NCBI GenBank assembly: GCA_029448655.1
Contig: JACCLO010000004.1
Span: 372,001 to 436,000 of the forward strand
DNA from: Wolfiporia cocos
Lineage: Eukaryota > Basidiomycota > Agaricomycetes > Polyporales > Phaeolaceae
Length of the DNA stretch: 64,000 nt
Direction of reading: 5' to 3'
Shown: piece after piece, positions 1 through 64,000 of the stretch
Numbering within the stretch: position 1 is the stretch's first letter
Layout of the letters: each line of letters begins with the position of its first letter
The notes under the pieces: model-generated
The model's input: the letters and a program-made list of their open reading frames with translations, nothing else
Told to the model about the DNA's origin: nothing
Databases searched by the model: none
Position numbers and translations under genes: made by a program

Positions 1-1257
1 CCCCGAGACGAGAGGCTGCACAACTATGTCAGTGGTCCAAATCGCACCACTGATCGACAGATAGGGTCCCATCAAGCCGATGAGGAACGTTGAGGAAAAG
101 CTCGCGTCGAGGAGATCCTGCAAGGTTGTGAGACAGGGGTATCACAGATAAAGCGCAGGACGCACACTGCGTTCCTTCCAATACAGACGATAATAGAATT
201 CAGCCTGAACAGTAGCATCTCCGCTCTTGCCGACCCCAGCTTTCTCCTCTATAATCCCAAGAGCAGCTGCCTCATGGGGCTCCACCTCACAAAGGTACGG
301 GATAATATGGTCGGATTCTGGCCCATCGGTGTGGGTGGCCATGCTCTCGAGGGCAATCTCAAGAATTCCTTTTAGCGCCATGCGGTTGGATGCGTAGCTC
401 TCGTTCTCCGCGCAGCGAATCTCCGACACAGATTCCATAAACTCCTCTGTTTGCCGCACCAGGACAACGTCATTCAGCGGCTCCGAGCTGTTAACGTCCG
501 CAATGAAGGTCGCGAAGATAGAATCGTATATCACAATCGGTGCTGCGACAACTGGTCTTCTGGAAGCATACCGGCCATCAGCGATAGGACTGACTCCGTT
601 CTGGAAATTATAATATTCCCGTGGTTGCGCAGCGACAGACGGACTGGGGGCTTCGCCAAGGAGCGATTGCTTATATCCTGTATTATGATGTTGAAGCGGT
701 GGCTGAGAAAAACAGTTCAATGTGACGCACGCTTAATCAATGGTCTTAACTCGCTCGTTATGGCCTCATCCATCTCTACACCAATTTCTTGATCACTTCT
801 CTTCCGCTTGAACGGCTGATCCTTTCGTATCCGTGCCACAAGCAGTGGCAACTTGGCATCACGCGGTCTCGACTGATCGGCGAGCAAGGAGCTAAGGAGA
901 CTTTCGCCATCGTCCGAGATATTATCGCAGAAGGCCTCAAGTTTAGAGTCATTGTCTTTAAGGAACTCTTCGAGCTGGTTCATATTCTGGCGTGTGAGGT
1001 ACTCCTTCGGCTGTTCCAGGCGTTGATTGAATGCAATACGTGAAGATACGTTGGCGACAAACCTTCCACAGAGTAACCAAAGCTGGATCCGCTTTCCTTT
1101 CCTCAGCGACCCACTGCCAAATCTCGTCTATGGTCGTCTCTTGAGGATTGAAGGGTGCTATGAGAGGATGATCATAGAGGAAATGGAGGCGATGGTCGTC
1201 GCTAAAGAAGTCAACCACAGCAACAGGTATGAAGCGTTGCCGCTGGGTATTCGCCAT
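1..1257 (-). CDS. FunK1-type fungal protein kinase, N-terminal part (runs off window)
   Basis: Four exons can be joined in frame on the minus strand: 1063-1257 (ATG at 1257), 780-1010, 166-702 and 1-117. The introns are 1011-1062 (GTTTGT...CAG), 703-779 (GTAGAG...CAG, least certain) and 118-165 (GTGCGT...CAG, 48 nt). Each join keeps the reading phase. The last exon reads LIGLMGPYLSISGA followed by IVVQPLVSG, which resembles the segment ahead of the kinase fold in fungal-type protein kinases (FunK1), a family expanded in Agaricomycetes. The catalytic domain itself lies beyond the window edge, so the family call rests on this pre-kinase segment. The substrate is unknown. The reading frames have no stops apart from the intron junctions, so the gene may be intact. 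Confidence 0.6.
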
Positions 1258-1908
1258 AGTGAACAAGGGCGAGCGGCAGGGGAATGTATCGAGGCTTGAG
1301 TGAGACAGAGTCGTGGGGACAAGCAACAACCACAGCAACAACCACCGCGACGTCGGAGTTTACCGTCTGGTCACGAGACTGCAACTTCTGGTTCGATCGA
1401 TCAGTCATTACACCGGGGGCATCAGCAAAGTGCGAGACCGTAGATCTACGTAGATATACCTAGCAGGTCCTGTAAATGTAGCCGGACCGGTATAGTCATG
1501 TATAACCCCCTTATAGTAGCAGGTCCGCGCAATAGCAAGCGCCCAAGGGACGCGTTCTTGCAAGGACGTGGCGCCCAGGCCCGTGCTGTTGCGAGGACCT
1601 GAGGCCCTCGCTATTGCGAGGACATTAGTTGAGGCCCTTGCTATTGTGAGGACCTCACAATAGTGGTCCCTTGGGTGGTTGGTGGAGCAGGGGCGCTGCT
1701 CTAGGGTACCGGTTCCAGAAATGCAGCTCATAGAATATATTAATATTAATACATATAGTACAGTGCCAATAAAAGTTCAATTTTATTCATATCAGTAGAG
1801 CCGGCTAGTAACAGAAGGGGCTATGAAAGATCCACCACAGAGCAGTAGTCTCTGACCTCCACTCCTGCCTGTGGCGCCCACGGCGACGACCTCTTAGTAT
1901 CAGCGTGA
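1258..1908. other. Intergenic stretch without recognisable gene
   Basis: No coding frame with family character was seen. It holds the short repeat cluster at 1521-1680 and an AT-rich run near 1735-1760. Confidence 0.6.
1521..1680. repeat. Short direct and inverted repeat cluster
   Basis: The motif GCTATTGCGAGGACCT or a close variant occurs three times in direct orientation (about 1585, 1610 and 1640) and once inverted (about 1521, AGGTCCGCGCAATAGC). CCCAAGGGA at 1542-1550 pairs with TCCCTTGGG at 1667-1675. The block could fold into a hairpin of roughly 150 nt and looks like a small MITE or a satellite seed. Confidence 0.55.
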
Positions 1909-2540
1909 TGACACAAGACTACTCACTTATTCTTATAAGCTTTGAGGGTTGCTGGTTAGGCGGTAGCTTTGAGGTTGTCGAGTAGACAAGAACTTGTAAA
2001 GCGAGGTAGAGCAGGGCGCGATGAGATGTTATCTCAGAGTGCAAATGCAATGAATATAATCTGAGGTGTTAATGCTCAGATATCGAAGTATATATATAAG
2101 ACCCCTAACAGTCTTATTATCTAATATAATTACCCCAATCCGTACAGGCAAGTCCTCGGAGACCTAAGTAATTAGTAATACACCATAAATACATATGCTG
2201 ATCAAAACCGGGATATAGGTGTGCGGCGTAGGCCACGCGAATGGCGTATAGTGCGCAATCATTAGTCAGTTGGAGGCGTGACCAAACGCCGGTCCGCTGA
2301 TCTAATGGATATGACGTTTATCGGACGAGATGTCCGATTGGCTGCAAGAATAGACATGTGACTTATAACGGGAACTACCGTGATTAGATACCGTTGCTAC
2401 GGGAGATAACACGGCCATCATTTGGCTTGCATGTAACGAATAGTTACCAATCAGTTAAGCCCTAGGTAGACATATAAACCGTAGATAAATTCGTAGGAAT
2501 TCAGGAAAAATAGTAGTAATACTAGGAAAATCTTGTGACA
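1909..2540 (-). repeat. 3' LTR of element A
   Basis: Reading the minus strand, it starts TGTCACAAG and ends GTGTCA. Many blocks match the reverse complement of the 655-bp LTRs of element G, for example the segments with CGGACGAGATGTCCGATTGG and GTGATTAGATACCGT, but overall it is clearly diverged. Confidence 0.8.
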
Positions 2541-2576
2541 TTACCCCCCCCTTTAAATTTCAACGACCCTGTTGAA
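2541..2576 (-). promoter_or_regulatory. Polypurine tract plus pre-PPT hairpin (element A)
   Basis: The minus strand reads AAAGGGGGGGGTAA immediately before the LTR (plus-strand-DNA primer). Upstream of it, TTCAAC and GTTGAA (2559-2576) form a 6-bp stem closing the loop AGGGTC. The same arrangement recurs in the six other elements of the window with a preserved 3' end. Confidence 0.75.
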
Positions 2577-2645
2577 GTAAGTTTTCTTATCTTCCTGTCG
2601 AACCAAAACCTTGAGTTCCTCGCACTAGTCTTTTCTGCTCCGGCC

Positions 2646-4764
2646 CTAGTACACCTCTTCGTTTACTTGGCCGGGCTCGTAGTATGGGTCCTTTAATTGC
2701 CTTTCTCTCATTTCACGCCCCAACTCTTCAGTTGATTCAGGTGTGTAGGAGAGGCGAATTTCGGGTACTACTGCTACTTCGCAGATTAGTTGTGCGATTT
2801 GATCCCCCTTCCGTACTTGATACGGGTCACCAGTTAAGTTCATCAACATCACGAAGATTTCACCTCGGTAGTCGTGATCTATGACACCAGCGAGGACGTC
2901 TAAGCCCTTTTTCGCCATGCCTGATCTGGGTGCTATCCGACCATAAGTCCCGTAAGGAACTTTGATGAATACATCCGTGGGTATCGTCGCGGATTTCCAG
3001 CTATTCACTAGAATGTCTTGCGACGCATACAGGTCGAATCCGATTGAGTCGCCTGTTCCACGGGTCGGAATTGTTCCGTTGACACCTATGGTAACCTCCA
3101 TGTCTTCGTTGAAGTCAACGTCTGATGGTACCCATTGCTTGGTTTCGGGGTGGCGCTTGTAGTGCACCTTCGGTTCGTTAGGTCCGACATCGTCCCTGTA
3201 CTGTGGCCAGTCATCAGGCCATGTGCACGTGTCCTCTTCCCAATCGGGAGAGTCCGGGTCGAATATGGTGATGGAATGTTTGGTTCCACCACGCATTCGG
3301 GTCGATCGTCTAAGTTGGGTGTCTAGGGGAGTATTGAAAGTCGAGAATTTCACCTTATACTCGTCTAGAATTTCCTTAGCATTTGTGAGGGCGTCCTCGT
3401 ATTCCCAGGTGTCGTATTCATGAGTGTAGCCTTTCCATCCGATTAGGAATTGCCACTTCCCAAACGATACCCTATGAGAAAGGATTGCCTCCACTTCCCA
3501 TTCTACTTCATCTTCCTCCGAGTCCCTGTCGGATACTGGAGGTTCGGCTCTTTGTCCTTCGATGGTAGATTCCTTGTACATGACCAATTTTGAAGCATGG
3601 AACACAGGGTGATAAGCCCTATATTGCGCGTCCATGTGTACTTTGAACGTTACCGGCCCTAAGACTTCAATAATCTTAAATGGGCCAATGTATCGGGGGG
3701 CTAGACTCCTTTCGGTGTCTTGCCAACTCCTTACGTCCACGAGTACCTTATCTCCTAATTTGAAGGGGACAAGTTCCTTCTTTCGATCATAGTACCAGGT
3801 GTCACAGATAATACGAAAGCATAATATCATAGACGTTACGGAGCAATAACTAGGGTACATTACCCGTACGTGGCGCCGGCATACATGGCCTACACCATAG
3901 AGTGTCTAATAGGCGCCGAGCATGGGAATATGAACTGCAGATATAGCTGGACCCTCGATAGCAGCATGAGCTGTTATCGTAGCCCTTTTGGGGGAGTGGC
4001 TATTATGCCACTCATAAGCACGTTGCATTGGGTCCGCAGCGCGTCTTGTGATACCAGGTCCATCTATCAGCTGCAATTTTCATCGCTGCCTTGGCTTGTG
4101 ATTGGGCCTCGAAGTGCTTATGAGCGATTTCACTCAAGTCTACATTTCGACTTGGTTCGAAACTGCTCGGTCCTGCTATTGGGTGTCGACCCAGTTCTAC
4201 CATGAACGGAGAGTTCTTGGTAGTCTCGCTTGCCGCATTGTTATAGGCGAATTCAGCAGTGGGAAGGAACTCCGACCAGTTATCCTTTTCGTAGATGTTA
4301 ACGTAACACCTAAGGTACTGTTCGAGTGTTTGGTTCACTCTTTCAGTTTGTCCATCCGCTTGCGGGTGATATGCTGTCGTCATCGACCGCTTAATGCCCA
4401 GTAGTTCGCACCATTCGCCAAATAATTTAGAGGCGAATTGTGTTCCCCTGTCCGACACTATTTGTTTCGGTAACCCATGTAGCGGGTACACGAAATGATA
4501 AAGCGTCGTGGCTAGGTCCTTCGTTGAGAACTGATTTGAAATCGGGAAGAACCGGGCTCGCTTGGTCAATCAATCTACTACCACCATAATCGCGTCTGCT
4601 ATGCCTGATTTGGGCAATTGCATGATTAGGTCTATGGTCACCACTTCCCACGGGCCTGACGGCACCAGTAGGGGTTGCAGGGGTCCATATGGCTTCTGAG
4701 GGTGATTTTTCATCCATTGGCATGTGTCACATCCATCTACGTATTTCTTCACGTAAACGAACAT
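2646..4764 (-). pseudogene. pol 3' half of element A: integrase, chromodomain, C-terminal dUTPase
   Basis: Three minus-strand frame segments: 4570-4764 (integrase zinc-binding end, CDTC), 4052-4569 (integrase core with SDRGTQF and DGQTERVNQ) and 2646-3799 (GPY/F region, chromodomain around WEVEAILSHR...IGWKGY, then dUTPase). The dUTPase shows motif 1 (SIGFDLYA), motif 2 (APRSGMAKKG), motif 3 (GVIDHDYRGE) and motif 4 (KGDQIAQLI) but no glycine-rich motif 5; the frame ends in an acidic tail instead. Two breaks are seen: an in-frame TGA at 4570-4572 where element B has CGA (Arg), and a 252-bp insertion at 3800-4051 inside the segment after the integrase core. Confidence 0.85.
3800..4051. mobile_element. 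252-bp insertion inside element A integrase
   Basis: The uninterrupted protein of element B shows that this segment is extra. It is flanked by TACCAGG on both sides (3793-3799 and 4052-4058), which fits a 7-bp target duplication. It begins TGTCACAGA and ends TCTTGTGA, resembling the LTR termini seen elsewhere here, so it may be a shortened solo LTR or a MITE. No coding frame. Confidence 0.6.
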
Positions 4765-4766
4765 GC

Positions 4767-5039
4767 TGACATAGATGGCCTGTGGGACTCACCAAGCCTG
4801 TATCCTTGTGTACTAGGCGACTTGGAGAGGAGGATTATCAGACGCAGCAGGAGGTAGGAGGTTCTTCTACAGTGTACGCCGAGAAGAATAGAACTAAAGT
4901 TATAGGCCGTCAAGGCCCTACTTATATACATGTTTATGTGTATGGCACGTGCTACTAGCTAGTACTACCATTCCGGGTTATGTGGCTTTGCCAAGAGGCG
5001 AAGCGCTATCTTATCTGATGTTTAGTTACTCTATCTACA
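4767..5039 (-). repeat. N-family LTR fragment, minus orientation
   Basis: Starts TGACATAGATGG and carries the same sequence as the start of the LTR at 5079 (GTGGGACTCACCAAGCC, TAGGCCGTCAAGGCCCTAC). It stops at about 5039, where the sequence flips to the plus orientation of the same family. Confidence 0.75.
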
Positions 5040-6115
5040 GGCAAAGCCACATAACCCGGAAAGGTAACGACTAGTTAGTGACACAGATGGCTCTGTGGGA
5101 CTCACCAAGCCAGTATCCTGCGATGAACTAGGCGACTTAGGTGAGGAAGAGGTTATCAGACGCAATAGGAGGTAGGAGGTTCTTCTACGGCGTACGCCGA
5201 GAAGAATAGAACTAAGGTTATAGGCCGTCAAGGCCCTACTTATATACACAAATATAACGGGTCATGTGCTACTGTATAGTGCATGCCCGATAAGGAGTGT
5301 GGGCTTGGTTGCCATAAGGGCGACCAAGTGGTACGACTACTCTACAAAGGCCGTGACCCGCCGGTGATGGCCAAGCCAATGGTAAAAGAGAGAGCGTGTG
5401 GTCTCATCGTTAGATGGACATGTGAATACGGGCGCAGCCCGGGTATAAGGGATGCCGGTTGCCGGATACCGTGAGGTATAATGGCGATTGGCCGGTCATC
5501 GTGTGCTAACCAAGGCGAGACGCCGAGGTCGTAATGCTATTGGGCCAGCAGGCACCGTAGCATGTGATATGTCCGGACCGGATGGTTACCGGAGCATATG
5601 GTGGCCTTAGCCGTGAGGCGAGGACCGGTGTTTGGTGTCACGGTTTTTATACCGTGGCATGGGTTCGATCCCGTACCCTCCTAGACATGTAGTCACATGA
5701 CGTGTTCGCCGTTTAGTGTAGTGGTCAATCGCCCCCGTAGCAGCGTAACTACTCTCACGCTTAGGTCGCCTTTGGCTAACGTTACTGTAGCACATGACTG
5801 ACATGCGCGCACGGTCCCTTACTGTAGGGTAGGACTTACGTCGCGCCTCTGTAGTACAGCATGTATATAGTCTACTGCGCTGGGGCCTTACAGCCCCATG
5901 CTAGTTATTCTCGACGTTGGGGCTTGTCCCCCTGTATACCATCTCTACCACTGTGTGCGCCTGCTGGCTTAGCCACCTCTCGTCTTGCTCATCTGCGCCT
6001 CGTCACTGCGGTGTGGGGACGACCTCTACGAGCCCCTAAGGACTTACGCGTTAGGATGAGGGCCACTAGGACAGCGGTACACAGGTTATACGGTATGAGC
6101 GTATAACTGTGTCAT

Positions 6116-6127
6116 AATAACTAGCAT
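6116..6127 (+). promoter_or_regulatory. Self-primer binding site of TRIM-1
   Basis: AATAACTAGCAT, one base after the 5' LTR, is the exact reverse complement of ATGCTAGTTATT at 5898-5909 in the LTR, about 35 nt after the TATA-like CATGTATATAG. This is the Tf1-type self-priming arrangement, in which the 5' end of the transcript folds back as primer. Confidence 0.8.
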
Positions 6128-6308
6128 ACTTTACCATCCCCCTTGACGGCGCTGCGCGTCTTGGGCTATGGGTTTCCCACTCTCTAGGTACAGCGACGCG
6201 GCGGGGGCACCTCTGCGATCAAGCGAGGCCGGCATCAACTCGCCTGCCCCCCATACAAGCGTTGCTATGGCGACCACGGTGCTGGTGGTACGTTATACCT
6301 ACTGAGGA

Positions 6309-6515
6309 GTGGAAGATAAGCGTCCCCCCTCGCATGAAGGCGATAGAAGGAGACTAGTGCGTATGTTCGTATCGAACGTACCTCCTGGGGGGCGGGACAG
6401 CCTCGATGAACAGCAGCAGGACCTCCGTGGGTATGTGAAGCGCTTCGGCGTAACCCCACTGCAAGCGATGGTCATCAACACTCATGTCCTTGCGGACACC
6501 AACCTCTCGTCGTAG
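6309..6515 (+). CDS. Possible 68-aa protein in TRIM-1 internal region
   Basis: An ATG-started frame between the TRIM-1 LTRs with a mixed, protein-like composition (Arg/Asp-rich start, then LDEQQQDLRGYVKRFG). No family was recognised. It may be chance; TRIM internal regions are usually noncoding. Confidence 0.25.
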   Translation: MEDKRPPSHEGDRRRLVRMFVSNVPPGGRDSLDEQQQDLRGYVKRFGVTPLQAMVINTHVLADTNLSS

Positions 6516-6698
6516 GACGCAGAAACAACCTACCTCGCTCAAGACTCTGGACGCCTGCCCATGGTTCAAGACCGTCGTGGGGTTGATCACCCACAGCCTA
6601 ACCAACATGATCGACTAGGTCAATAACCATTTTTATAGGGCTCCCTTAGGCAAGGAATAGCGCGAGAACCCCGTCGAGGATGCGGAAGGGTTTGTTTT

Positions 6699-6734
6699 CT
6701 CCAATGAGGGCCTTGGAGTCTGACAGGGGGGTAA
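6699..6734 (+). promoter_or_regulatory. Pre-PPT hairpin and polypurine tract (TRIM-1)
   Basis: CTCCAA (6699-6704) pairs with TTGGAG (6713-6718) around the loop TGAGGGCC, followed by CAGGGGGGTAA directly before the 3' LTR. It is the variant with two extra loop bases. Confidence 0.7.
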
Positions 6735-7901
6735 TGTCACGGTTTTTATACCGTGGCATGGGTTCGATCCCGTACCCTCCTAGACATGTAGTCACATGAC
6801 GTGTTCGCCGTTTAGTGTAGTGGTCAATCGCCCCCGTAGCAGCGTAACTACTCTCACGCTTAGGTCGCCTTTGGCTAACGTTACTGTAGCACATGACTGA
6901 CATGCGCGCACGGTCCCTTACTGTAGGGTAGGACTTACGTCGCGCCTCTGTAGTACAGCATGTATATAGTCTACTGCGCTGGGGCCTTACAGCCCCATGC
7001 TAGTTATTCTCGACGTTGGGGCTTGTCCCCCTGTATACCATCTCTACCACTGTGTGCGCCTGCTGGCTTAGCCACCTCTCGTCTTGCTCGTCTGCGCCTC
7101 GTCACTGCGGTGTGGGGACGACCTCTACGAGCCCCTAAGGACTTACGCGTTAGGATGAGGGCCACTAGGACAGCAGTACACAGGTTATACGGTATGAGCG
7201 TATAACTGTGTCATTTGGGCAACGCCGTGATGGCAGAAGCCCGGGACTTGGAGAACGCTGAGTCCGTGGGATGGCCGAGAAGGCCGAGCCTATAGCGATA
7301 TTGCCTTGGTGCTAATATAGTGCTATTTGGCCGTGTTGCCATTATTATGCGAAGGCGTGGCGCGCCTGAGGTGCCATTGTGATCAAGGATCTTATGGCGG
7401 TGGGGAGCCGGGAAGGCCGACCCAATAGTACAAGGCCGCGAGGCACTGTTTGTACATGTGGACATTATTATGCGAGCGTGCCGCGCTCGGCCTATCATTA
7501 TGATCTAAGATCTATGACGTGGCTGGTCTTGCTCTGACGGGCGAGACCTGTATGACGTATGCTGTAGTGTTGCTATTGGACGTGGTTGTACCGTAGCATT
7601 ACGTAAGCTGGTCATGTGGTTGATAAGCCCAGTTAAGAGCTTGTCGTGGTGGCAATGGGAGTTAACCCCTAGATAACTTGTAGGTAGACGTATAAATCCC
7701 AGGTAAATTGCTATAATCGTAGGAAAAATGCTGTAAGCCCCAGATAAATCTGTGACAGTTAGTAGCACGTGACCTTCCCATAAACATGTATATAACTAGG
7801 GGCTTGACGCCCTATAACTTTAGTTCTATTATTCTCTCGGCTTGCACCGTGGAATAACCTCTCACATCCTGCTGCGCTGGTATTGCCTCCTCTCTAAGTA
7901 G

Positions 7902-8526
7902 GTTGCCCCTAACCATGCCCCCGTTCTTATTGTGTTCAATGAATATGACCACTCAGCGATAGTTCGCTGATGACTCGCTCTTCTAGGTACCCTGGTATCC
8001 CAGTCAATAGTAGATAAATATATAGTTTTAGCGGCGGCTCCAGTAGTTTACTTACCTTGTAAAGTAGCTTAGTAACCGCCTAATAGCATTTGTATTCAAC
8101 CTTGGACATCCTGCGTCACCGTCTGGTTCCCAGGTTATCTAGCCTGGTTAAGGTTGCTTATGTACTTAAAAAAGCAACCTTTCTCGTCTTAGGTACACTT
8201 AGTTAATCGAACAACGATACTAGTACCTTGCCCGACGTAGGAACGTGTACGCTATGGTTAAATATATGCTTATAACTATCATTACTGTGGGAATAACCTA
8301 TTACCAAGTCGATAAGGATTCACGGTCATTTCATTTGTTAAGAACCTTAGAACGGGGGCACCCCTTTCGGTAATGGTATTCCTGGCAAGGAAATTACCAT
8401 CCGTTTGGGAAGAGACGTCTGACAAGCGTCTATAAATAATTGGAAACACTGCCGTTCTCACCGCGTTCCACGTACAAACAGATCGCAATAGATTACTTAA
8501 TTGAATCTCGCAATCTGGGTTAGAGG
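7902..8526 (+). ncRNA. Element N internal segment 1, hairpin-rich
   Basis: No gene was recognised. Perfect short hairpins include CAGCG/CGCTG near 7955, AAGGTTGCTT/AAGCAACCTT near 8150-8183, a nested GGTAAT/ATTACC with TTCC/GGAA near 8372-8402, and AGACG/CGTCT near 8413-8430. The class label marks a probable structured RNA region, not a known RNA gene. Confidence 0.4.
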
Positions 8527-9029
8527 TGTCACAGATTTGGGACATGCCACTATTTTTCCCGTATTTTTACCTATTTATCTGGTATTTCTACGACCTTGTA
8601 GACATTTACGCTGCTAAGCGCCCGTCTACACGTACACGCAACCAAACAACACGTACACAACGCGGTATACGTCCACTTCTCATAACAACACGTACATAAC
8701 ACGTTTGTACGCATCAATGACTCAGCGGACTAACCTCCGGTGTCACGCGCCTTACTCATATCCCGATACCGGGCTATGTCAGTACAATTGGATAAGCGGC
8801 CTGCTCGTTATCACATGCCAATGCCCTTACGATTACTCATATCCCGATGCCGGTATATAAGAATCACATGCATGGCTTACTAACGTAGCTACAGCCACTT
8901 CCACAACATGGACCTACAGTCCAAACAAACGATCTTACTGGTGCGGCCATTACCGGCGCACATGGTCTATTGTAGTTTACGACTTAGCTGTATTAGTTAT
9001 GTCTGCGCACAGACCGTCTTCCTGTTTGG

Positions 9030-9684
9030 TGTCACAAGAATTTCCCTGCATTTACTGCAATTTTCCTGGGATTAATAGCAATTATCTACGCAATACGTCC
9101 TATAACCCGTCATAACCCGGCACCTAACGAATAGTTAGAATCATGCCGATTGATGGCCGCGTTATCTCCCATGACGACGGTATCTAATCACGGATCTGTT
9201 CCCGTGCATATCACAAGCTTAGCCGCTAGCCAATCGGACATCTCGTCCGTATCACATCAGCACCACAACGTCAGCGGACCGCGCATAATGTCACGCGTTG
9301 GTTTACTAAGACATAGCGCCCTTAACGCTACTGGGCGACGCACAACGCCGACAACCTATATCCCGGTTGATCGGCATATACCATTATCGCGTATTACTCA
9401 GTCCCATAATGACAGGGGTCCTGTAGTAGAATACGTACCGAAGTAGATTATGTAATAAGGCTGTTAGGGGTCTTATAATACATGTATATATACTGGTTCG
9501 CTAAGTCGTTAGAGACTTAGCTCTATTCATAAACAATTGCCTACGGGTTAACCACCCAACCGCCTAGCCTGCTGCTTACTCGCTTACTCCTAAGTTCTCG
9601 CCTATCGACGACTACAGAAGACGCTAACGCTGTACAAGAAGCCTCTTAGCTGAAGCATAGAGTGAGTAGTAGAGTCTTGTGTCA
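9030..9684 (+). repeat. 5' LTR of element G
   Basis: TGTCACAAG...CTTGTGTCA. The TATA-like CATGTATATATA is at about 9481. The likely transcript start is near 9519, where the self-primer sequence begins. Confidence 0.9.
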
Positions 9685-9697
9685 TATGAATAGAGCT
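9685..9697 (+). promoter_or_regulatory. Self-primer binding site of element G
   Basis: TATGAATAGAGCT, directly after the LTR, is the reverse complement of AGCTCTATTCATA at 9519-9531 in the LTR (13 nt). Confidence 0.85.
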
Positions 9698-11053
9698 TCT
9701 TTGCCCTCGCCCCCTCTTAATTGAGCGGGGTCTGGGATTTCTCTTCTAGGGGTCTTCGTCAACGTCTGCACCCCCCCGCTCGCTGACAAGCAGCGGGGGA
9801 TATCCATCGTAAGTGGGATCTGGGGGATCTCGCCTTCGGGCAGCCTTCGGGCAACATACCCGGACCCAGGGTTAAGGGACGGGCTTGGCACCTGCAAAGG
9901 GCCTTGCCGAGAGTTGAGAACCGGTGATAACGGGGCACGTGCCACCCTGGATCGCCGGCGATCTTCTAGCTTATCCCCAGGCGTTACAGGGGCGGCTCTA
10001 TGTATAGAACCGGGGTGGGCCCGAGTGGCCCTGCCTAGAACCGATGCCGATACGGGTTCGAATCGATAGCGATTCACCCTTGGCGCCCTCGAAGTCCCTC
10101 AGGGCATGGGTTTGGTTTTAACACTGGCAAGCACCCTTTCTGGAGCTAGGCGTGGACGCATGCGGAGTGAAATACTCCAAACCCCGTATTACCTGCACGC
10201 TAGGGAAGCGTTGTCAGTTGTATCCCCCACCTGGTAGCGTAAGAGAGACGCCAGCCAGTCGCCGACACTAACTCCGGTCGAGAGCGGAGCGCTCATTGAC
10301 GCCGGAGGATAAATCTAAGCGCATGACAATTAAGTTGATGTATACAAGAAGACCCCAATGATGAAGATGTACCCGTTTCATCCACGATGTAGTAGAATTA
10401 CCAAAGTTTACCTTAAATATAATCGCATTAAGTCCTCTGCCATAAAAACCATCGAGACAATCGGATAAAAACCCCAGTAAGGTATAACATAACCCAAAAA
10501 GGTTCTGATTAGTCGAAAAAGTCCTGACAAGGCACCACGGCGCACTCCGAGCGTAGACATAGGGAAATGGAACGTCCATAATATGTACTAAACGAATATC
10601 GAACGGATATTCATACAAAAAATACCTTACATTTTCACACGTATGCGATCACATCAAATACACCCGTGATTGGTCGAATGGATCAGTCACAATTATAAAT
10701 TATTCTTATAACCAAAAAAGGATCGAGAAAATCGAGTAGCGAACTCCGATAAAAAAGGAAAAGGTCTCATAAACACGAAACCTTAGTACTGGAGATAACA
10801 AACTCATAATATACATATACGTACAAAATCACATAGGAAGAGTTTCTATCAAATTCCCATGTCGAATTACCCTACGCTCATAACAAGTCCTGAAAAGGCA
10901 AAAAGTCCTTATAAAAATAGGCAATGATGGTGGCATGACGCGATTGATAAGTCCCGACAGGGCACCCTTTAGTTCCGATAAGGAACTGTGTGTTTCTCCT
11001 AGCCGAATCATGGTTACGGAGGCTCAAGGCTAACAAACACCGTTAGAAGAAAC
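9698..11053 (+). other. Leader of element G
   Basis: About 1.36 kb with no gene on the element strand. It holds the leader motif GATCTGGGGGAT (9817-9828), also present in B and D, and CCTGCAAAGGG (9891-9901), also in D and TRIM-2. These are candidate packaging or translation signals. The second half (10300-11050) is AT-rich with repeated small hairpins of the CCTGACAAGG type. Confidence 0.6.
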
Positions 11054-13350
11054 ATGTCGACACACGCAACCTACGAAATGACTACCGTCATAATCGACCC
11101 CCCCAATCTCGCATCGAACCCCATATCACCAATTTCCGACACCGCACCTCCCTTATCTCCTTCGCTCGAATGGATCGAGGAAGAACCAGGAGAGTTCTTG
11201 GTACGACGAAAGGAAGCGGCAGTAGACGGCAAGGGATCCGTAATCGAGGAAACCCCAGCCGAAGAGATGAAGGAAGCCGAAAGACGTGTAGCCAGTCTGG
11301 AAGCTACAATTTGCCGACTGGAGGATGAAATTACATCCCTCCGAAGGGAATCACTTCCCCCGAGTACACCGACACACGAATTCGATTCACGTCGGATCGA
11401 ACCCCGAACGTTCGAAGGCGGCATCACCGCCCTGGAATGGATCGCCCATATGGAGTCGTACTTCAATTTCGCTAAAATAACCGAAAACGAAGATCGAATC
11501 TGGCTAGCGCTAGAATTACTGCGCAATAATGCCCTCCACCATATGGCTATAATCATAAGCCATGAACGGGAACCTATCCGGAGAACATGGGACTACTTCG
11601 TCGCTTGCCTTTTATGGTTTAGCAGAGAAGAGACGAACCGAGAAATAGCCCGAATACAAATCAAGGGATACCTTAGCGACCCCGGCCGAGCAATGATAAA
11701 ATACAATCTCGAAGAATGGATTGTTTCCATTCAAACTCTAGGCCGACTCGCCGATTTAGACACCAAAGACATGATATCCGTAATCGAGGATGTCCTGCCG
11801 GAGGGGATTAAAAAATATATTCCCTCCAACTCAAAGAACGAGTTCTGGACCGTCTATTTCGACAACGCAGTGTTGCTATTGCGACACTTGGGTCCCGATA
11901 CAAGGGAAGACTCGAAAAAGGAAACTGGTAGCCCAGAACCTGATAAGGTCTCGGGAAATACTACTGCGGCGAATAATGCCGTATACTACCGAGAAGTAGC
12001 CGAAACCCCGCGTATTAGCAATAGGCAGTGTCACGGATCTCCTTGTGACGTCTTATCCCTAAGGTTCAAGCTTGTCGCACTAGACTTAGGTCGCAAACCA
12101 ACTAGGAAGCGACTTATTCAAGGCAAGCAGGTGGCAAAGAGGTAAAGGGTGGAGAGGAAATAGGGAAAGGGAAAACGCTCCCAACACTCATAGTAGAATG
12201 CTTAGATTATTGAGTCTAAGGTTTTAGACCCTAGACCATCTGGTTATATACATGTCTGAGACCTTGTACTACTGGTAGAAGTGTCTACCCTAAATGGTAG
12301 GTGGTCTGTGCGCATAGGATGGTGTCATAATTGCCTGTAATGGCATCATAATGGGTGATAGTGGTGCCATAAGGTACCTTGTCTATCTTTAGCCTGGTTT
12401 GTAAGTAAAATGCTATAGTTAGCATTGGTTTGTAAGTAATGACCTCAGAACCGCATCATGTGTGATGTCATAGTGGAGCTGTGGTCTAGACGATGATATC
12501 ATATAGCTCTGGCCTCTGTGATATATGTAATACCTGTGGGAGGGGTAACTATGTAGATAGGTTTCAGCCCTGTAATTGGACCTGCTAAGTATAGACCTCT
12601 AAAGATAGGCCTGTGATGTCATAGACTGGACCTGTATGGGCCCTGATGTCATGATGATGTCAGTGATCTGGACTCTTGATGATGTCATGCCTCAGGAGGC
12701 CTTTGACGACTAAGTCATTAACCAGATAAGATCTTGGGCACCTGACAAGGCGCCTGTGTTGGTACCTAGTGCCGCTATCTAATCTAGAAGTTTGGTGTAG
12801 GTCACGTGACCTCAATTCAGTAGGTCACGTGATCCGATAACTTTTGGGACGCTGTAGCGCCTTCAGTTATAAGGCTAGTACCCGCATATAGGGGTCTAAA
12901 AGGCTAAAATGGGGGATGCACGAATAAATCTGTGACAGGCAGTCCGATTGTAGACGCCACCCTGGCGTCCACATATGGAAAAACTGTCCTGAAAATTGGT
13001 CTAATACAAAGGGTAAAGAGGCGAAAAATACTCGAAGTGGCTCTGAACTAGTGTCGCTGGCAAGCACACTAAGTGGTACAATAAGGGGAACCAATCCGGG
13101 AGAATCGAAAAAGAAGACCAACCGGAGGATGCCGAAGAATACGGAGATCGAAGAAGATTCTCTAAAGGGTTCAAGAATCGAAGAAGATTCGAACCAGGTC
13201 CCCACCGACCAATCAGACGAAAAACGTCAAAGAAGGGAGACGGTTACTCCTTTCAACTACATTTTCGCACGCACCATAGGAGATGAGCAAACCTCGGAAG
13301 AAATAGAACGGCTAAACATATTTCGACCGAGATCACCAGCAAAGCTCTAG
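11054..13350 (+). CDS. Gag protein of element G, split by a solo LTR
   Basis: The first part is 11054-12028. Removing the 909-bp solo LTR and one TSD copy brings the frame back, and it continues 12943-13350, giving about 461 aa. Residues 70-100 look like a coiled coil; residues 110-300 match the retrotransposon Gag domain of elements B and D (FEGGITALEWIAHMESYF, LGRLADLD, DVLPEGIKKYI). Just after the junction a Cys/His motif CRRHPGVHIWKNC fits a C-x2-H-x3-H-x4-C zinc knuckle. The frame had no stop before the LTR arrived; the insertion now truncates it. Gag forms the particle and binds RNA, here presumably with enzymes supplied by related elements. Confidence 0.8.
12029..12937 (-). repeat. S-family solo LTR inside the element G gag
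   Basis: 909 bp, minus orientation, TGTCACGG...CTGTGACA, TSD GGCAG (12024-12028 and 12938-12942). A second copy in the opposite orientation is at 62427-63333. Confidence 0.95.
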
Positions 13351-16207
13351 GCCGAGCTGTTGCGCCAATCGCCAGGCGACTCTATCGAAGGGCTGGCCCC
13401 TTTCCACTCCTAAATCGGATAAAAGCCGACATCCGAACCTTGACCGTGAAGACAAGACGATCTCTCACGGTTAATAACTCTACAATGTAATTGTATATAC
13501 CTTCATACGATGTACTAGAGTACAAAGACCCGCTGTTACAGAATACAACTAGATGAAAAACATCGAATAGTGTGCGGTATTCTGGGTCTATAAAAAACAA
13601 AATGCAGAAGGAGCATTCAGCATAATAGATGGAAGCAGAAGGTTACACCCGACATAACTGTGTCATAAGGGTCAGACCGACCCACCGACGGCGAAAGCAG
13701 AATAGTCGAGGAAACCTATAACCAGCCAAAGTCATAACATCGGAAAGTAAAGCCATAAAGGAGGCTTGCAACCTCCTTATAAGGCCCAAAGACGATATAA
13801 CCGACTACGACTGATAACCGCCCTAAATCTCATAATACACGAGATTAAAAGGCAACTGCCAAAACTATCATAACGGCGAAAAATGCCATAATATGCGAAT
13901 GCGCGAAGGTCTTTTGTCGGACCATTCGAGGAGGAAACAGTTAAACTCCCGAAGAATAAAGACTATATACGGAATCTCCAACTAGGCATTAAGAGTGGAG
14001 ATTGAAACCGAATACCGTAGTTATCGGCTGACAAGCCTTTAACGAAAGTATAATTACACCAAGCTGATAAGGCATAGTAACGTACGATACCTGACAAGGG
14101 TCTACGTAAGAAGCACGGGACTATAAGTGCGAAAAAGCACGATGTCTCAAGATAATAAGCGGTGGTTTCGTGCGAAACCCCCTTAAATCGAAAAAGCTTC
14201 GAATACTAAAGCTGCATAATATACGAATGGCAATGGAACCTCTGCCCAGGCGGTCAGAATTTTAAGGAGGGGGTGGACACCCTTCAAAGTTCATTTACCC
14301 GCAATACTCAAGGTTAATCCAGCCATGTATACGCTAAGCGATAGATTACGAAAACGAAGACTATCAAAGGCTTAACTCTCTAAATACGAGCCAGAAAGTA
14401 GACACCCAAGTAGTAATCGAAGAACAGAATAGACAATAAGACAAGGGCACCTGAACAAGGACCTTAACAATCCATAAAGGGGATCAGTATCAAGAATAGA
14501 TTGACGACAGTCGATAAAAATATTCATAACACGATCTATAACCCCAAGGATTAATGTCGAACCAGGCAAACATCCGAAAAATAATCCTAGACCACACCAG
14601 TAGCAGTCTAATAGCCACAAGGTCGTTGAACATTCCGATCCCAAGGCAATTAAAGACAACTCATAAGCAGCTGAAAAGCGCATAATGACGAGTTTAAGCC
14701 TACATACATCGGTGGTCAACACATAGGATTAAACGATGAAGTTACATCAGTTTCCCTGAAACAAGACAAGTCGAATAGAGCATAACGACGTCCACTTTCC
14801 CAAGTAGACATAACAAGACGCGTATTGGCTGTACATTAAAGCCGATGATAGTCTGTCAATATAAGACACGCATCTAAGTCGAAAAGGACTTTCCATAACC
14901 AGGAAAGGGATAGCTCGAAAACGACATAATACGTCGAATAGGAAAACGTAACTATAATATCGAGGATAATAAAGCCTATAAGGACAAAGCATGCACCATG
15001 ACCTGACAAGGCATGGTAATCCGACAATGGTTTTAAGTGAAAAACCCTAGAATAAACACATGGAACCTAATTCTCAGGCAACCTTGGAGGTGAGGGACCA
15101 ACGGTGCCAGTGCAACGTGGGCCGAAAGGCAGCGGGCGCATTGGAGTGCTGAAGGTCAGCCATAACGGGAAAAGGGAACCTAAAGGTCGAATCATGACCT
15201 AATAGGGCCAGTAACTTAGAAAACCGGAAAAAGGAAAACGGTCAGGTCCCCAGAGCACTAGTAACCTAATAAAGGCCATACTCTATAAATCAGGCGTAAA
15301 AAGCCATAAAGAGTCAACCTATACGGTGAAAAGCTCGAAGGACAAAGAACCAATATTCCCTATAAATCTAGCACAAGTCCAACGCATACGGGAAACCACT
15401 CTATAATAAAAATATCGAATCATAACGCCATAAACAGGCAGAGGAGATATTAAGAGATGGTCAATCCTAGTCAGACAAGTACATAAAGAGAATATAACTC
15501 GAACTAAGACCGATCCTGGAAATTCATAACTCGACGAAAGCATAACAACGCCTAGTCACGTGACCTATCCGAACAAAGGATAGCTCCAACCTTAAAACGA
15601 CCCAGATTAGCTCAATAAGAGGTAGATTCGAACGAGAATCAAGCCGACAGGCCCTCATAACCAAGAGCATATAATCTGCCCATAAACCCATTTGAACCAC
15701 GGTGATAGCGGTAATCCAAGTAACAACCATCGGTTAAAACGACTATAAAAACGTCATAAAAACCTCCATCAAGGCTTGAAAATGTCCCCAAAAGTGACAA
15801 TAACGTCACAACAGAGATTGCAAGGCAGCGTATCGATAAGTGCCCGTAGAACGTCGATTAAATACCTTTGGATAAGCAAGGACGCACGCCGAATCTCTAA
15901 GACTAGCCACTAGAAGGACAAGTAAAGTCGAAGGAGGCCAGACAACAGCCGTTACCATAGATCAAGTTACGATGGAAAACCCGCAATAACCATACGTCAA
16001 GTAGACGATAAGCAAGGCCACGACACCTTAATTTTTTCACTATCTATAAACAAGTCAGATAGTAATCAGAAGCCATGCTACAGCCATAAGCATATCAAGT
16101 CTACAAGGTTCAATATATTCGGGATAACCGAAGAAAATCTGCGTAAAAGCATCAACGGGCTCGTAACAATAGAATCCAGCTATCGTTACAAGCAGGTTTT
16201 ATAATAC
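13351..16207 (+). ncRNA. Element G 3' noncoding hairpin array
   Basis: No coding frame on the element strand over 2.86 kb. Instead many short perfect inverted repeats with A-rich loops: GGAGG/CCTCC (about 13762), ATCTC/GAGAT (about 13829), GTTTC/GAAAC (about 14166), CGAC/GTCG (about 14919), GGTC/GACC (about 15185), CTATCC/GGATAG (about 15565), GATTC/GAATC (about 15626). The density resembles element N internal sequence. The label marks a proposed structured RNA region; chance hairpins cannot be excluded by eye. Confidence 0.35.
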
Positions 16208-16245
16208 TTCAACAGGGTCGTTGAACAACTCTAAGGGGGGAGTGA
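16208..16245 (+). promoter_or_regulatory. Pre-PPT hairpin and polypurine tract (element G)
   Basis: TTCAAC (16208-16213), loop AGGGTC, GTTGAA (16220-16225), then AAGGGGGGAGTGA directly before the 3' LTR. Confidence 0.8.
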
Positions 16246-16900
16246 TGTCACAAGAATTTCCCTGCATTTACTGCAATTTTCCTGGGATTAATAGCAATTA
16301 TCTACGCAATACGTCCTATAACCCGTCATAACCCGGCACCTAACGAATAGTTAGAATCATGCCGATTGATGGCCGCGTTATCTCCCATGACGACGGTATC
16401 TAATCACGGATCTGTTCCCGTGCATATCACAAGCTTAGCCGCTAGCCAATCGGACATCTCGTCCGTATCACATCAGCACCACAACGTCAGCGGACCGCGC
16501 ATAATGTCACGCGTTGGTTTACTAAGACATAGCGCCCTTAACGCTACTGGGCGACGCACAACGCCGACAACCTATATCCCGGTTGATCGGCATATACCAT
16601 TATCGCGTATTACTCAGTCCCATAATGACAGGGGTCCTGTAGTAGAATACGTACCGAAGTAGATTATGTAATAAGGCTGTTAGGGGTCTTATAATACATG
16701 TATATATACTGGTTCGCTAAGTCGTTAGAGACTTAGCTCTATTCATAAACAATTGCCTACGGGTTAACCACCCAACCGCCTAGCCTGCTGCTTACTCGCT
16801 TACTCCTAAGTTCTCGCCTATCGACGACTACAGAAGACGCTAACGCTGTACAAGAAGCCTCTTAGCTGAAGCATAGAGTGAGTAGTAGAGTCTTGTGTCA
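16246..16900 (+). repeat. 3' LTR of element G
   Basis: Same 655 bp as the 5' LTR, with no difference noticed. Followed by the TSD TTTGG. Confidence 0.9.
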
Positions 16901-17400
16901 TTTGGCTCCCTTACTGGTAACCAAACAAAGCATGTATATAAGTAGGGCTATCACTACGGATAAGCCTTAGATTTGTTCTCTGCTATCGCATAGTTACATA
17001 ACATTCCTACTGCGCCTACAAGCGTTCCCTCACCAGCTTCAACAACCCCTTCAAGTCGTTATCAAGCTATAGTGTGAGTCCCACAACCTTGTTTGTGTCA
17101 AGAGGAAGGGAAAACAAGGGACACACGCTATTGATACGCGTTCCCTTGAAGTGTAGCGGAGGTCGTCAAGACTTCCAGAATCACACTTCATTCGGCATCC
17201 TCGCACATCGCAGAATTCACACCGGTCCCAAACCGGTCCCCCCGAATTGAAATCGACAACCTCGCACGCCAATTGCAAGAATTGTCACGAGACTCGCTAT
17301 CTCACTTACGATTTCACTCCAATACGACATTTTCTCTGTGGGGAGAACAACTGTATTTGGAAATTCACACTAGCAGTAAAATGCGATCGTCCGCAAAAGG

Positions 17401-17450
17401 CTTCAAAAGGAAACTCGAAAATCCTCCGAAGTAACAGATGAGCCCCATCT
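17401..17450 (+). ncRNA. Structured module copy 1 (element N)
   Basis: Order: stem A CTTC/GAAG, 3-nt spacer, stem B AGGA/TCCT, 10-nt loop AACTCGAAAA, 2-nt spacer, close A, linker TAAC, stem C AGATG/CATCT with loop AGCCC. A further 6-bp stem TCCGAT/ATCGGA follows at 17465-17482. Confidence 0.6.
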
Positions 17451-18218
17451 TTTAGGACAATCACTCCGATTTGGCAATCGGATATCATTACAACTGCTTG
17501 GTTTACGGAAACCTACGTCGTCGAGACACGTAATAAATAAATCCGGATCTGTTTCCTATCTTCCGATTAGGAATACATCTCGTCACTACACCGAACAAGA
17601 GCCTGAGAAACTCTTCGGTATCGACAAACTAGGGCATGGGAAACCTTAGTATTGACACAGACTCACTGTCTGTGCGACCCCTGGGCTCAGGGGGATCCAT
17701 ACAGGCCTACAATCGAGGCTACAAGGCACCGCGCCAGCGCTGAACGCAGAGGCTCATGCACGCATGTCATACGTCGAGATGGCAGCGGCGGCTCACAGAC
17801 AAGGTAGACGAGATATGGGCCCCGGGCCAGTAGATCACACAGCGTTAAGCGAGAAAGGGTTATGCACCATTGTCGAGAATCTGAGAGATGGGGTGTAAGC
17901 CCGCATCTCGTCGTATTATATACATGCTTGTGTATACTACCGAGACCGCCCTAAAGTAGTGGTCTGTGCACCGCTATCTAATGGGTCATGTGCTAGGTAA
18001 CGAGACATGTAACAATGTGACCATATGTGACGGTACCTGAGGCGCGCGCTACCCTACAGCGCTAACCAAACGACCAGGTGACCTGCAATAACTGGGAGAC
18101 GCCGGAGGTGGCTACAGCGCAGAGACGCGGCGTACGCCTAGCGCCGCGCGTGCGTCCTATAGCGAGGGAGTCCAAACCTGCATAGAGAAAGTCTGTGACA
18201 TTACCCCCCCTCTCGAAA

Positions 18219-18236
18219 AACGTCGTCCCTGACGTT
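18219..18236 (-). promoter_or_regulatory. Pre-PPT hairpin of TRIM-2
   Basis: On the minus strand AACGTC, loop AGGGAC, GACGTT: a perfect 6-bp stem followed by the purine tract at 18201-18211. Confidence 0.8.
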
Positions 18237-18967
18237 CTACCTTGAATCCTACGACGCTCGCTACCTTGGTTGCTTGTTTGACTCGAGGCCCATTCCTTCT
18301 TCGCGGAGGATGGGGAGCATCCAGGAGCACGGTCCGTCCGCCGGTGGTGGAGCGAAGTGAGCTAGCCTTCAGGAGACATTGGGAGCAAACCGACCATCCC
18401 TGTTTCCTTACATCCCGCGACGTGAGTTGGCGAGGCGCGCCAGCGGTGAGCGTATTGGTACATGTCAAAGTTCATGACTTGCGCCGACTTAGCTACGCGT
18501 GGCCCACCGACCTCGGGGTATGTGGTTCGCTCGTTGGTATTCGGTAGTCTGTCGTGGTGGATTGCTTTCTGACCTTCGTGATCGTCGGTGTGGGGTTGGG
18601 TACCCTTGCGGGACCCTTCGCATACCCACTGATCATCAGTTCTTGGTGATACCCTGCCGCCCAGGGGTAAGTGGCCGGACTGCCCTAGACCTCCACACGC
18701 GCGCGCATTCCCTTTGCAGGGGTGACGGCGGCGGGTCCTCAAACGGGGCTTACGTCGGTCGACCCCTTCTACCTTGCGTTCGAAAGGGGGCGGTCTTGCT
18801 TACTCACTCCGCACGGGTACTTCGCCTGGTGTAACGCTTCGTGGGGGCTCGTAAAACTACGGACCTCTGGCGCTTCTACCAGAGGCTGCCCCGCCGCGTT
18901 GCCATGGCACCCTGTACGTGGAGAACCCTCGGCCCCAACGCAGTTCGCGCCGGAGGGGAGGTAAGAT

Positions 18968-18979
18968 ATCTCTCAGATT
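18968..18979 (-). promoter_or_regulatory. Self-primer binding site of TRIM-2
   Basis: The minus-strand site AATCTGAGAGAT, next to the LTR, is complementary to ATCTCTCAGATT in the LTR (plus coordinates 19206-19217), 12 nt. Confidence 0.8.
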
Positions 18980-19533
18980 ATGACACAGACTCACTGTCTG
19001 TGCGACCCCTGGGCTCAGGGGGATCCATACAGGCCTACAATCGAGGCTACAAGGCACCGCGCCAGCGCTGAACGCAGAGGCTCATGCACGCATGTCATAC
19101 GTCGAGATGGCAGCGGCGGCTCACAGACAAGGTAGACGAGATATGGGCCCCGGGCCAGTAGATCACACAGCGTTAAGCGAGAAAGGGTTATGCACCATTG
19201 TCGAGAATCTGAGAGATGGGGTGTAAGCCCGCATCTCGTCGTATTATATACATGCTTGTGTATACTACCGAGACCGCCCTAAAGTAGTGGTCTGTGCACC
19301 GCTATCTAATGGGTCATGTGCTAGGTAACGAGACATGTAACAATGTGACCATATGTGACGGTACCTGAGGCGCGCGCTACCCTACAGCGCTAACCAAACG
19401 ACCAGGTGACCTGCAATAACTGGGAGACGCCGGAGGTGGCTACAGCGCAGAGACGCGGCGTACGCCTAGCGCCGCGCGTGCGTCCTATAGCGAGGGAGTC
19501 CAAACCTGCATAGAGAAAGTCTGTGACAAGTAT

Positions 19534-20599
19534 AAAAATCTGGTCGCATATGCGAGCGACCCGGATAAAGCCGTACATGGATATATGACAAACAATACCT
19601 TCGGCCCACATCCACCCACCCTTATTTAGGTTATAGAGGCGGTTTAACCTCTTTAAAAACCAAAACCAACGGAATAGGTTTGATCGGGAGATCAAACGTG
19701 GAAGAGGGGGTGAGAACCCTAAATCCGCATTCTGGACCTTCAAAAGTCCGCTATCCCATGCTTACAACAGTACCTTACGGTCTTGAAAGCACCAAACGAC
19801 ATGCACTAAGAGGCTTGATTACCCTCGTTCATGTTCGTACTGTCCTATTCGTATATGGACGACAACCCTGTAATAGGAATATAGTAGCTATCTATCCAAT
19901 AGCGAAATACATTCTTCCCCAACGATCATCCCAGTTCCCACGCTTACAATGTCATACTTAATCGAAGAACGACTTTAACAACATACAAGCACATTGGAAA
20001 CTACCGTCATCGCCACCACGTGACTTCAGCCCTTACGGGATACGCCTATACGAGACAACTCCTGACAAGGATGTATGTTCTCACGGTTACCCAATAAGGC
20101 CTCACTACGGCAACGACACTACAGTATCAGGGAATACAATCATAAGCATTGACCATAATGCACAATGATTAGTACCTATACAATGGGGTTTTACACGAGA
20201 AGCCTACTCGTTAATAAATAGTGCATACAACCACGAAGGCACAGCTTCATCCCGGAACCTTACGACTCCGAAGAGATTGCTACATAGAAGCAATCTAACT
20301 AGGGGACACAACCCCTGTAACAAATGGGCATTGACAAATGTCACACGCTTAGTACTTGCGATACTAGGGAGGCGACGCCTCATAAACGTTCATAAGGCGA
20401 CGCCCTTTAATAACCGTTCAACCGCATAAGTCGTACAAAGTAGGATTACCCCTGTACAAGCAACAAGCCTAAGACACCCGCTATTCGAATGAAAGGAACC
20501 AGCTACTCCATTCACCGATATACAGCAATAGACGTCGAAAAAGCACCGCTATGCTACATTCAAAGGGTACTACGCATAAGCCACTATAACCGCCCAAGG
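19534..20599 (+). ncRNA. Element N internal segment 3, hairpin-rich
   Basis: No coding frame of a known family. Perfect hairpins include GTCGC/GCGAC (about 19545), AGAGG/CCTCT (about 19635), GTTTGATC/GATCAAAC (about 19678-19697), GGAC/GTCC (about 19735), AGATTGCT/AGCAATCT (about 20274-20296) and GAGGCG/CGCCTC (about 20369-20381). A structured transcript is inferred, not shown. Confidence 0.35.
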
Positions 20600-20649
20600 A
20601 CTCGAAGAGAAACTAGAAAATCTCCAGAGTTAACAGAAGAGCCCCTTCT
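20600..20649 (+). ncRNA. Structured module copy 2 (element N)
   Basis: Stem A ACTC/GAGT, spacer GAA, stem B GAGA/TCTC, loop AACTAGAAAA, spacer CA, linker TAAC, stem C AGAAG/CTTCT with loop AGCCC. All spacings equal those of copy 1 while every stem has a different sequence. Confidence 0.65.
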
Positions 20650-20833
20650 TACAGGTATCCGGCACAATGCTATCCGAAACACGTACAACGACACAATGCA
20701 CCCTCTAATACGCTTGGCAAGCTATTAGAGAGACAGATTACTAGTAGATTTCAAAGGCACTATATGATGAACATTTCCATATCGCCTTCTACTACGAGTA
20801 AAGTCATAAGCAAAAGCAACAATCCGACCAAGG

Positions 20834-20883
20834 TCGCGAAAAGGCACTAGAACACCTTCAGCGATAACAGGAGAGTCCCTCCT
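20834..20883 (+). ncRNA. Structured module copy 3 (element N)
   Basis: Stem A TCGC/GCGA, spacer GAA, stem B AAGG/CCTT, loop CACTAGAACA, spacer CA, linker TAAC, stem C AGGAG/CTCCT with loop AGTCC. Same geometry as copies 1 and 2. Confidence 0.65.
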
Positions 20884-20944
20884 TCTAGGATCCGCGTGCA
20901 CAATGACAATACACTCAAGTAACAAGACTACACCTCCCCAACAA

Positions 20945-21160
20945 CGGCATTTGACCTCTCGGTCATCACGCGTTGATAATCGCTAGTAATGGCATTTAGC
21001 ACTTCGCTATCACGCGTTACAAATCACTATAAGGAATACAATCGCTATCCCATTCAACGCTCAGGTTCCACTACAAAGTCCTGAAACTCCCATTTATCCC
21101 TGTTCAATTAACAAAATTGAAGCAGCACCTTAACGGCATTTGACACTTCGTCATCACGCG
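20945..21160 (+). repeat. Three related GGCATTT...ATCACGCGTT units
   Basis: GGCATTTGAC/GGCATTTAGC followed by a tiny variable hairpin and TCATCACGCGTT or CTATCACGCGTT occurs at about 20946, 20990 and 21133. The small stems differ (GACC/GGTC, AGC/GCT, GAC/GTC), as in the larger modules. Confidence 0.5.
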
Positions 21161-21195
21161 TTATACCGCTCTTGGGACGTACATAATGAGGAATA

Positions 21196-21232
21196 GTTTC
21201 ATCAGGGACGATGAAACCTAAAGCGGGGGTAA
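21196..21232 (+). promoter_or_regulatory. Pre-PPT hairpin and polypurine tract (element N)
   Basis: GTTTCATC (21196-21203), loop AGGGAC, GATGAAAC (21210-21217): 8 bp, then AAAGCGGGGGTAA. Element B has nearly the same sequence at this place. Confidence 0.85.
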
Positions 21233-22132
21233 TGTCACAGATTTATCTGGGGCTTACAGCATTTTTCCTATGATTATAGCAATTTACCTGGGATTTATAC
21301 GTCTAACTACCAGTTATCTACGGGTTAACTCCCATTGCCACCACGACAAGCTCTTGACTGGGCTTATCACCACATGACCAGCTTACATAACGCTACGGCA
21401 CCTTCCGGTCCAATAGCATAGTTACAGCTACGTCATACAGGTCTCGCCCGACAGAGCAAGACCAGCCACGTCATAGATCCTAGATCATAATGATAGGCCG
21501 AGCGCGGCACGCTCGCATAATAATGTCCACATGTACAAACAGTGCCTCACGGCCTTGTACTATTGGGTCGGCCTTCACGGCTTCCCACCGCCATAAGATC
21601 CTTGATCACAATGGCACCTCAGGCGCGGCACGCGGACCGGGCTGTAACACATGCCACGGTACTTCCCATCCAATGGCATAACGACCTCGGCACCTCGCCT
21701 TGGTCATCCAACGAAGCATGGCCAATCGCCATTATACCTCACGGTATCCGGCAACCGGCTTCTCCATATACCCGGGCTGCGCCCGCGTTCATATGATAAC
21801 ATACACAAATCCCTCTCCTACGATTGGTGCGGCCATTAGGGCCCATCACGGCCATTGTAGATAGAGTCCATAAACATCAGATAAGATAGCGCTTCGCCTC
21901 TTGGCAAAGCCACATAACCCGGAAAGGTAACGACTAGTTAGTAGCACGTGACCTTCCCATAAACATGTATATAACTAGGGGCTTGACGCCCTATAACTTT
22001 AGTTCTATTATTCTCTCGGCTTGCGCCGTAGAATAACCTCTCACATCCTGCTGCGCTGGTATTGCCTCCTCTCTAAGTCGCCTTATCTCAACAATATAGG
22101 CACTTGGTGAGTCCCATAGGCGTACTGTGTCA
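21233..22132 (+). repeat. 3' LTR of element N (900 bp)
   Basis: TGTCACAGATTTATC...GTACTGTGTCA, with TATA-like CATGTATATAAC near 21965. It matches the fragments at 5040-5078/7763-7901 and, inverted, 4767-5039, 5079-7757 and 24566-24639/43113-43446. Confidence 0.85.
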
Positions 22133-22657
22133 CTGCCATTACCGCATGCATAGTATCTGCTCATATCTATGTATATCTACTGAGCTGGTATTTATAATTG
22201 TTAACGGGCTAGATATAAGGGTTCGCGTTTTGCCGATGGGAGAGAGAGAGAGACAAACATTTATATCCTGAGGCAATAGACTAAGTACATGTGTGGTAGC
22301 TAACGGGAGCAAAAGTGGTACGTAGGAAGGTAGTTAGAGAAGAGTAATATGGGAGTGGCGGTCATACATGTGTGAGGTATCGTGAAAAGAAGTGGAGTGT
22401 GATAGATAACTAACAAGGTACAAACTGGTTCAGGGTGCAGCGATTACCAAAGATTCCTATACCCCCAGCATGAGCTAAGAGGGTGTTGAGGGTGAAGTCA
22501 TCATGTGTGTCAGCGATGTGGATGGTCCATGTGACATGGACCATCCACATCGTATTGTGTCATCCCTAAGCCGTCCCAATGGAGGGAAAGTCGTTACTTA
22601 GTAAGGGCTAACCAAGTGGTATTGATGGCGACTAGCCAGGGATCATACTAGAGATGG
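22133..22657. other. Unassigned stretch with GA repeat and perfect palindrome
   Basis: No gene seen. It contains a short (GA)n run near 22230 and a perfect inverted repeat, 19-bp arms around one base, at 22514-22552. Confidence 0.5.
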
Positions 22658-23038
22658 TGTCACGAATTTTTGTGACATTTCTCACATATGCGATTACCGG
22701 GGGTCGAACTCACGACCTAGGGATTTGCCGAAAGGTGCGCGCCTAACTGGCGTGTATCTCAAAGTAGCTAGCGCGCGGCTACCCCTTAACTACATCATAG
22801 GTTACATAAGCGTTCTAGGTCTCTGGCTGTTAGGCGCATGCACACAGGCCACGTCGCTTTAGGGCAAGGGTATTACTTAGTGTACAGGTGCTCCCTATAT
22901 GTATATAAACTAGGGCTCTGGGACGTCTTACTCCAGAATCTTTATTCTCGACTATGCCTTCGGGCACTTATACTCCATGCCTCGCTGCGCAGTGATACTC
23001 GCTAGTCTGAAGGAACCTCACCTCGATAACAACTTAGG
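22658..23038 (+). repeat. Degraded LTR fragment
   Basis: Begins TGTCACGAATTTTTGTGACA and has the LTR-like promoter block (GTATATAAACTAGGGC, then TTTATTCTCGAC), similar in layout to the TRIM-1 LTR. Its 3' end was not found beyond the solo LTR inserted at 23039. Confidence 0.45.
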
Positions 23039-23594
23039 TGTCACAAACTTTCCATAATGTCTTGTAACAACCCTCGCTATAGGACGCACGCGCGGCGCTA
23101 GGCGTACACCGCGTCTCTGCGCTGTAGCCACCTCCGGCGTCTCCCAGTTATTGCAGGTCACCTGGTCGTTTGGTTAGCGCTGTAGGATAGCGCGCGCCTC
23201 CGGTACTCACACTATGGTCACAGTAGTTACATGATGCGTCACTTAGCACATGACCCAGTAGATACGGCGCACAGGCCTTCTCTTTAGGGCAGTACTAGTA
23301 GCTCCACCGCTCATGTATATATTACGACGGAATGTGGGCTTACTCCCCATTCCTAAGATTCTCGACAATTGGGCATAGCCCCTCTCTTACTACTGCTGTG
23401 ATGCCTGCTGGCCCGGGGCCCGTATCACGTCGTGCTTGTCTGTGAGCCGCCATCGTTACCTCGACGTACACAAGGGATGTCTGGCTCCCACGTTGCCTCT
23501 GCGTTCAGCGCTGGCATGGTGACTTATAGGCTCGCCTCACGGCGCGTATGGTTCCCCCTGAGCCCAGGGGTAGCACAGACGTAAGTCTGTGTCA
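23039..23594 (+). repeat. TRIM-2-family solo LTR
   Basis: 556 bp, TGTCACAAAC...GTCTGTGTCA, same family as the TRIM-2 LTRs. The TSD is TTAGG (23034-23038 and 23595-23599). Confidence 0.9.
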
Positions 23595-23599
23595 TTAGG

Positions 23600-24002
23600 C
23601 GTGGTGACCCTATGTTGACTTGCATGTAGGATGCTGGCTAAAGGAGCGGGCGTTATGCTGAGGTATGACCCAGAGTATTTGGGTCAGATGGCAGAGTAGG
23701 ACCAGGGGCACACGCACCCCAAGTCGAGATTAATAGAGCTGAGGTTGTAAGACCTCAGCATTGGTGTTTATATACAAAGGGGGACTGGTAGCTAATGTGC
23801 AACGGGCTACCCTAAAGTAGAGGTCCGTGCACTGTAAGGCGCTTCCCTAAGTACATGTGACCTAACTACCAGATGGTCATCATGTGACCGCTGGTGAGGT
23901 GGCCACCGTAGACTAGTGGCTAAGCGTAGTAGCTAGAACATAAAGTATGAGGAATTGACCCGGGGTAGAGCCGGTTGATCCATGTCACTGGTTTCATGAC
24001 AC
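23600..24002 (-). repeat. Probable degraded LTR, minus orientation
   Basis: On the minus strand it reads TGTCATGAAACC at the start and has a TATA-like block followed by TTAATCTCGAC, as in other LTRs here. The far end is unclear. Confidence 0.4.
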
Positions 24003-24565
24003 CATGAGGCCCAAAGTTGGCTGGGTCGAAGTTTCAGGTTAAGAAGGCACGGGAAACGTGTGATCTGTAGGGGTTGACCCTTGGATTGGAGGTGAGAAAA
24101 GATGCCGATTTGATCAAGTTCTCTCCAGAAGTCGTGGAGGAGTTCAGTAGAGGTGATGGTTGGGAGGTTAGGGTTCTTGTGGGGTCAAAAAGGGACAGAG
24201 TTGAGTTGGAGAATGTTGATGCATTGATATCACATTTGTATGGCATGGACAGCCGGGGGTGGTTCGTTGAGTCGGGTGACTGGTTTGGAGTTGGGGTCAG
24301 GGGGTGGAGTGCCGATGGTGCGAAGGGTGTCAAACATCGGCTGTGTGAAGAAAATGCGTGGGTTTTGTGCATGGATGGGCAAGTGGGGTTTGTAAACAGG
24401 GCTTGAGGCGCATTTGTGTGGAGGTACAAGAGAGTTTGCGAGGGCGGTGAGATCACCGACATGTTCGTGGGTGGATTGGTTGGAACCGACAGGTGACTTA
24501 GGTGGAGGTGTGGTCAGTGCTGGAGTGGTGGAGACCGGTGGTTGAGGTGTAGTGGGTCGAGGTGA
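24003..24565 (-). other. Possible coding fragment of unknown identity
   Basis: Two overlapping minus-strand open frames (24034-24462 and 24230-24592) rich in Pro, Ser and Thr. No domain recognised. It may be a remnant of a host exon displaced by the LTRs around it. Confidence 0.2.
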
Positions 24566-24639
24566 GTGACACAGTACACCTGTGGGACTCACCAGTGCCT
24601 ATATTCTTGAGTAATAAGGCGACTTGGAGAGGAGGTGAC

Positions 24640-25344
24640 TGTTACGGTTATTTTAATTTTTCGAGTATCGACAGAACTCACCATTGGGCGAATACGATAC
24701 AGGGACTTGTCGCGCAACTAACTCCCCTGGCTACTCGAGATCTTACTGGGCGCATCCCCAGTTGTACTAGTCTGTAGGGCTCGTTTCATCTTTGGCAGAT
24801 CCAACCCTGCCACCGTTTCATGTTCATCGTTTAGCAGACAGATGGCGTTCAACCGCCATCATTCCTATCTATCGTCTCAGATATATCATTCCATACTTAT
24901 CAAACGTCTGGGACTATAGCGTAGATAGTATCGGTGACATCTGGGACAGACTTGACCCCTGAAACCTAGCGTAGTATAAAAACTCATGTACTTACCGTCG
25001 AGGCTCTTCAGCTCGACCTTGTTGTACAAACAAGAAGTCTTATACTCATTCTCAAACGTAGGAAACTACGCTCAGTATTTCTCACTCGAGCAACCGAACG
25101 ACTAAGTCCTCGAAGTGCACACTGACTTCTCGGACTTAGGCGAGTCTTATATTCTATTCGACTCGCACTTGAACAGATTATATCCTCTAACGCGTATTGG
25201 ATATTAACCGATCTCCTAAGGACTTTGCTTAGGACCCGAAGGCATCTAACGAGTATTTGCCTTCCACACGGCTGCGTGCCTACGTGGAGAAGAACGATTT
25301 ATATTCGCGACTCGAATATACGAACGGGTATTCGACCCGTAACA
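24640..25344 (+). repeat. 5' LTR of element C
   Basis: TGTTACGG...CCCGTAACA, promoter block GTAGTATAAAAACTC near 24972. Confidence 0.95.
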
Positions 25345-25345
25345 G

Positions 25346-25356
25346 AAGGTCGAGCT
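25346..25356 (+). promoter_or_regulatory. Self-primer binding site of element C
   Basis: AAGGTCGAGCT is the reverse complement of AGCTCGACCTT at 25010-25020 in the LTR. Confidence 0.8.
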
Positions 25357-25390
25357 TATCACACCCTCACCTACCACGGTGTAAGGGCAC

Positions 25391-27238
25391 ATGATATTTG
25401 GACCAGAATTCCCAGCACGACTGATTGAACTCTTGCCCGAGGACATTCAGGGAGTCTACAGACTCAACCAATACGAGTGGACTGACACCATTGGAGCCTT
25501 CCGTAACCGCGGAGGAATTGTTGTCATCCCCAGAGAAGATAGGGCATCGAAGTGGGTACAAGTATACCCCTCCGCAGGAACGACCGCTTGGGAAATAACG
25601 CGTGAAGCGTTCAAACGATTCGGAGAAATCCCTCCGATGTCAACCGCGACGTTGACCGAAAACGAAACCGAAACCATCAACAGAACCTTCGATGCCGATG
25701 GAAATACGAATCAGCCTTCGGGCGCCACAGGAATGGCAGGAATTGAGCGCATCAGAGATGATGGGAGAAATCCTGGAAACTTTACAGGAACAGATAACAG
25801 CCAGACCGGAGGACAGGACCCTCCAGGATTTATATCTGCTTCTGCGCAGAGTGGGATTGGGTCTATGGCTGGAGGAACAGACCTCTTTGGAAACCCCCCA
25901 CAGAACGCACCCGGAATGGGTAGCGGAGGAAATCCGTCTTGGACTAGCCCAAGCGGAGGAATGGGAACGACAAACCCAGGAACATGGCCTTCAGGCCTAT
26001 TTGGACGAACCCCCACAGGTACAAGCGGAGGAGGACTGGGAAGAAACTTCGGACTCGGAGGAGGGAATGCCTTCCCTCCTGGAGGACTCGGAGGAGGAAC
26101 CCCCGCGAACCCCGGAGGAGGAAACCCTGGAGGGAACTCAGGGAACCCCGGAGGAAACCCAGGAAACCCGGGTGGAGGATACCCGGGAGGAGGAGGACCC
26201 CCAGGAGGGCCTCCACCACCGAATGCGCCGCAACCTCAACCTCCGGCGCCGAACCCGTACTACCGACCCCCGATGATAAAGATCAATCCCCCAGACGTAT
26301 TCGACGGGGAACGATCCGACATGCAGAACTTCATAAACCAGTGCAATTCCTGGTTTACAATGTACGAAACGTCATTCCAGAACGACGTTCAGAGAGTGAT
26401 CTTTATCCTCTCTTATATTTCGAACAAGGGGAAAACGGGCCAATGGAAACAGAATTACCACCGGGTTTATACGAACCCCCAGACGAAACGATTCTTCCCG
26501 CCTAGTCTTGCACAATTTGATGCAGACTTCCAGAAAGCCTTCGGAGCCATCGAAGAGGTACAGAAAGCGCGGAAGAAAATCCTGGACGTAACCCAGGACA
26601 GGAAAGACATCGATGATTATATCACCGAGTTCAACAACTTGGCCGGGAAGGCCCAGTACGATCGATACAGCGCGGACAGAAACGCGTTGCTCATAACCCT
26701 CTTCGAGAAAGGGTTACCCGAACATACAACCCGATATATCATCGGCGTTCGACCGCTACCAGCAACCATTGATGAATGGCAGTCCGCTGCCTCGTACTAT
26801 GAAAATACGTACAAGATATTCTTGAAACGAGACAAACCGTTTGTCAAGAAAAAGGCTTGGCAAGCCTCGAACCAGAATAGCGGACGCACTAGCGCTCCGC
26901 AGACAACCGCACCGAAAGATCCGAATGCGATGGATGTAGATCGAATGACCACCCAGGAAAGGGACGATCACATCAAGAAGGGAAAATGCTTCACCTGTCA
27001 TCAGCCAGGACATATGTCGCGAGACTGCCCGAAGAGGCCGAGAAAGCCAGCCCGCCCTAGGCGGACTACTCGAAAAACCGAAGAAGAAGAAGCCGAGCAA
27101 GAAGCTCGCATTGAAGAAGTCTCCGAGGAAGAGACTGAATACATCACCGCTAACAGAGCGGTCACAGCAATTAGGGCTCTGAAAGCCAAGAACCCCGAGC
27201 TCCTAGCAAGGCTCGTAGAAGAACAGGATTTTGCCTAG
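25391..27238 (+). CDS. Gag of element C
   Basis: 615 aa, starting 46 nt after the LTR. The first 80 residues are a compact domain of unknown type ([12 protein letters not shown]). Residues 100-290 are Gly/Pro/Asn-rich low complexity ending in [13 protein letters not shown]. Residues 300-480 fit the retrotransposon Gag fold ([19 protein letters not shown]). A CCHC zinc knuckle [14 protein letters not shown] lies near residue 533, followed by a basic and then an acidic tail. The pol frame is -1 relative to gag and is already open before the gag stop, so frameshifting is possible; no classic slippery heptamer was seen. A second long frame overlaps the low-complexity part. Confidence 0.9.
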
Positions 27239-27327
27239 GAGGGAAGCCCACGGTCTTACCCTCCGAGAAAGCAGCACATGTAATTACCTCGTTCGAGAAG
27301 AATCGATCCCTCTTCATCCCGGTAATC

Positions 27328-29101
27328 ATGACGCTGGCAAAACCCGTGAAGTGCAATGCACTAATCGACTCAGGAGCAATGTCGAACCTGATCCACAGCA
27401 GAGTGGTAGAAAAATACAAGGTGCCCACGCAACCTTTGAAGAACCCAATCATCGTCAAAAATGTTGACGGAACAGAAAACAAAGATGGGCGAATAGACCG
27501 AGAAGCTACCATACTACTACGATATCCGAAGACCCAGAAAACGCGAAAAGTCCGATTCCTGGTAGGATCAATCGGAACAGAAAATATGATTCTAGGGTAT
27601 GGATGGCTAAAAGACGAAAACCCCACAATCGACTGGAAGGACCAAACAGTCGATGTACGATCGGTACTAGGGGCAGAAGAAAAGAAACAGGAAGCCACGA
27701 TCCGAATGGATACGGTGGAAATGGTAGTTGCCCCAGAAGGAACAATTCCAACAAGGGGGACCCAAGAAGCTGCAGGGTATGACCTTTACGCCGCAGAAGA
27801 AACCGAGATTCCTGCCGGAGGATGGAAACTCGTCTCCACAGGAGTAAAAATGAAGATCCCGAAGGGATCGTATGGAAGGTTGGCCGGACGATCAGGCAAC
27901 ACCCTCAGACACGGATTGGTAGTACAAGCCGGAGTCATAGACTCGGACTACCGAGGAGACGTCGGAGCCATCGTCTTCAACTACTCAAACAAAGCACATA
28001 GAATTATCCCGGGCATGCGAATAGCCCAGATAATTTTCGAACAACACCTCACCCCCGACATCTTAGAAGTCGAAGACCTAGATGAAACAAAACGAGGGGA
28101 GAAAGGGTTTGGATCCACGGACCAGCCAGAAGAAACAACGCAGCGGCTCTATACTCCCGAGGAGTATGAAGCGATCCGACGCTTCGTGAAAGATAACCCT
28201 AGGATCATAGGGAAGAAAGGGGAGACGCGAAAGAAGTTCCGAACAAAGATACAAATCATAAACGCTGTCAGGAAAGCGCTGACGAAATCCCAGGAATTTG
28301 CACAGAAAACCCCCGAACCAGAACGAACGATTGAGGAGATGGTTCCCAAACACCTACTGGACTTCGCCAAGGTGTTCAGTAAGGAGTCCGCAGCAGCGTT
28401 CCCCCCGTCGAGACCATGGGACCACGCAATCGAATTAAAACCCGATTTTGTGCCGAAAGACTGCAAAGTCTATGCACTCTCGCCTAAAGAGCAGCAGGCG
28501 CTGGACGAATTCCTAAAAGAAAACCTGGCCAAGGGATTCATAGTCCCTTCAAAATCCCCGATGGCGTCACCATTCTTTTTCGTCCCAAAGAAAGACAGCG
28601 GCCTACGACCCTGTCAAGATTATCGGTATCTGAACGAAGGGACGATAAAGAACGTCTATCCCTTGCCACTGATCTCAGAGCTCCTGGAAAAGTTAAAAGG
28701 AGCAAAGATCTTCACAAAGATGGACCTTAGAGCGGGATACAACAACGTGCGAATCAAAAAAGGGGACGAATGGAAAGCGGCCTTCAAAACAAACCGAGGG
28801 TTGTACGAGCCCACGGTTATGTTTTTCGGATTGTGCAATGCACCCGGGACCTTTCAGGCAATGATGAACGAAATCCTGAAAGAAGAAATTCTCGAAGGAT
28901 GGGTGCTTGTTTATATGGACGACATCCTTATTTTCTCGGAAGACGAGAAAATACACAAGGAACGAGAGCGGCGGATCCTTCAGAGACTGGTGGATAACCA
29001 CCTCTTTGTGAAACCCGAGAAATGCGCCTTCGGTGTCGACAGAGTCGAATTTCTGGGACTAGTCATCACCCCAGGAAATATCCAGATGGACCCAGCGAAA
29101 C
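27328..29101 (+). CDS. pol of element C, part 1: protease, dUTPase, reverse transcriptase
   Basis: The protease active site ALIDSGA is near residue 13. A full dUTPase follows: motif 1 AAGYDLYAA (about 145), motif 2 [10 protein letters not shown], motif 3 [10 protein letters not shown] (about 205), motif 4 [10 protein letters not shown] and motif 5 [10 protein letters not shown] (about 256). The RT has [17 protein letters not shown] and the catalytic YMDDIL near residue 530. The dUTPase would lower dUTP during reverse transcription. Its place between protease and RT differs from elements A and B, where it ends the polyprotein. The frame is open upstream of this ATG to within gag. Element B interrupts at 29102, and the codon is completed at 39111 after the TSD. 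Confidence 0.9.
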
Positions 29102-29800
29102 TGTCACAGATTTGGGACATGCCACTATTTTTCCCGTATTTTTACCTATTTATCTGGTATTTCTACGACCTTGTAGACATTTACGCTGCCAAGCGCTCGT
29201 CTACACGTACACGCAAACAAACAACACGTACACAACGCGGTATACGTCCACTTGTCATAACAACACGTACATAACACGCTTGTACGCGTCAATGACTCAG
29301 CGGATTAACCTTCGGTGTCACGCGCTTTACTCATATCCCGGTACCGGGCTATGTCAGTACGATTGGATAAGCGGCCCGCTCGTTATCACATGCCAATGCC
29401 CTTATGATTACTCATATCCCGATGCCGGTATATAAGAATCACATGCATGGCTTACTAACGTAGCTACAGCCACTTCCACAACATGGACCTACGGTCCAAA
29501 CAAACGATCTTACTGGTGCGGCCATTACCGGCGCACATGGTCTATTGTAGTTTACGACTTAACCATATTAGTTATGTCTGCGCACAGACCACCTTCATGT
29601 TTGGCTCCCTTACCGGTAACCAAACAAAGCATGTATATAAGTAGGGCTATCACTGCGGATAAGCCTTAGATTTGTTCTCTGCATTCGCACAGTTACATAT
29701 CATCTCTGCTTGCGCCCACTAGTCTCCTCACCAACCTCCAGCAACTCCTTCAAGTCGCTTATTAGGTTATAGTGTGAGTCCCACAGTCTAGTCTGTGTCA
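29102..29800 (+). repeat. 5' LTR of element B
   Basis: TGTCACAGATTTGGG...GTCTGTGTCA. TATA-like TATATAA at 29634-29640; probable transcript start near 29668, the first base of the self-primer. Confidence 0.95.
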
Positions 29801-29802
29801 TA

Positions 29803-29813
29803 AGAACAAATCT
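29803..29813 (+). promoter_or_regulatory. Self-primer binding site of element B
   Basis: AGAACAAATCT is the reverse complement of AGATTTGTTCT at 29668-29678, about 28 nt after the TATA box. Confidence 0.85.
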
Positions 29814-30821
29814 CCCCCCTACCCCCGCCCTTGCGCTTGCGCTTGGGTCTGGGTTTCTATCCTACAGGGGCTATTACTTGTTGCTGCGCACATCCCTTTC
29901 TGCCTGACAAGGCGATTGGGGTGATAGTTGAGATCTGGGGGATACATCGCCATCCTCGGCAGAGGATTGGCAACCAGGGAAGCCACACCGCCTTTTTAGG
30001 CAGGAGGCCTACCTAACCCGGACTCCAGGGTCAAGGAGACACGGTCCTCGCTGACAAGCTTGGACTATGCGCGGTTAAGACCCGCCTGTGGAGAAAAGGG
30101 GACGGTCTGCCTGTGTGCGCCCAACCCCCTGTCATGGCAAGCGTTGTTCAGCGCCCCATCACTATCCATAGGGTCGTCATCATGACGGCATGGGAATTTT
30201 CCAAAGCCGCCTCCCAGGCGTAAGGGACCTGCTTTGAACCCGTTATGGGAAAAGCAGTGAGGGGGGTGACGTAAAAAATCACCCTGCCATAGGTCACTCG
30301 CGGTAGCCAATAGCATAAGTCCTCCGGGCAGCTCGGCGTGCGAGCATGGGTCAAACGGATTTGGGGCCCCATTGGAAGAGAAGCGCGTGGCCCACTCCCT
30401 CGGGATGTGGAGCGCTGCTGTCTCGCGATCCTAGATCGACAATGGTTTTTTAGCCCTGATGTGACACCCATGTGGCTACAGACGGCAACCTCATTGTTGA
30501 AGCATGGACAGGCTAAGAGATGTAAAATCCCAGCCACTTTCCGGCATCGTCCCTCCGGGGCGGTGTCGTGTATCCGATTCCCAATCATCTGACCCAGGAA
30601 CCGGCCTGGCAGTCAGCAACTCTACCCCTGGAGTCGGCGCCTCTGACCGTTAGGGTCATGCGAATATCCGCGCCGTCTCGGCACAGGGTTTGCGCGCAAC
30701 ATAAGAGTAATTATGCCCCGTAGTACACCTTCTTTGCTCCTGAAAAGGAGTCCACTACCCTACCTTACATAATCCCTTTCATTCCTGTTCTTGGGCGTAT
30801 CACTGGGAAACTTCGTTTCTC
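29814..30821 (+). other. Leader of element B
   Basis: About 1 kb, GC-rich, without a gene on the element strand. The motif GATCTGGGGGAT is at 29932-29943, 132 nt after the LTR, nearly the same distance as in G (133) and close to D (106). It may serve packaging, dimerisation or internal initiation. Confidence 0.6.
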
Positions 30822-31745
30822 ATGAAGGCTGCACTTTCTAGAATCATGCCCCGCGTTACCCGTCGCACCCGTGGCTCCTCCACTGCCCCTTACGTCAAAC
30901 CGACGAAGCGGTCCCTTCTCAGCCGCATCGACACCGCCGACATTCCTCGGGCAGAGGACGTCACCTACACGCTTCCTGTAAAGGAAGATTACACTGGGAA
31001 ACTCCATCTTTGGGAGATTCCCGTCCACATGCCAAAGCACATTGCTGAGGCTGGGAAACCCGCTCCTCGACCTCCCAAACCAGTTCCGCTCGCTAAGCGT
31101 ATCTGGACAGAGGAAGAGAAGCTAGCGCAATCCATTACCGCCATGGAGAATCTCATCGAACTCCGCGAACTCAACAAGCTCAAGCTCGCTCGCGATAAGC
31201 TGAATAAGCGAATCGCCGCCAAACAAGCCGCCAAGGAAGCCAAGCAAGCAGCTTCTTCACTGGCCCTCCGTCTCTCCAGCCCGGCGGCCGGACCTTCTGT
31301 TCCGGCCAACCACAAGATTCTCGACCCTTCCCTCGTCTTCGGGAAGAAGAAGCCTCTCCAAGCATGCGATCAAGTTATTCCCATGCTAGAAGGCACTCTC
31401 ACTCGCCTCACTCCTCTCGCCAACCACCCCCCTAATTACCCAGGCTTCCATATGGAAAACGACATGCGTTTCCATACTATGGTAGTAGAATTGGAGGATC
31501 TGGTGGATAACGTAAAGGATAGAGCGAGACGGGGGAGGATCACCAATAGAGACTGGAGAATTATGAAAAAGTATTGCAAACAGCTCGGCAATATTTCCTT
31601 TTTGGATTGGCGTACGGACTTAGCTCGTATCGTAGCAGAATGCGTAGCGCTACAAATTACTTTTGCCTTCGGTGTAACACCACCTGACAAGGTGGCAGGG
31701 CCCTCAACTACTTCGGTAGAAGAGGATATACTCGCGATTGTATAG
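30822..31745 (+). CDS. Pre-gag accessory protein of element B (ORF1)
   Basis: 307 aa from the first ATG; a start at 30846 (MPRVTRRTRG) is equally possible. It opens with a basic stretch, then GKLHLWEIP (about residue 60), a long charged helix (residues 85-145), a Ser/Pro linker and a C-terminal helical domain (residues 215-285) with ITNRDWRIMKKYCKQLGN. Element D codes for a protein at the same place with GKPELWNIP, a charged helix and IDNKQMRLLVKNCKIIGN, so the two are homologous by eye. No known retrotransposon domain fits. It is not Gag, which follows separately. A particle, RNA-binding or nuclear-entry role is only a guess. Confidence 0.75.
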   Translation: MKAALSRIMPRVTRRTRGSSTAPYVKPTKRSLLSRIDTADIPRAEDVTYTLPVKEDYTGKLHLWEIPVHMPKHIAEAGKPAPRPPKPVPLAKRIWTEEEKLAQSITAMENLIELRELNKLKLARDKLNKRIAAKQAAKEAKQAASSLALRLSSPAAGPSVPANHKILDPSLVFGKKKPLQACDQVIPMLEGTLTRLTPLANHPPNYPGFHMENDMRFHTMVVELEDLVDNVKDRARRGRITNRDWRIMKKYCKQLGNISFLDWRTDLARIVAECVALQITFAFGVTPPDKVAGPSTTSVEEDILAIV

Positions 31746-31892
31746 TAGAAATACTATCATCTTTTAACTCTGAAATAGAGTGCGAGTGTGATCTATAACG
31801 AAAGTCGCAGCTTTCAAAACCAATCCCTTCTTAAGAATCTAAGACAATGAGTAACCAGAAACTAACATTCGTCACAAACAGTATTCACAAAA

Positions 31893-33890
31893 ATGTCTTC
31901 CACCTCCTCCGTTAGCACCCCCCTCGCTCCCCGCAAGATGCGCCTCCGCTCAGAAGGCCCGGTGACACCGGTAGCTGGTCCCTCGGGAACCCAGCAACTG
32001 GTGACGCTGGAGCACCTAAGCGAGGGAGAAGAAGAGGAAGAGGAAGAAGAAGAGGAAATGCCGGAGTTCGCTCCCCCGCAAAGGGAATCTCCGACCAATC
32101 CCATGGGTACACGCCCGGGCTCCCCCATTGCCGGATACCCACCGGCTCGTCGAACTCGCCCTATCGGGCCCGCCACCACACTGGAAATGGAATTTTCGGG
32201 TCCGACACGACAGACCAATGTCGCTGTCGAGAACAACCTCAAGGCGTACCTTCCTGAGGAGGAACACCACAAGGTGGATGGGTCCATACATGGGCCAATC
32301 ATCGATGCCGCCGTACAACGAAGTGCGGCCATAAGCCATGACACCACCGACACCCTAGGTCGAATGGTGCACGCCCGCCTGGAGCGTATCCATGAACGAA
32401 TCGATTCCCTGGCTGGGCAATCCAGGGCAATCGAACAGAAGGCCCAAGACGAACTACACGAAGCGGTCAATTCGGTCCGCAACGAGGTGCTGTCCACTCT
32501 GGTGGACCTCGGCAAGGAACTCCGACAGGAGTACACCGCCAAGTTCACCACCCTGGAAAAGGAGCTCCGCAAGGACTACCGATCCAGGCTCGACGACCTC
32601 GAGGACGCATTCGCCGAACGAATGGAGAAGGTTGACGAGGAACTCCGGAGGATTCGCAAGAATCCCTCCGTCCCCAACCCTCCTGGCATCCGCACGCCTC
32701 CGAGCAACCCGGCACCTGCCCCCGGCAATGCCCAAACCCGTGCAGCCGATGCCGCTGCCGCCGCACAAGCTGCAGCTGCTGCTGCAGCAGCCGTCGCCCC
32801 GCAGATTCCAGGTCTGCCTCAAAACCTGAAAATCCCCCCTCCCCCCGAATTCTCTGGGTCATCTGGAAAGGTGACTGCTCAGGAATGGGTGGAGAAGATG
32901 GGCCTGTACTTCGGTACGCTCAGGGTCTACGACGACCATGACCGTATCACCACGGCCCTCTTCCGCGTCACAGGGGACGCATACAAATTTTTCTCGCCTC
33001 TCATCAAGAAGGCAGGAAACGGTGAACCTCTCGGCACCTGGGAGGACTTCACCAAATCCGTAATGGTGCAATACGGGAAGATGACGGATAAGGAGATCGC
33101 GAAAAAGGAAATTCGCGGCTACTACGGTACCAAGGGCAAGGAACTCGCAGAATCGAACTATTTCAATTACTGCGAACGATTCCGCACCCTCGGCCGTCTC
33201 TCCGAAACCGCCAACGAGACCCTGGTGTGGGAGTTCACCGAAACACTTCCCGAAAAGGTTAAGGACACCTTGAACGTCCTCGGCAAGACCCCCTTCTTCA
33301 AAGCCCCAACCGACATCGAGCCCCTCATCGACTTCGCCCTGGAAATGTACCAAACGTCATATCCAGACAAGATCAAGGGGTCGATTTTCGAGAAGGCCGG
33401 CAAGAAGGACTCGGCACCTACCGAAAAGAAGGAGACGTCCTCCGCTTCTGCGAAGAAGTCGGAGAAAAAGAAGGACAAGGGAAAGGCGCCCGCCAAAGCC
33501 CCCGCCGACACCGCCAACGCCGTCTGCACCTACTGCAAGCAGACGGGACACTATTTCAACAAGTGTCCTAAGCTTGCCGCGGACAAGGCTGCGGGAACGT
33601 TCGTGCCTGCCGCTCAGCGGGCCGAACAACAAAGGGCGAAGGATGCAGCTGCCGCGTCTGGAAAGACTACGGCTGCTCCTTCGGGTAGTGGAAAGGGACA
33701 GGCTTCTGGCAAGAAGCCGTACTCGGCGCCCCCCGCAGATGGCAAGACGTATCGTGCCCGAACGATCTGGGAAGAAGTGACGGCTGACTCAAGCTCAGCA
33801 GGACCCTCGGCCCCCGCCACCACCGTCGCCAATGTCGGGACCATCTCGGTTCCCCTCGCTCCAACCACACGTCTCGAAGACGTTCTGTGA
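31893..33890 (+). CDS. Gag of element B
   Basis: 665 aa. Residues 45-60 are a run of glutamates; residues 150-260 predict a long coiled coil; an alanine-rich stretch precedes the Gag domain (residues 310-500; WVEKMGLYFGTLRVYD, LGRLSETANE). A Lys-rich linker leads to the CCHC zinc knuckle CTYCKQTGHYFNKC near residue 545. The end overlaps pol by 59 nt in the +1 frame. It makes the virus-like particle and binds RNA. Confidence 0.95.
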   Translation: MSSTSSVSTPLAPRKMRLRSEGPVTPVAGPSGTQQLVTLEHLSEGEEEEEEEEEEMPEFAPPQRESPTNPMGTRPGSPIAGYPPARRTRPIGPATTLEMEFSGPTRQTNVAVENNLKAYLPEEEHHKVDGSIHGPIIDAAVQRSAAISHDTTDTLGRMVHARLERIHERIDSLAGQSRAIEQKAQDELHEAVNSVRNEVLSTLVDLGKELRQEYTAKFTTLEKELRKDYRSRLDDLEDAFAERMEKVDEELRRIRKNPSVPNPPGIRTPPSNPAPAPGNAQTRAADAAAAAQAAAAAAAAVAPQIPGLPQNLKIPPPPEFSGSSGKVTAQEWVEKMGLYFGTLRVYDDHDRITTALFRVTGDAYKFFSPLIKKAGNGEPLGTWEDFTKSVMVQYGKMTDKEIAKKEIRGYYGTKGKELAESNYFNYCERFRTLGRLSETANETLVWEFTETLPEKVKDTLNVLGKTPFFKAPTDIEPLIDFALEMYQTSYPDKIKGSIFEKAGKKDSAPTEKKETSSASAKKSEKKKDKGKAPAKAPADTANAVCTYCKQTGHYFNKCPKLAADKAAGTFVPAAQRAEQQRAKDAAAASGKTTAAPSGSGKGQASGKKPYSAPPADGKTYRARTIWEEVTADSSSAGPSAPATTVANVGTISVPLAPTTRLEDVL

Positions 33891-36800
33891 AGAACACACC
33901 AGCCCCGCAGCGGCTGGGAGTGTACAGCGCCCTGAAGAAGCGCACCTCTACGAAGAGGCTTCACAGAGACCCCTCATCTTGTGGGAAGATAAGGCGGTCG
34001 TACGTCACCCGGTATCCCATCTCGGTATATTCGGCAGCTCGGCAATGGACTTTGCCCGGAGGACTCGGACACTAGCTACACGTGCCCCTCCTGTACAATG
34101 CTTTCATCCTGACCCGCTCGCGTTAAAGTTTTTCACTTTGTATAATGTACATGGAAACGATTCTCGAGACAATAATAAATCGTTCTCTATCGAAGTGGAA
34201 CTGTGGGTATATGGAAAGAAAGTCAACGCCATGGCATTAATCGACACCGGTGCATCCATAAGCGTCATCGATAAGAAACTCGTCCATGAGGAGAAGTTAG
34301 TTACTCAGAAACTACCTTCACCTCTCGAGATTCGTAATGCCGACGGTACCTCTAATACCGCCGGTAATATCAATATGGCAGTAAAAGCTTATATGGTGCA
34401 CGAGGAACACAAGTCCACCGAATTCTTGTACGTAATGGACGTACAGAATGCGGATGTGATCCTCGGATATGATTGGTTCCTGAAACACAACCCGGACTTC
34501 AACTGGCCGGAAGGAACCTTCACATATCGGTGTACGGAAAAATGTAAACATGGCAAACGGGTTTCGATTTCTGAGGAAGAAGACGAAATCGAACCCCGCA
34601 ACATCTATCAGATCATCAATGACTTTCCAATAGATTTTCTCGGCTTAGAGGAGCCTGAGAATCCCTTTGTCGCTTGGGTGAACACCCTTGACGAAGGAAC
34701 GGAACTCCTTATCGATGCCATTCAGTCGATAACGGAGAAGTCAGATAATGAATTCCTGACAGATGCGGATCTCCAGAAATGGAAATCCTTGGTTCCGGAG
34801 GAATACCAGGAGTTTGGTCCCACGGTATTTTCTCAGCGCGCATCCGAAAGGATGCCCGAGCGGAAACCATACGACCATGCCATCGACTTCCCCGATGACG
34901 CGGTACTACCGCCCCCGAGTAAGGCATACAAGATGTCTCCTCAGGAAGCGAACTCGCTAGATCAGTGGATTCAGGAAGAGTTACGGAAGGGCTACATCCG
35001 ACACTCAAAATCTCCGATCGCGAGCCCGGTCTTCTTCGTCCCTAAAAAAGACGGCGGAGCCCGAATGGTAGTCGACTACCGAAAAGTAAACGACCTGACC
35101 ATTAAAAACAGGTACCCTCTCCCACGCATAGACGAACTTATCGATAAGCTTAGCCAGGCTTCGATATTTACGAAGCTCGACTTACGTTGGGGTTACAACA
35201 ACGTAAGAATCAAGGAGGGAGATGAATGGAAGACCGCATTCATTACGCCTAACGGCCTTTATGAAGCTGTAGTCATGTACTTCGGTTTTTGTAATGCACC
35301 CAGCACGTTCCAACACATGATGAACGATATTCTAGGTGACCTTATCAGAGAAGGAAAGGTCATTGTCTACCTAGACGACATCCTTGTGTTCGGAAACGAC
35401 CTGTTGGAACACCGTCGTATTGTCAAGCAAGTATTACAAATCTTGCAAGACAACGACTTGTTCGCGAAGCCTGAAAAGTGCTTCTTCGAACAAAGCAGTA
35501 TTGAATACCTGGGAATGATCATTTCCAAAGGAAAAGTCGAAATGGACCCTAAGAAGGTAGCCGGTGTCATGGACTGGCCTACACCTGCCAAGGTGAAGGA
35601 CGTCCAAGCCTTTGTTGGCTTCGCCAACTACTACCGTCGGTTCATTAAAGACTTCTCCAAAGTGGTTAAGCCGTTAACCGAACTGTCCAAGAAAAACACG
35701 CAGTGGAACTGGGGACCCGAACAAGCGGAAGCCTTCCAAACTCTCAAGGAAGCTTTCACATCGGCTCCAATACTCCGGATCCCAGATCAGGAGTCCCCGT
35801 TCCGCGTGGAAGCGGATTCCTCCGATTACGCAACTGGTGCAGTGCTATCGCAATACTCTGCGGAGGATAAGCTCTGGCACCCGGTAGCCTTTTACTCGAA
35901 ATCTCTATCAGCACCCGAAAGGAACTATGAGATTTACGATAAGGAGTTGCTCGCAATCATCCGCGCTCTAGAGGAATGGAGACATTACCTCGAAGGACAC
36001 CCACACAAATTTGAAGTATGGTCGGATCATCTCAATCTGACATATTTCAAATCGGCACAACGGCTAACCAGGAGACAGGCACGTTGGAGTCTTTACCTGA
36101 CAAGGTTCAACTTCACCATGTGCCACAAACCCGGTAAAACAATGCTCACGGCTGACCCTCTGTCACGGAGGCCAGACCATGAAGAGGGGGTGGAACTCGA
36201 TAATCGCGATCAAATTTTGCTGAAACCGGAATACTTTACGGTTAGGGCGCTAGAAGCGTCACAGCAGGAGATACAATCAGGCGACGAGGACCTCCTCAGA
36301 CAAATCCGACAAGCCCTCATGGACGATCAAATTACCAAGGATTACCAGGAACTACTGAAAAGTGGTCCCAAGGAATTCGGTAAGGATCTCCAGGAATGGA
36401 ACATGGAGGCCGGATTACTCCTCAGACGAGGAAAAGTGTACGTCCCAAAAGAGCCTAAAGAATTGCGCACGAAGATTCTGGAGTTACATCATGACCATGT
36501 AACGGCCGGACACTTCGGACGATGGAAGACCTATGAACTTCTATCACGTAATTACTGGTGGCCTGGAATGACCACGATGGTGAAGCAATACGTGGAAGGT
36601 TGTGACACATGTCAACGCATGAAGAACCACAACCAGACCCCGTACGGACCCCTGCAACCGCTCCCAGTTCCGGAAGCACCTTGGGACACCGTCACAATTG
36701 ACCTTATCGTCCACCTACCACCCAGCGGCGAATTGAAACAATTCAATGCTATTATGGTAATAGTGGACCGGCTTACCAAACGAGCACATTTCATTCCCAC

Positions 36801-38367
36801 GTCCGACAAAATAACGGCAAAAGAATTAGCGAACCTCCTGTACCTTCGGATTTATCCGAACCACGGACTTCCGAAACAAATCATTTCGGATAGAGGCCCG
36901 CAATTCGCAGCCGCCTTATTCAAGGGATGGTGTGAGCAATTGGGAATCCAACGGTCAATGACAACTGCCTATCACCCACAAGCGGATGGCCAGACGGAGA
37001 GAGTTAACCAGATCCTGGAACAATATCTTAGATGTTACATCGATGTTATTCAGAAGGATAACTGGTCATGGTTTCTCCCAACGGCTGAATTCGCGTACAA
37101 CAACGCGGCTAGTGAGACAACAAAGAATAGCCCATTCTTTGTCGAACTAGGAAGGCACCCTAATGCAGGACCTACGAATTTACGTCCAACACCATACACG
37201 GACCTAAATGTCATTGCTTACGAACGATGGTCAGCACAAGAACAAGCTAAGGCAGCAATGAAACTGGCTGCGGAATGCTGGTCTTGGTACTACGATCAAC
37301 ATAAGCGCTCGGTACCGTTTAAAGTCGGCGACAAAGTTCTCGTTGACGCCCGAAGCTGGCAAGACTCCGAAAGAAGTCTTAGTCCACGCTATTTGGGACC
37401 ATTTAGGATAATTGAACAATTATCTCCGGTCACCTTTAGGGTACACATGGACGAGCAATACAGGGCTTACCACCCAGTATTCCACGCTTCCAAGTTGGTC
37501 ATGTACAAGGACCCGGTGCATCAGAAAAAACCAGAGCCTCAACCAGAAATGGTCGACGGCGAGGAGTTATGGGAAGTCGAGAAGATCTTAGATCATCGTC
37601 TCCGCGCAGGAAGAGTTGAATACAGAATCCGTTGGAAGGGATTCGGTATCAATGACGACTCCTGGGTACGCGAGGCCGATCTCGACTCGGCATATGACAT
37701 ACTGCAGGAATACAAGGCTTCACACCCTATCCCAATGCAGGATGTTCCCCTCAGGCGATCAGCTAGAAGGAAAGAAGCAGTTCACGTCTTCGACCCTGAC
37801 AGCGACGACTGGGAAGCCGACGAATGCACGTGGCCAGACGACTGGCCGCAGTATCGCGAAGAATTTGCGAAGGATCCTAAGCAACGCATGGTTAGACACC
37901 CCGACGGGGGATGGATGTCAGCGGACATTAACCAAAACGCGGATTTGAAAATCGTAGTCGGTGAAGGCGGCCGAATGCCGGAAAAAGGAACCAAGGACTC
38001 GGTTGGGTTTGACCTGTACACTGCAACAGGCGACGTTCTGCCAGCTCACGGGCAGACAGAATACAACACCAAACTGAAAATCCAGGTACCTTTCGGCACT
38101 TACGGACGTATCGCCCCCCGCTCTAGTCTCGCACGCAAAGGCATAGACGTAATGGGTGGCGTTATCGACCACGATTATCAAGGCGAAGTAATCATCATTC
38201 TCCGGAATCACTCCGACATATCTATCGATATTCGGGCCGGCGATAAGATTGCCCAGCTAATCTGCGAAGTTGCAAAGGACCCGCATATTACGCTACACGG
38301 AAAATCTTACTTTGAAAAGATTAAATCCGAGCGCGGTACTGGCGGATTCGGCTCCACAGGAAAGTAA
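33832..38367 (+). CDS. Pol of element B: protease, RT, RNase H, integrase, chromodomain, dUTPase
   Basis: 1511 aa, uninterrupted. Protease ALIDTGA about residue 136; RT with VPKKDGGARMVVDYRKVN and catalytic YLDD about 513; RNase H DSSDYATGAV about 661, Glu in ELLAII about 704, Asp in WSDHLN about 730; integrase H2C2 zinc end about 885-925 (CDTCQ) and D, D, E at about 956, 1018 (SDRGPQF) and 1055 (DGQTERVNQ); chromodomain 1246-1290 (WEVEKILDH, IRWKGF); dUTPase about 1370-1511 with SVGFDLYTA, APRSSLARKG, GVIDHDYQGE, AGDKIAQLI and RGTGGFGSTG. The chromodomain suggests targeting to methylated histone H3. All catalytic residues checked are present. Confidence 0.97.
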   Translation: MSGPSRFPSLQPHVSKTFCEEHTSPAAAGSVQRPEEAHLYEEASQRPLILWEDKAVVRHPVSHLGIFGSSAMDFARRTRTLATRAPPVQCFHPDPLALKFFTLYNVHGNDSRDNNKSFSIEVELWVYGKKVNAMALIDTGASISVIDKKLVHEEKLVTQKLPSPLEIRNADGTSNTAGNINMAVKAYMVHEEHKSTEFLYVMDVQNADVILGYDWFLKHNPDFNWPEGTFTYRCTEKCKHGKRVSISEEEDEIEPRNIYQIINDFPIDFLGLEEPENPFVAWVNTLDEGTELLIDAIQSITEKSDNEFLTDADLQKWKSLVPEEYQEFGPTVFSQRASERMPERKPYDHAIDFPDDAVLPPPSKAYKMSPQEANSLDQWIQEELRKGYIRHSKSPIASPVFFVPKKDGGARMVVDYRKVNDLTIKNRYPLPRIDELIDKLSQASIFTKLDLRWGYNNVRIKEGDEWKTAFITPNGLYEAVVMYFGFCNAPSTFQHMMNDILGDLIREGKVIVYLDDILVFGNDLLEHRRIVKQVLQILQDNDLFAKPEKCFFEQSSIEYLGMIISKGKVEMDPKKVAGVMDWPTPAKVKDVQAFVGFANYYRRFIKDFSKVVKPLTELSKKNTQWNWGPEQAEAFQTLKEAFTSAPILRIPDQESPFRVEADSSDYATGAVLSQYSAEDKLWHPVAFYSKSLSAPERNYEIYDKELLAIIRALEEWRHYLEGHPHKFEVWSDHLNLTYFKSAQRLTRRQARWSLYLTRFNFTMCHKPGKTMLTADPLSRRPDHEEGVELDNRDQILLKPEYFTVRALEASQQEIQSGDEDLLRQIRQALMDDQITKDYQELLKSGPKEFGKDLQEWNMEAGLLLRRGKVYVPKEPKELRTKILELHHDHVTAGHFGRWKTYELLSRNYWWPGMTTMVKQYVEGCDTCQRMKNHNQTPYGPLQPLPVPEAPWDTVTIDLIVHLPPSGELKQFNAIMVIVDRLTKRAHFIPTSDKITAKELANLLYLRIYPNHGLPKQIISDRGPQFAAALFKGWCEQLGIQRSMTTAYHPQADGQTERVNQILEQYLRCYIDVIQKDNWSWFLPTAEFAYNNAASETTKNSPFFVELGRHPNAGPTNLRPTPYTDLNVIAYERWSAQEQAKAAMKLAAECWSWYYDQHKRSVPFKVGDKVLVDARSWQDSERSLSPRYLGPFRIIEQLSPVTFRVHMDEQYRAYHPVFHASKLVMYKDPVHQKKPEPQPEMVDGEELWEVEKILDHRLRAGRVEYRIRWKGFGINDDSWVREADLDSAYDILQEYKASHPIPMQDVPLRRSARRKEAVHVFDPDSDDWEADECTWPDDWPQYREEFAKDPKQRMVRHPDGGWMSADINQNADLKIVVGEGGRMPEKGTKDSVGFDLYTATGDVLPAHGQTEYNTKLKIQVPFGTYGRIAPRSSLARKGIDVMGGVIDHDYQGEVIIILRNHSDISIDIRAGDKIAQLICEVAKDPHITLHGKSYFEKIKSERGTGGFGSTGK

Positions 38368-38369
38368 TC

Positions 38370-38406
38370 GTTCCATTAGGGACAATGAAACCTGAAGAGG
38401 GGGTAA
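38370..38406 (+). promoter_or_regulatory. Pre-PPT hairpin and polypurine tract (element B)
   Basis: GTTCCATT (38370-38377), loop AGGGAC, AATGAAAC (38384-38391), one C/A mismatch, beginning two bases after the pol stop codon; then GAAGAGGGGGTAA. Element N has the same hairpin with a perfect stem. Confidence 0.8.
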
Positions 38407-39105
38407 TGTCACAGATTTGGGACATGCCACTATTTTTCCCGTATTTTTACCTATTTATCTGGTATTTCTACGACCTTGTAGACATTTACGCTGCCAAGCG
38501 CTCGTCTACACGTACACGCAAACAAACAACACGTACACAACGCGGTATACGTCCACTTGTCATAACAACACGTACATAACACGCTTGTACGCGTCAATGA
38601 CTCAGCGGATTAACCTTCGGTGTCACGCGCTTTACTCATATCCCGGTACCGGGCTATGTCAGTACGATTGGATAAGCGGCCCGCTCGTTATCACATGCCA
38701 ATGCCCTTATGATTACTCATATCCCGATGCCGGTATATAAGAATCACATGCATGGCTTACTAACGTAGCTACAGCCACTTCCACAACATGGACCTACGGT
38801 CCAAACAAACGATCTTACTGGTGCGGCCATTACCGGCGCACATGGTCTATTGTAGTTTACGACTTAACCATATTAGTTATGTCTGCGCACAGACCACCTT
38901 CATGTTTGGCTCCCTTACCGGTAACCAAACAAAGCATGTATATAAGTAGGGCTATCACTGCGGATAAGCCTTAGATTTGTTCTCTGCATTCGCACAGTTA
39001 CATATCATCTCTGCTTGCGCCCACTAGTCTCCTCACCAACCTCCAGCAACTCCTTCAAGTCGCTTATTAGGTTATAGTGTGAGTCCCACAGTCTAGTCTG
39101 TGTCA
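38407..39105 (+). repeat. 3' LTR of element B
   Basis: Identical by eye to the 5' copy, indicating recent insertion. Confidence 0.95.
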
Positions 39106-39110
39106 GAAAC

Positions 39111-41280
39111 TCAATGGGATTAAGGAGTGGCCGACTCCCCGAAATCTCAAAGAAGTCAGATCCTTCCTAGGATTTGCGAACTTCTATCGGAAATTCATCG
39201 ATCATTACTCTACGCACGCCCGACCCTTGGTAGACCTCACAAAAACGGTCACAGGGACAGGGTTCCAATGGACGGAGAAAGAACAAAAAGCATTCGAATT
39301 CATGAAGAAAGCATTCACGACGGCGCCCGCACTAGGAACACCAGATAAGGAGAAACCGTTCATCCTCGAAACAGACGCATCTCAGTTTGCCACAGGAGCA
39401 GTACTGAAACAGATAGACGAAACAGGGCGCGAACGGCCGGTGGGATATCTCTCACAATCCCTGACATCAACAGAACGGAACTACGAAATCTACGATCGCG
39501 AACTACTCGGGATAGTCCGAGCATTAGAAGAATGGCGGCACCTATTGGAAGGAGCACCGCATCGGATCTTGATCCGAAGCGATCATCAGAACCTGACGTA
39601 CTGGAGAAGCGCACAGCGCCTAAATCGGCGACAAGCGAGATGGCATCTATTCCTTTCGCAATTCGACTTGAAGTTGCAGCACGTCCCCGGAAGGAAACTA
39701 GTCATGGCCGACATGCTTTCCAGGTTGTACCACCTGGACGAAAGCAACGAAGACAACGAGGGAATCACCATGATTCCAGACGAACTCGTCGTCCACGCAA
39801 TCCAGATCCCGATCATTGATCGAATAAAGAACGCCAACGATCGAGATGAATCTGCGGAACAGGCGATCCGTGCTCTAGGGGGCACAGGCGAATTCCCCGT
39901 GAGAACCACCGCAGATGAATGGCAACAAACGGATGGGATACTACTCTACAGGGGCAGGATGTACGTGCCGAGGGACGAGGGCCTTCGACGGGACGTCATC
40001 TCAAAATACCACGACACGATCCCGGCCGGACACCCTGGGATCTGGGGTACAACAATACAGGTTACGACCCACTTTTGGTGGCCTGACATGAGAACAATGA
40101 TAGCGGAATATGTCCGGGGCTGTGCAATCTGTCAACAGATGAAACCTGATAGGAATCCGCTAAAACCCCCTTTGCAACCAATACCGACACGGGAAGACGC
40201 CCTCCCCTTCTCACAGTGCTCGGTCGATTTTGTCACCGACCTGCCAAGAGTCGGGAAGTATGACTCTATGATGGTGATTGTCGACCATGGCCTATCCAAG
40301 GCCATCTCTCTCACCCCATGCGACAAAACAATCACGAGCGAAGGGGCCGCAGAAATATTCCATCAAAAGATATATTCACAATACGGCATTCCCCGAAAGA
40401 TCATTTCAGACAGGGGACCGCAGTTCGCATCAAAACTGTTCAAGGAATTATGCAAGCTGCAGGGAACGGAATCTGCGATGAGTACGGCGTACCATCCACA
40501 GACCGACGGACAAACGGAAAGAATGAATCAACAGATCGAAGTGTACCTTCGTATCTATTGCATGAACGACCCCTTCCAATGGGTACAACGACTACCTGAC
40601 GTCGAATTTGCGCACAACACCAAGCGAACCGAAAACCGACCTGCGCCCCTTGAAATAATCTTGGGTTATATTCCAAGGGGATTCCCAGACTACGACAGGG
40701 TAGGAAACGTCCCGGCAGCAGTCGACAGGATCAAAAAGATCAAGGAGGCACGAAAGATGGCATTCATCGCGCATGAACTAGCCCAGAAAAGAATGGCGGG
40801 ACGTTTCCTCTGAGAATTACCAAAGCTCGAGAAAGGAGACAAGGTTTGGCTCGATGCAAAGAACCTAACCATCCCCTACGAATCTAACAAGCTAGCACCA
40901 AAAAGGGAAGGACCTTTCACCATCACAGAAAAGATGGGACCCACGACATACCGGTTGCAGTTACCGGCGAACTGGAAAATTCATCCGGTATTCCACGCTG
41001 CCTTACTAAAACCATTCAAAGAAACAAGGGTGCACAGACCCAATTACCTACGGCCGCCACCTGATATCATCAAGGGACAAGAGGAATACGAAGTCGAAGC
41101 TATCTTGGCTGACAGATGGCGAGGAAAGAAGCATCAGTACTTTGTCAAGTGGAAAGGCTACGCTACAGCCGACAACTCATGGGAAGACGAGGGGAATTTG
41201 GAACACTCCAAGCAGATGATAAAAGACTACCACAGGACGAGAGTCAGGACAGCCCCAGCACTTGAAAACCGAACAGTAAT
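39111..41280 (+). pseudogene. pol of element C, part 2: RNase H, integrase, chromodomain (one nonsense codon)
   Basis: Continues the RT frame after element B (LNGIKEWPTP, then the thumb). RNase H ETDASQFATGAV near 39367; integrase zinc end CAICQ; DDE residues in SVDFVTDL (about 40225), SDRGPQF (about 40408) and DGQTERMN (about 40506). A TGA at 40811-40813 interrupts the frame; the following codons (ELPKLEKGDKVWL) continue in the same frame, so this looks like a single CGA-to-TGA change. The chromodomain lies near 41085-41230 (YEVEAILADR, VKWKGYATADNSW). The end of the pol reading is uncertain because the frame stays open to 42391. Confidence 0.85.
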
Positions 41281-41283
41281 AGT

Positions 41284-42348
41284 ATGTCGACGACTCGCCA
41301 CCAACTCCCTCACCGCGCTCCGACCCCTCACAGCGATGCGGGTCACAGAGAAGGACGACCAAGAGGTACGCCGCAGAGGAGGTACTCCCCCCAACACCTA
41401 CAGATCAGACACGCCCTGCTCTGGTACAGGGCCGAGGGACCTTTTGCTGGCCGTGCCGATGGCTGGACGGCCCTCTTCGACATCGCGCAGGATCTCACCC
41501 ACGTCTACAGCTCGTACCAGAATATCACCGAGGACCTCGTCCGAATGGAGGGGCAGATCAGAGCGCAGAGGGAGGGACTCGAGTTACTCACCAACAGACT
41601 TATCGACCGACTGGCCGCCACCACGACGGCCCGACTACGACACGCGCTCAACGACTTCGAGGATCGCGAGCACGCTACTCCCAACCGACCCGAATACGTA
41701 CCACGACCCGCCCGCTTTTTCACCACCGACGAACGACGCCGAGTTGCAAGGCCGTTTAATTTTATGGAGGGCGATAGAGTATTATTTCCACTGCCTACCG
41801 AGACTCAGAGGGCCCGCCGAACAGGAGTTAGAGACCCGACGTCACGTATTCCTGGTATGGGAGGCAACGGGAGACGTGAACCACCTGCACGCCCGACGAG
41901 CCCTAGGGCTACCCCAGAACGACAGCGAAGAGCGAATAGCACGCCGCCTATTCGACGATCTCCATCGGTGCAGAGCATTACCCGCGAGGAGTTTGAGCGA
42001 GGTGCGAGGGAGCACGAACGAGACACCGCCTCCTTACCCACGTGGGCGCAACGGAACCTACACCGCGCCGCCCACCACTGGAGATACCGACACAACGAAT
42101 ATCTCAGAGATATCCCTTCCCTACAGGTACCAGCGAGGCCCTCGCCTGAACAACCCTGTCGGCAGTGCGGATCCGCTAGCCACTGGATCCTCGACTGCCC
42201 CGACTATATTTGCAGAGCTTGTGGGCTCAATCAACCAGGTCATCGACAGAATGAATGCCGCCAACACTTCGTATGGCGAACTCCTACGACCCCGTCCCTC
42301 AGCGGGAACGGCGACATCTACAATGAACAGGACGCCGAGGCACTCTGA
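41284..42348 (+). CDS. Third ORF of element C: double zinc-knuckle protein
   Basis: 354 aa in the -1 frame relative to pol. Residues 45-135 look helical (LLWYRAEGPFAGRADGW, then a Leu/Arg-rich helix). Near the C-terminus lie two zinc-knuckle motifs: CRQCGSASHWILDC and CRACGLNQPGHRQNEC. The middle (about 41750-41990) is low complexity in this frame, while the pol frame there looks protein-like, so two small frameshifts or real overlap are both possible. ORFs with such knuckles after pol occur in other basidiomycete gypsy elements as far as I recall; the function is unknown, probably nucleic-acid binding. Confidence 0.6.
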   Translation: MSTTRHQLPHRAPTPHSDAGHREGRPRGTPQRRYSPQHLQIRHALLWYRAEGPFAGRADGWTALFDIAQDLTHVYSSYQNITEDLVRMEGQIRAQREGLELLTNRLIDRLAATTTARLRHALNDFEDREHATPNRPEYVPRPARFFTTDERRRVARPFNFMEGDRVLFPLPTETQRARRTGVRDPTSRIPGMGGNGRREPPARPTSPRATPERQRRANSTPPIRRSPSVQSITREEFERGAREHERDTASLPTWAQRNLHRAAHHWRYRHNEYLRDIPSLQVPARPSPEQPCRQCGSASHWILDCPDYICRACGLNQPGHRQNECRQHFVWRTPTTPSLSGNGDIYNEQDAEAL

Positions 42349-42365
42349 GGAGAGGAACTTGGAAA

Positions 42366-42402
42366 ATTCGTCGAGGCCGACGAATGTCTAGGGAGGGGCT
42401 GA
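42366..42402 (+). promoter_or_regulatory. Pre-PPT hairpin and polypurine tract (element C)
   Basis: ATTCGTC (42366-42372), loop GAGGCC, GACGAAT (42379-42385), then AGGGAGGGGCTGA before the LTR. The loop departs from AGGGNC but keeps size and purine-first character. Confidence 0.75.
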
Positions 42403-43107
42403 TGTTACGGTTATTTTAATTTTTCGAGTATCGACAGAACTCACCATTGGGCGAATACGATACAGGGACTTGTCGCGCAACTAACTCCCCTGGCTACTCG
42501 AGATCTTACTGGGCGCATCCCCAGTTGTACTAGTCTGTAGGGCTCGTTTCATCTTTGGCAGATCCAACCCTGCCACCGTTTCATGTTCATCGTTTAGCAG
42601 ACAGATGGCGTTCAACCGCCATCATTCCTATCTATCGTCTCAGATATATCATTCCATACTTATCAAACGTCTGGGACTATAGCGTAGATAGTATCGGTGA
42701 CATCTGGGACAGACTTGACCCCTGAAACCTAGCGTAGTATAAAAACTCATGTACTTACCGTCGAGGCTCTTCAGCTCGACCTTGTTGTACAAACAAGAAG
42801 TCTTATACTCGTTCTCAAACGTAGGAAACTACGCTCAGTATTTCTCACTCGAGCAACCGAACGACTAAGTCCTCGAAGTGCACACTGACTTCTCGGACTT
42901 AGGCGAGTCTTATATTCTATTCGACTCGCACTTGAACAGATTATATCCTCTAACGCGTATTGGATATTAACCGATCTCCTAAGGACTTTGCTTAGGACCC
43001 GAAGGCATCTAACGAGTATTTGCCTTCCACACGGCTGCGTGCCTACGTGGAGAAGAACGATTTATATTCGCGACTCGAATATACGAACGGGTATTCGACC
43101 CGTAACA
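42403..43107 (+). repeat. 3' LTR of element C
   Basis: 705 bp; I saw one base different from the 5' LTR (in the TTATACTC[A/G]TTCTC block). Followed by TSD GTGAC. Confidence 0.95.
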
Positions 43108-43446
43108 GTGACTAGCGCAGCAGGGTGGTGAGAGTTATTCTACGGCGCAAACCGAGAATAATAGAACTAAGGATTAGTGGCGTCAAGCCAGGTCCTTATA
43201 TACATGTGTGATGGGAGGGCACGTGCTACTATCTAGTCGTTGCCTTACCGGGTTATGTGGCTTTGCCAAATGGCGAAGCTTATCTTATCTAATGTTTAGG
43301 ACTCTCTATCTACAATGGCCGTGGTAGGCCCTAATGGCCAAACCAATCGTAAGAGAGGGATTATGTCTTATGGTTGTGATAACGCGGGCGCAGCCCGGGT
43401 ATAGGAGAAGCCGGTTGCCGGATACTGTGAGGTATAATGGCGATTG

Positions 43447-44074
43447 TGTCACAAGAATTCTCCTAGTTTCTGTCACGGTTTCTCTTATTTTTCCCTATTT
43501 TCCCCTATTTTCTCTGATTTTCTACAGCTCGTTCTACTCGCTTTCCGTATCACGTTATGTCTCACCCTTATCTCACTCTCGTAGATAACTCTTATCTTAT
43601 CTCTTGTGCACGTTAGCTCAGCGCCTATCACGGCGCCTCGTCTTATCTATAGACCTATCTTATCTTTCCTGCACGTGATCTTACAAAGAGTTCACAACAT
43701 ACGTTGCCACACGTCACATGGCTTTCTAGTGACTCGCGTCACCTGCCGCTGGCTCATGCTCAGTCAGCGGCCTAACTCACGTCACATGCTGTAGCCTTAT
43801 GCTCAGTCAGCGACCTTTGGAACTATCACAAGCTTCGGGTCGTACCATTACCGGTACATAACCCTACGCCCTGCGGTATCACTAGTCTTACCTACGGTGT
43901 TACGGGTCTTACCCTTCATGTATATAAGCTGGCCTCTGAGTACGTTGTAGACTCAGAATAGTTCTCCTCGACAATCAACTAGTTGCTCTTACCAACTGCT
44001 TGACTATTACACTTCACCTTTATCGACACCGCCCCTCAACACTTATATTTCAGTCTTAGTGAGTGTCTGCGTCA
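43447..44074 (+). repeat. 5' LTR of element D
   Basis: 628 bp, TGTCACAAG...GTCTGCGTCA, TATA-like CATGTATATAAGC near 43917. No second copy in the window. Confidence 0.85.
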
Positions 44075-44076
44075 TT

Positions 44077-44087
44077 AGAACTATTCT
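44077..44087 (+). promoter_or_regulatory. Self-primer binding site of element D
   Basis: AGAACTATTCT is the reverse complement of AGAATAGTTCT at 43955-43965 in the LTR. Confidence 0.85.
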
Positions 44088-44691
44088 TTTCATCGCCCCC
44101 CGGCCTTTCGGCCCTGGGGATTTGTGTTTTTAGGCCGGCGGTTTGGTGTCTATCCCTTTACAGGTATTTTTTGTATTGGGATCTGGGGGATACATGGCGA
44201 CGACCAGCCATTCAATAGGTTATTAGCGGCACCTGCAAAGGGCCGTTAATGTGAACAGCGGCGGTGGATTAGACATGGGCGATGCCCCAGACCTATCCCC
44301 GTTACTTAGTAACACGTTTATTGTCCAGACGTAAGGACACAGCCTCGTTCCTTCGGGAACCAGACTAAAACCCGGCTTGCCGGCCTAATGACCACATGGG
44401 ATTGAACCTTAACGGGATCTCCCGGTCACCGCTTCCTAGCGGCGGCTAGCTTGCCTGCGGTGGACGTTTGGGAGCGCTGCGGCTAGCCACCATGGGTGTA
44501 ATACCCTAATCTGGCCTGTTACCGGGACCGCAAGGGAAGCGGGACCCGTTGTATCTTCCACTCCGGACGTGTATGAGAGAGATGCACGCCGTCGTCGACT
44601 CACCGACATGACACCTTACCGCATCAAGAACGGCCGTTCCCGGACCTTTTTATATAGTTGTAGTACAGCTTTCTCACGTAGTTACACAGCC
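44088..44691 (+). other. Leader of element D
   Basis: GATCTGGGGGAT at 44180-44191 and CCTGCAAAGGG at 44232-44242, both shared with other elements of the window. No gene on the element strand before the pre-gag ORF. Confidence 0.6.
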
Positions 44692-45594
44692 ATGCCTGCC
44701 GAGCGACAAGAGAAGTCCATCAAGATGGTCGAGGCCCGCCTGAGGGCCGGCCCGATTATCAAGAAGCAGAAGCAGAAGGGTGACACCGGCAAGATGCCGG
44801 ATAAGATGGTCGTTACCAACGCGGCCAATGGCAAACCGGAGCTCTGGAATATTCCGTCCAAGAGCCGAAAGGAGGTAGAAGACCTCATCCAGAAGCCCAA
44901 GTACCACGGGCCTCGCCTCGGCCCCGCAACCATCAAAACAAGGAACCAGCAGATCGCGGAGGAAGAAGCCAAGGCCATGCGAGAGTACGCGGCCCTTTCT
45001 GCTAAGCGCGCCCGCGAGCGACGCTTAGAGGAAGAAGCCGAAGTAGCTCGCCATGTCGAGGCCGATGCCGCTTCCCGCGCCCGACGCGCGCCTCCGCCCC
45101 CCGACCAGTCGCTTATGAACCGAATCCTCACGCCCGACGAACTTCAAAAGATCGTCGACCTCGTCCGCTTGCCACGGGCCGAGTGGGCTGAAAGACGCCT
45201 CTACGACATCCCTCGAGACTTCAACGTCTTCGACATCTCCTGCACGGAGAAGAAGTTCGATTGGGGTGCCAAGGTGATACCCACGCTACTGGAGACCGCT
45301 AAGGTACTTTCCCCGGTGTACGCATGCATCGTGGCGAACGCCGACCTCTGCAACGGTCACCCCACATACGAGGTAACCAACCTCATACGGGACCTCCAGA
45401 CAGTGTGCAAGGGTTTCATCGAGGCGGTACTTATGGATCGGATCGACAACAAGCAAATGCGCTTGTTAGTTAAGAACTGTAAGATCATAGGGAACTTTAT
45501 GACTGGATATCCTAGCGTAGATAGGGAGCACATACAACGTATAATACGGGGCCTCAATGCCCTCAATGTATGGTTCCCGGTCCACCAAATGTAA
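44569..45594 (+). CDS. Pre-gag accessory protein of element D (ORF1)
   Basis: 341 aa from the first ATG; MPAERQEKS at 44692 is a more natural start. A Lys/Arg-rich start is followed by GKPELWNIP, a highly charged Glu/Arg/Ala helix (residues about 125-180), and a C-terminal helical domain with IDNKQMRLLVKNCKIIGN. It corresponds in place, layout and motifs to ORF1 of element B while the sequences are otherwise far apart, which argues that the protein is kept by selection. It is not a Gag: Gag is the next ORF. No family recognised. Confidence 0.75.
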   Translation: MYERDARRRRLTDMTPYRIKNGRSRTFLYSCSTAFSRSYTAMPAERQEKSIKMVEARLRAGPIIKKQKQKGDTGKMPDKMVVTNAANGKPELWNIPSKSRKEVEDLIQKPKYHGPRLGPATIKTRNQQIAEEEAKAMREYAALSAKRARERRLEEEAEVARHVEADAASRARRAPPPPDQSLMNRILTPDELQKIVDLVRLPRAEWAERRLYDIPRDFNVFDISCTEKKFDWGAKVIPTLLETAKVLSPVYACIVANADLCNGHPTYEVTNLIRDLQTVCKGFIEAVLMDRIDNKQMRLLVKNCKIIGNFMTGYPSVDREHIQRIIRGLNALNVWFPVHQM

Positions 45595-45766
45595 AACCCT
45601 CGCAGACCACCTGAGAAGGGGTCTTGCTCTACACTTCTTATCGTATGACTTCAAGCTCGCGCTCAAGAAAGGCACAATACATGGCAGTAGATAATTTTTA
45701 GTAATTACGTACCTTTTTGGCTCGGTTCTCCTCCTTTTACAGGCTTTCCCGCGCTTTATCAAACAA

Positions 45767-47698
45767 GTGCTTACCAGGTTTTTAGCAATGTCGCAAACTA
45801 CCCAGCCCGAAGCTTCCGGATCGCGCACTGCGGTCAACACACCCGTGCACACCCCGGAACGAACCACCTCCCCCACGCCCGTCTCACGTGCACCACGCAC
45901 GCCCGCTCCCCGATCAGCCCCTCGCCCCAGACTCCCACCATCAGAACTCTGGCCGACTCACTTCTCGGGCCCCGTAGTCGGGAACGAGCAGTTACCGCCG
46001 ATTTTCGGCGAGTACACGGCCCTGGAGTTCGAGAGTCAGGAGGTCCTACCCGTCAGGGAGGAATTCGAGGTGGCAGAAGACGCATATGACGGCATCCCCG
46101 AGGGAGAACATGCCGCCCTCCGTCAGACATTCCAAATGTGTCTGAATTTCATGAGCGAGAACGCCAACGTCGCGGCAAGATACACGGACGAGGAACTTCG
46201 TCGATTCCGGTATGCTCTCGACTCCAGGCTACGCCTCGTCCTTCACAGGGCAGACGAGCACCGCCAGTACACCAAGTTCCTGGAGGCGCGCCTGGCAGCA
46301 TCGGAAAATCGGGTCAAGTCGACCCGCGATGACCTCGACTCCGCCCTCACCAGACTCCGAAAATTGGAGTCCACGACAACGCGCGATCTCGCTGATCGCC
46401 TCGCCAAACTCGAGGCCGCTGCCACCACGACAGCTGCCTCCGCTTCCACCACCACCGCTGCTCCTGCTGGAGTAGCACCTCTCCGCCCCAAGGCGACGCC
46501 CCCACCGACCTTTACCGGTGATGGATCTAAGATCCCGGTGAAGGAATGGCTCCAAAAGTGCATCATGTACTTCTCGGTAGCGAAAATCTACCAGGAGCGG
46601 GAGCAGATCGTCGAAGCCCTGCAGCGTCTATCAGGGTCGGCATTTCAATATCAGGAAAAGAGGATTAGGGACTCAGTAGACGTAACGAAGTCCCTAGGAA
46701 CGTGGAAGGAGTTCGAAGACGATATGGAGCGCGTCTACGGGAAGAAGACAGACCAGGAGGTGGCCCGTAAGGAGATCAAAGGGTACTTCGGCGACGAGGG
46801 GAAGAAGAAGGCGAAAGCCAACTTCTTCACGTACGCAGAGAGACTTCGCCAACTTGTCAAAGCAGCGAAGTCCGAGAACTCGACGGTGCTGGAGGAGCTC
46901 AAGGACGCGTTACCCGAAAAGGTACGCGATGGCTTCTCGATGTTAAAGATCATCAAGCACCCCGCCCCCACCGAGTGGGAAAAATATCTCGATATGGCAA
47001 TCGAGTTCTACAAGGACGCGTACCCCGACGCTATTACCGGGAGTATCTTCGAAGACGGGAAGAAGGAGACGAAGAAGGCAGAGGTTAGCTCGGGCGGCAA
47101 GAAGGCCGCCACTATCACTACGTCCCAAACCAGCGGATCTGAAAAGACCGCCAGCGGTGGGGGCACCAAGGCAAAGAAGGCGGGGCAGAATTTGCCCGAC
47201 AACGCTAGGCCCGACGCCTCGTGGGTCCTCAAGAAGGACGGGAAGAGGATTCTAGTCTCTCCCCCCCACAAGTGCGCCCAGTGCGGCCGTGACAACTGTA
47301 CGACTGGTTGGAACGACTGCAAATGGAAGGGTCAGCCGAAGGGAACCGCCCCCTCCGCGCCCAAGACGACAGCCGGGTCGTCATCAAACACATCATCAAC
47401 GTCGAACAGGCCGGCACCTGCTAACGACGGCAAAAAGCGCCGATTCGTCCGCATCATTGAAAGATATGAGACAGACGAGGAGGACAACAACGACGAGGGG
47501 CAAAGTGCCACCACATCCACCGTGGGGACGCTTACCCGCGCGCATATCGAGGAGGTCGCGGCGACGGACTCGGACGCCGATAAGGACACCGTCCCCGACA
47601 TGACTGGAGTTATCGTTCACCAGTCCACCCTCTCGGAGCCGCCGAAGCGGCTCTTAAAGAAAAAATATACTTCGGATTTTTACTACGATCGTATGTGA
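45767..47698 (+). CDS. Gag of element D
   Basis: 643 aa; MSQTTQPEASG at 45788 may be the true start. Pro/Thr-rich N-terminus, coiled coil (about 160-220), Gag domain (about 250-430; VKEWLQKCIMYFSVAKIYQE), Lys-rich linker. Near residue 502 the zinc site is CAQCGRDNCTTGWNDC: four cysteines and no histidine, unlike the CCHC knuckle of B and C. The stop codon overlaps the start of the protease frame. Confidence 0.9.
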   Translation: MLTRFLAMSQTTQPEASGSRTAVNTPVHTPERTTSPTPVSRAPRTPAPRSAPRPRLPPSELWPTHFSGPVVGNEQLPPIFGEYTALEFESQEVLPVREEFEVAEDAYDGIPEGEHAALRQTFQMCLNFMSENANVAARYTDEELRRFRYALDSRLRLVLHRADEHRQYTKFLEARLAASENRVKSTRDDLDSALTRLRKLESTTTRDLADRLAKLEAAATTTAASASTTTAAPAGVAPLRPKATPPPTFTGDGSKIPVKEWLQKCIMYFSVAKIYQEREQIVEALQRLSGSAFQYQEKRIRDSVDVTKSLGTWKEFEDDMERVYGKKTDQEVARKEIKGYFGDEGKKKAKANFFTYAERLRQLVKAAKSENSTVLEELKDALPEKVRDGFSMLKIIKHPAPTEWEKYLDMAIEFYKDAYPDAITGSIFEDGKKETKKAEVSSGGKKAATITTSQTSGSEKTASGGGTKAKKAGQNLPDNARPDASWVLKKDGKRILVSPPHKCAQCGRDNCTTGWNDCKWKGQPKGTAPSAPKTTAGSSSNTSSTSNRPAPANDGKKRRFVRIIERYETDEEDNNDEGQSATTSTVGTLTRAHIEEVAATDSDADKDTVPDMTGVIVHQSTLSEPPKRLLKKKYTSDFYYDRM

Positions 47699-48582
47699 CG
47701 GCCTGTCCATGTACGATGACCGAGCGTAGTTGTATTATACCCACTGCAGAGATCAATAATATTTATCACAATCAATCGCGCGACCCTGCTACATCCTTCA
47801 AGATTAGCGTGGATCTCTGGGTATATGGAAAGAAAGTACAGGCTACAGCGCTTGTAGATAGTGGCGCTCAAATAAGCGTCATTAATTCCGATTTCGTCAC
47901 CACCCATAACCTGTTAACCCAACCGCTTCGCCCTGTCATTAACGTTCATAATGCAGACGGCACCTACAACAAAGCGGGAAAGATCGACACTTTAGTTAAG
48001 GCCTTCATGGTCCACGGCATTCATAAGGAGACTATTGGTCTCGCCGTAACAAAACTTAGTGGTCAAGATCTTATACTAGGGTACGAATGGTTCACACGTC
48101 ATAATCCGCACTTCGACTGGAGTGCAGGAACGATATCTTATGACCGGTGTACGAAAGAAGGAAAATGCATACATGCTGCTAAAAGGCAAAGGCCCGCCAA
48201 ACCGTCGGAGGAGGAGGCAGATGAACTCCCTGACGAAGTGGTCAGTATATGGGATCTCCCTTTGGACACACTAGGAGACGGAGATTCCGACAACCCCTTT
48301 GTTAACTGGCTATCGCAGCTAGATGACGAAGACAACAAAACTCTAGCTCAACTTGTAGCAGAGATACTCGAAAAAGATGAAGAATCCTTAGACTCGTCTT
48401 CAACTGAAAAGTGGAGATCGTTAGTCCCTAAAGAGTATCATGAGTTTGGTCCGACAGTGTTCAGTCACAAGGCTTCAGAGCGGATGCCTGTCCGCAAGGA
48501 CTATGACCACGCTATCGACTTTGTCGAAGGCGCAACACTGCCGAAACCCGTAAAACGTTACCCAATGTCTAAGCTCACTAAC
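47695..48582 (+). pseudogene. Protease and pol start of element D, truncated
   Basis: -1 frame relative to gag. VYGKKVQATALVDSGAQ (retropepsin active site DSG) is followed by YNKAGKIDT, LILGYEWF and the region before RT (KEYHEFGPTVFS, ERMPVRKDYDHAIDF), all parallel to element B. The frame ends shortly after KRYPMS; the RT is absent. Confidence 0.85.
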
Positions 48583-48588
48583 CACTGA

Positions 48589-48940
48589 AAAGTGATCTTA
48601 GTCATGAACAACATTGTACATTAGAGGTGATTCGTTGTTGATCATTATGACTCAGCTTTATCTGAGATGGAGCAAAATTATGTTGTGGAGTGTGGCATCA
48701 TAAATACTCTACAGTGCTAGTCTCAGAATGTTTTGCCAGTTAGCCACAAGTCCAGTGCCAGAACACTACCTCTAAAACTTATGTCTCAACTCCAGCTTGA
48801 TTCTCCAGTATCATCTAGGCAGCATGAATGGTCTCAGAGTAACTCCCATCCCTGAGTAACATTCCAGAGAGCAGGGTCTGAACAGGCCAAATTCTGATGT
48901 GATGCTCAGGTCTATGGTGTCAATGACTATGCTCCACCAC
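48589..48940. other. Unassigned stretch after element D
   Basis: No gene, repeat family or LTR end recognised in these 350 bases. Confidence 0.4.
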
Positions 48941-50114
48941 TGTTACAATTGTTTTATTTTTTTTCTAAATGCTCACAGAACTCACCATCGGGCAAATACA
49001 ATACAGGGACTTGTTGCGCAACCAACTCCCCTGGCTACTCATGGCTCTATCAGGCCTAACCCTGATTGTACTAGTGTATGGAGTTCATTTCACTGCTGAC
49101 AGACACAACTCTGTCACCATTTCATATTTATCATTCTACAATTAGCAGATGACATTCAACTGCCATCATCATTCCTATCTATTGTCTCAGATATATCACT
49201 ACATACTTATCAACCATTTCAACCTAGAGCGTAGATAGTATTGGTGACATCTGGGACGAACAGGACTCCAGAAACTTAGCGTAGTATATAAACTCATGTA
49301 ACTAGGTTGAGGCTCTCCAGCTTGACCTTGTTGTATTGACAAGAATCTTATACTCATTCTCAAACTTGGGATACCAAGCTCAGTATATTTTTGAGCTCTG
49401 AAGACTAAGTCCTCAAAGTGCACATTGACTTCTTGGACTTAGGCAAGTATTCCCTACATGGTACTTGCTAGTGAACCCCCTGATATATTTGTTAACATGT
49501 ATTGAATATTGAGCAACCCCCTAGAGTCTTTCAACTAAGGGCCTGAAGTGTCACAGATCTATCTGGGACCCCTAAAAATGTCTACTCAAATAGCGCAGCC
49601 CCATTACAAGTACAGGCCACCTCATCTACATCGTTAGAACCTCAAGGCCAAGGGCTTTACAATGCGCTACAATTCAAGTGATCACATGACTTAGTCGGTC
49701 ATGTGATCTACCCACTTCTCATCAGATTAGATACACAGGGAGGCAACTCTATTCAACACGGTCGGACCTCCGGTGAGTCCGCCCCGGTTGAGTATGGTTG
49801 GACCTGGGTTGGAAAAGTGAGTGCTCCGCCCCAGTGCATCCAAACGCAAATGAGCCCCTGCACAACTTCTGGGACTTTAGCCCCTGGCCATCTTATCGTT
49901 GATAACCTAGAGTCCACCCCCACATGGACCCCTGGCTGACAGAGAGCTTATGTAAGGCGCGCTGCGCCGGCTTGGTAAATTGCCTTTTCTGTCATGTGGT
50001 CATCACAATTACGCATGCATAAATGGCATCGAACGCCCTCGACGGCGGACAGATACATTCAATTCTACTTTATGCTACATGCTATGGAACATACAAGTGA
50101 TGTACTGTAGATGT

Positions 50115-51638
50115 CTATAAAAAGTTGGTTAGGTCATCTGTAGTCCTGACCACGATGGGATCCACTCCAGCAGCACTCGAAGGTGTAGGGTCTATGGGCT
50201 CGTTGTGCCGACTCAGCGCAATGACCATCCCACCAAACCGCTCATGATCCAGGCGCAGCGATTCAGCAATATATCTGTGAAGAGATTGTGTCAGCGACTG
50301 AAATGACTAAATGCAACGGCACTCACTCGTGCCAGCTCGCAGAGGCGAGATTAGTACCACGGCGATCCATCTCGGTCTTGAAAAATGCATCGACTTGACT
50401 CCAGAAGCATTGCCCCCTCGGAATGCGCCCACCTGCACGCTTTGAATCCGACCTTGCTCGTTTGCCTAGCCAGCGCCGGAAAACTCATCATCGTCGCCAG
50501 TACTTTCAGGTTCATCAACATGAAGGAGATGCTGGTGCTCGAATGCAAAGCGTCGCTGATGACCATGTGAGTAACTGAGAGTATGGCCTCTGTAATATTC
50601 AACAAGGACTCACGAGGATAGCACTGTGCACCATATACATCTGATCCAGGTTCTCGCCTGCACCGCCGCGCTTGTACTTCATTGCCGTGTTGTACGTAAA
50701 ATCACTGAGGCTGCATCTCTTGATACCAATGCTGTCGCATATCTACATCTTGGTCAATTTATGGTTGCTACGAGGTGCGGAGACTTACCTCCTGGCAAAA
50801 GGCATTGCGCACGCTTGATGTGACCTTCTTAACCTCTTTCATGAGGATCTTCTCACGAGCTGGGCTCCCAAAGATATTTGCCATCTTCAACGCCGACTGC
50901 TCACGGCGTAGAATGGCCTGCGGAATGTCTGATTTTAAAGCGACATAAGTGGGCGGTGCAGTACTCACCTCAACATCAGTCTTCAGGTCCATATAGCCGG
51001 TGCGTGTGGGTGAAAATATCATATCTTGAGCGATCCCACGGATGTTCGCCTGGTCAGAGCATGAATTAATGCCACATTCAAAAACGGCACACACGCACCA
51101 ACTGTTCTCTGGTACAGTGAAAATTCTCGTCAAGCTGAATCTTCAAATCCGCCAATAGCTCCTTCAAATTGGTTATCTCCCCTTCTTTGGCCAATCGTCG
51201 ACGTTCAGCGATATCAACGAACATCACAGCAAGGAGGTACAAGCGGGTCAGAAAATCTGGTCGCGCGAGACCTCCGTCAACAGAGCCTAACTAGCAATAT
51301 AATAGCGGTCAGTTAAGCAAAGAGTAATGCCGGAGACATACCCGAACAAATGAATGCAAACTCTGTCGCTGTTGAGGCTCAAGTTTAAATTCTTCGGCCA
51401 GTCGGTCAATCAAAATGGGCTTGATAACTGGCTGACTAGTCTGGGTTGATGTAGACAGTGAAGCAGGACCGGGGGGATCAGCACTGTAACCTGCGGCAGC
51501 TTGGGCACTCTGATGAGTAGGCTGTCCTGGAGAAACAGGCTGGGCGAATATATTGAAAGTAGCAGTGCTGGAGGACATCACTGGAGAACAAAGTAATGTC
51601 TCCTGTGATACAGAAGGGAATGTGAAATTATGATCCAT
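50115..51638 (-). CDS. Seven-exon gene of unknown function in transposon X
   Basis: Exons on the minus strand: 51342-51638, 51099-51290, 50969-51049, 50789-50917, 50614-50742, 50327-50555 and 50115-50274. Introns are 42-71 nt with GT...AG ends and consistent phase. The protein is about 390 aa with characteristic stretches DIAERRRLAKEGEITNLKEL, ANIRGIAQDMIF, REQSALKMANIFG and RIPRGQCFWSQVDAFF, ending near NFL. The sixth exon has a -1 shift with TAG after DDDEFSGAG that a 38-nt intron (GTACTG...TAG) could remove. The wording of these blocks is familiar from unnamed multi-copy Agaricomycete proteins, but I cannot name a domain. It starts opposite a plus-strand gene, sharing about 135 bp. Confidence 0.65.
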
Positions 51639-51772
51639 TGAGAGGGGAAGAAAATGGGAATCCGACGCAAGAGGCTGGCGAGCAAAGTCTGTCAAGCGAC
51701 TGGTGTATCACGTGTGACCTTCGATCAACGAACCTTGTTGGTCGAGCACTCAGTCCATCCGCTCCTCCAGAA

Positions 51773-52055
51773 ATGAAGTCAAGTCCCGATAGAAAATCAC
51801 GGCGTGAGCGGATTGCTATCATGAGATCACCACAGGAATCTCGTTTACTGTAAGTGTTAAATCTGTATGTCAAGCATGATTGACATCAACGCGCACATTC
51901 AGTGTAGAAAACACACTTGCCACTGCTTCGGGGCGCACCAAGCGCACAGCTGTATTGAGGGCTGAGAAGCTGCAACTAACATCTATGTAAGTAGTTGTAG
52001 TCTTGACACACCAGCACCAAAAAGAATGAGGTGGCACCCGGTCTGACGGTGGCTT
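51773..52055 (+). CDS. Small three-exon gene, head-to-head with the previous one
   Basis: Exons about 51773-51850, 51904-51985 and 52013-52055 join in phase via GTAAGT...CAG introns: MKSSPDRKSRRERIA, then VENTLATASGRTKR, LRAEKLQL and TKKNEVAPGL, about 68 aa. Basic and helical; no family recognised. It may be longer at the 5' side. A tRNA-derived palindrome follows shortly after. Confidence 0.4.
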
Positions 52056-52256
52056 GAACGACAGGTTATTTGATGGCGGTGCTCTGGATAGTCAGGTCAC
52101 GGATTCTCAGTACATTCGCAATCTGACGGGAGAAGCGAACGGTATGCATAGCACAACTATAATCATTAATATTGCTAGAGATACTCACTTCAATTGCAGG
52201 CTCTAGTGCACCTTTGGCACCCCCTACAAATGGCAGCCGGATCGAATGTGTAGAGT

Positions 52257-52961
52257 TTCAGTCAATTATCTTAATCTGCCAACTGCCCTTCGCTTAAGAA
52301 ATCGCAGTTGCGAGCTAAGTTTGCACGCAGATTGATCTGCTAACTGCGGCAGATTAATCTACTGTGACAATAAAATGGTACATCCCGGATTCGAACCAAG
52401 GACGTTAGTGCAGATGAGAATAACAGCATCACAGCGTAATTAGCCAACTGCGCCATAGTGGCAACAGTTAACATGGACCAATCAAAATATATATAACACA
52501 AATTTCACACACAATTTTCGCAAATCATTAAGGCAACTAACTGCTCCAACAAGCATACACAGAAATCAATGATAGTGGTAGCTTGTTTTACCATGCTTGA
52601 CCTGGAGCAACTCACCATGGGAAAGCTGAATACACTGGAATCACAGGTCTTTAGAGGCAGATTCATTTGTATTTGTGTTATGGAAGATGTTAAACTGCAA
52701 AAATGAAGTTTACAAAATACTCTATATATTGCTTAAAATGGGGCAGATACCAGTGCCACTGTAGCTCAGTTGGCTAATGTATGATGCGATGCTGTTATTC
52801 TCATCTGCGCTAAGGTCCTTGGTTCGACCCCGGGATGTGCCATTTTATTGTCACAGTAGATTAATCTGCCGCAGTTAGCAGATTAATCTGCGTGCAAACC
52901 TAGCTCGCAACTGCGATTTCTTAAGCGAAGGGCAGTTGGCAGATTAAGATAATTGACTGAA
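52257..52961. repeat. Palindromic element with tRNA-like arms (705 bp)
   Basis: Left arm 52257-52453 and right arm 52754-52961 are imperfect inverted copies around a 300-bp unique centre. Each arm contains a tRNA-like sequence: A box TGGCGCAGTTGG or TAGCTCAGTTGG, B box GGTTCGAATCC or GGTTCGACCCC, then TTTT, as expected for RNA polymerase III. The acceptor stem no longer pairs well, so these look like tRNA-derived SINE heads rather than tRNA genes. It may be two SINEs in opposite orientation or a foldback element. Confidence 0.65.
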
Positions 52962-53165
52962 GTCCCTCCGAATGTACTGAGTCACAGTGGGATGACGTAG
53001 AGTGTGGTGAGTGCTGTTAGCGGAATGCACCTGCGAAAGAGCTAACTTACCACCACTTACCAGAACAAACACTGGTTGCAAGCTGGTCGCAATCCACAGA
53101 GGCTGCGGGCGCTTCTGACGGTGAGCAGGCTACAGCGGTGCTTCATTGCAGCAATTTCTCATAAC

Positions 53166-53510
53166 ATGTCAGTCAACATTGCAGTGCCCAGAAAGAAGTC
53201 AGCAAAGACAAGCTCGTCCATTGACTCACCACTTTCTGTCCCCAAACATCAGCTTGAGCCGCCGTCAATCATACATGGGGGGCTAGGAACACTTTCGGAG
53301 TTCGAAGTGAACACGGTGAGGGCCATGCGGCAAGCATGCGAGATTGAGATTCAAAAATTGCAGGTGCTGTTGGATGAGGCACACAGCTTCCAGGACATTC
53401 TACAGAGTGAGTGTAATGCTCTCATGGCATGGAACGAAGATCTTGTTTGCGAGCTCGAGATGCGTGGGATTCCTGTACCCCAGCCACCTCAATCACAATA
53501 TCCTGTCTAG
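53166..53510 (+). CDS. Coiled-coil protein of unknown function in transposon X
   Basis: 114 aa from MSVNIAVPRKK; an upstream ATG at 53076 is less natural. A Ser/Lys-rich start is followed by a helix (residues 45-100) with heptad-like Leu/Ile spacing (IEIQKLQVLLDEAH, LVCELEMRGIPVPQ). No family recognised. Confidence 0.4.
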   Translation: MSVNIAVPRKKSAKTSSSIDSPLSVPKHQLEPPSIIHGGLGTLSEFEVNTVRAMRQACEIEIQKLQVLLDEAHSFQDILQSECNALMAWNEDLVCELEMRGIPVPQPPQSQYPV

Positions 53511-54519
53511 TACAAAGTCCATAAGCATGTGAATGCGATGATAATGAGCTGTCTTGCCTCATGTTGCTGGTAGTTGACCCTTTTAGAAGCGAAGATGTTC
53601 TGCAGCTCTCAAAATGGTGAGAAACTGTGCGATAACAGAAGGAGTTGGGATAGAGCTCCTTCTGGCGGCTGAGGTAGCGATGGGATGCAGTGTCAATGTC
53701 TCAGTACAACCTTGCCATGCTTCCCACTGACCTTGATGAGTGGTGTTGCACAAGAGTATGTAGGTGGAGCGTGAGCAAGTGGTGGCAAGCAGTCAAGATG
53801 GATGCTTGTGTTACATGTCATGATGGGCTGCCTGGCTGTGTCTGCTCAACGGCCAAGGACTTCCCTAGGATTCGACACAATTGTGGCCTGGACAATCAAG
53901 TCAGTAGTTCAACTGATTGGATGGCAAGACCATATGCTTTCGCAATTAACTCGAAGTTCCAAAGATATGGGACCACTGGTGAGACTTGAGCAGGAAGACA
54001 GCCCGGCAGGATCAAGAAGAGGATGGAGTCAGCATGGCGTTCAACATGAATACATCCAGGAAGCGAAAATTTCTACTTACATTCAGCGAGTTCAAAGCTG
54101 TTGTGAAAAATTCATGAAACAATCACAGAACAGAGACAGTTCATATGGCAGAACGTCCACGACAGCGGCACCAATGTACAGCCAGCAGGAGGCATGGTTA
54201 GAGATGCAATGTCTTTCAATGCGCAAGCATCAACCAATGTCATGCGTACAACTTTGCCACAATCGACTTAAAGTCTCCAAATACTACCAACATGAGATAG
54301 CAGTCAATGGATAATGAATTGCTATCAAAGCAATCGAGTCAACTGGTGCACGATGGAACGTCCTCAACATTGGTACCTTCGACCAATCTGAGTTGATAGC
54401 CGAGGAAAATTCTGGCGAGGTCGATGTGACGTGATGAAGCGGTGCAATTTTGCTGTAACAGCTGAAGGAGCGGACCAGGTTAAAGCAGAAATTTTGCCCA
54501 AAGCTGCTCACATACCTTG
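53511..54519. other. Unassigned interior of transposon X
   Basis: Only short frames without domain character (for example 53802-54314). Introns or a decayed gene are possible. Confidence 0.35.
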
Positions 54520-56855
54520 TCAAGGCCCCAGAGGTACAAGACGGTGAGAGTGCCCTAATCGTACTGCTGTACCACCCTGCAAACCCACTTCCCTTCTCTT
54601 CATTTTGAGCTCAGGAGCTTTCCGCGCATGGACCTCCCGTGCAGCACTTGCTGTAATAACTTCATCCTCATCAAGCACTTGTGGAGGTATGCGGAACTGC
54701 TGTACGTGGACAGCATCTCGCATTTGGGCCGTATTCAAGATTAGATCTGTTGGCCGCTGATGGACAACTGCCGCTTGCGTCTGATTGGTGCGTTGGCGCT
54801 CCTGATAGACATAGCGGAATCCTGATGTATCGCAGGCATTGGCGGCACAGTTATGCTGGGCATTGACTGTACACAGGATGACTGAAACGAGTTCCAATAG
54901 GATCGCATCTGGCATGCATGCCATGTCAGATACTGATCCCTTGATCTGTACGATCTCTTGGAGCAAGAATTTGTGAGTACTCAAGTTGATCCAGTATCCC
55001 ATCAAGCATCTCGAGTGGTGGCGCAATGTTGGACGTTGTTAGAAAGTGAACATTGTACTCTTTCTGAGCTTGCTCTCTTGGCAGACCAGCTGCAGTAAAC
55101 AAGAATGAGTTGTGCTCGTTCCACTTCTTTGACAGATTGCCAGAGGTATCGTCACAATACAACCAGATCCCAAAGGCGACAACCCTGTGACCCTGTGCGA
55201 GAGCACGCCACCGGTTTCCTTGCACCGGATCTGTGAATGTCCATGGTGTTCGGGTGCCGTCAGCATTGATAAGGTCTATAAAGCATATTGTATGTGAGAG
55301 CATTGACGAATTGAAGCACAATGCACCCATACCTAGTATATCGGCGGGGTCGGGTATGCCATACAGCGCAGCATCATGTTGCAGCTCGGGTAGGTTTTTT
55401 AAAAACATCTTGGCCGACACTTCAAAGTCGTCGCATTGAATGACACGCCAGGCTTCCCGTGAGTCCGTAGCGACAACTTGCATCTTCCAGCATTTTGCAT
55501 ACAAGCAGGCAGTGTCGTTTACGATACGTGTAAAGAACCGCACCGGGACACAAACGTCCTGATTAGATAGCATGGCCGGCTCATGAATGAAGTAGTCTTT
55601 CTGCCGTATGCGTGCCATTGGTGTCAATTGATCGTCAGGGATCTCCTCAAGCCATCGCTTCGCTTGACGTGCTTCTGTGAGTGGATACACACCACGATCC
55701 TCTGGTAGGAATGATAGGTGCGGCCGGACCTTCGGATTGGCCATCTCCTGTCATAGAAATTGTATTTTTCCTCGCCATTAGGATGCTTTGATAGAACTCA
55801 CCTGTGATATGATCTGAGAAAGGTTGTTGACCGTATAATTGTGGCCTAGTGCACCCTTGTACGCTATGCTTTGAATCCCACACAGGCGTTGCAATGCCGC
55901 ATTAGCGGACTTCATAGAGCGCACTGTTGGGACGTCTTCGACACCGTTGGCTTTGAGCAGCCAGAGAAACAGGTCCAGCTGGCGTTGTGAGAAGACTGAG
56001 CGTGGTAGATGCATCAATATGTCGAGGGTACATGTCTACATTTCAAGCATATTAAAACACCGGCAATATCTGTATGAATGAAATCACGCACAACTCGATC
56101 TTGCCACGGATACCATTCGTGTGATGTATCCTCACGGTCATGCGTACGCAATCGCTTCCTCACAGACTCGCCATTCTCAGCCTGACTATCGCCTATGTAA
56201 TTATAGTGAGACAGATTAGTAGCATATTATATCGTTTGGACGTACCATAAGCAACCACCTCTATTTCGCTATCAGACCCCTGCTCGTCATCCGACCTCTC
56301 ATCTCCTTCATCTGCAGATGATACACTCTGCGTATCAAGGCTATTCAACAGCACCTGCGCGAGTTCTGATAGTCGATTCTGTGTTGTAGATGGTGCAAGC
56401 TCTGTATTCTCAGCTGCTTCGAATAGTCTCCAGTCGATCGTGGGCATAGCTTCAGCTGGGGATGGGGGACTCTGTTCTGGTTCACAAGAAGTATATTGAA
56501 TCTCGTCGTCGGCAATCAAAGATTGTAGTAGGACACGAAGGCCGCCGTCTATTAGCGTATGATGAACCTGCTCGGATTCCGCTGTGGTAGGCGCCGGAGC
56601 GCTACCTGTCTGCTGACTTTGGGCGGGGACTCTCTGTCGAGCGCACTCAAGAGAATCTTGATGTACTTGAGTATTTTCGTGCTGCTGAATGTGCCAACGC
56701 TGACGAGCAATATGGTCGTTGCATACTCTGCACTTCCATAGCACGCGTCCTTTGAGATCAGTGCCTGCGGCAGCCCAGGCTACTATAATCAGAATCTGTT
56801 GGCTTAGCTTAGCATCCAATTTGAACATACTCTCTAGGTTTGGAGAGGGAGCCAT
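54520..56855 (-). pseudogene. Large zinc-finger protein gene of transposon X, internally deleted
   Basis: Exons on the minus strand: 56246-56855, 56092-56192, 55802-56035, 55333-55747, about 54985-55275, then a C-terminal piece to about 54600. Introns of 54 to 56 nt join in phase. Exon 1 has a Cys2His2-like site, C-x2-C-x13-H-x5-H (CRVCNDH...HENTQVH). Later blocks: LDILMHLPRSVFSQRQLDLF, LPEDRGVYPL, PLEMLDGILDQLE. The following frame jumps to a part (LLELVSVILCTVNAQHNC, LILNTAQMRDAVH) that, in the protein family I recall from Agaricomycetes, lies several hundred residues later. An internal deletion with frameshift near 54985 is therefore inferred. If X is autonomous elsewhere, this is the most likely transposase candidate; that is an inference from size, zinc finger and copy-number memory only. 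Confidence 0.6.
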
Positions 56856-58010
56856 CAGGCAAGTCAGGGAAACGCGACCACAGGTGCGCGAGACTTAGCA
56901 TTGCGTTCGCTGTAATACGTCACATGATCGCGCTGTCAAGCATTTGGGCCCTGGGCTCAAATCCGTTTGGCCCGAGGCTATGTCTGACTTGGGTCAGGTG
57001 TGGGTGGACCATGGGGCTGCACAACACTCAGGATTTTTAAATTTAAACACGGGATATCCGGGGCCAACCCTAGTACATTTCAAACATCGTACTCGATCTG
57101 TTTACATGCGGGTCAGCCCCAGGCCATCTGAACGTCTGGCTGTGTAGGCACAACTAAGCGTTATCATAGGCATCAAGTCAGGTGCCTCCATCTCTATCTT
57201 ATCTACATCAGTTATGATGTCTGGTCCCATTACTGGGGCCAGACCATGACATCATCAGGTAGTAACCATCAATGGTAACTATCATCATCAGATGGTAACC
57301 ATTACAGGTAACCATCAATCATTAGAAGCCTTTATGGCATCACTCCAGGCTAGAAGCATAGCCAATTACATATATCAGTAACTAGAAGTCACTAAAGGAA
57401 CAGCCTCACACTAGAAGCATAGTTACATATGAAATACTTACCAAGCAAGTGCTATTCTTAGGGTAGCACACCATATCACACCATATCACGCCATACTTGC
57501 ATGTTATGAGCATTATGCACAGACCATGCCTTTAGGGCCAGTCATTATGATTATGTACAGAAACATGTATATAAGCTCTCCTCTAAGTGACTAAACGCTT
57601 AGACTTAATAATTGCCACTAGGGTACATCAAACTTCTCTATGGGGGCATTTCCCCTAACTTGTTCTATAACCTCTGGCTTTATGAACTATGCGTACTAGA
57701 CTGGGTCCTCTTCTAGACTCTGGTTTTCAACTATGCGCCTGAAGCTTGAGACGTCAACAAAGACATAGAATTAGTTGTGACATGAAGGCTTAATACAAAT
57801 AGGATATTATTTGCCTTGCACTTGTCCACGGACTATGTGCAGAAGATCTATACTTGCAACTCAAGTATATGGAACGGGTATATGACTCATAACAGGCACT
57901 AGTCATAAAAGGTCAGGTGCCAGTATATGGTCACCTGCCTATGCATCATGGTCATGTACTACCTATCTGCACATGTACCTAAGGCCCTACATGTCCAGTA
58001 AGGGGTGTGA

Positions 58011-58601
58011 TGTTATGATTTTACCAGGTACACTCGAATATCTCTTTCGACACTCCACTGTGTATGAGGACTTAGCGTTCAGCCGCTGCACTGTGTGCCT
58101 TATTTCTAGGGGTCTCCACTCAACCGTAGGCCCTGTTTCATGTATAACAACCCTATGCCCACTCTTCATGTTTGTATTGCATTCTAGCTGATATTCTGTG
58201 TCTAACTACAGTAGTTCTACGTTTCACCTATTGTTGTGCTCAACCGCACCACTTCTCCCTTGTCCCTTATACTGTTAGCATGACGGACTTAATAGTAGCA
58301 GTACCAAGGACATTATGACCCTGATAAATGAATTGTAGTATATAACCTGATGTAAATACCAGTTGAGTTCCTCAGCTCAACCTTGTTGAATTACAAGGAT
58401 CTTATACTTGTTCTCAAGGGCTTAAGCAATTAAGCCTGCAGCCTGTATATCAACGCTCTGACTCTGAGGAGTCCGACAAGTAGTGTGCTACTTGATACGC
58501 TGAGTAACTCGACTTGGTTATTCTGTGCTGAATGGATACTTCATCTGTACCAAATAACTCGACTCATTTATTTGCATTGAACGGATATTTGATCTGTAAC
58601 A
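58011..58601 (+). repeat. C-family LTR (591 bp)
   Basis: TGTTATGATTTTACC...GATCTGTAACA; TSD TGTGA/TGCGA with one mismatch (58006-58010 and 58602-58606). It is preceded by a purine-rich AAGGGGTGTGA, so it might be a 3' LTR, but no element interior is attached. Confidence 0.7.
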
Positions 58602-58653
58602 TGCGAGGGTGGCTACAAGCCTTAAGGACTTTAAGGGGGTGCCCGAATGGCAC

Positions 58654-60528
58654 ACCATACAGTCACTGTACCCTGGAACAGCCAGTCAACCAATGGGTAT
58701 GATGGGCTTGTACACTGGTAGAGCTGATATCGGCCGACGAATCCCTCATTGCCTGCACATCCAGTCAGCCCACCAGATCCTTGTAGCTGGAACATGGGGT
58801 GGGCTGATGGGGGGTCATGGTGCCCATGTTGCTGCAACCCCCAGTTGGCCCACCCAGCAAATGTTCATGTACCTGGAACATGGGGTGGGCCAATGGGGGG
58901 TTGTGGTGCCCATGTTTTCATGAGCCCCAGTTGGCCCACCAACCAAAAATCTACATACCTGGAACATGGGGTGGGCTGATGGGGGGTCGTGGTATCCATG
59001 TTGCTGTGAGCCCCAGTTGGCCCACCAATGTACCTGAAACATGGGGTGGGCCAACAGGGGGTCACAGTGCCTAAGTTGCTGTGAGCCCCAGTCGGCCCAC
59101 CAGCCAAATTTCCATGTACCTGGAACACTGGGTGGGCTGACAGGGGGTTGCAGTGCCTAAGTTGCCATGAGCCCCAGTCAGCCCACCAACCAAGAATCTA
59201 TGTACCTGGAACATGGGGTGGGCTGACAGGGGGTCATGGTGCCCATGTTTCTGTGAGCCCCAGTCAGCCCACCAACCAAAATGCTACATATCTGATGGTA
59301 ACTTCAGTGTGTTATGAAGATTAGCTGTGACATTACATATTGAATGACACATGGTAAGCATTTGTTCGTATAGCACAGAATAAAATAGAAGCATTCCTAG
59401 TCAATACCCTCACAGTAGGGGTCGCAAAATAGGCGCCCATAGCTCGCGGTAAGCTTGCAGTTAGCTCACAAAAACATCAGTAGTGCATGTTAGGGCTTGC
59501 AATGGGCACATGACACACCCCTTTCCACAAGCATAATTATAAGCCAGTTGTCAATTTGGATTGCCATGTTGTGTATGAGATGCCACAAGCCTCACAACAC
59601 TTATTGAAGGCTTAGTGCTAGTTATGGGCCCTTACTGTGACCCTTACCACAAGACATGTACCATCACCATGACCCTTGCCATGACCCTTACCATGACCCT
59701 TACCGCGACCAATGGACGCTTATTCACGACCCTTATCATGAGCATAATTGTAAAATAATTGTCCATTTTGATTTCTATGCTATGTACAAGCCACCCTAGG
59801 CCTTGCAATGAGCTATAGATGCTTATTGAAAGCTTGGTGCACTCTATGTGCCCTTTACTGTGACTATGACTGCAAGATATGCATGCTTACCATGATCCTT
59901 ATTGTGACCCTTACCACAAGCTATGGGACTGTGACCTCCCATCGGCCCACCCCATGTTCCAGGTACATAGATTTTTGGCTGGTAGGCTGACTGGGGCTCA
60001 TGGCAACATGGGCACTGTGACCCCCTGTCAGCCCACCCAGTGTTCCAGGTACGTAGACTTTTGGTTGGTGGGCCAACTGGGGCTCACAAAAACATGGGCA
60101 CCATGACCCCCATCAGCCTGCCCCATGTTCCAGGTACATGAACATTTGCTGGGTGGGCCAACTGGGGGTTGCAGCAACATGGGCACCGTGACCCCCCATC
60201 AGCCCACCCCATGTTCCAGGTATGTAGATTTTTGGTTGGTGGGCCAACTGGGGCTCATGAAAACATGGGCACTGCAACCCCCCATCGGCCCACCCCATGT
60301 TCCAGGTACATGGAAATTTGGCTGGTGGGCCAACTGGGGCTCATGGAAACATGGGCACCATGACCCCCCATCGGCCCACCCCCATGTTCCAGCTACAAGG
60401 ATCTGATGGGCTGACTGGATGTGCAGGCAATGAGGGATTCATTGGCCGATGTCAGCTCTACCGGTGTACAAGCCTATTGTACCCATTGGTTGACTGGCTG
60501 TTCCAGTTATGGTGACTGAATGGGCTCT
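58654..60528. mobile_element. Foldback element with tandem-repeat arms
   Basis: The left arm (58654-59285) has several units of about 75-115 bp starting with the block CTGGAACATGGGGTGGGC; the right arm (59925-60528) has the same units inverted. The outer ends are inverted copies (CAGTCAC..., CCAGTCAACCAATGGGTA). Possible 9-bp TSD: GAATGGCAC at 58645 and GAATGGCCC at 60529, one mismatch. The centre (59290-59920) has no gene. It resembles foldback or MULE-like terminal structures. Confidence 0.65.
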
Positions 60529-60554
60529 GAATGGCCCATATTCTAGGGGAAAAC

Positions 60555-61119
60555 TGTCACAGAACTGTCTATGGACATCCAACAGCCCTCACCTATATGT
60601 TATGCCACTGTGGTGCATGTGGTGAGGCCCATATTATAGGCTACCTCCTTTGTCAGTACCTTAGATACTGTTTAGACCATCTGACCCCTAGATTAGCACT
60701 GTAGGGTAGCATGCACACCAGTGTATGCCACGTGAATGGTCATCCCTAGTTACATGTAGTGTAGCATCATGGTCACTCATAGTTACATGTGCACAGGCCA
60801 TGACTTTAGGGTAGACCCACTCTACTCTCCATACATGTACTTAAGACATAGCAAGATGGGGCTTACTCCCCATCTTTAGGATTCTCAACAATGAGCTAAG
60901 GCTCCTCTCTTACCTCCTCTCTGTGTGCATCTGCCTTGGGTACTCCTGGTCAGCCTTGCTTCATCACTTGCCCTCTAAGTCAACTGCTGGGTTGGGAGGG
61001 GTATATTTGTCCCCATGTCACCATCTCTCAGTTCACCTCTGGTGCAGTCCCCAACCTCATTGTAGATGGCATGGAGTCCCTGCCTATGGCAGTCCCACAG
61101 ACATGGTACATCTGTGTCA
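60555..61119 (+). repeat. TRIM-2-family solo LTR
   Basis: 565 bp, TGTCACAGAACTG...CATCTGTGTCA, TSD AAAAC (60550-60554 and 61120-61124). Promoter block CATGTACTTAAG, then GGATTCTCAACAATG. It sits at the 3' end of the kinase pseudogene, and the reading frame of the last exon now stops within its border. Confidence 0.9.
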
Positions 61120-61949
61120 AAAACCCATATAATTTAGGAAAGAAGGGAGAATGTACTTTCTTGTGACACCATCAACCCCCTCCAGCAGAAGTGTGTTCTT
61201 GATGGCAGGTATAGGGAGCTTTGATTGGTGTGAAGGATATGGGTGCATGAAGAAGTAAGGGTGGTTGAGTGCCTTCAATGATATACACATCAGCAGATAA
61301 CACAGTAGTACAACAACAGGCTCATCTCCTTTGCACTGATGCATTGGCGAGGCTCATAGATGAGACACTTGCTAAGGAGGTTCAACCAATCAGGTGTCAT
61401 GGTCATGAACAGCTCCTGCAGCAGCATGCATGGGAGCTGGCCAACTGGGACATAGTCTGGTAGTTTTGTGCAGCCCTGTGGATAGGGTCAGCAATGTGTT
61501 TGCATAAGACCATTGCGTCTGACTGACCAGCCAGTCCTCCTCTGTTGGGGTTCCAAGTGCACGGAAGATGGTCTTCAGCTGGTCCATGTTGCTCTTGCCC
61601 AGCAGGTATGGCATGCACAGCATGAGCTTGGTGAAGATACAGCCAATGGACCAGATATCGACAGCTGTGCTGTAGTAGCAGCAGCCAAAGAGCAGTTCTG
61701 GAGGGTGGTACCACCTGGGTGAATGCTGTATCAGCAGCACACTTGTTAGATATTAGCATCAACTAACCACGTGATGACTTGATTATATCTGGGGTCTGCA
61801 AAGTCCCAGGCAAGACCAAAATCGGCAATCTTGAGCTGGCCTTCTGATGCAATGAGCAAGTTGTTTGGCTTCAAGTCCTAATGGTCAGGTCAACACTATT
61901 TCAGTGCAGTGTGACATTTATGAATGCACTTGATGCAAGGTAAGGTTTC

Positions 61950-63574
61950 TGTTATGATTATTTTATTTTTCTATGCCCGCAGAACTCACCATTGGGCAAA
62001 TATGAGACAGGGACTTGTTGTGCAACCAACTCCCCTGGCTGCTCGTGACTCTATCAGGCCTAACCCTGATTGTACTAGTATAAAGAGGCCTGTTTCACTA
62101 TTGACAGACACAACTCTGTCACCGTTTCATATTTATCATTCCATGATTAGCAGATGGCATTCAACCGCTACAATCATTCCTATTTATCATTTTAGATATG
62201 TTGCTATATACTTATCAATCGATTCAACCTAGGACGAAGATAGTATTGGTAGCATCTGGGATGGACAGGACTCCAGAAACTCAGCATAGTATATGAACTC
62301 ATATAACTAAGTTGAGGCTCTTCAGCTCCACCTTGTTGTATTAACAAGAGTCTTATACTCATTCTCAAACTTGGGAAACCAAGCTCAGTATATTCTCAAG
62401 CCCAGAAGACTAAGTCCTCGAAGTGCTGTCACAGATTTATTCGTGCATCCCCCATTTTAGCCTTTTAGACCCCTATATGCGGGTACTAGCCTTATAACTG
62501 AAGGCGCTACAGCGTCCCAAAAGTTATCGGATCACGTGACCTACTGAATTGAGGTCACGTGACCTACCAAACTTCTAGATTAGATAGCGGCACTAGGTAC
62601 CAACACAGGCGCCTTGTCAGGTGCCCAAGATCTTATCTGGTTAAGGACTTAGTCGTCAAAGGCTTCCTGAGGCATGACATCATCAAGAGTCCAGATCACT
62701 GACATCATCATGACATCAGGGCCCATACAGGTCCAGTCTATGACATCACAGGCCTATCTTTAGAGGTCTATACTTAGCAGGTCCAATTACAGGGCTGAAA
62801 CCTATCTACATAGTTACCCCTCCCACAGGTATTACATATATCACAGAGGCCAGAGCTATATGATATCATCGTCTAGACCACAGCTCCACTATGACATCAC
62901 ACATGACGCGGTTCTGAGGTCATTACTTACAAACCAATGCTAACTATAGCATTTTACTTACAAACCAGGCTAAAGATAGACAAGGTACCTTATGGCACCA
63001 CTATCACCCATTATGATGCCATTACAGGCAATTATGACACCATCCTATGCGCACAGACCACCTACCATTTAGGGTAGACACTTCTACCAGTAGTACAAGG
63101 TCTCAGACATGTATATAACCAGATGGTCTAGGGTCTAAAACCTTAGACTCAATAATCTAAGCATTCTACTATGAGTGTTGGGAGCGTTTTCCCTTTCCCT
63201 ATTTCCTCTCCACCCTTTACCTCTTTGCCACCTGCTTGCCTTGAATAAGTCGCTTCCTAGTTGGTTTGCGACCTAAGTCTAGTGCGACAAGCTTGAACCT
63301 TAGGGATAAGACGTCACAAGGAGATCCGTGACAAGTGCACACTGACTCCTTGGACTTAGGCAAGTATCCCCCTCAAAAGATACTTGCTTGTGAACCTTTG
63401 ATATATTCTCTAACATGTATTGAATATCGAACGATCCCCTAGAGTCTTTCGACTTAAGGACAGAAGGCCTAATATGAACAGGGTATTATTTGCCTTGCAC
63501 TCATCTGTGGGACTATGTGCAGAAGATCTATACTTGTGACTCAAGTATACAGAATGGGTATATGACCCGTAACA
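61950..63574 (+). repeat. C-family LTR in the kinase pseudogene, interrupted by a solo LTR
   Basis: 61950-62426 and 63339-63574, TGTTATGATT...CCCGTAACA. Imperfect TSD GTTTC/GATTC, so it is old. Confidence 0.8.
62427..63333 (+). repeat. S-family solo LTR
   Basis: 907 bp, TGTCACAGATTTATTCG...GATCCGTGACA, TSD AGTGC (62422-62426 and 63334-63338). Nearly identical, inverted, to 12029-12937, so both are recent. Confidence 0.95.
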
Positions 63575-64000
63575 GATTCAGTGGCAGAATTTGAGGCCAC
63601 AGAAGGTCATAGCCATCCAACTCTTGATATCAGCTGGCAGGAACATGAGCGATTGGTCCTTGATGATGAGTTCAAGATTGGTGCCCAAAATTCCAGTACG
63701 AGGTTCAGATTTGTCTTGGATGAGAAAACATCAAGTAACTGAGCATTTGTCAGCTACATCAGCACACTGACCACTAGATCATGGTATATCTTCTGGTGCT
63801 TGAGCTCATGAAGGGACTTGACTTCAGATATGGCAGACATGTCCAGGTCATCTTTGAACTGGCCAACCTTGATCTTTTTAATAGCGACTTTCCTTCTGGT
63901 TGCAATTTCCCAACCTGATCCCTCTGCTCTGTTGCCACTACCACCAGCATCAGGTGGGGGGTTAATGGCATGTGTGCACCATTTGTCTGCTGCTGTTGTT

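Follow-up and report, generated by a model that had tools for sequence, protein, structure and literature searches.

A module of about 70 nt, repeated in the non-autonomous LTR retrotransposon N of Wolfiporia cocos, is shown by covariation to be an RNA three-way junction in the sense orientation of the element. Three copies lie in the window, by which we mean the whole 64,000-nt stretch of DNA that was analysed (contig JACCLO010000004.1, positions 372,001 to 436,000). The original prediction described three 50-mers (17401–17450, 20600–20649 and 20834–20883), and their stems, loops and linkers proved to be exactly as it gave them. Its three-stem layout stood as far as the inner stems are concerned, but the module is larger, as a fourth, closing helix, P1, which joins both hairpins into the junction, had been overlooked (Table 1). 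We consider the structural part of our interpretation close to certain.

Table 1. Positions of the module copies and of the elements N and A in the window
Feature	Position	Strand	Basis or remark
Module copy 1, three-way junction	17389–17458	+	Sequence, model R1 (92.4 bits), alignment, pair counts, RNAalifold
Copy 1 P1	17389–17392/17455–17458	+	
Copy 1 P2	17401–17404/17428–17431	+	
Copy 1 P2b	17408–17411/17422–17425	+	
Copy 1 P3	17436–17440/17446–17450	+	
Module copy 2	20588–20657	+	Sequence, model R1 (94.0 bits)
Copy 2 P1	20588–20591/20654–20657	+	Only 3 of 4 pairs form (ACC/GGT)
Module copy 3	20822–20891	+	Sequence, model R1 (95.8 bits)
Copy 3 P1	20822–20825/20888–20891	+	
N internal domain, upstream of insertion	17101–17652	+	Corresponds to 1888–2441 of copy L013
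Small LTR element inserted in N	17653–19528	+	Not N sequence
Its two identical 548-bp LTRs	17653–18200, 18981–19528	+	
Its target-site duplication	17648–17652, 19529–19533		AGTAT
N internal domain, downstream piece	19529–21232	+	Ends in polypurine tract AAAGCGGGGGTAA
Second repeated hairpin family, in N	20942–21163	+	Three 33–34-nt hairpins, at 20942, 20987 and 21131
N 3' LTR	21233–22132	+	TGTCACAG ... TGTGTCA
Element A, candidate autonomous partner	29102–39105	+	
A LTRs	29102–29800, 38407–39105	+	GAAAC at both flanks
A untranslated leader	29801–30821	+	Homologous to N leader (L013 430–1134)
A open reading frames	30822–31745, 31893–33890	+	
A pol	33832–38367	+	Protease, RT, RNase H, integrase, chromodomain, dUTPase

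Structure, covariation and distribution of the module

The arms of P1 lie about 60 nt apart and span the two hairpins. Three of its four pairs were predicted by RNAalifold unprompted, and pair counts revealed exchanges of UA with AU and of AU with GC. It is the weakest helix, with 87.9% of cells paired. The conserved junctions are GNNNAAGG, TAACA and the A preceding the 3' arm of P1. Folding energy was unimpressive in the eight modules analysed (z from −1.85 to +0.30); the predicted minimum fold contained both inner hairpins and P1 in four of them, the inner hairpins without P1 in two, and was a different fold in the remaining two. By eye, a candidate pseudoknot can be drawn between the P3 loop AGYCC and the junction AAGG.

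Covariation was assessed in 33 sequences, hand-picked for diversity, broken ones included, from 83 distinct flanked modules that had been collected with the loop pattern allowing at most 4 substitutions. In this alignment, 96.4% of 561 cells are paired, 13 of the 17 pairs have changed on both sides, and the covariation score is 0.645, compared with 0.231 after shuffling and at most 0.117 after sliding. The prediction that stems vary while pairing is kept was borne out far above the phylogenetic background: 129 paired cells are doubly changed, against 17.3 ± 8.7 (maximum 56) in 300 alignments simulated on the motif's own tree, and pairing reaches 96%, against 56% (maximum 78%) in the same null. 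The stem sequences change and yet the pairing persists, suggesting that evolution preserves the shape of the RNA. Entropy is higher in paired columns than in the unpaired core (0.84 against 0.41), a difference that is partly one of ascertainment because the collection was gathered with the loop pattern.

The motif is abundant in the genome. A pattern search yielded 558 matches (247 + 311), whereas the pattern read backwards, which served as the chance control, yielded 11 (6 + 5). When the window and the N loci were scanned for geometry only, requiring all 13 pairs to be standard and at least 11 to be Watson–Crick, all 42 distinct 50-mers obtained were this motif. The covariance-model search of host copies that had been proposed at the outset also found further copies with covarying pairs in other N elements. 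Of 39 fetched N loci, 27 full-length ones entered the element alignment; L014, whose internal domain is 100% identical to that of L013, the partial matches L022, L024, L032 and L051, and L044–L050, which like L043 are 85.6–85.7% identical to L013, were excluded. In these 27 elements, the covariance model R1 gave 82 sense matches, 81 of which are all of the 81 expected places, and the other lies within an adjacent N fragment. An ungapped search (at most 5 substitutions, matches with at least 10 pairs retained) recovered 76 of the 81 places, 74 of them with all 13 inner pairs, none in antisense, and made all three modules visible in 22 of 27 elements. The five places that escaped it did so owing to this rule, and R1 found them at 50–90 bits. 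Together with the above-null covariation, these added covarying copies support the idea of a selected RNA structure.

Four divergent loci outside model building (L066–L069) scored 68–84 bits with new stem sequences; one pair is broken in each of P2 and P3 in L067, one P1 pair is missing from each of L066 and L069, and P1 is lost in the L043 group. An element carries one to three modules. In N2, a shorter relative of N, the module stands out by its identity, being better conserved than its poorly aligning surroundings; one loop and junction sequence is found at three positions in N and also in N2. Stem variants are shared between module positions, so modules may have recombined or converted one another. 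Beyond this genome, five viral-contig records and one genome-contig record matched the exact pattern; the stems are unpaired in these matches, and R1 reached at most 10.6 bits in the records.

That no described RNA is known to have this layout agreed with Rfam 15, of which no family reached its gathering threshold in the window. The full copy L013, searched with E up to 10, had only three matches, of 12–17 bits against gathering scores of 60–85. Neither the hammerhead (in the window or in L013, including its 3' LTR) nor twister and other known RNAs were matched by Rfam in the window or L013, and ARAGORN found no tRNA genes in the window. The module appears to be new; the LARD-like class of its host element is already known.

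Element N and its relation to element A

N is a recently active, LARD-like non-autonomous LTR retrotransposon with an internal domain devoid of conserved open reading frames. It has two LTRs, and the GGGGG tract before TGTCACAG is the polypurine tract at the 3' LTR. The original prediction had rightly placed the module in an element without protein genes; the N copy in the window lacks its 5' part with the leader and is split by another element. Compared over 180–339 nt each, the LTR pairs show 100% identity in 18 of the 35 copies where a pair could be measured (4 of the 39 loci gave none) and 78–96% in nine; among the 27 internal domains of the alignment, the median difference is 9.7%. The internal domain is 3.9 kb long. 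Its longest ATG-initiated reading frame ranges from 44 to 203 aa and shifts its place among the 27 copies; 50 shuffles of L013 gave 50–154 aa. Degenerate gag or pol was sought by tblastn with the proteins of A, and nothing fell below E 0.59. The sequence following the 5' LTR, where a tRNA primer-binding site would be expected, is TAATAATAGAACTTCC, by eye without a typical TGG start.

The module is accompanied by further covarying structures in N. Over the whole element, 13 strict covarying stems were found, compared with 0.9 ± 0.9 (maximum 3) in simulations on the element's tree, and 8 of these have at least two compensated pairs, compared with none in 40 simulations; the strict rule, at most 15% broken, was applied alike to real and simulated data. 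Watson–Crick stems with compensation contain GU over AC cells at 164 to 88, against 561 to 684 in stems without it. As the counterpart scan with AC in place of GU nearly matched the GU scan (10 against 13 strict stems, and 7 against 8), this strand evidence is modest; in the strictest set a single stem holds 17 of the 26 AC cells, and cells are not independent. The hairpins of the second family follow the scheme AACGGCATTT-stem-loop-stem-ATCACGCGTT, and by eye their inner and outermost pairs co-change between copies.

Element A is a dUTPase-containing Ty3 chromovirus, with Pfam matches to RT, RNase H, integrase, chromodomain and dUTPase in pol. It shares these domains, the dUTPase being C-terminal, with Postia PosPlaTy3-4 as described in PMC2864245, whose passages on these elements do not mention non-coding relatives with shared structured leaders. 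Fungal chromoviruses with a dUTPase also include elements of Phanerochaete and Tuber. N and A are homologous in the leader and at the 3' end. Their leaders are 63–67% identical, with compensatory changes: of 12 N leader stems, chosen for their covariation in N and compared without a null, six pair completely in A, five of these with double changes, and six do not pair fully. Within the window, no module turned up in A, the next best R1 match having 10.8 bits, so the module is not a packaging signal common to N and A. N has the look of a parasite of A that consists of RNA only.

LARDs such as Sukkula, and other non-autonomous LTR retrotransposons, resemble N in having LTRs and a long internal domain without protein products, and are likewise assumed to be mobilised in trans. 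For N, the structure is documented by base-pair covariation, with a three-way-junction module present in several copies and a leader homologous to that of its candidate partner. A structured 5' region is also known from the genomic RNAs of yeast Ty1 and Ty3, where it serves dimerisation, packaging and priming (PMC4974528, PMC11381356). According to PMC4974528, nt 429–4979 of Ty3 are dispensable when proteins are supplied in trans, whereas N retains a domain of about 3 kb with selected structure there.

Possible role of the module and alternatives

We propose that the module functions as an RNA three-way junction on the sense strand of N, and that N genomic RNA would be under selection between successive rounds of copying. 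This RNA would consist of a structured leader of about 0.9 kb common to A, probably with packaging and reverse-transcription signals, and of a domain of about 3 kb without conserved reading frames, whose putatively selected hairpins include one to three modules. The junction and loop nucleotides appear to be kept by sequence and the stems by pairing only; such sequence conservation suggests that something reads these nucleotides. Most likely, the modules are putative protein-binding sites which, when bound, would aid the export and protection of N RNA and its trans capture into A particles. In this way they would offset the missing translation-coupled capture that may be open to A's own mRNA. 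Taken as a whole, this proposal is evenly balanced between right and wrong; that A is the partner of N and that the module acts in trans capture is a tentative part of it, which we rate somewhat below even.

In the nearest alternative, the module would recruit a host protein for nuclear export or RNA stability, much as the constitutive transport elements of retroviruses do, and would have no role in capsid capture. An untranslated RNA would require export and protection, the one to three copies have conserved unpaired nucleotides, and no copy turned up in A within the window, all of which would fit; however, an unsystematic look recognised no host-protein consensus, and there is no Rfam match. 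We regard this as unlikely, though well worth keeping in mind. Strongly conserved junction and loop nucleotides with free stems would also suit a ribozyme or a ligand-binding RNA built on a compact three-way junction, and retrozymes, likewise non-autonomous LTR elements with structured RNA, reportedly carry hammerheads. In contrast to retrozymes, N has no hammerhead match and its modules are internal, outside the LTRs; no Rfam ribozyme was matched (window at gathering threshold, L013 with E up to 10), and self-cleavage of genomic RNA should cost a retrotransposon copies, making catalysis or ligand binding highly improbable.

Two further alternatives dispense with present function. Polymerase strand-switching at short inverted repeats copies one arm to the other, and such mutational correction of hairpins would create covariation without structural selection. 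Reverse transcriptases often switch template, the stems are almost always perfect (74 of 76 ungapped modules), and covarying hairpins occur elsewhere in N. However, stems vary more than loops and junctions do (0.84 against 0.41, in part through ascertainment), one loop and junction sequence recurs at three positions and again in N2 amid poorly aligning surroundings, P1 pairs across two hairpins at about 60 nt, and GU exceeds AC in compensated stems and not in others, so that we give this mechanism very little chance. Passive inheritance, with the motif left over from a structured RNA that was captured a single time and copied along, would be favoured by the recent common ancestry of the N copies and by stem variants recurring between positions, as recombination or conversion could produce; set against the covariation above the simulated neutral null and the N2 module that is better conserved than its surroundings, it is the least credible of all. 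In a stronger form of the capture proposal, which we consider improbable, N would be an RNA-only satellite that took its leader from A, its whole genome being selected non-coding RNA and its modules out-competing helper RNA for capture. N would then resemble the satellite or defective interfering RNAs of viruses, yet be stable over many rounds of replication.

In non-autonomous LTR retrotransposons, a long internal domain that is non-coding is readily taken for spacer. More than 500 genome matches, LTR ends that are identical in 18 of 35 measured copies, and strong covariation offer a way into the RNA shapes that a parasite needs to use the machinery of another element; the leader that N and A have in common directs attention to the RNA signals which helper and parasite share in an element of Ty3 type, and the module provides a defined target of about 70 nt for tests in which pairing is broken and restored.

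Folding energy was discarded as evidence, since a scan in 120-nt windows was weak and not N-specific, its strongest 1-kb average (z −2.04) lying outside N at 13.0–14.0 kb. Another element, M (about 12938–16245 of the window), is a second hairpin-rich non-coding element; comparison with one 92% identical copy over 1.4 kb gave 3 compensated pairs where 1.0 was expected (P 0.06).

The module and its genomic distribution

The three 50-nt modules predicted within N, a non-autonomous LTR retrotransposon, were present exactly at 17401-17450, 20600-20649 and 20834-20883 when checked against the sequence. Scanning the window and the fetched loci by geometry alone (4 bp, 3, 4 bp, 10, 4 bp, 2, 4 bp, 4, 5 bp, 5, 5 bp; 13/13 pairs standard, at least 11 of them Watson-Crick) gave 42 distinct 50-mers, all 42 of which were the module motif. 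When up to 3 mismatches were allowed, the motif pattern matched 247 + 311 times in the 64.4-Mb genome (76 contigs), as compared with 6 + 5 times for a backward control. Ty3 elements carrying a chromodomain and a dUTPase suggest that this genome is fungal (PMC2864245). A 301-nt piece carrying two modules had at least 40 genomic copies, itself included, of 91-100% identity (best 40 of 193 candidates scored). Copies with covarying pairs, recovered also by a covariance model (R1), exist in N elements beyond that of the window.

The predicted stems held in an alignment of 33 of the 83 distinct module sequences with flanks (A1), but the predicted layout was incomplete. It lacked a fourth helix, P1 (GTCC/GGAC, ATCC/GGAT, ACC/GGT), which encloses both hairpins and makes the module a three-way junction. 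In most sequences, with a few deviating, the 5' half reads P1 - GNNNAAGG - P2 (4 bp) - RAA/CM internal loop - P2b (4 bp) - loop NACTNGAANA, and the 3' half P2b' - P2' - TAAC - P3 (5 bp) - loop AGYCC - NNNA - P1'. RNAalifold found this junction unprompted, except for the outermost P1 pair, and added an invariant G-U pair below P2. Folding energies do not help to support the structure: the z values of eight modules ranged from -1.85 to +0.30, and the predicted minimum fold contained the inner hairpins with P1 in four, the inner hairpins without P1 in two, and another fold in two.

Selection on pairing and the pairing strand

In the 33 sequences, 96.4% of 561 cells were paired and 13 of the 17 pairs showed changes on both sides. 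The covariation score was 0.645, against 0.231 ± 0.016 for shuffled and at most 0.117 for slid alignments. The number of further pair types did not exceed that in shuffles (27 vs. 28.2), and 13 pairs with both-side changes were also reached in 30 of 500 shuffles. Common descent was modelled by 300 neutral simulations on the motif's own tree, and the phylogenetic background was clearly exceeded: there were 129 doubly changed paired cells (simulated 17.3 ± 8.7, maximum 56), 13 pairs with double changes (simulated 4.8, maximum 10) and 27 pair types (simulated 13.7, maximum 23). Since paired columns vary more than unpaired core columns (entropy 0.84 vs. 0.41), selection seems to keep the stems by pairing and the loops by sequence. 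The loop conservation is partly a matter of ascertainment, because A1 was collected using a loop pattern; no modules with different loops were met in the geometry-only scan of the window and fetched loci.

R1 gave 68-84 bits for four divergent loci outside its training set (L066-L069), which carry the new stem spellings AGAA/UUCU, AAGA/UCUU and CGGA/UCCG. One P2 pair and one P3 pair are broken in L067, one P1 pair is missing in L066 and in L069, and the loop deviates in L068. Two closer relatives, L070 and L071, scored 95.0 and 91.6.

Covariation was not limited to the module. The whole internal alignment was simulated 40 times, with a real copy as root. The simulations gave 213 ± 44 doubly compensated cells (maximum 311), as compared with 749 observed, and 0.9 ± 0.9 strict stems (maximum 3), as compared with 13; eight strict stems had at least two compensated pairs, against none simulated. 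The first ~0.9 kb accounts for seven of these 13 stems, P3 of the modules for three, and other parts of the element for the last three.

Among Watson-Crick stems, those having one or more compensated pairs contained more GU than AC cells (164 vs. 88), which favours pairing in the sense RNA, whereas stems without compensation did not (561 vs. 684). This evidence is modest, as the cells are not independent and a counterpart scan with AC in place of GU came close (10 strict stems vs. 13). Taken together, the results support the module as an RNA junction of the sense strand that is under selection, in an LTR element that is non-coding and was active recently.

Element N and the leader it has in common with A

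Table. Coordinates of N, its relatives and neighbouring elements
Feature	Position	Remark
L013 (near-complete copy of N), 5' LTR end	212	remainder of this LTR outside the stretch
L013, internal domain	ends 4137	
L013, 3' LTR	4138-5231	
N2	C4:395318, also 339139	shorter relative of N
Small LTR element inserted in N	17653-19528	two identical 548-bp LTRs, 780-bp interior, target-site duplication AGTAT
M, internal domain	12938-16245	apparently non-coding LTR element, short hairpins with ATAA-like linkers
Second Ty3 element	25391-29274 and 39227-42391	dUTPase domain between protease and RT
Untranslated leader of A	29801-30821	~1 kb

The host element had been said to hold no protein genes, and this is borne out: the longest ATG ORF in each of 27 N copies was 44-203 aa at varying positions (50-154 in 50 shuffles), and the proteins of A, its probable autonomous Ty3 partner, had no match in N below E 0.59. 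R1 found 82 matches in the 27 copies, every one in sense orientation. The three places where a module was expected account for 81 of them; the other lies in a fragment neighbouring L038's copy. An ungapped search of these copies gave 25, 26 and 25 modules at positions 1-3 and none antisense; all 13 inner pairs were kept in 74 of the 76. LTR pairs were identical along the compared stretch in 18 of 35 measurable copies, and 78-96% identical, from age or mispairing, in nine. Among the 27 aligned copies, the median difference between internal domains is 9.7%. Set beside the identical LTR pairs, this means that much of the variation predates the present insertions and arose in replicating lineages, where selection on RNA would act.

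In N2, whose LTR is related to that of N (84-93% in L064), each fetched stretch had one module match. The two elements align poorly around the module; the module itself is conspicuous, and both its P2 and its P3 include compensated pairs. Part of the LTR of the small element inserted in N also occurs, inverted and 98% identical, at 23071-23206. Another repeated hairpin motif was seen in N at 20942-21163, in three 33-34-nt copies whose arms change together; no convincing copy was found in A within the window.

Sequence comparison supports homology of N's structured leader to that of the coding element A: BLAST aligns the first part of N with A's untranslated leader at 67% along 726 columns, and an alignment of 948 leader positions gives 63%. 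N and A also have their 3' end in common, in the region of the polypurine tract. By raw counts, six of 12 leader stems chosen for covarying in N pair completely in A, five of them with double changes (e.g., GTGGT/ACCAC in N, CTGAC/GTCAG in A); the remaining six pair at 7/13, 7/9, 7/9, 7/10, 5/7 and 7/11. The leader copies of A are 99-100% identical (best 40 of 566 first-look candidates scored), indicating very recent amplification. The module was not found in the window's copy of A; after the three real matches, the best R1 score in the window was 10.8 bits.

By analogy with Ty1 and Ty3, which have packaging and priming signals in a structured leader (PMC4974528), the N leader probably holds such signals in common with A, and the modules would meet a need peculiar to N. 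Yeast Ty3 is reported to tolerate the loss of nt 429-4979 when helped in trans (PMC4974528), which makes it surprising that N has kept a structured domain of ~3 kb. The N RNA is probably not translated, so that cis capture by freshly made Gag would not be open to it; the modules could be additional putative sites at which Gag or a host protein binds, acting in export, stability or trans capture.

Gene-less non-autonomous LTR elements (LARDs, TRIMs) are known and have been described as specifying RNA structures that are conserved (PMC7215508). The host, a LARD-like element, belongs to a known class, and the module appears to be a new RNA motif. The original prediction knew of no described RNA with this layout; Rfam 15 gave no match at the gathering threshold in the window, and the top-listed matches of literature searches, in a library largely of freely available papers, showed nothing similar by title and abstract start.

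Neighbouring elements

The second Ty3 element appears to be split by A, because GAAAC lies on both sides of A and the pol domains resume past it (RNase H, integrase, chromodomain). With its dUTPase site, the window has two dUTPase placements. No 1-kb stretch of the window had a lower folding z-score than the M region. M has eight near-complete genomic matches, itself included; a comparison with one copy at 92%, over 1.4 kb, gave 3 compensated pairs where 1.0 was expected (P 0.06). An LTR-like sequence of ~0.91 kb occurs identically, in inverted orientation and ~50 kb apart, at 12029-12938 and 62426-63333. An array of 86-bp tandem repeats (58673-60506) runs in both orientations (58.7-59.3 kb vs. 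59.9-60.5 kb), giving large inverted repeats.
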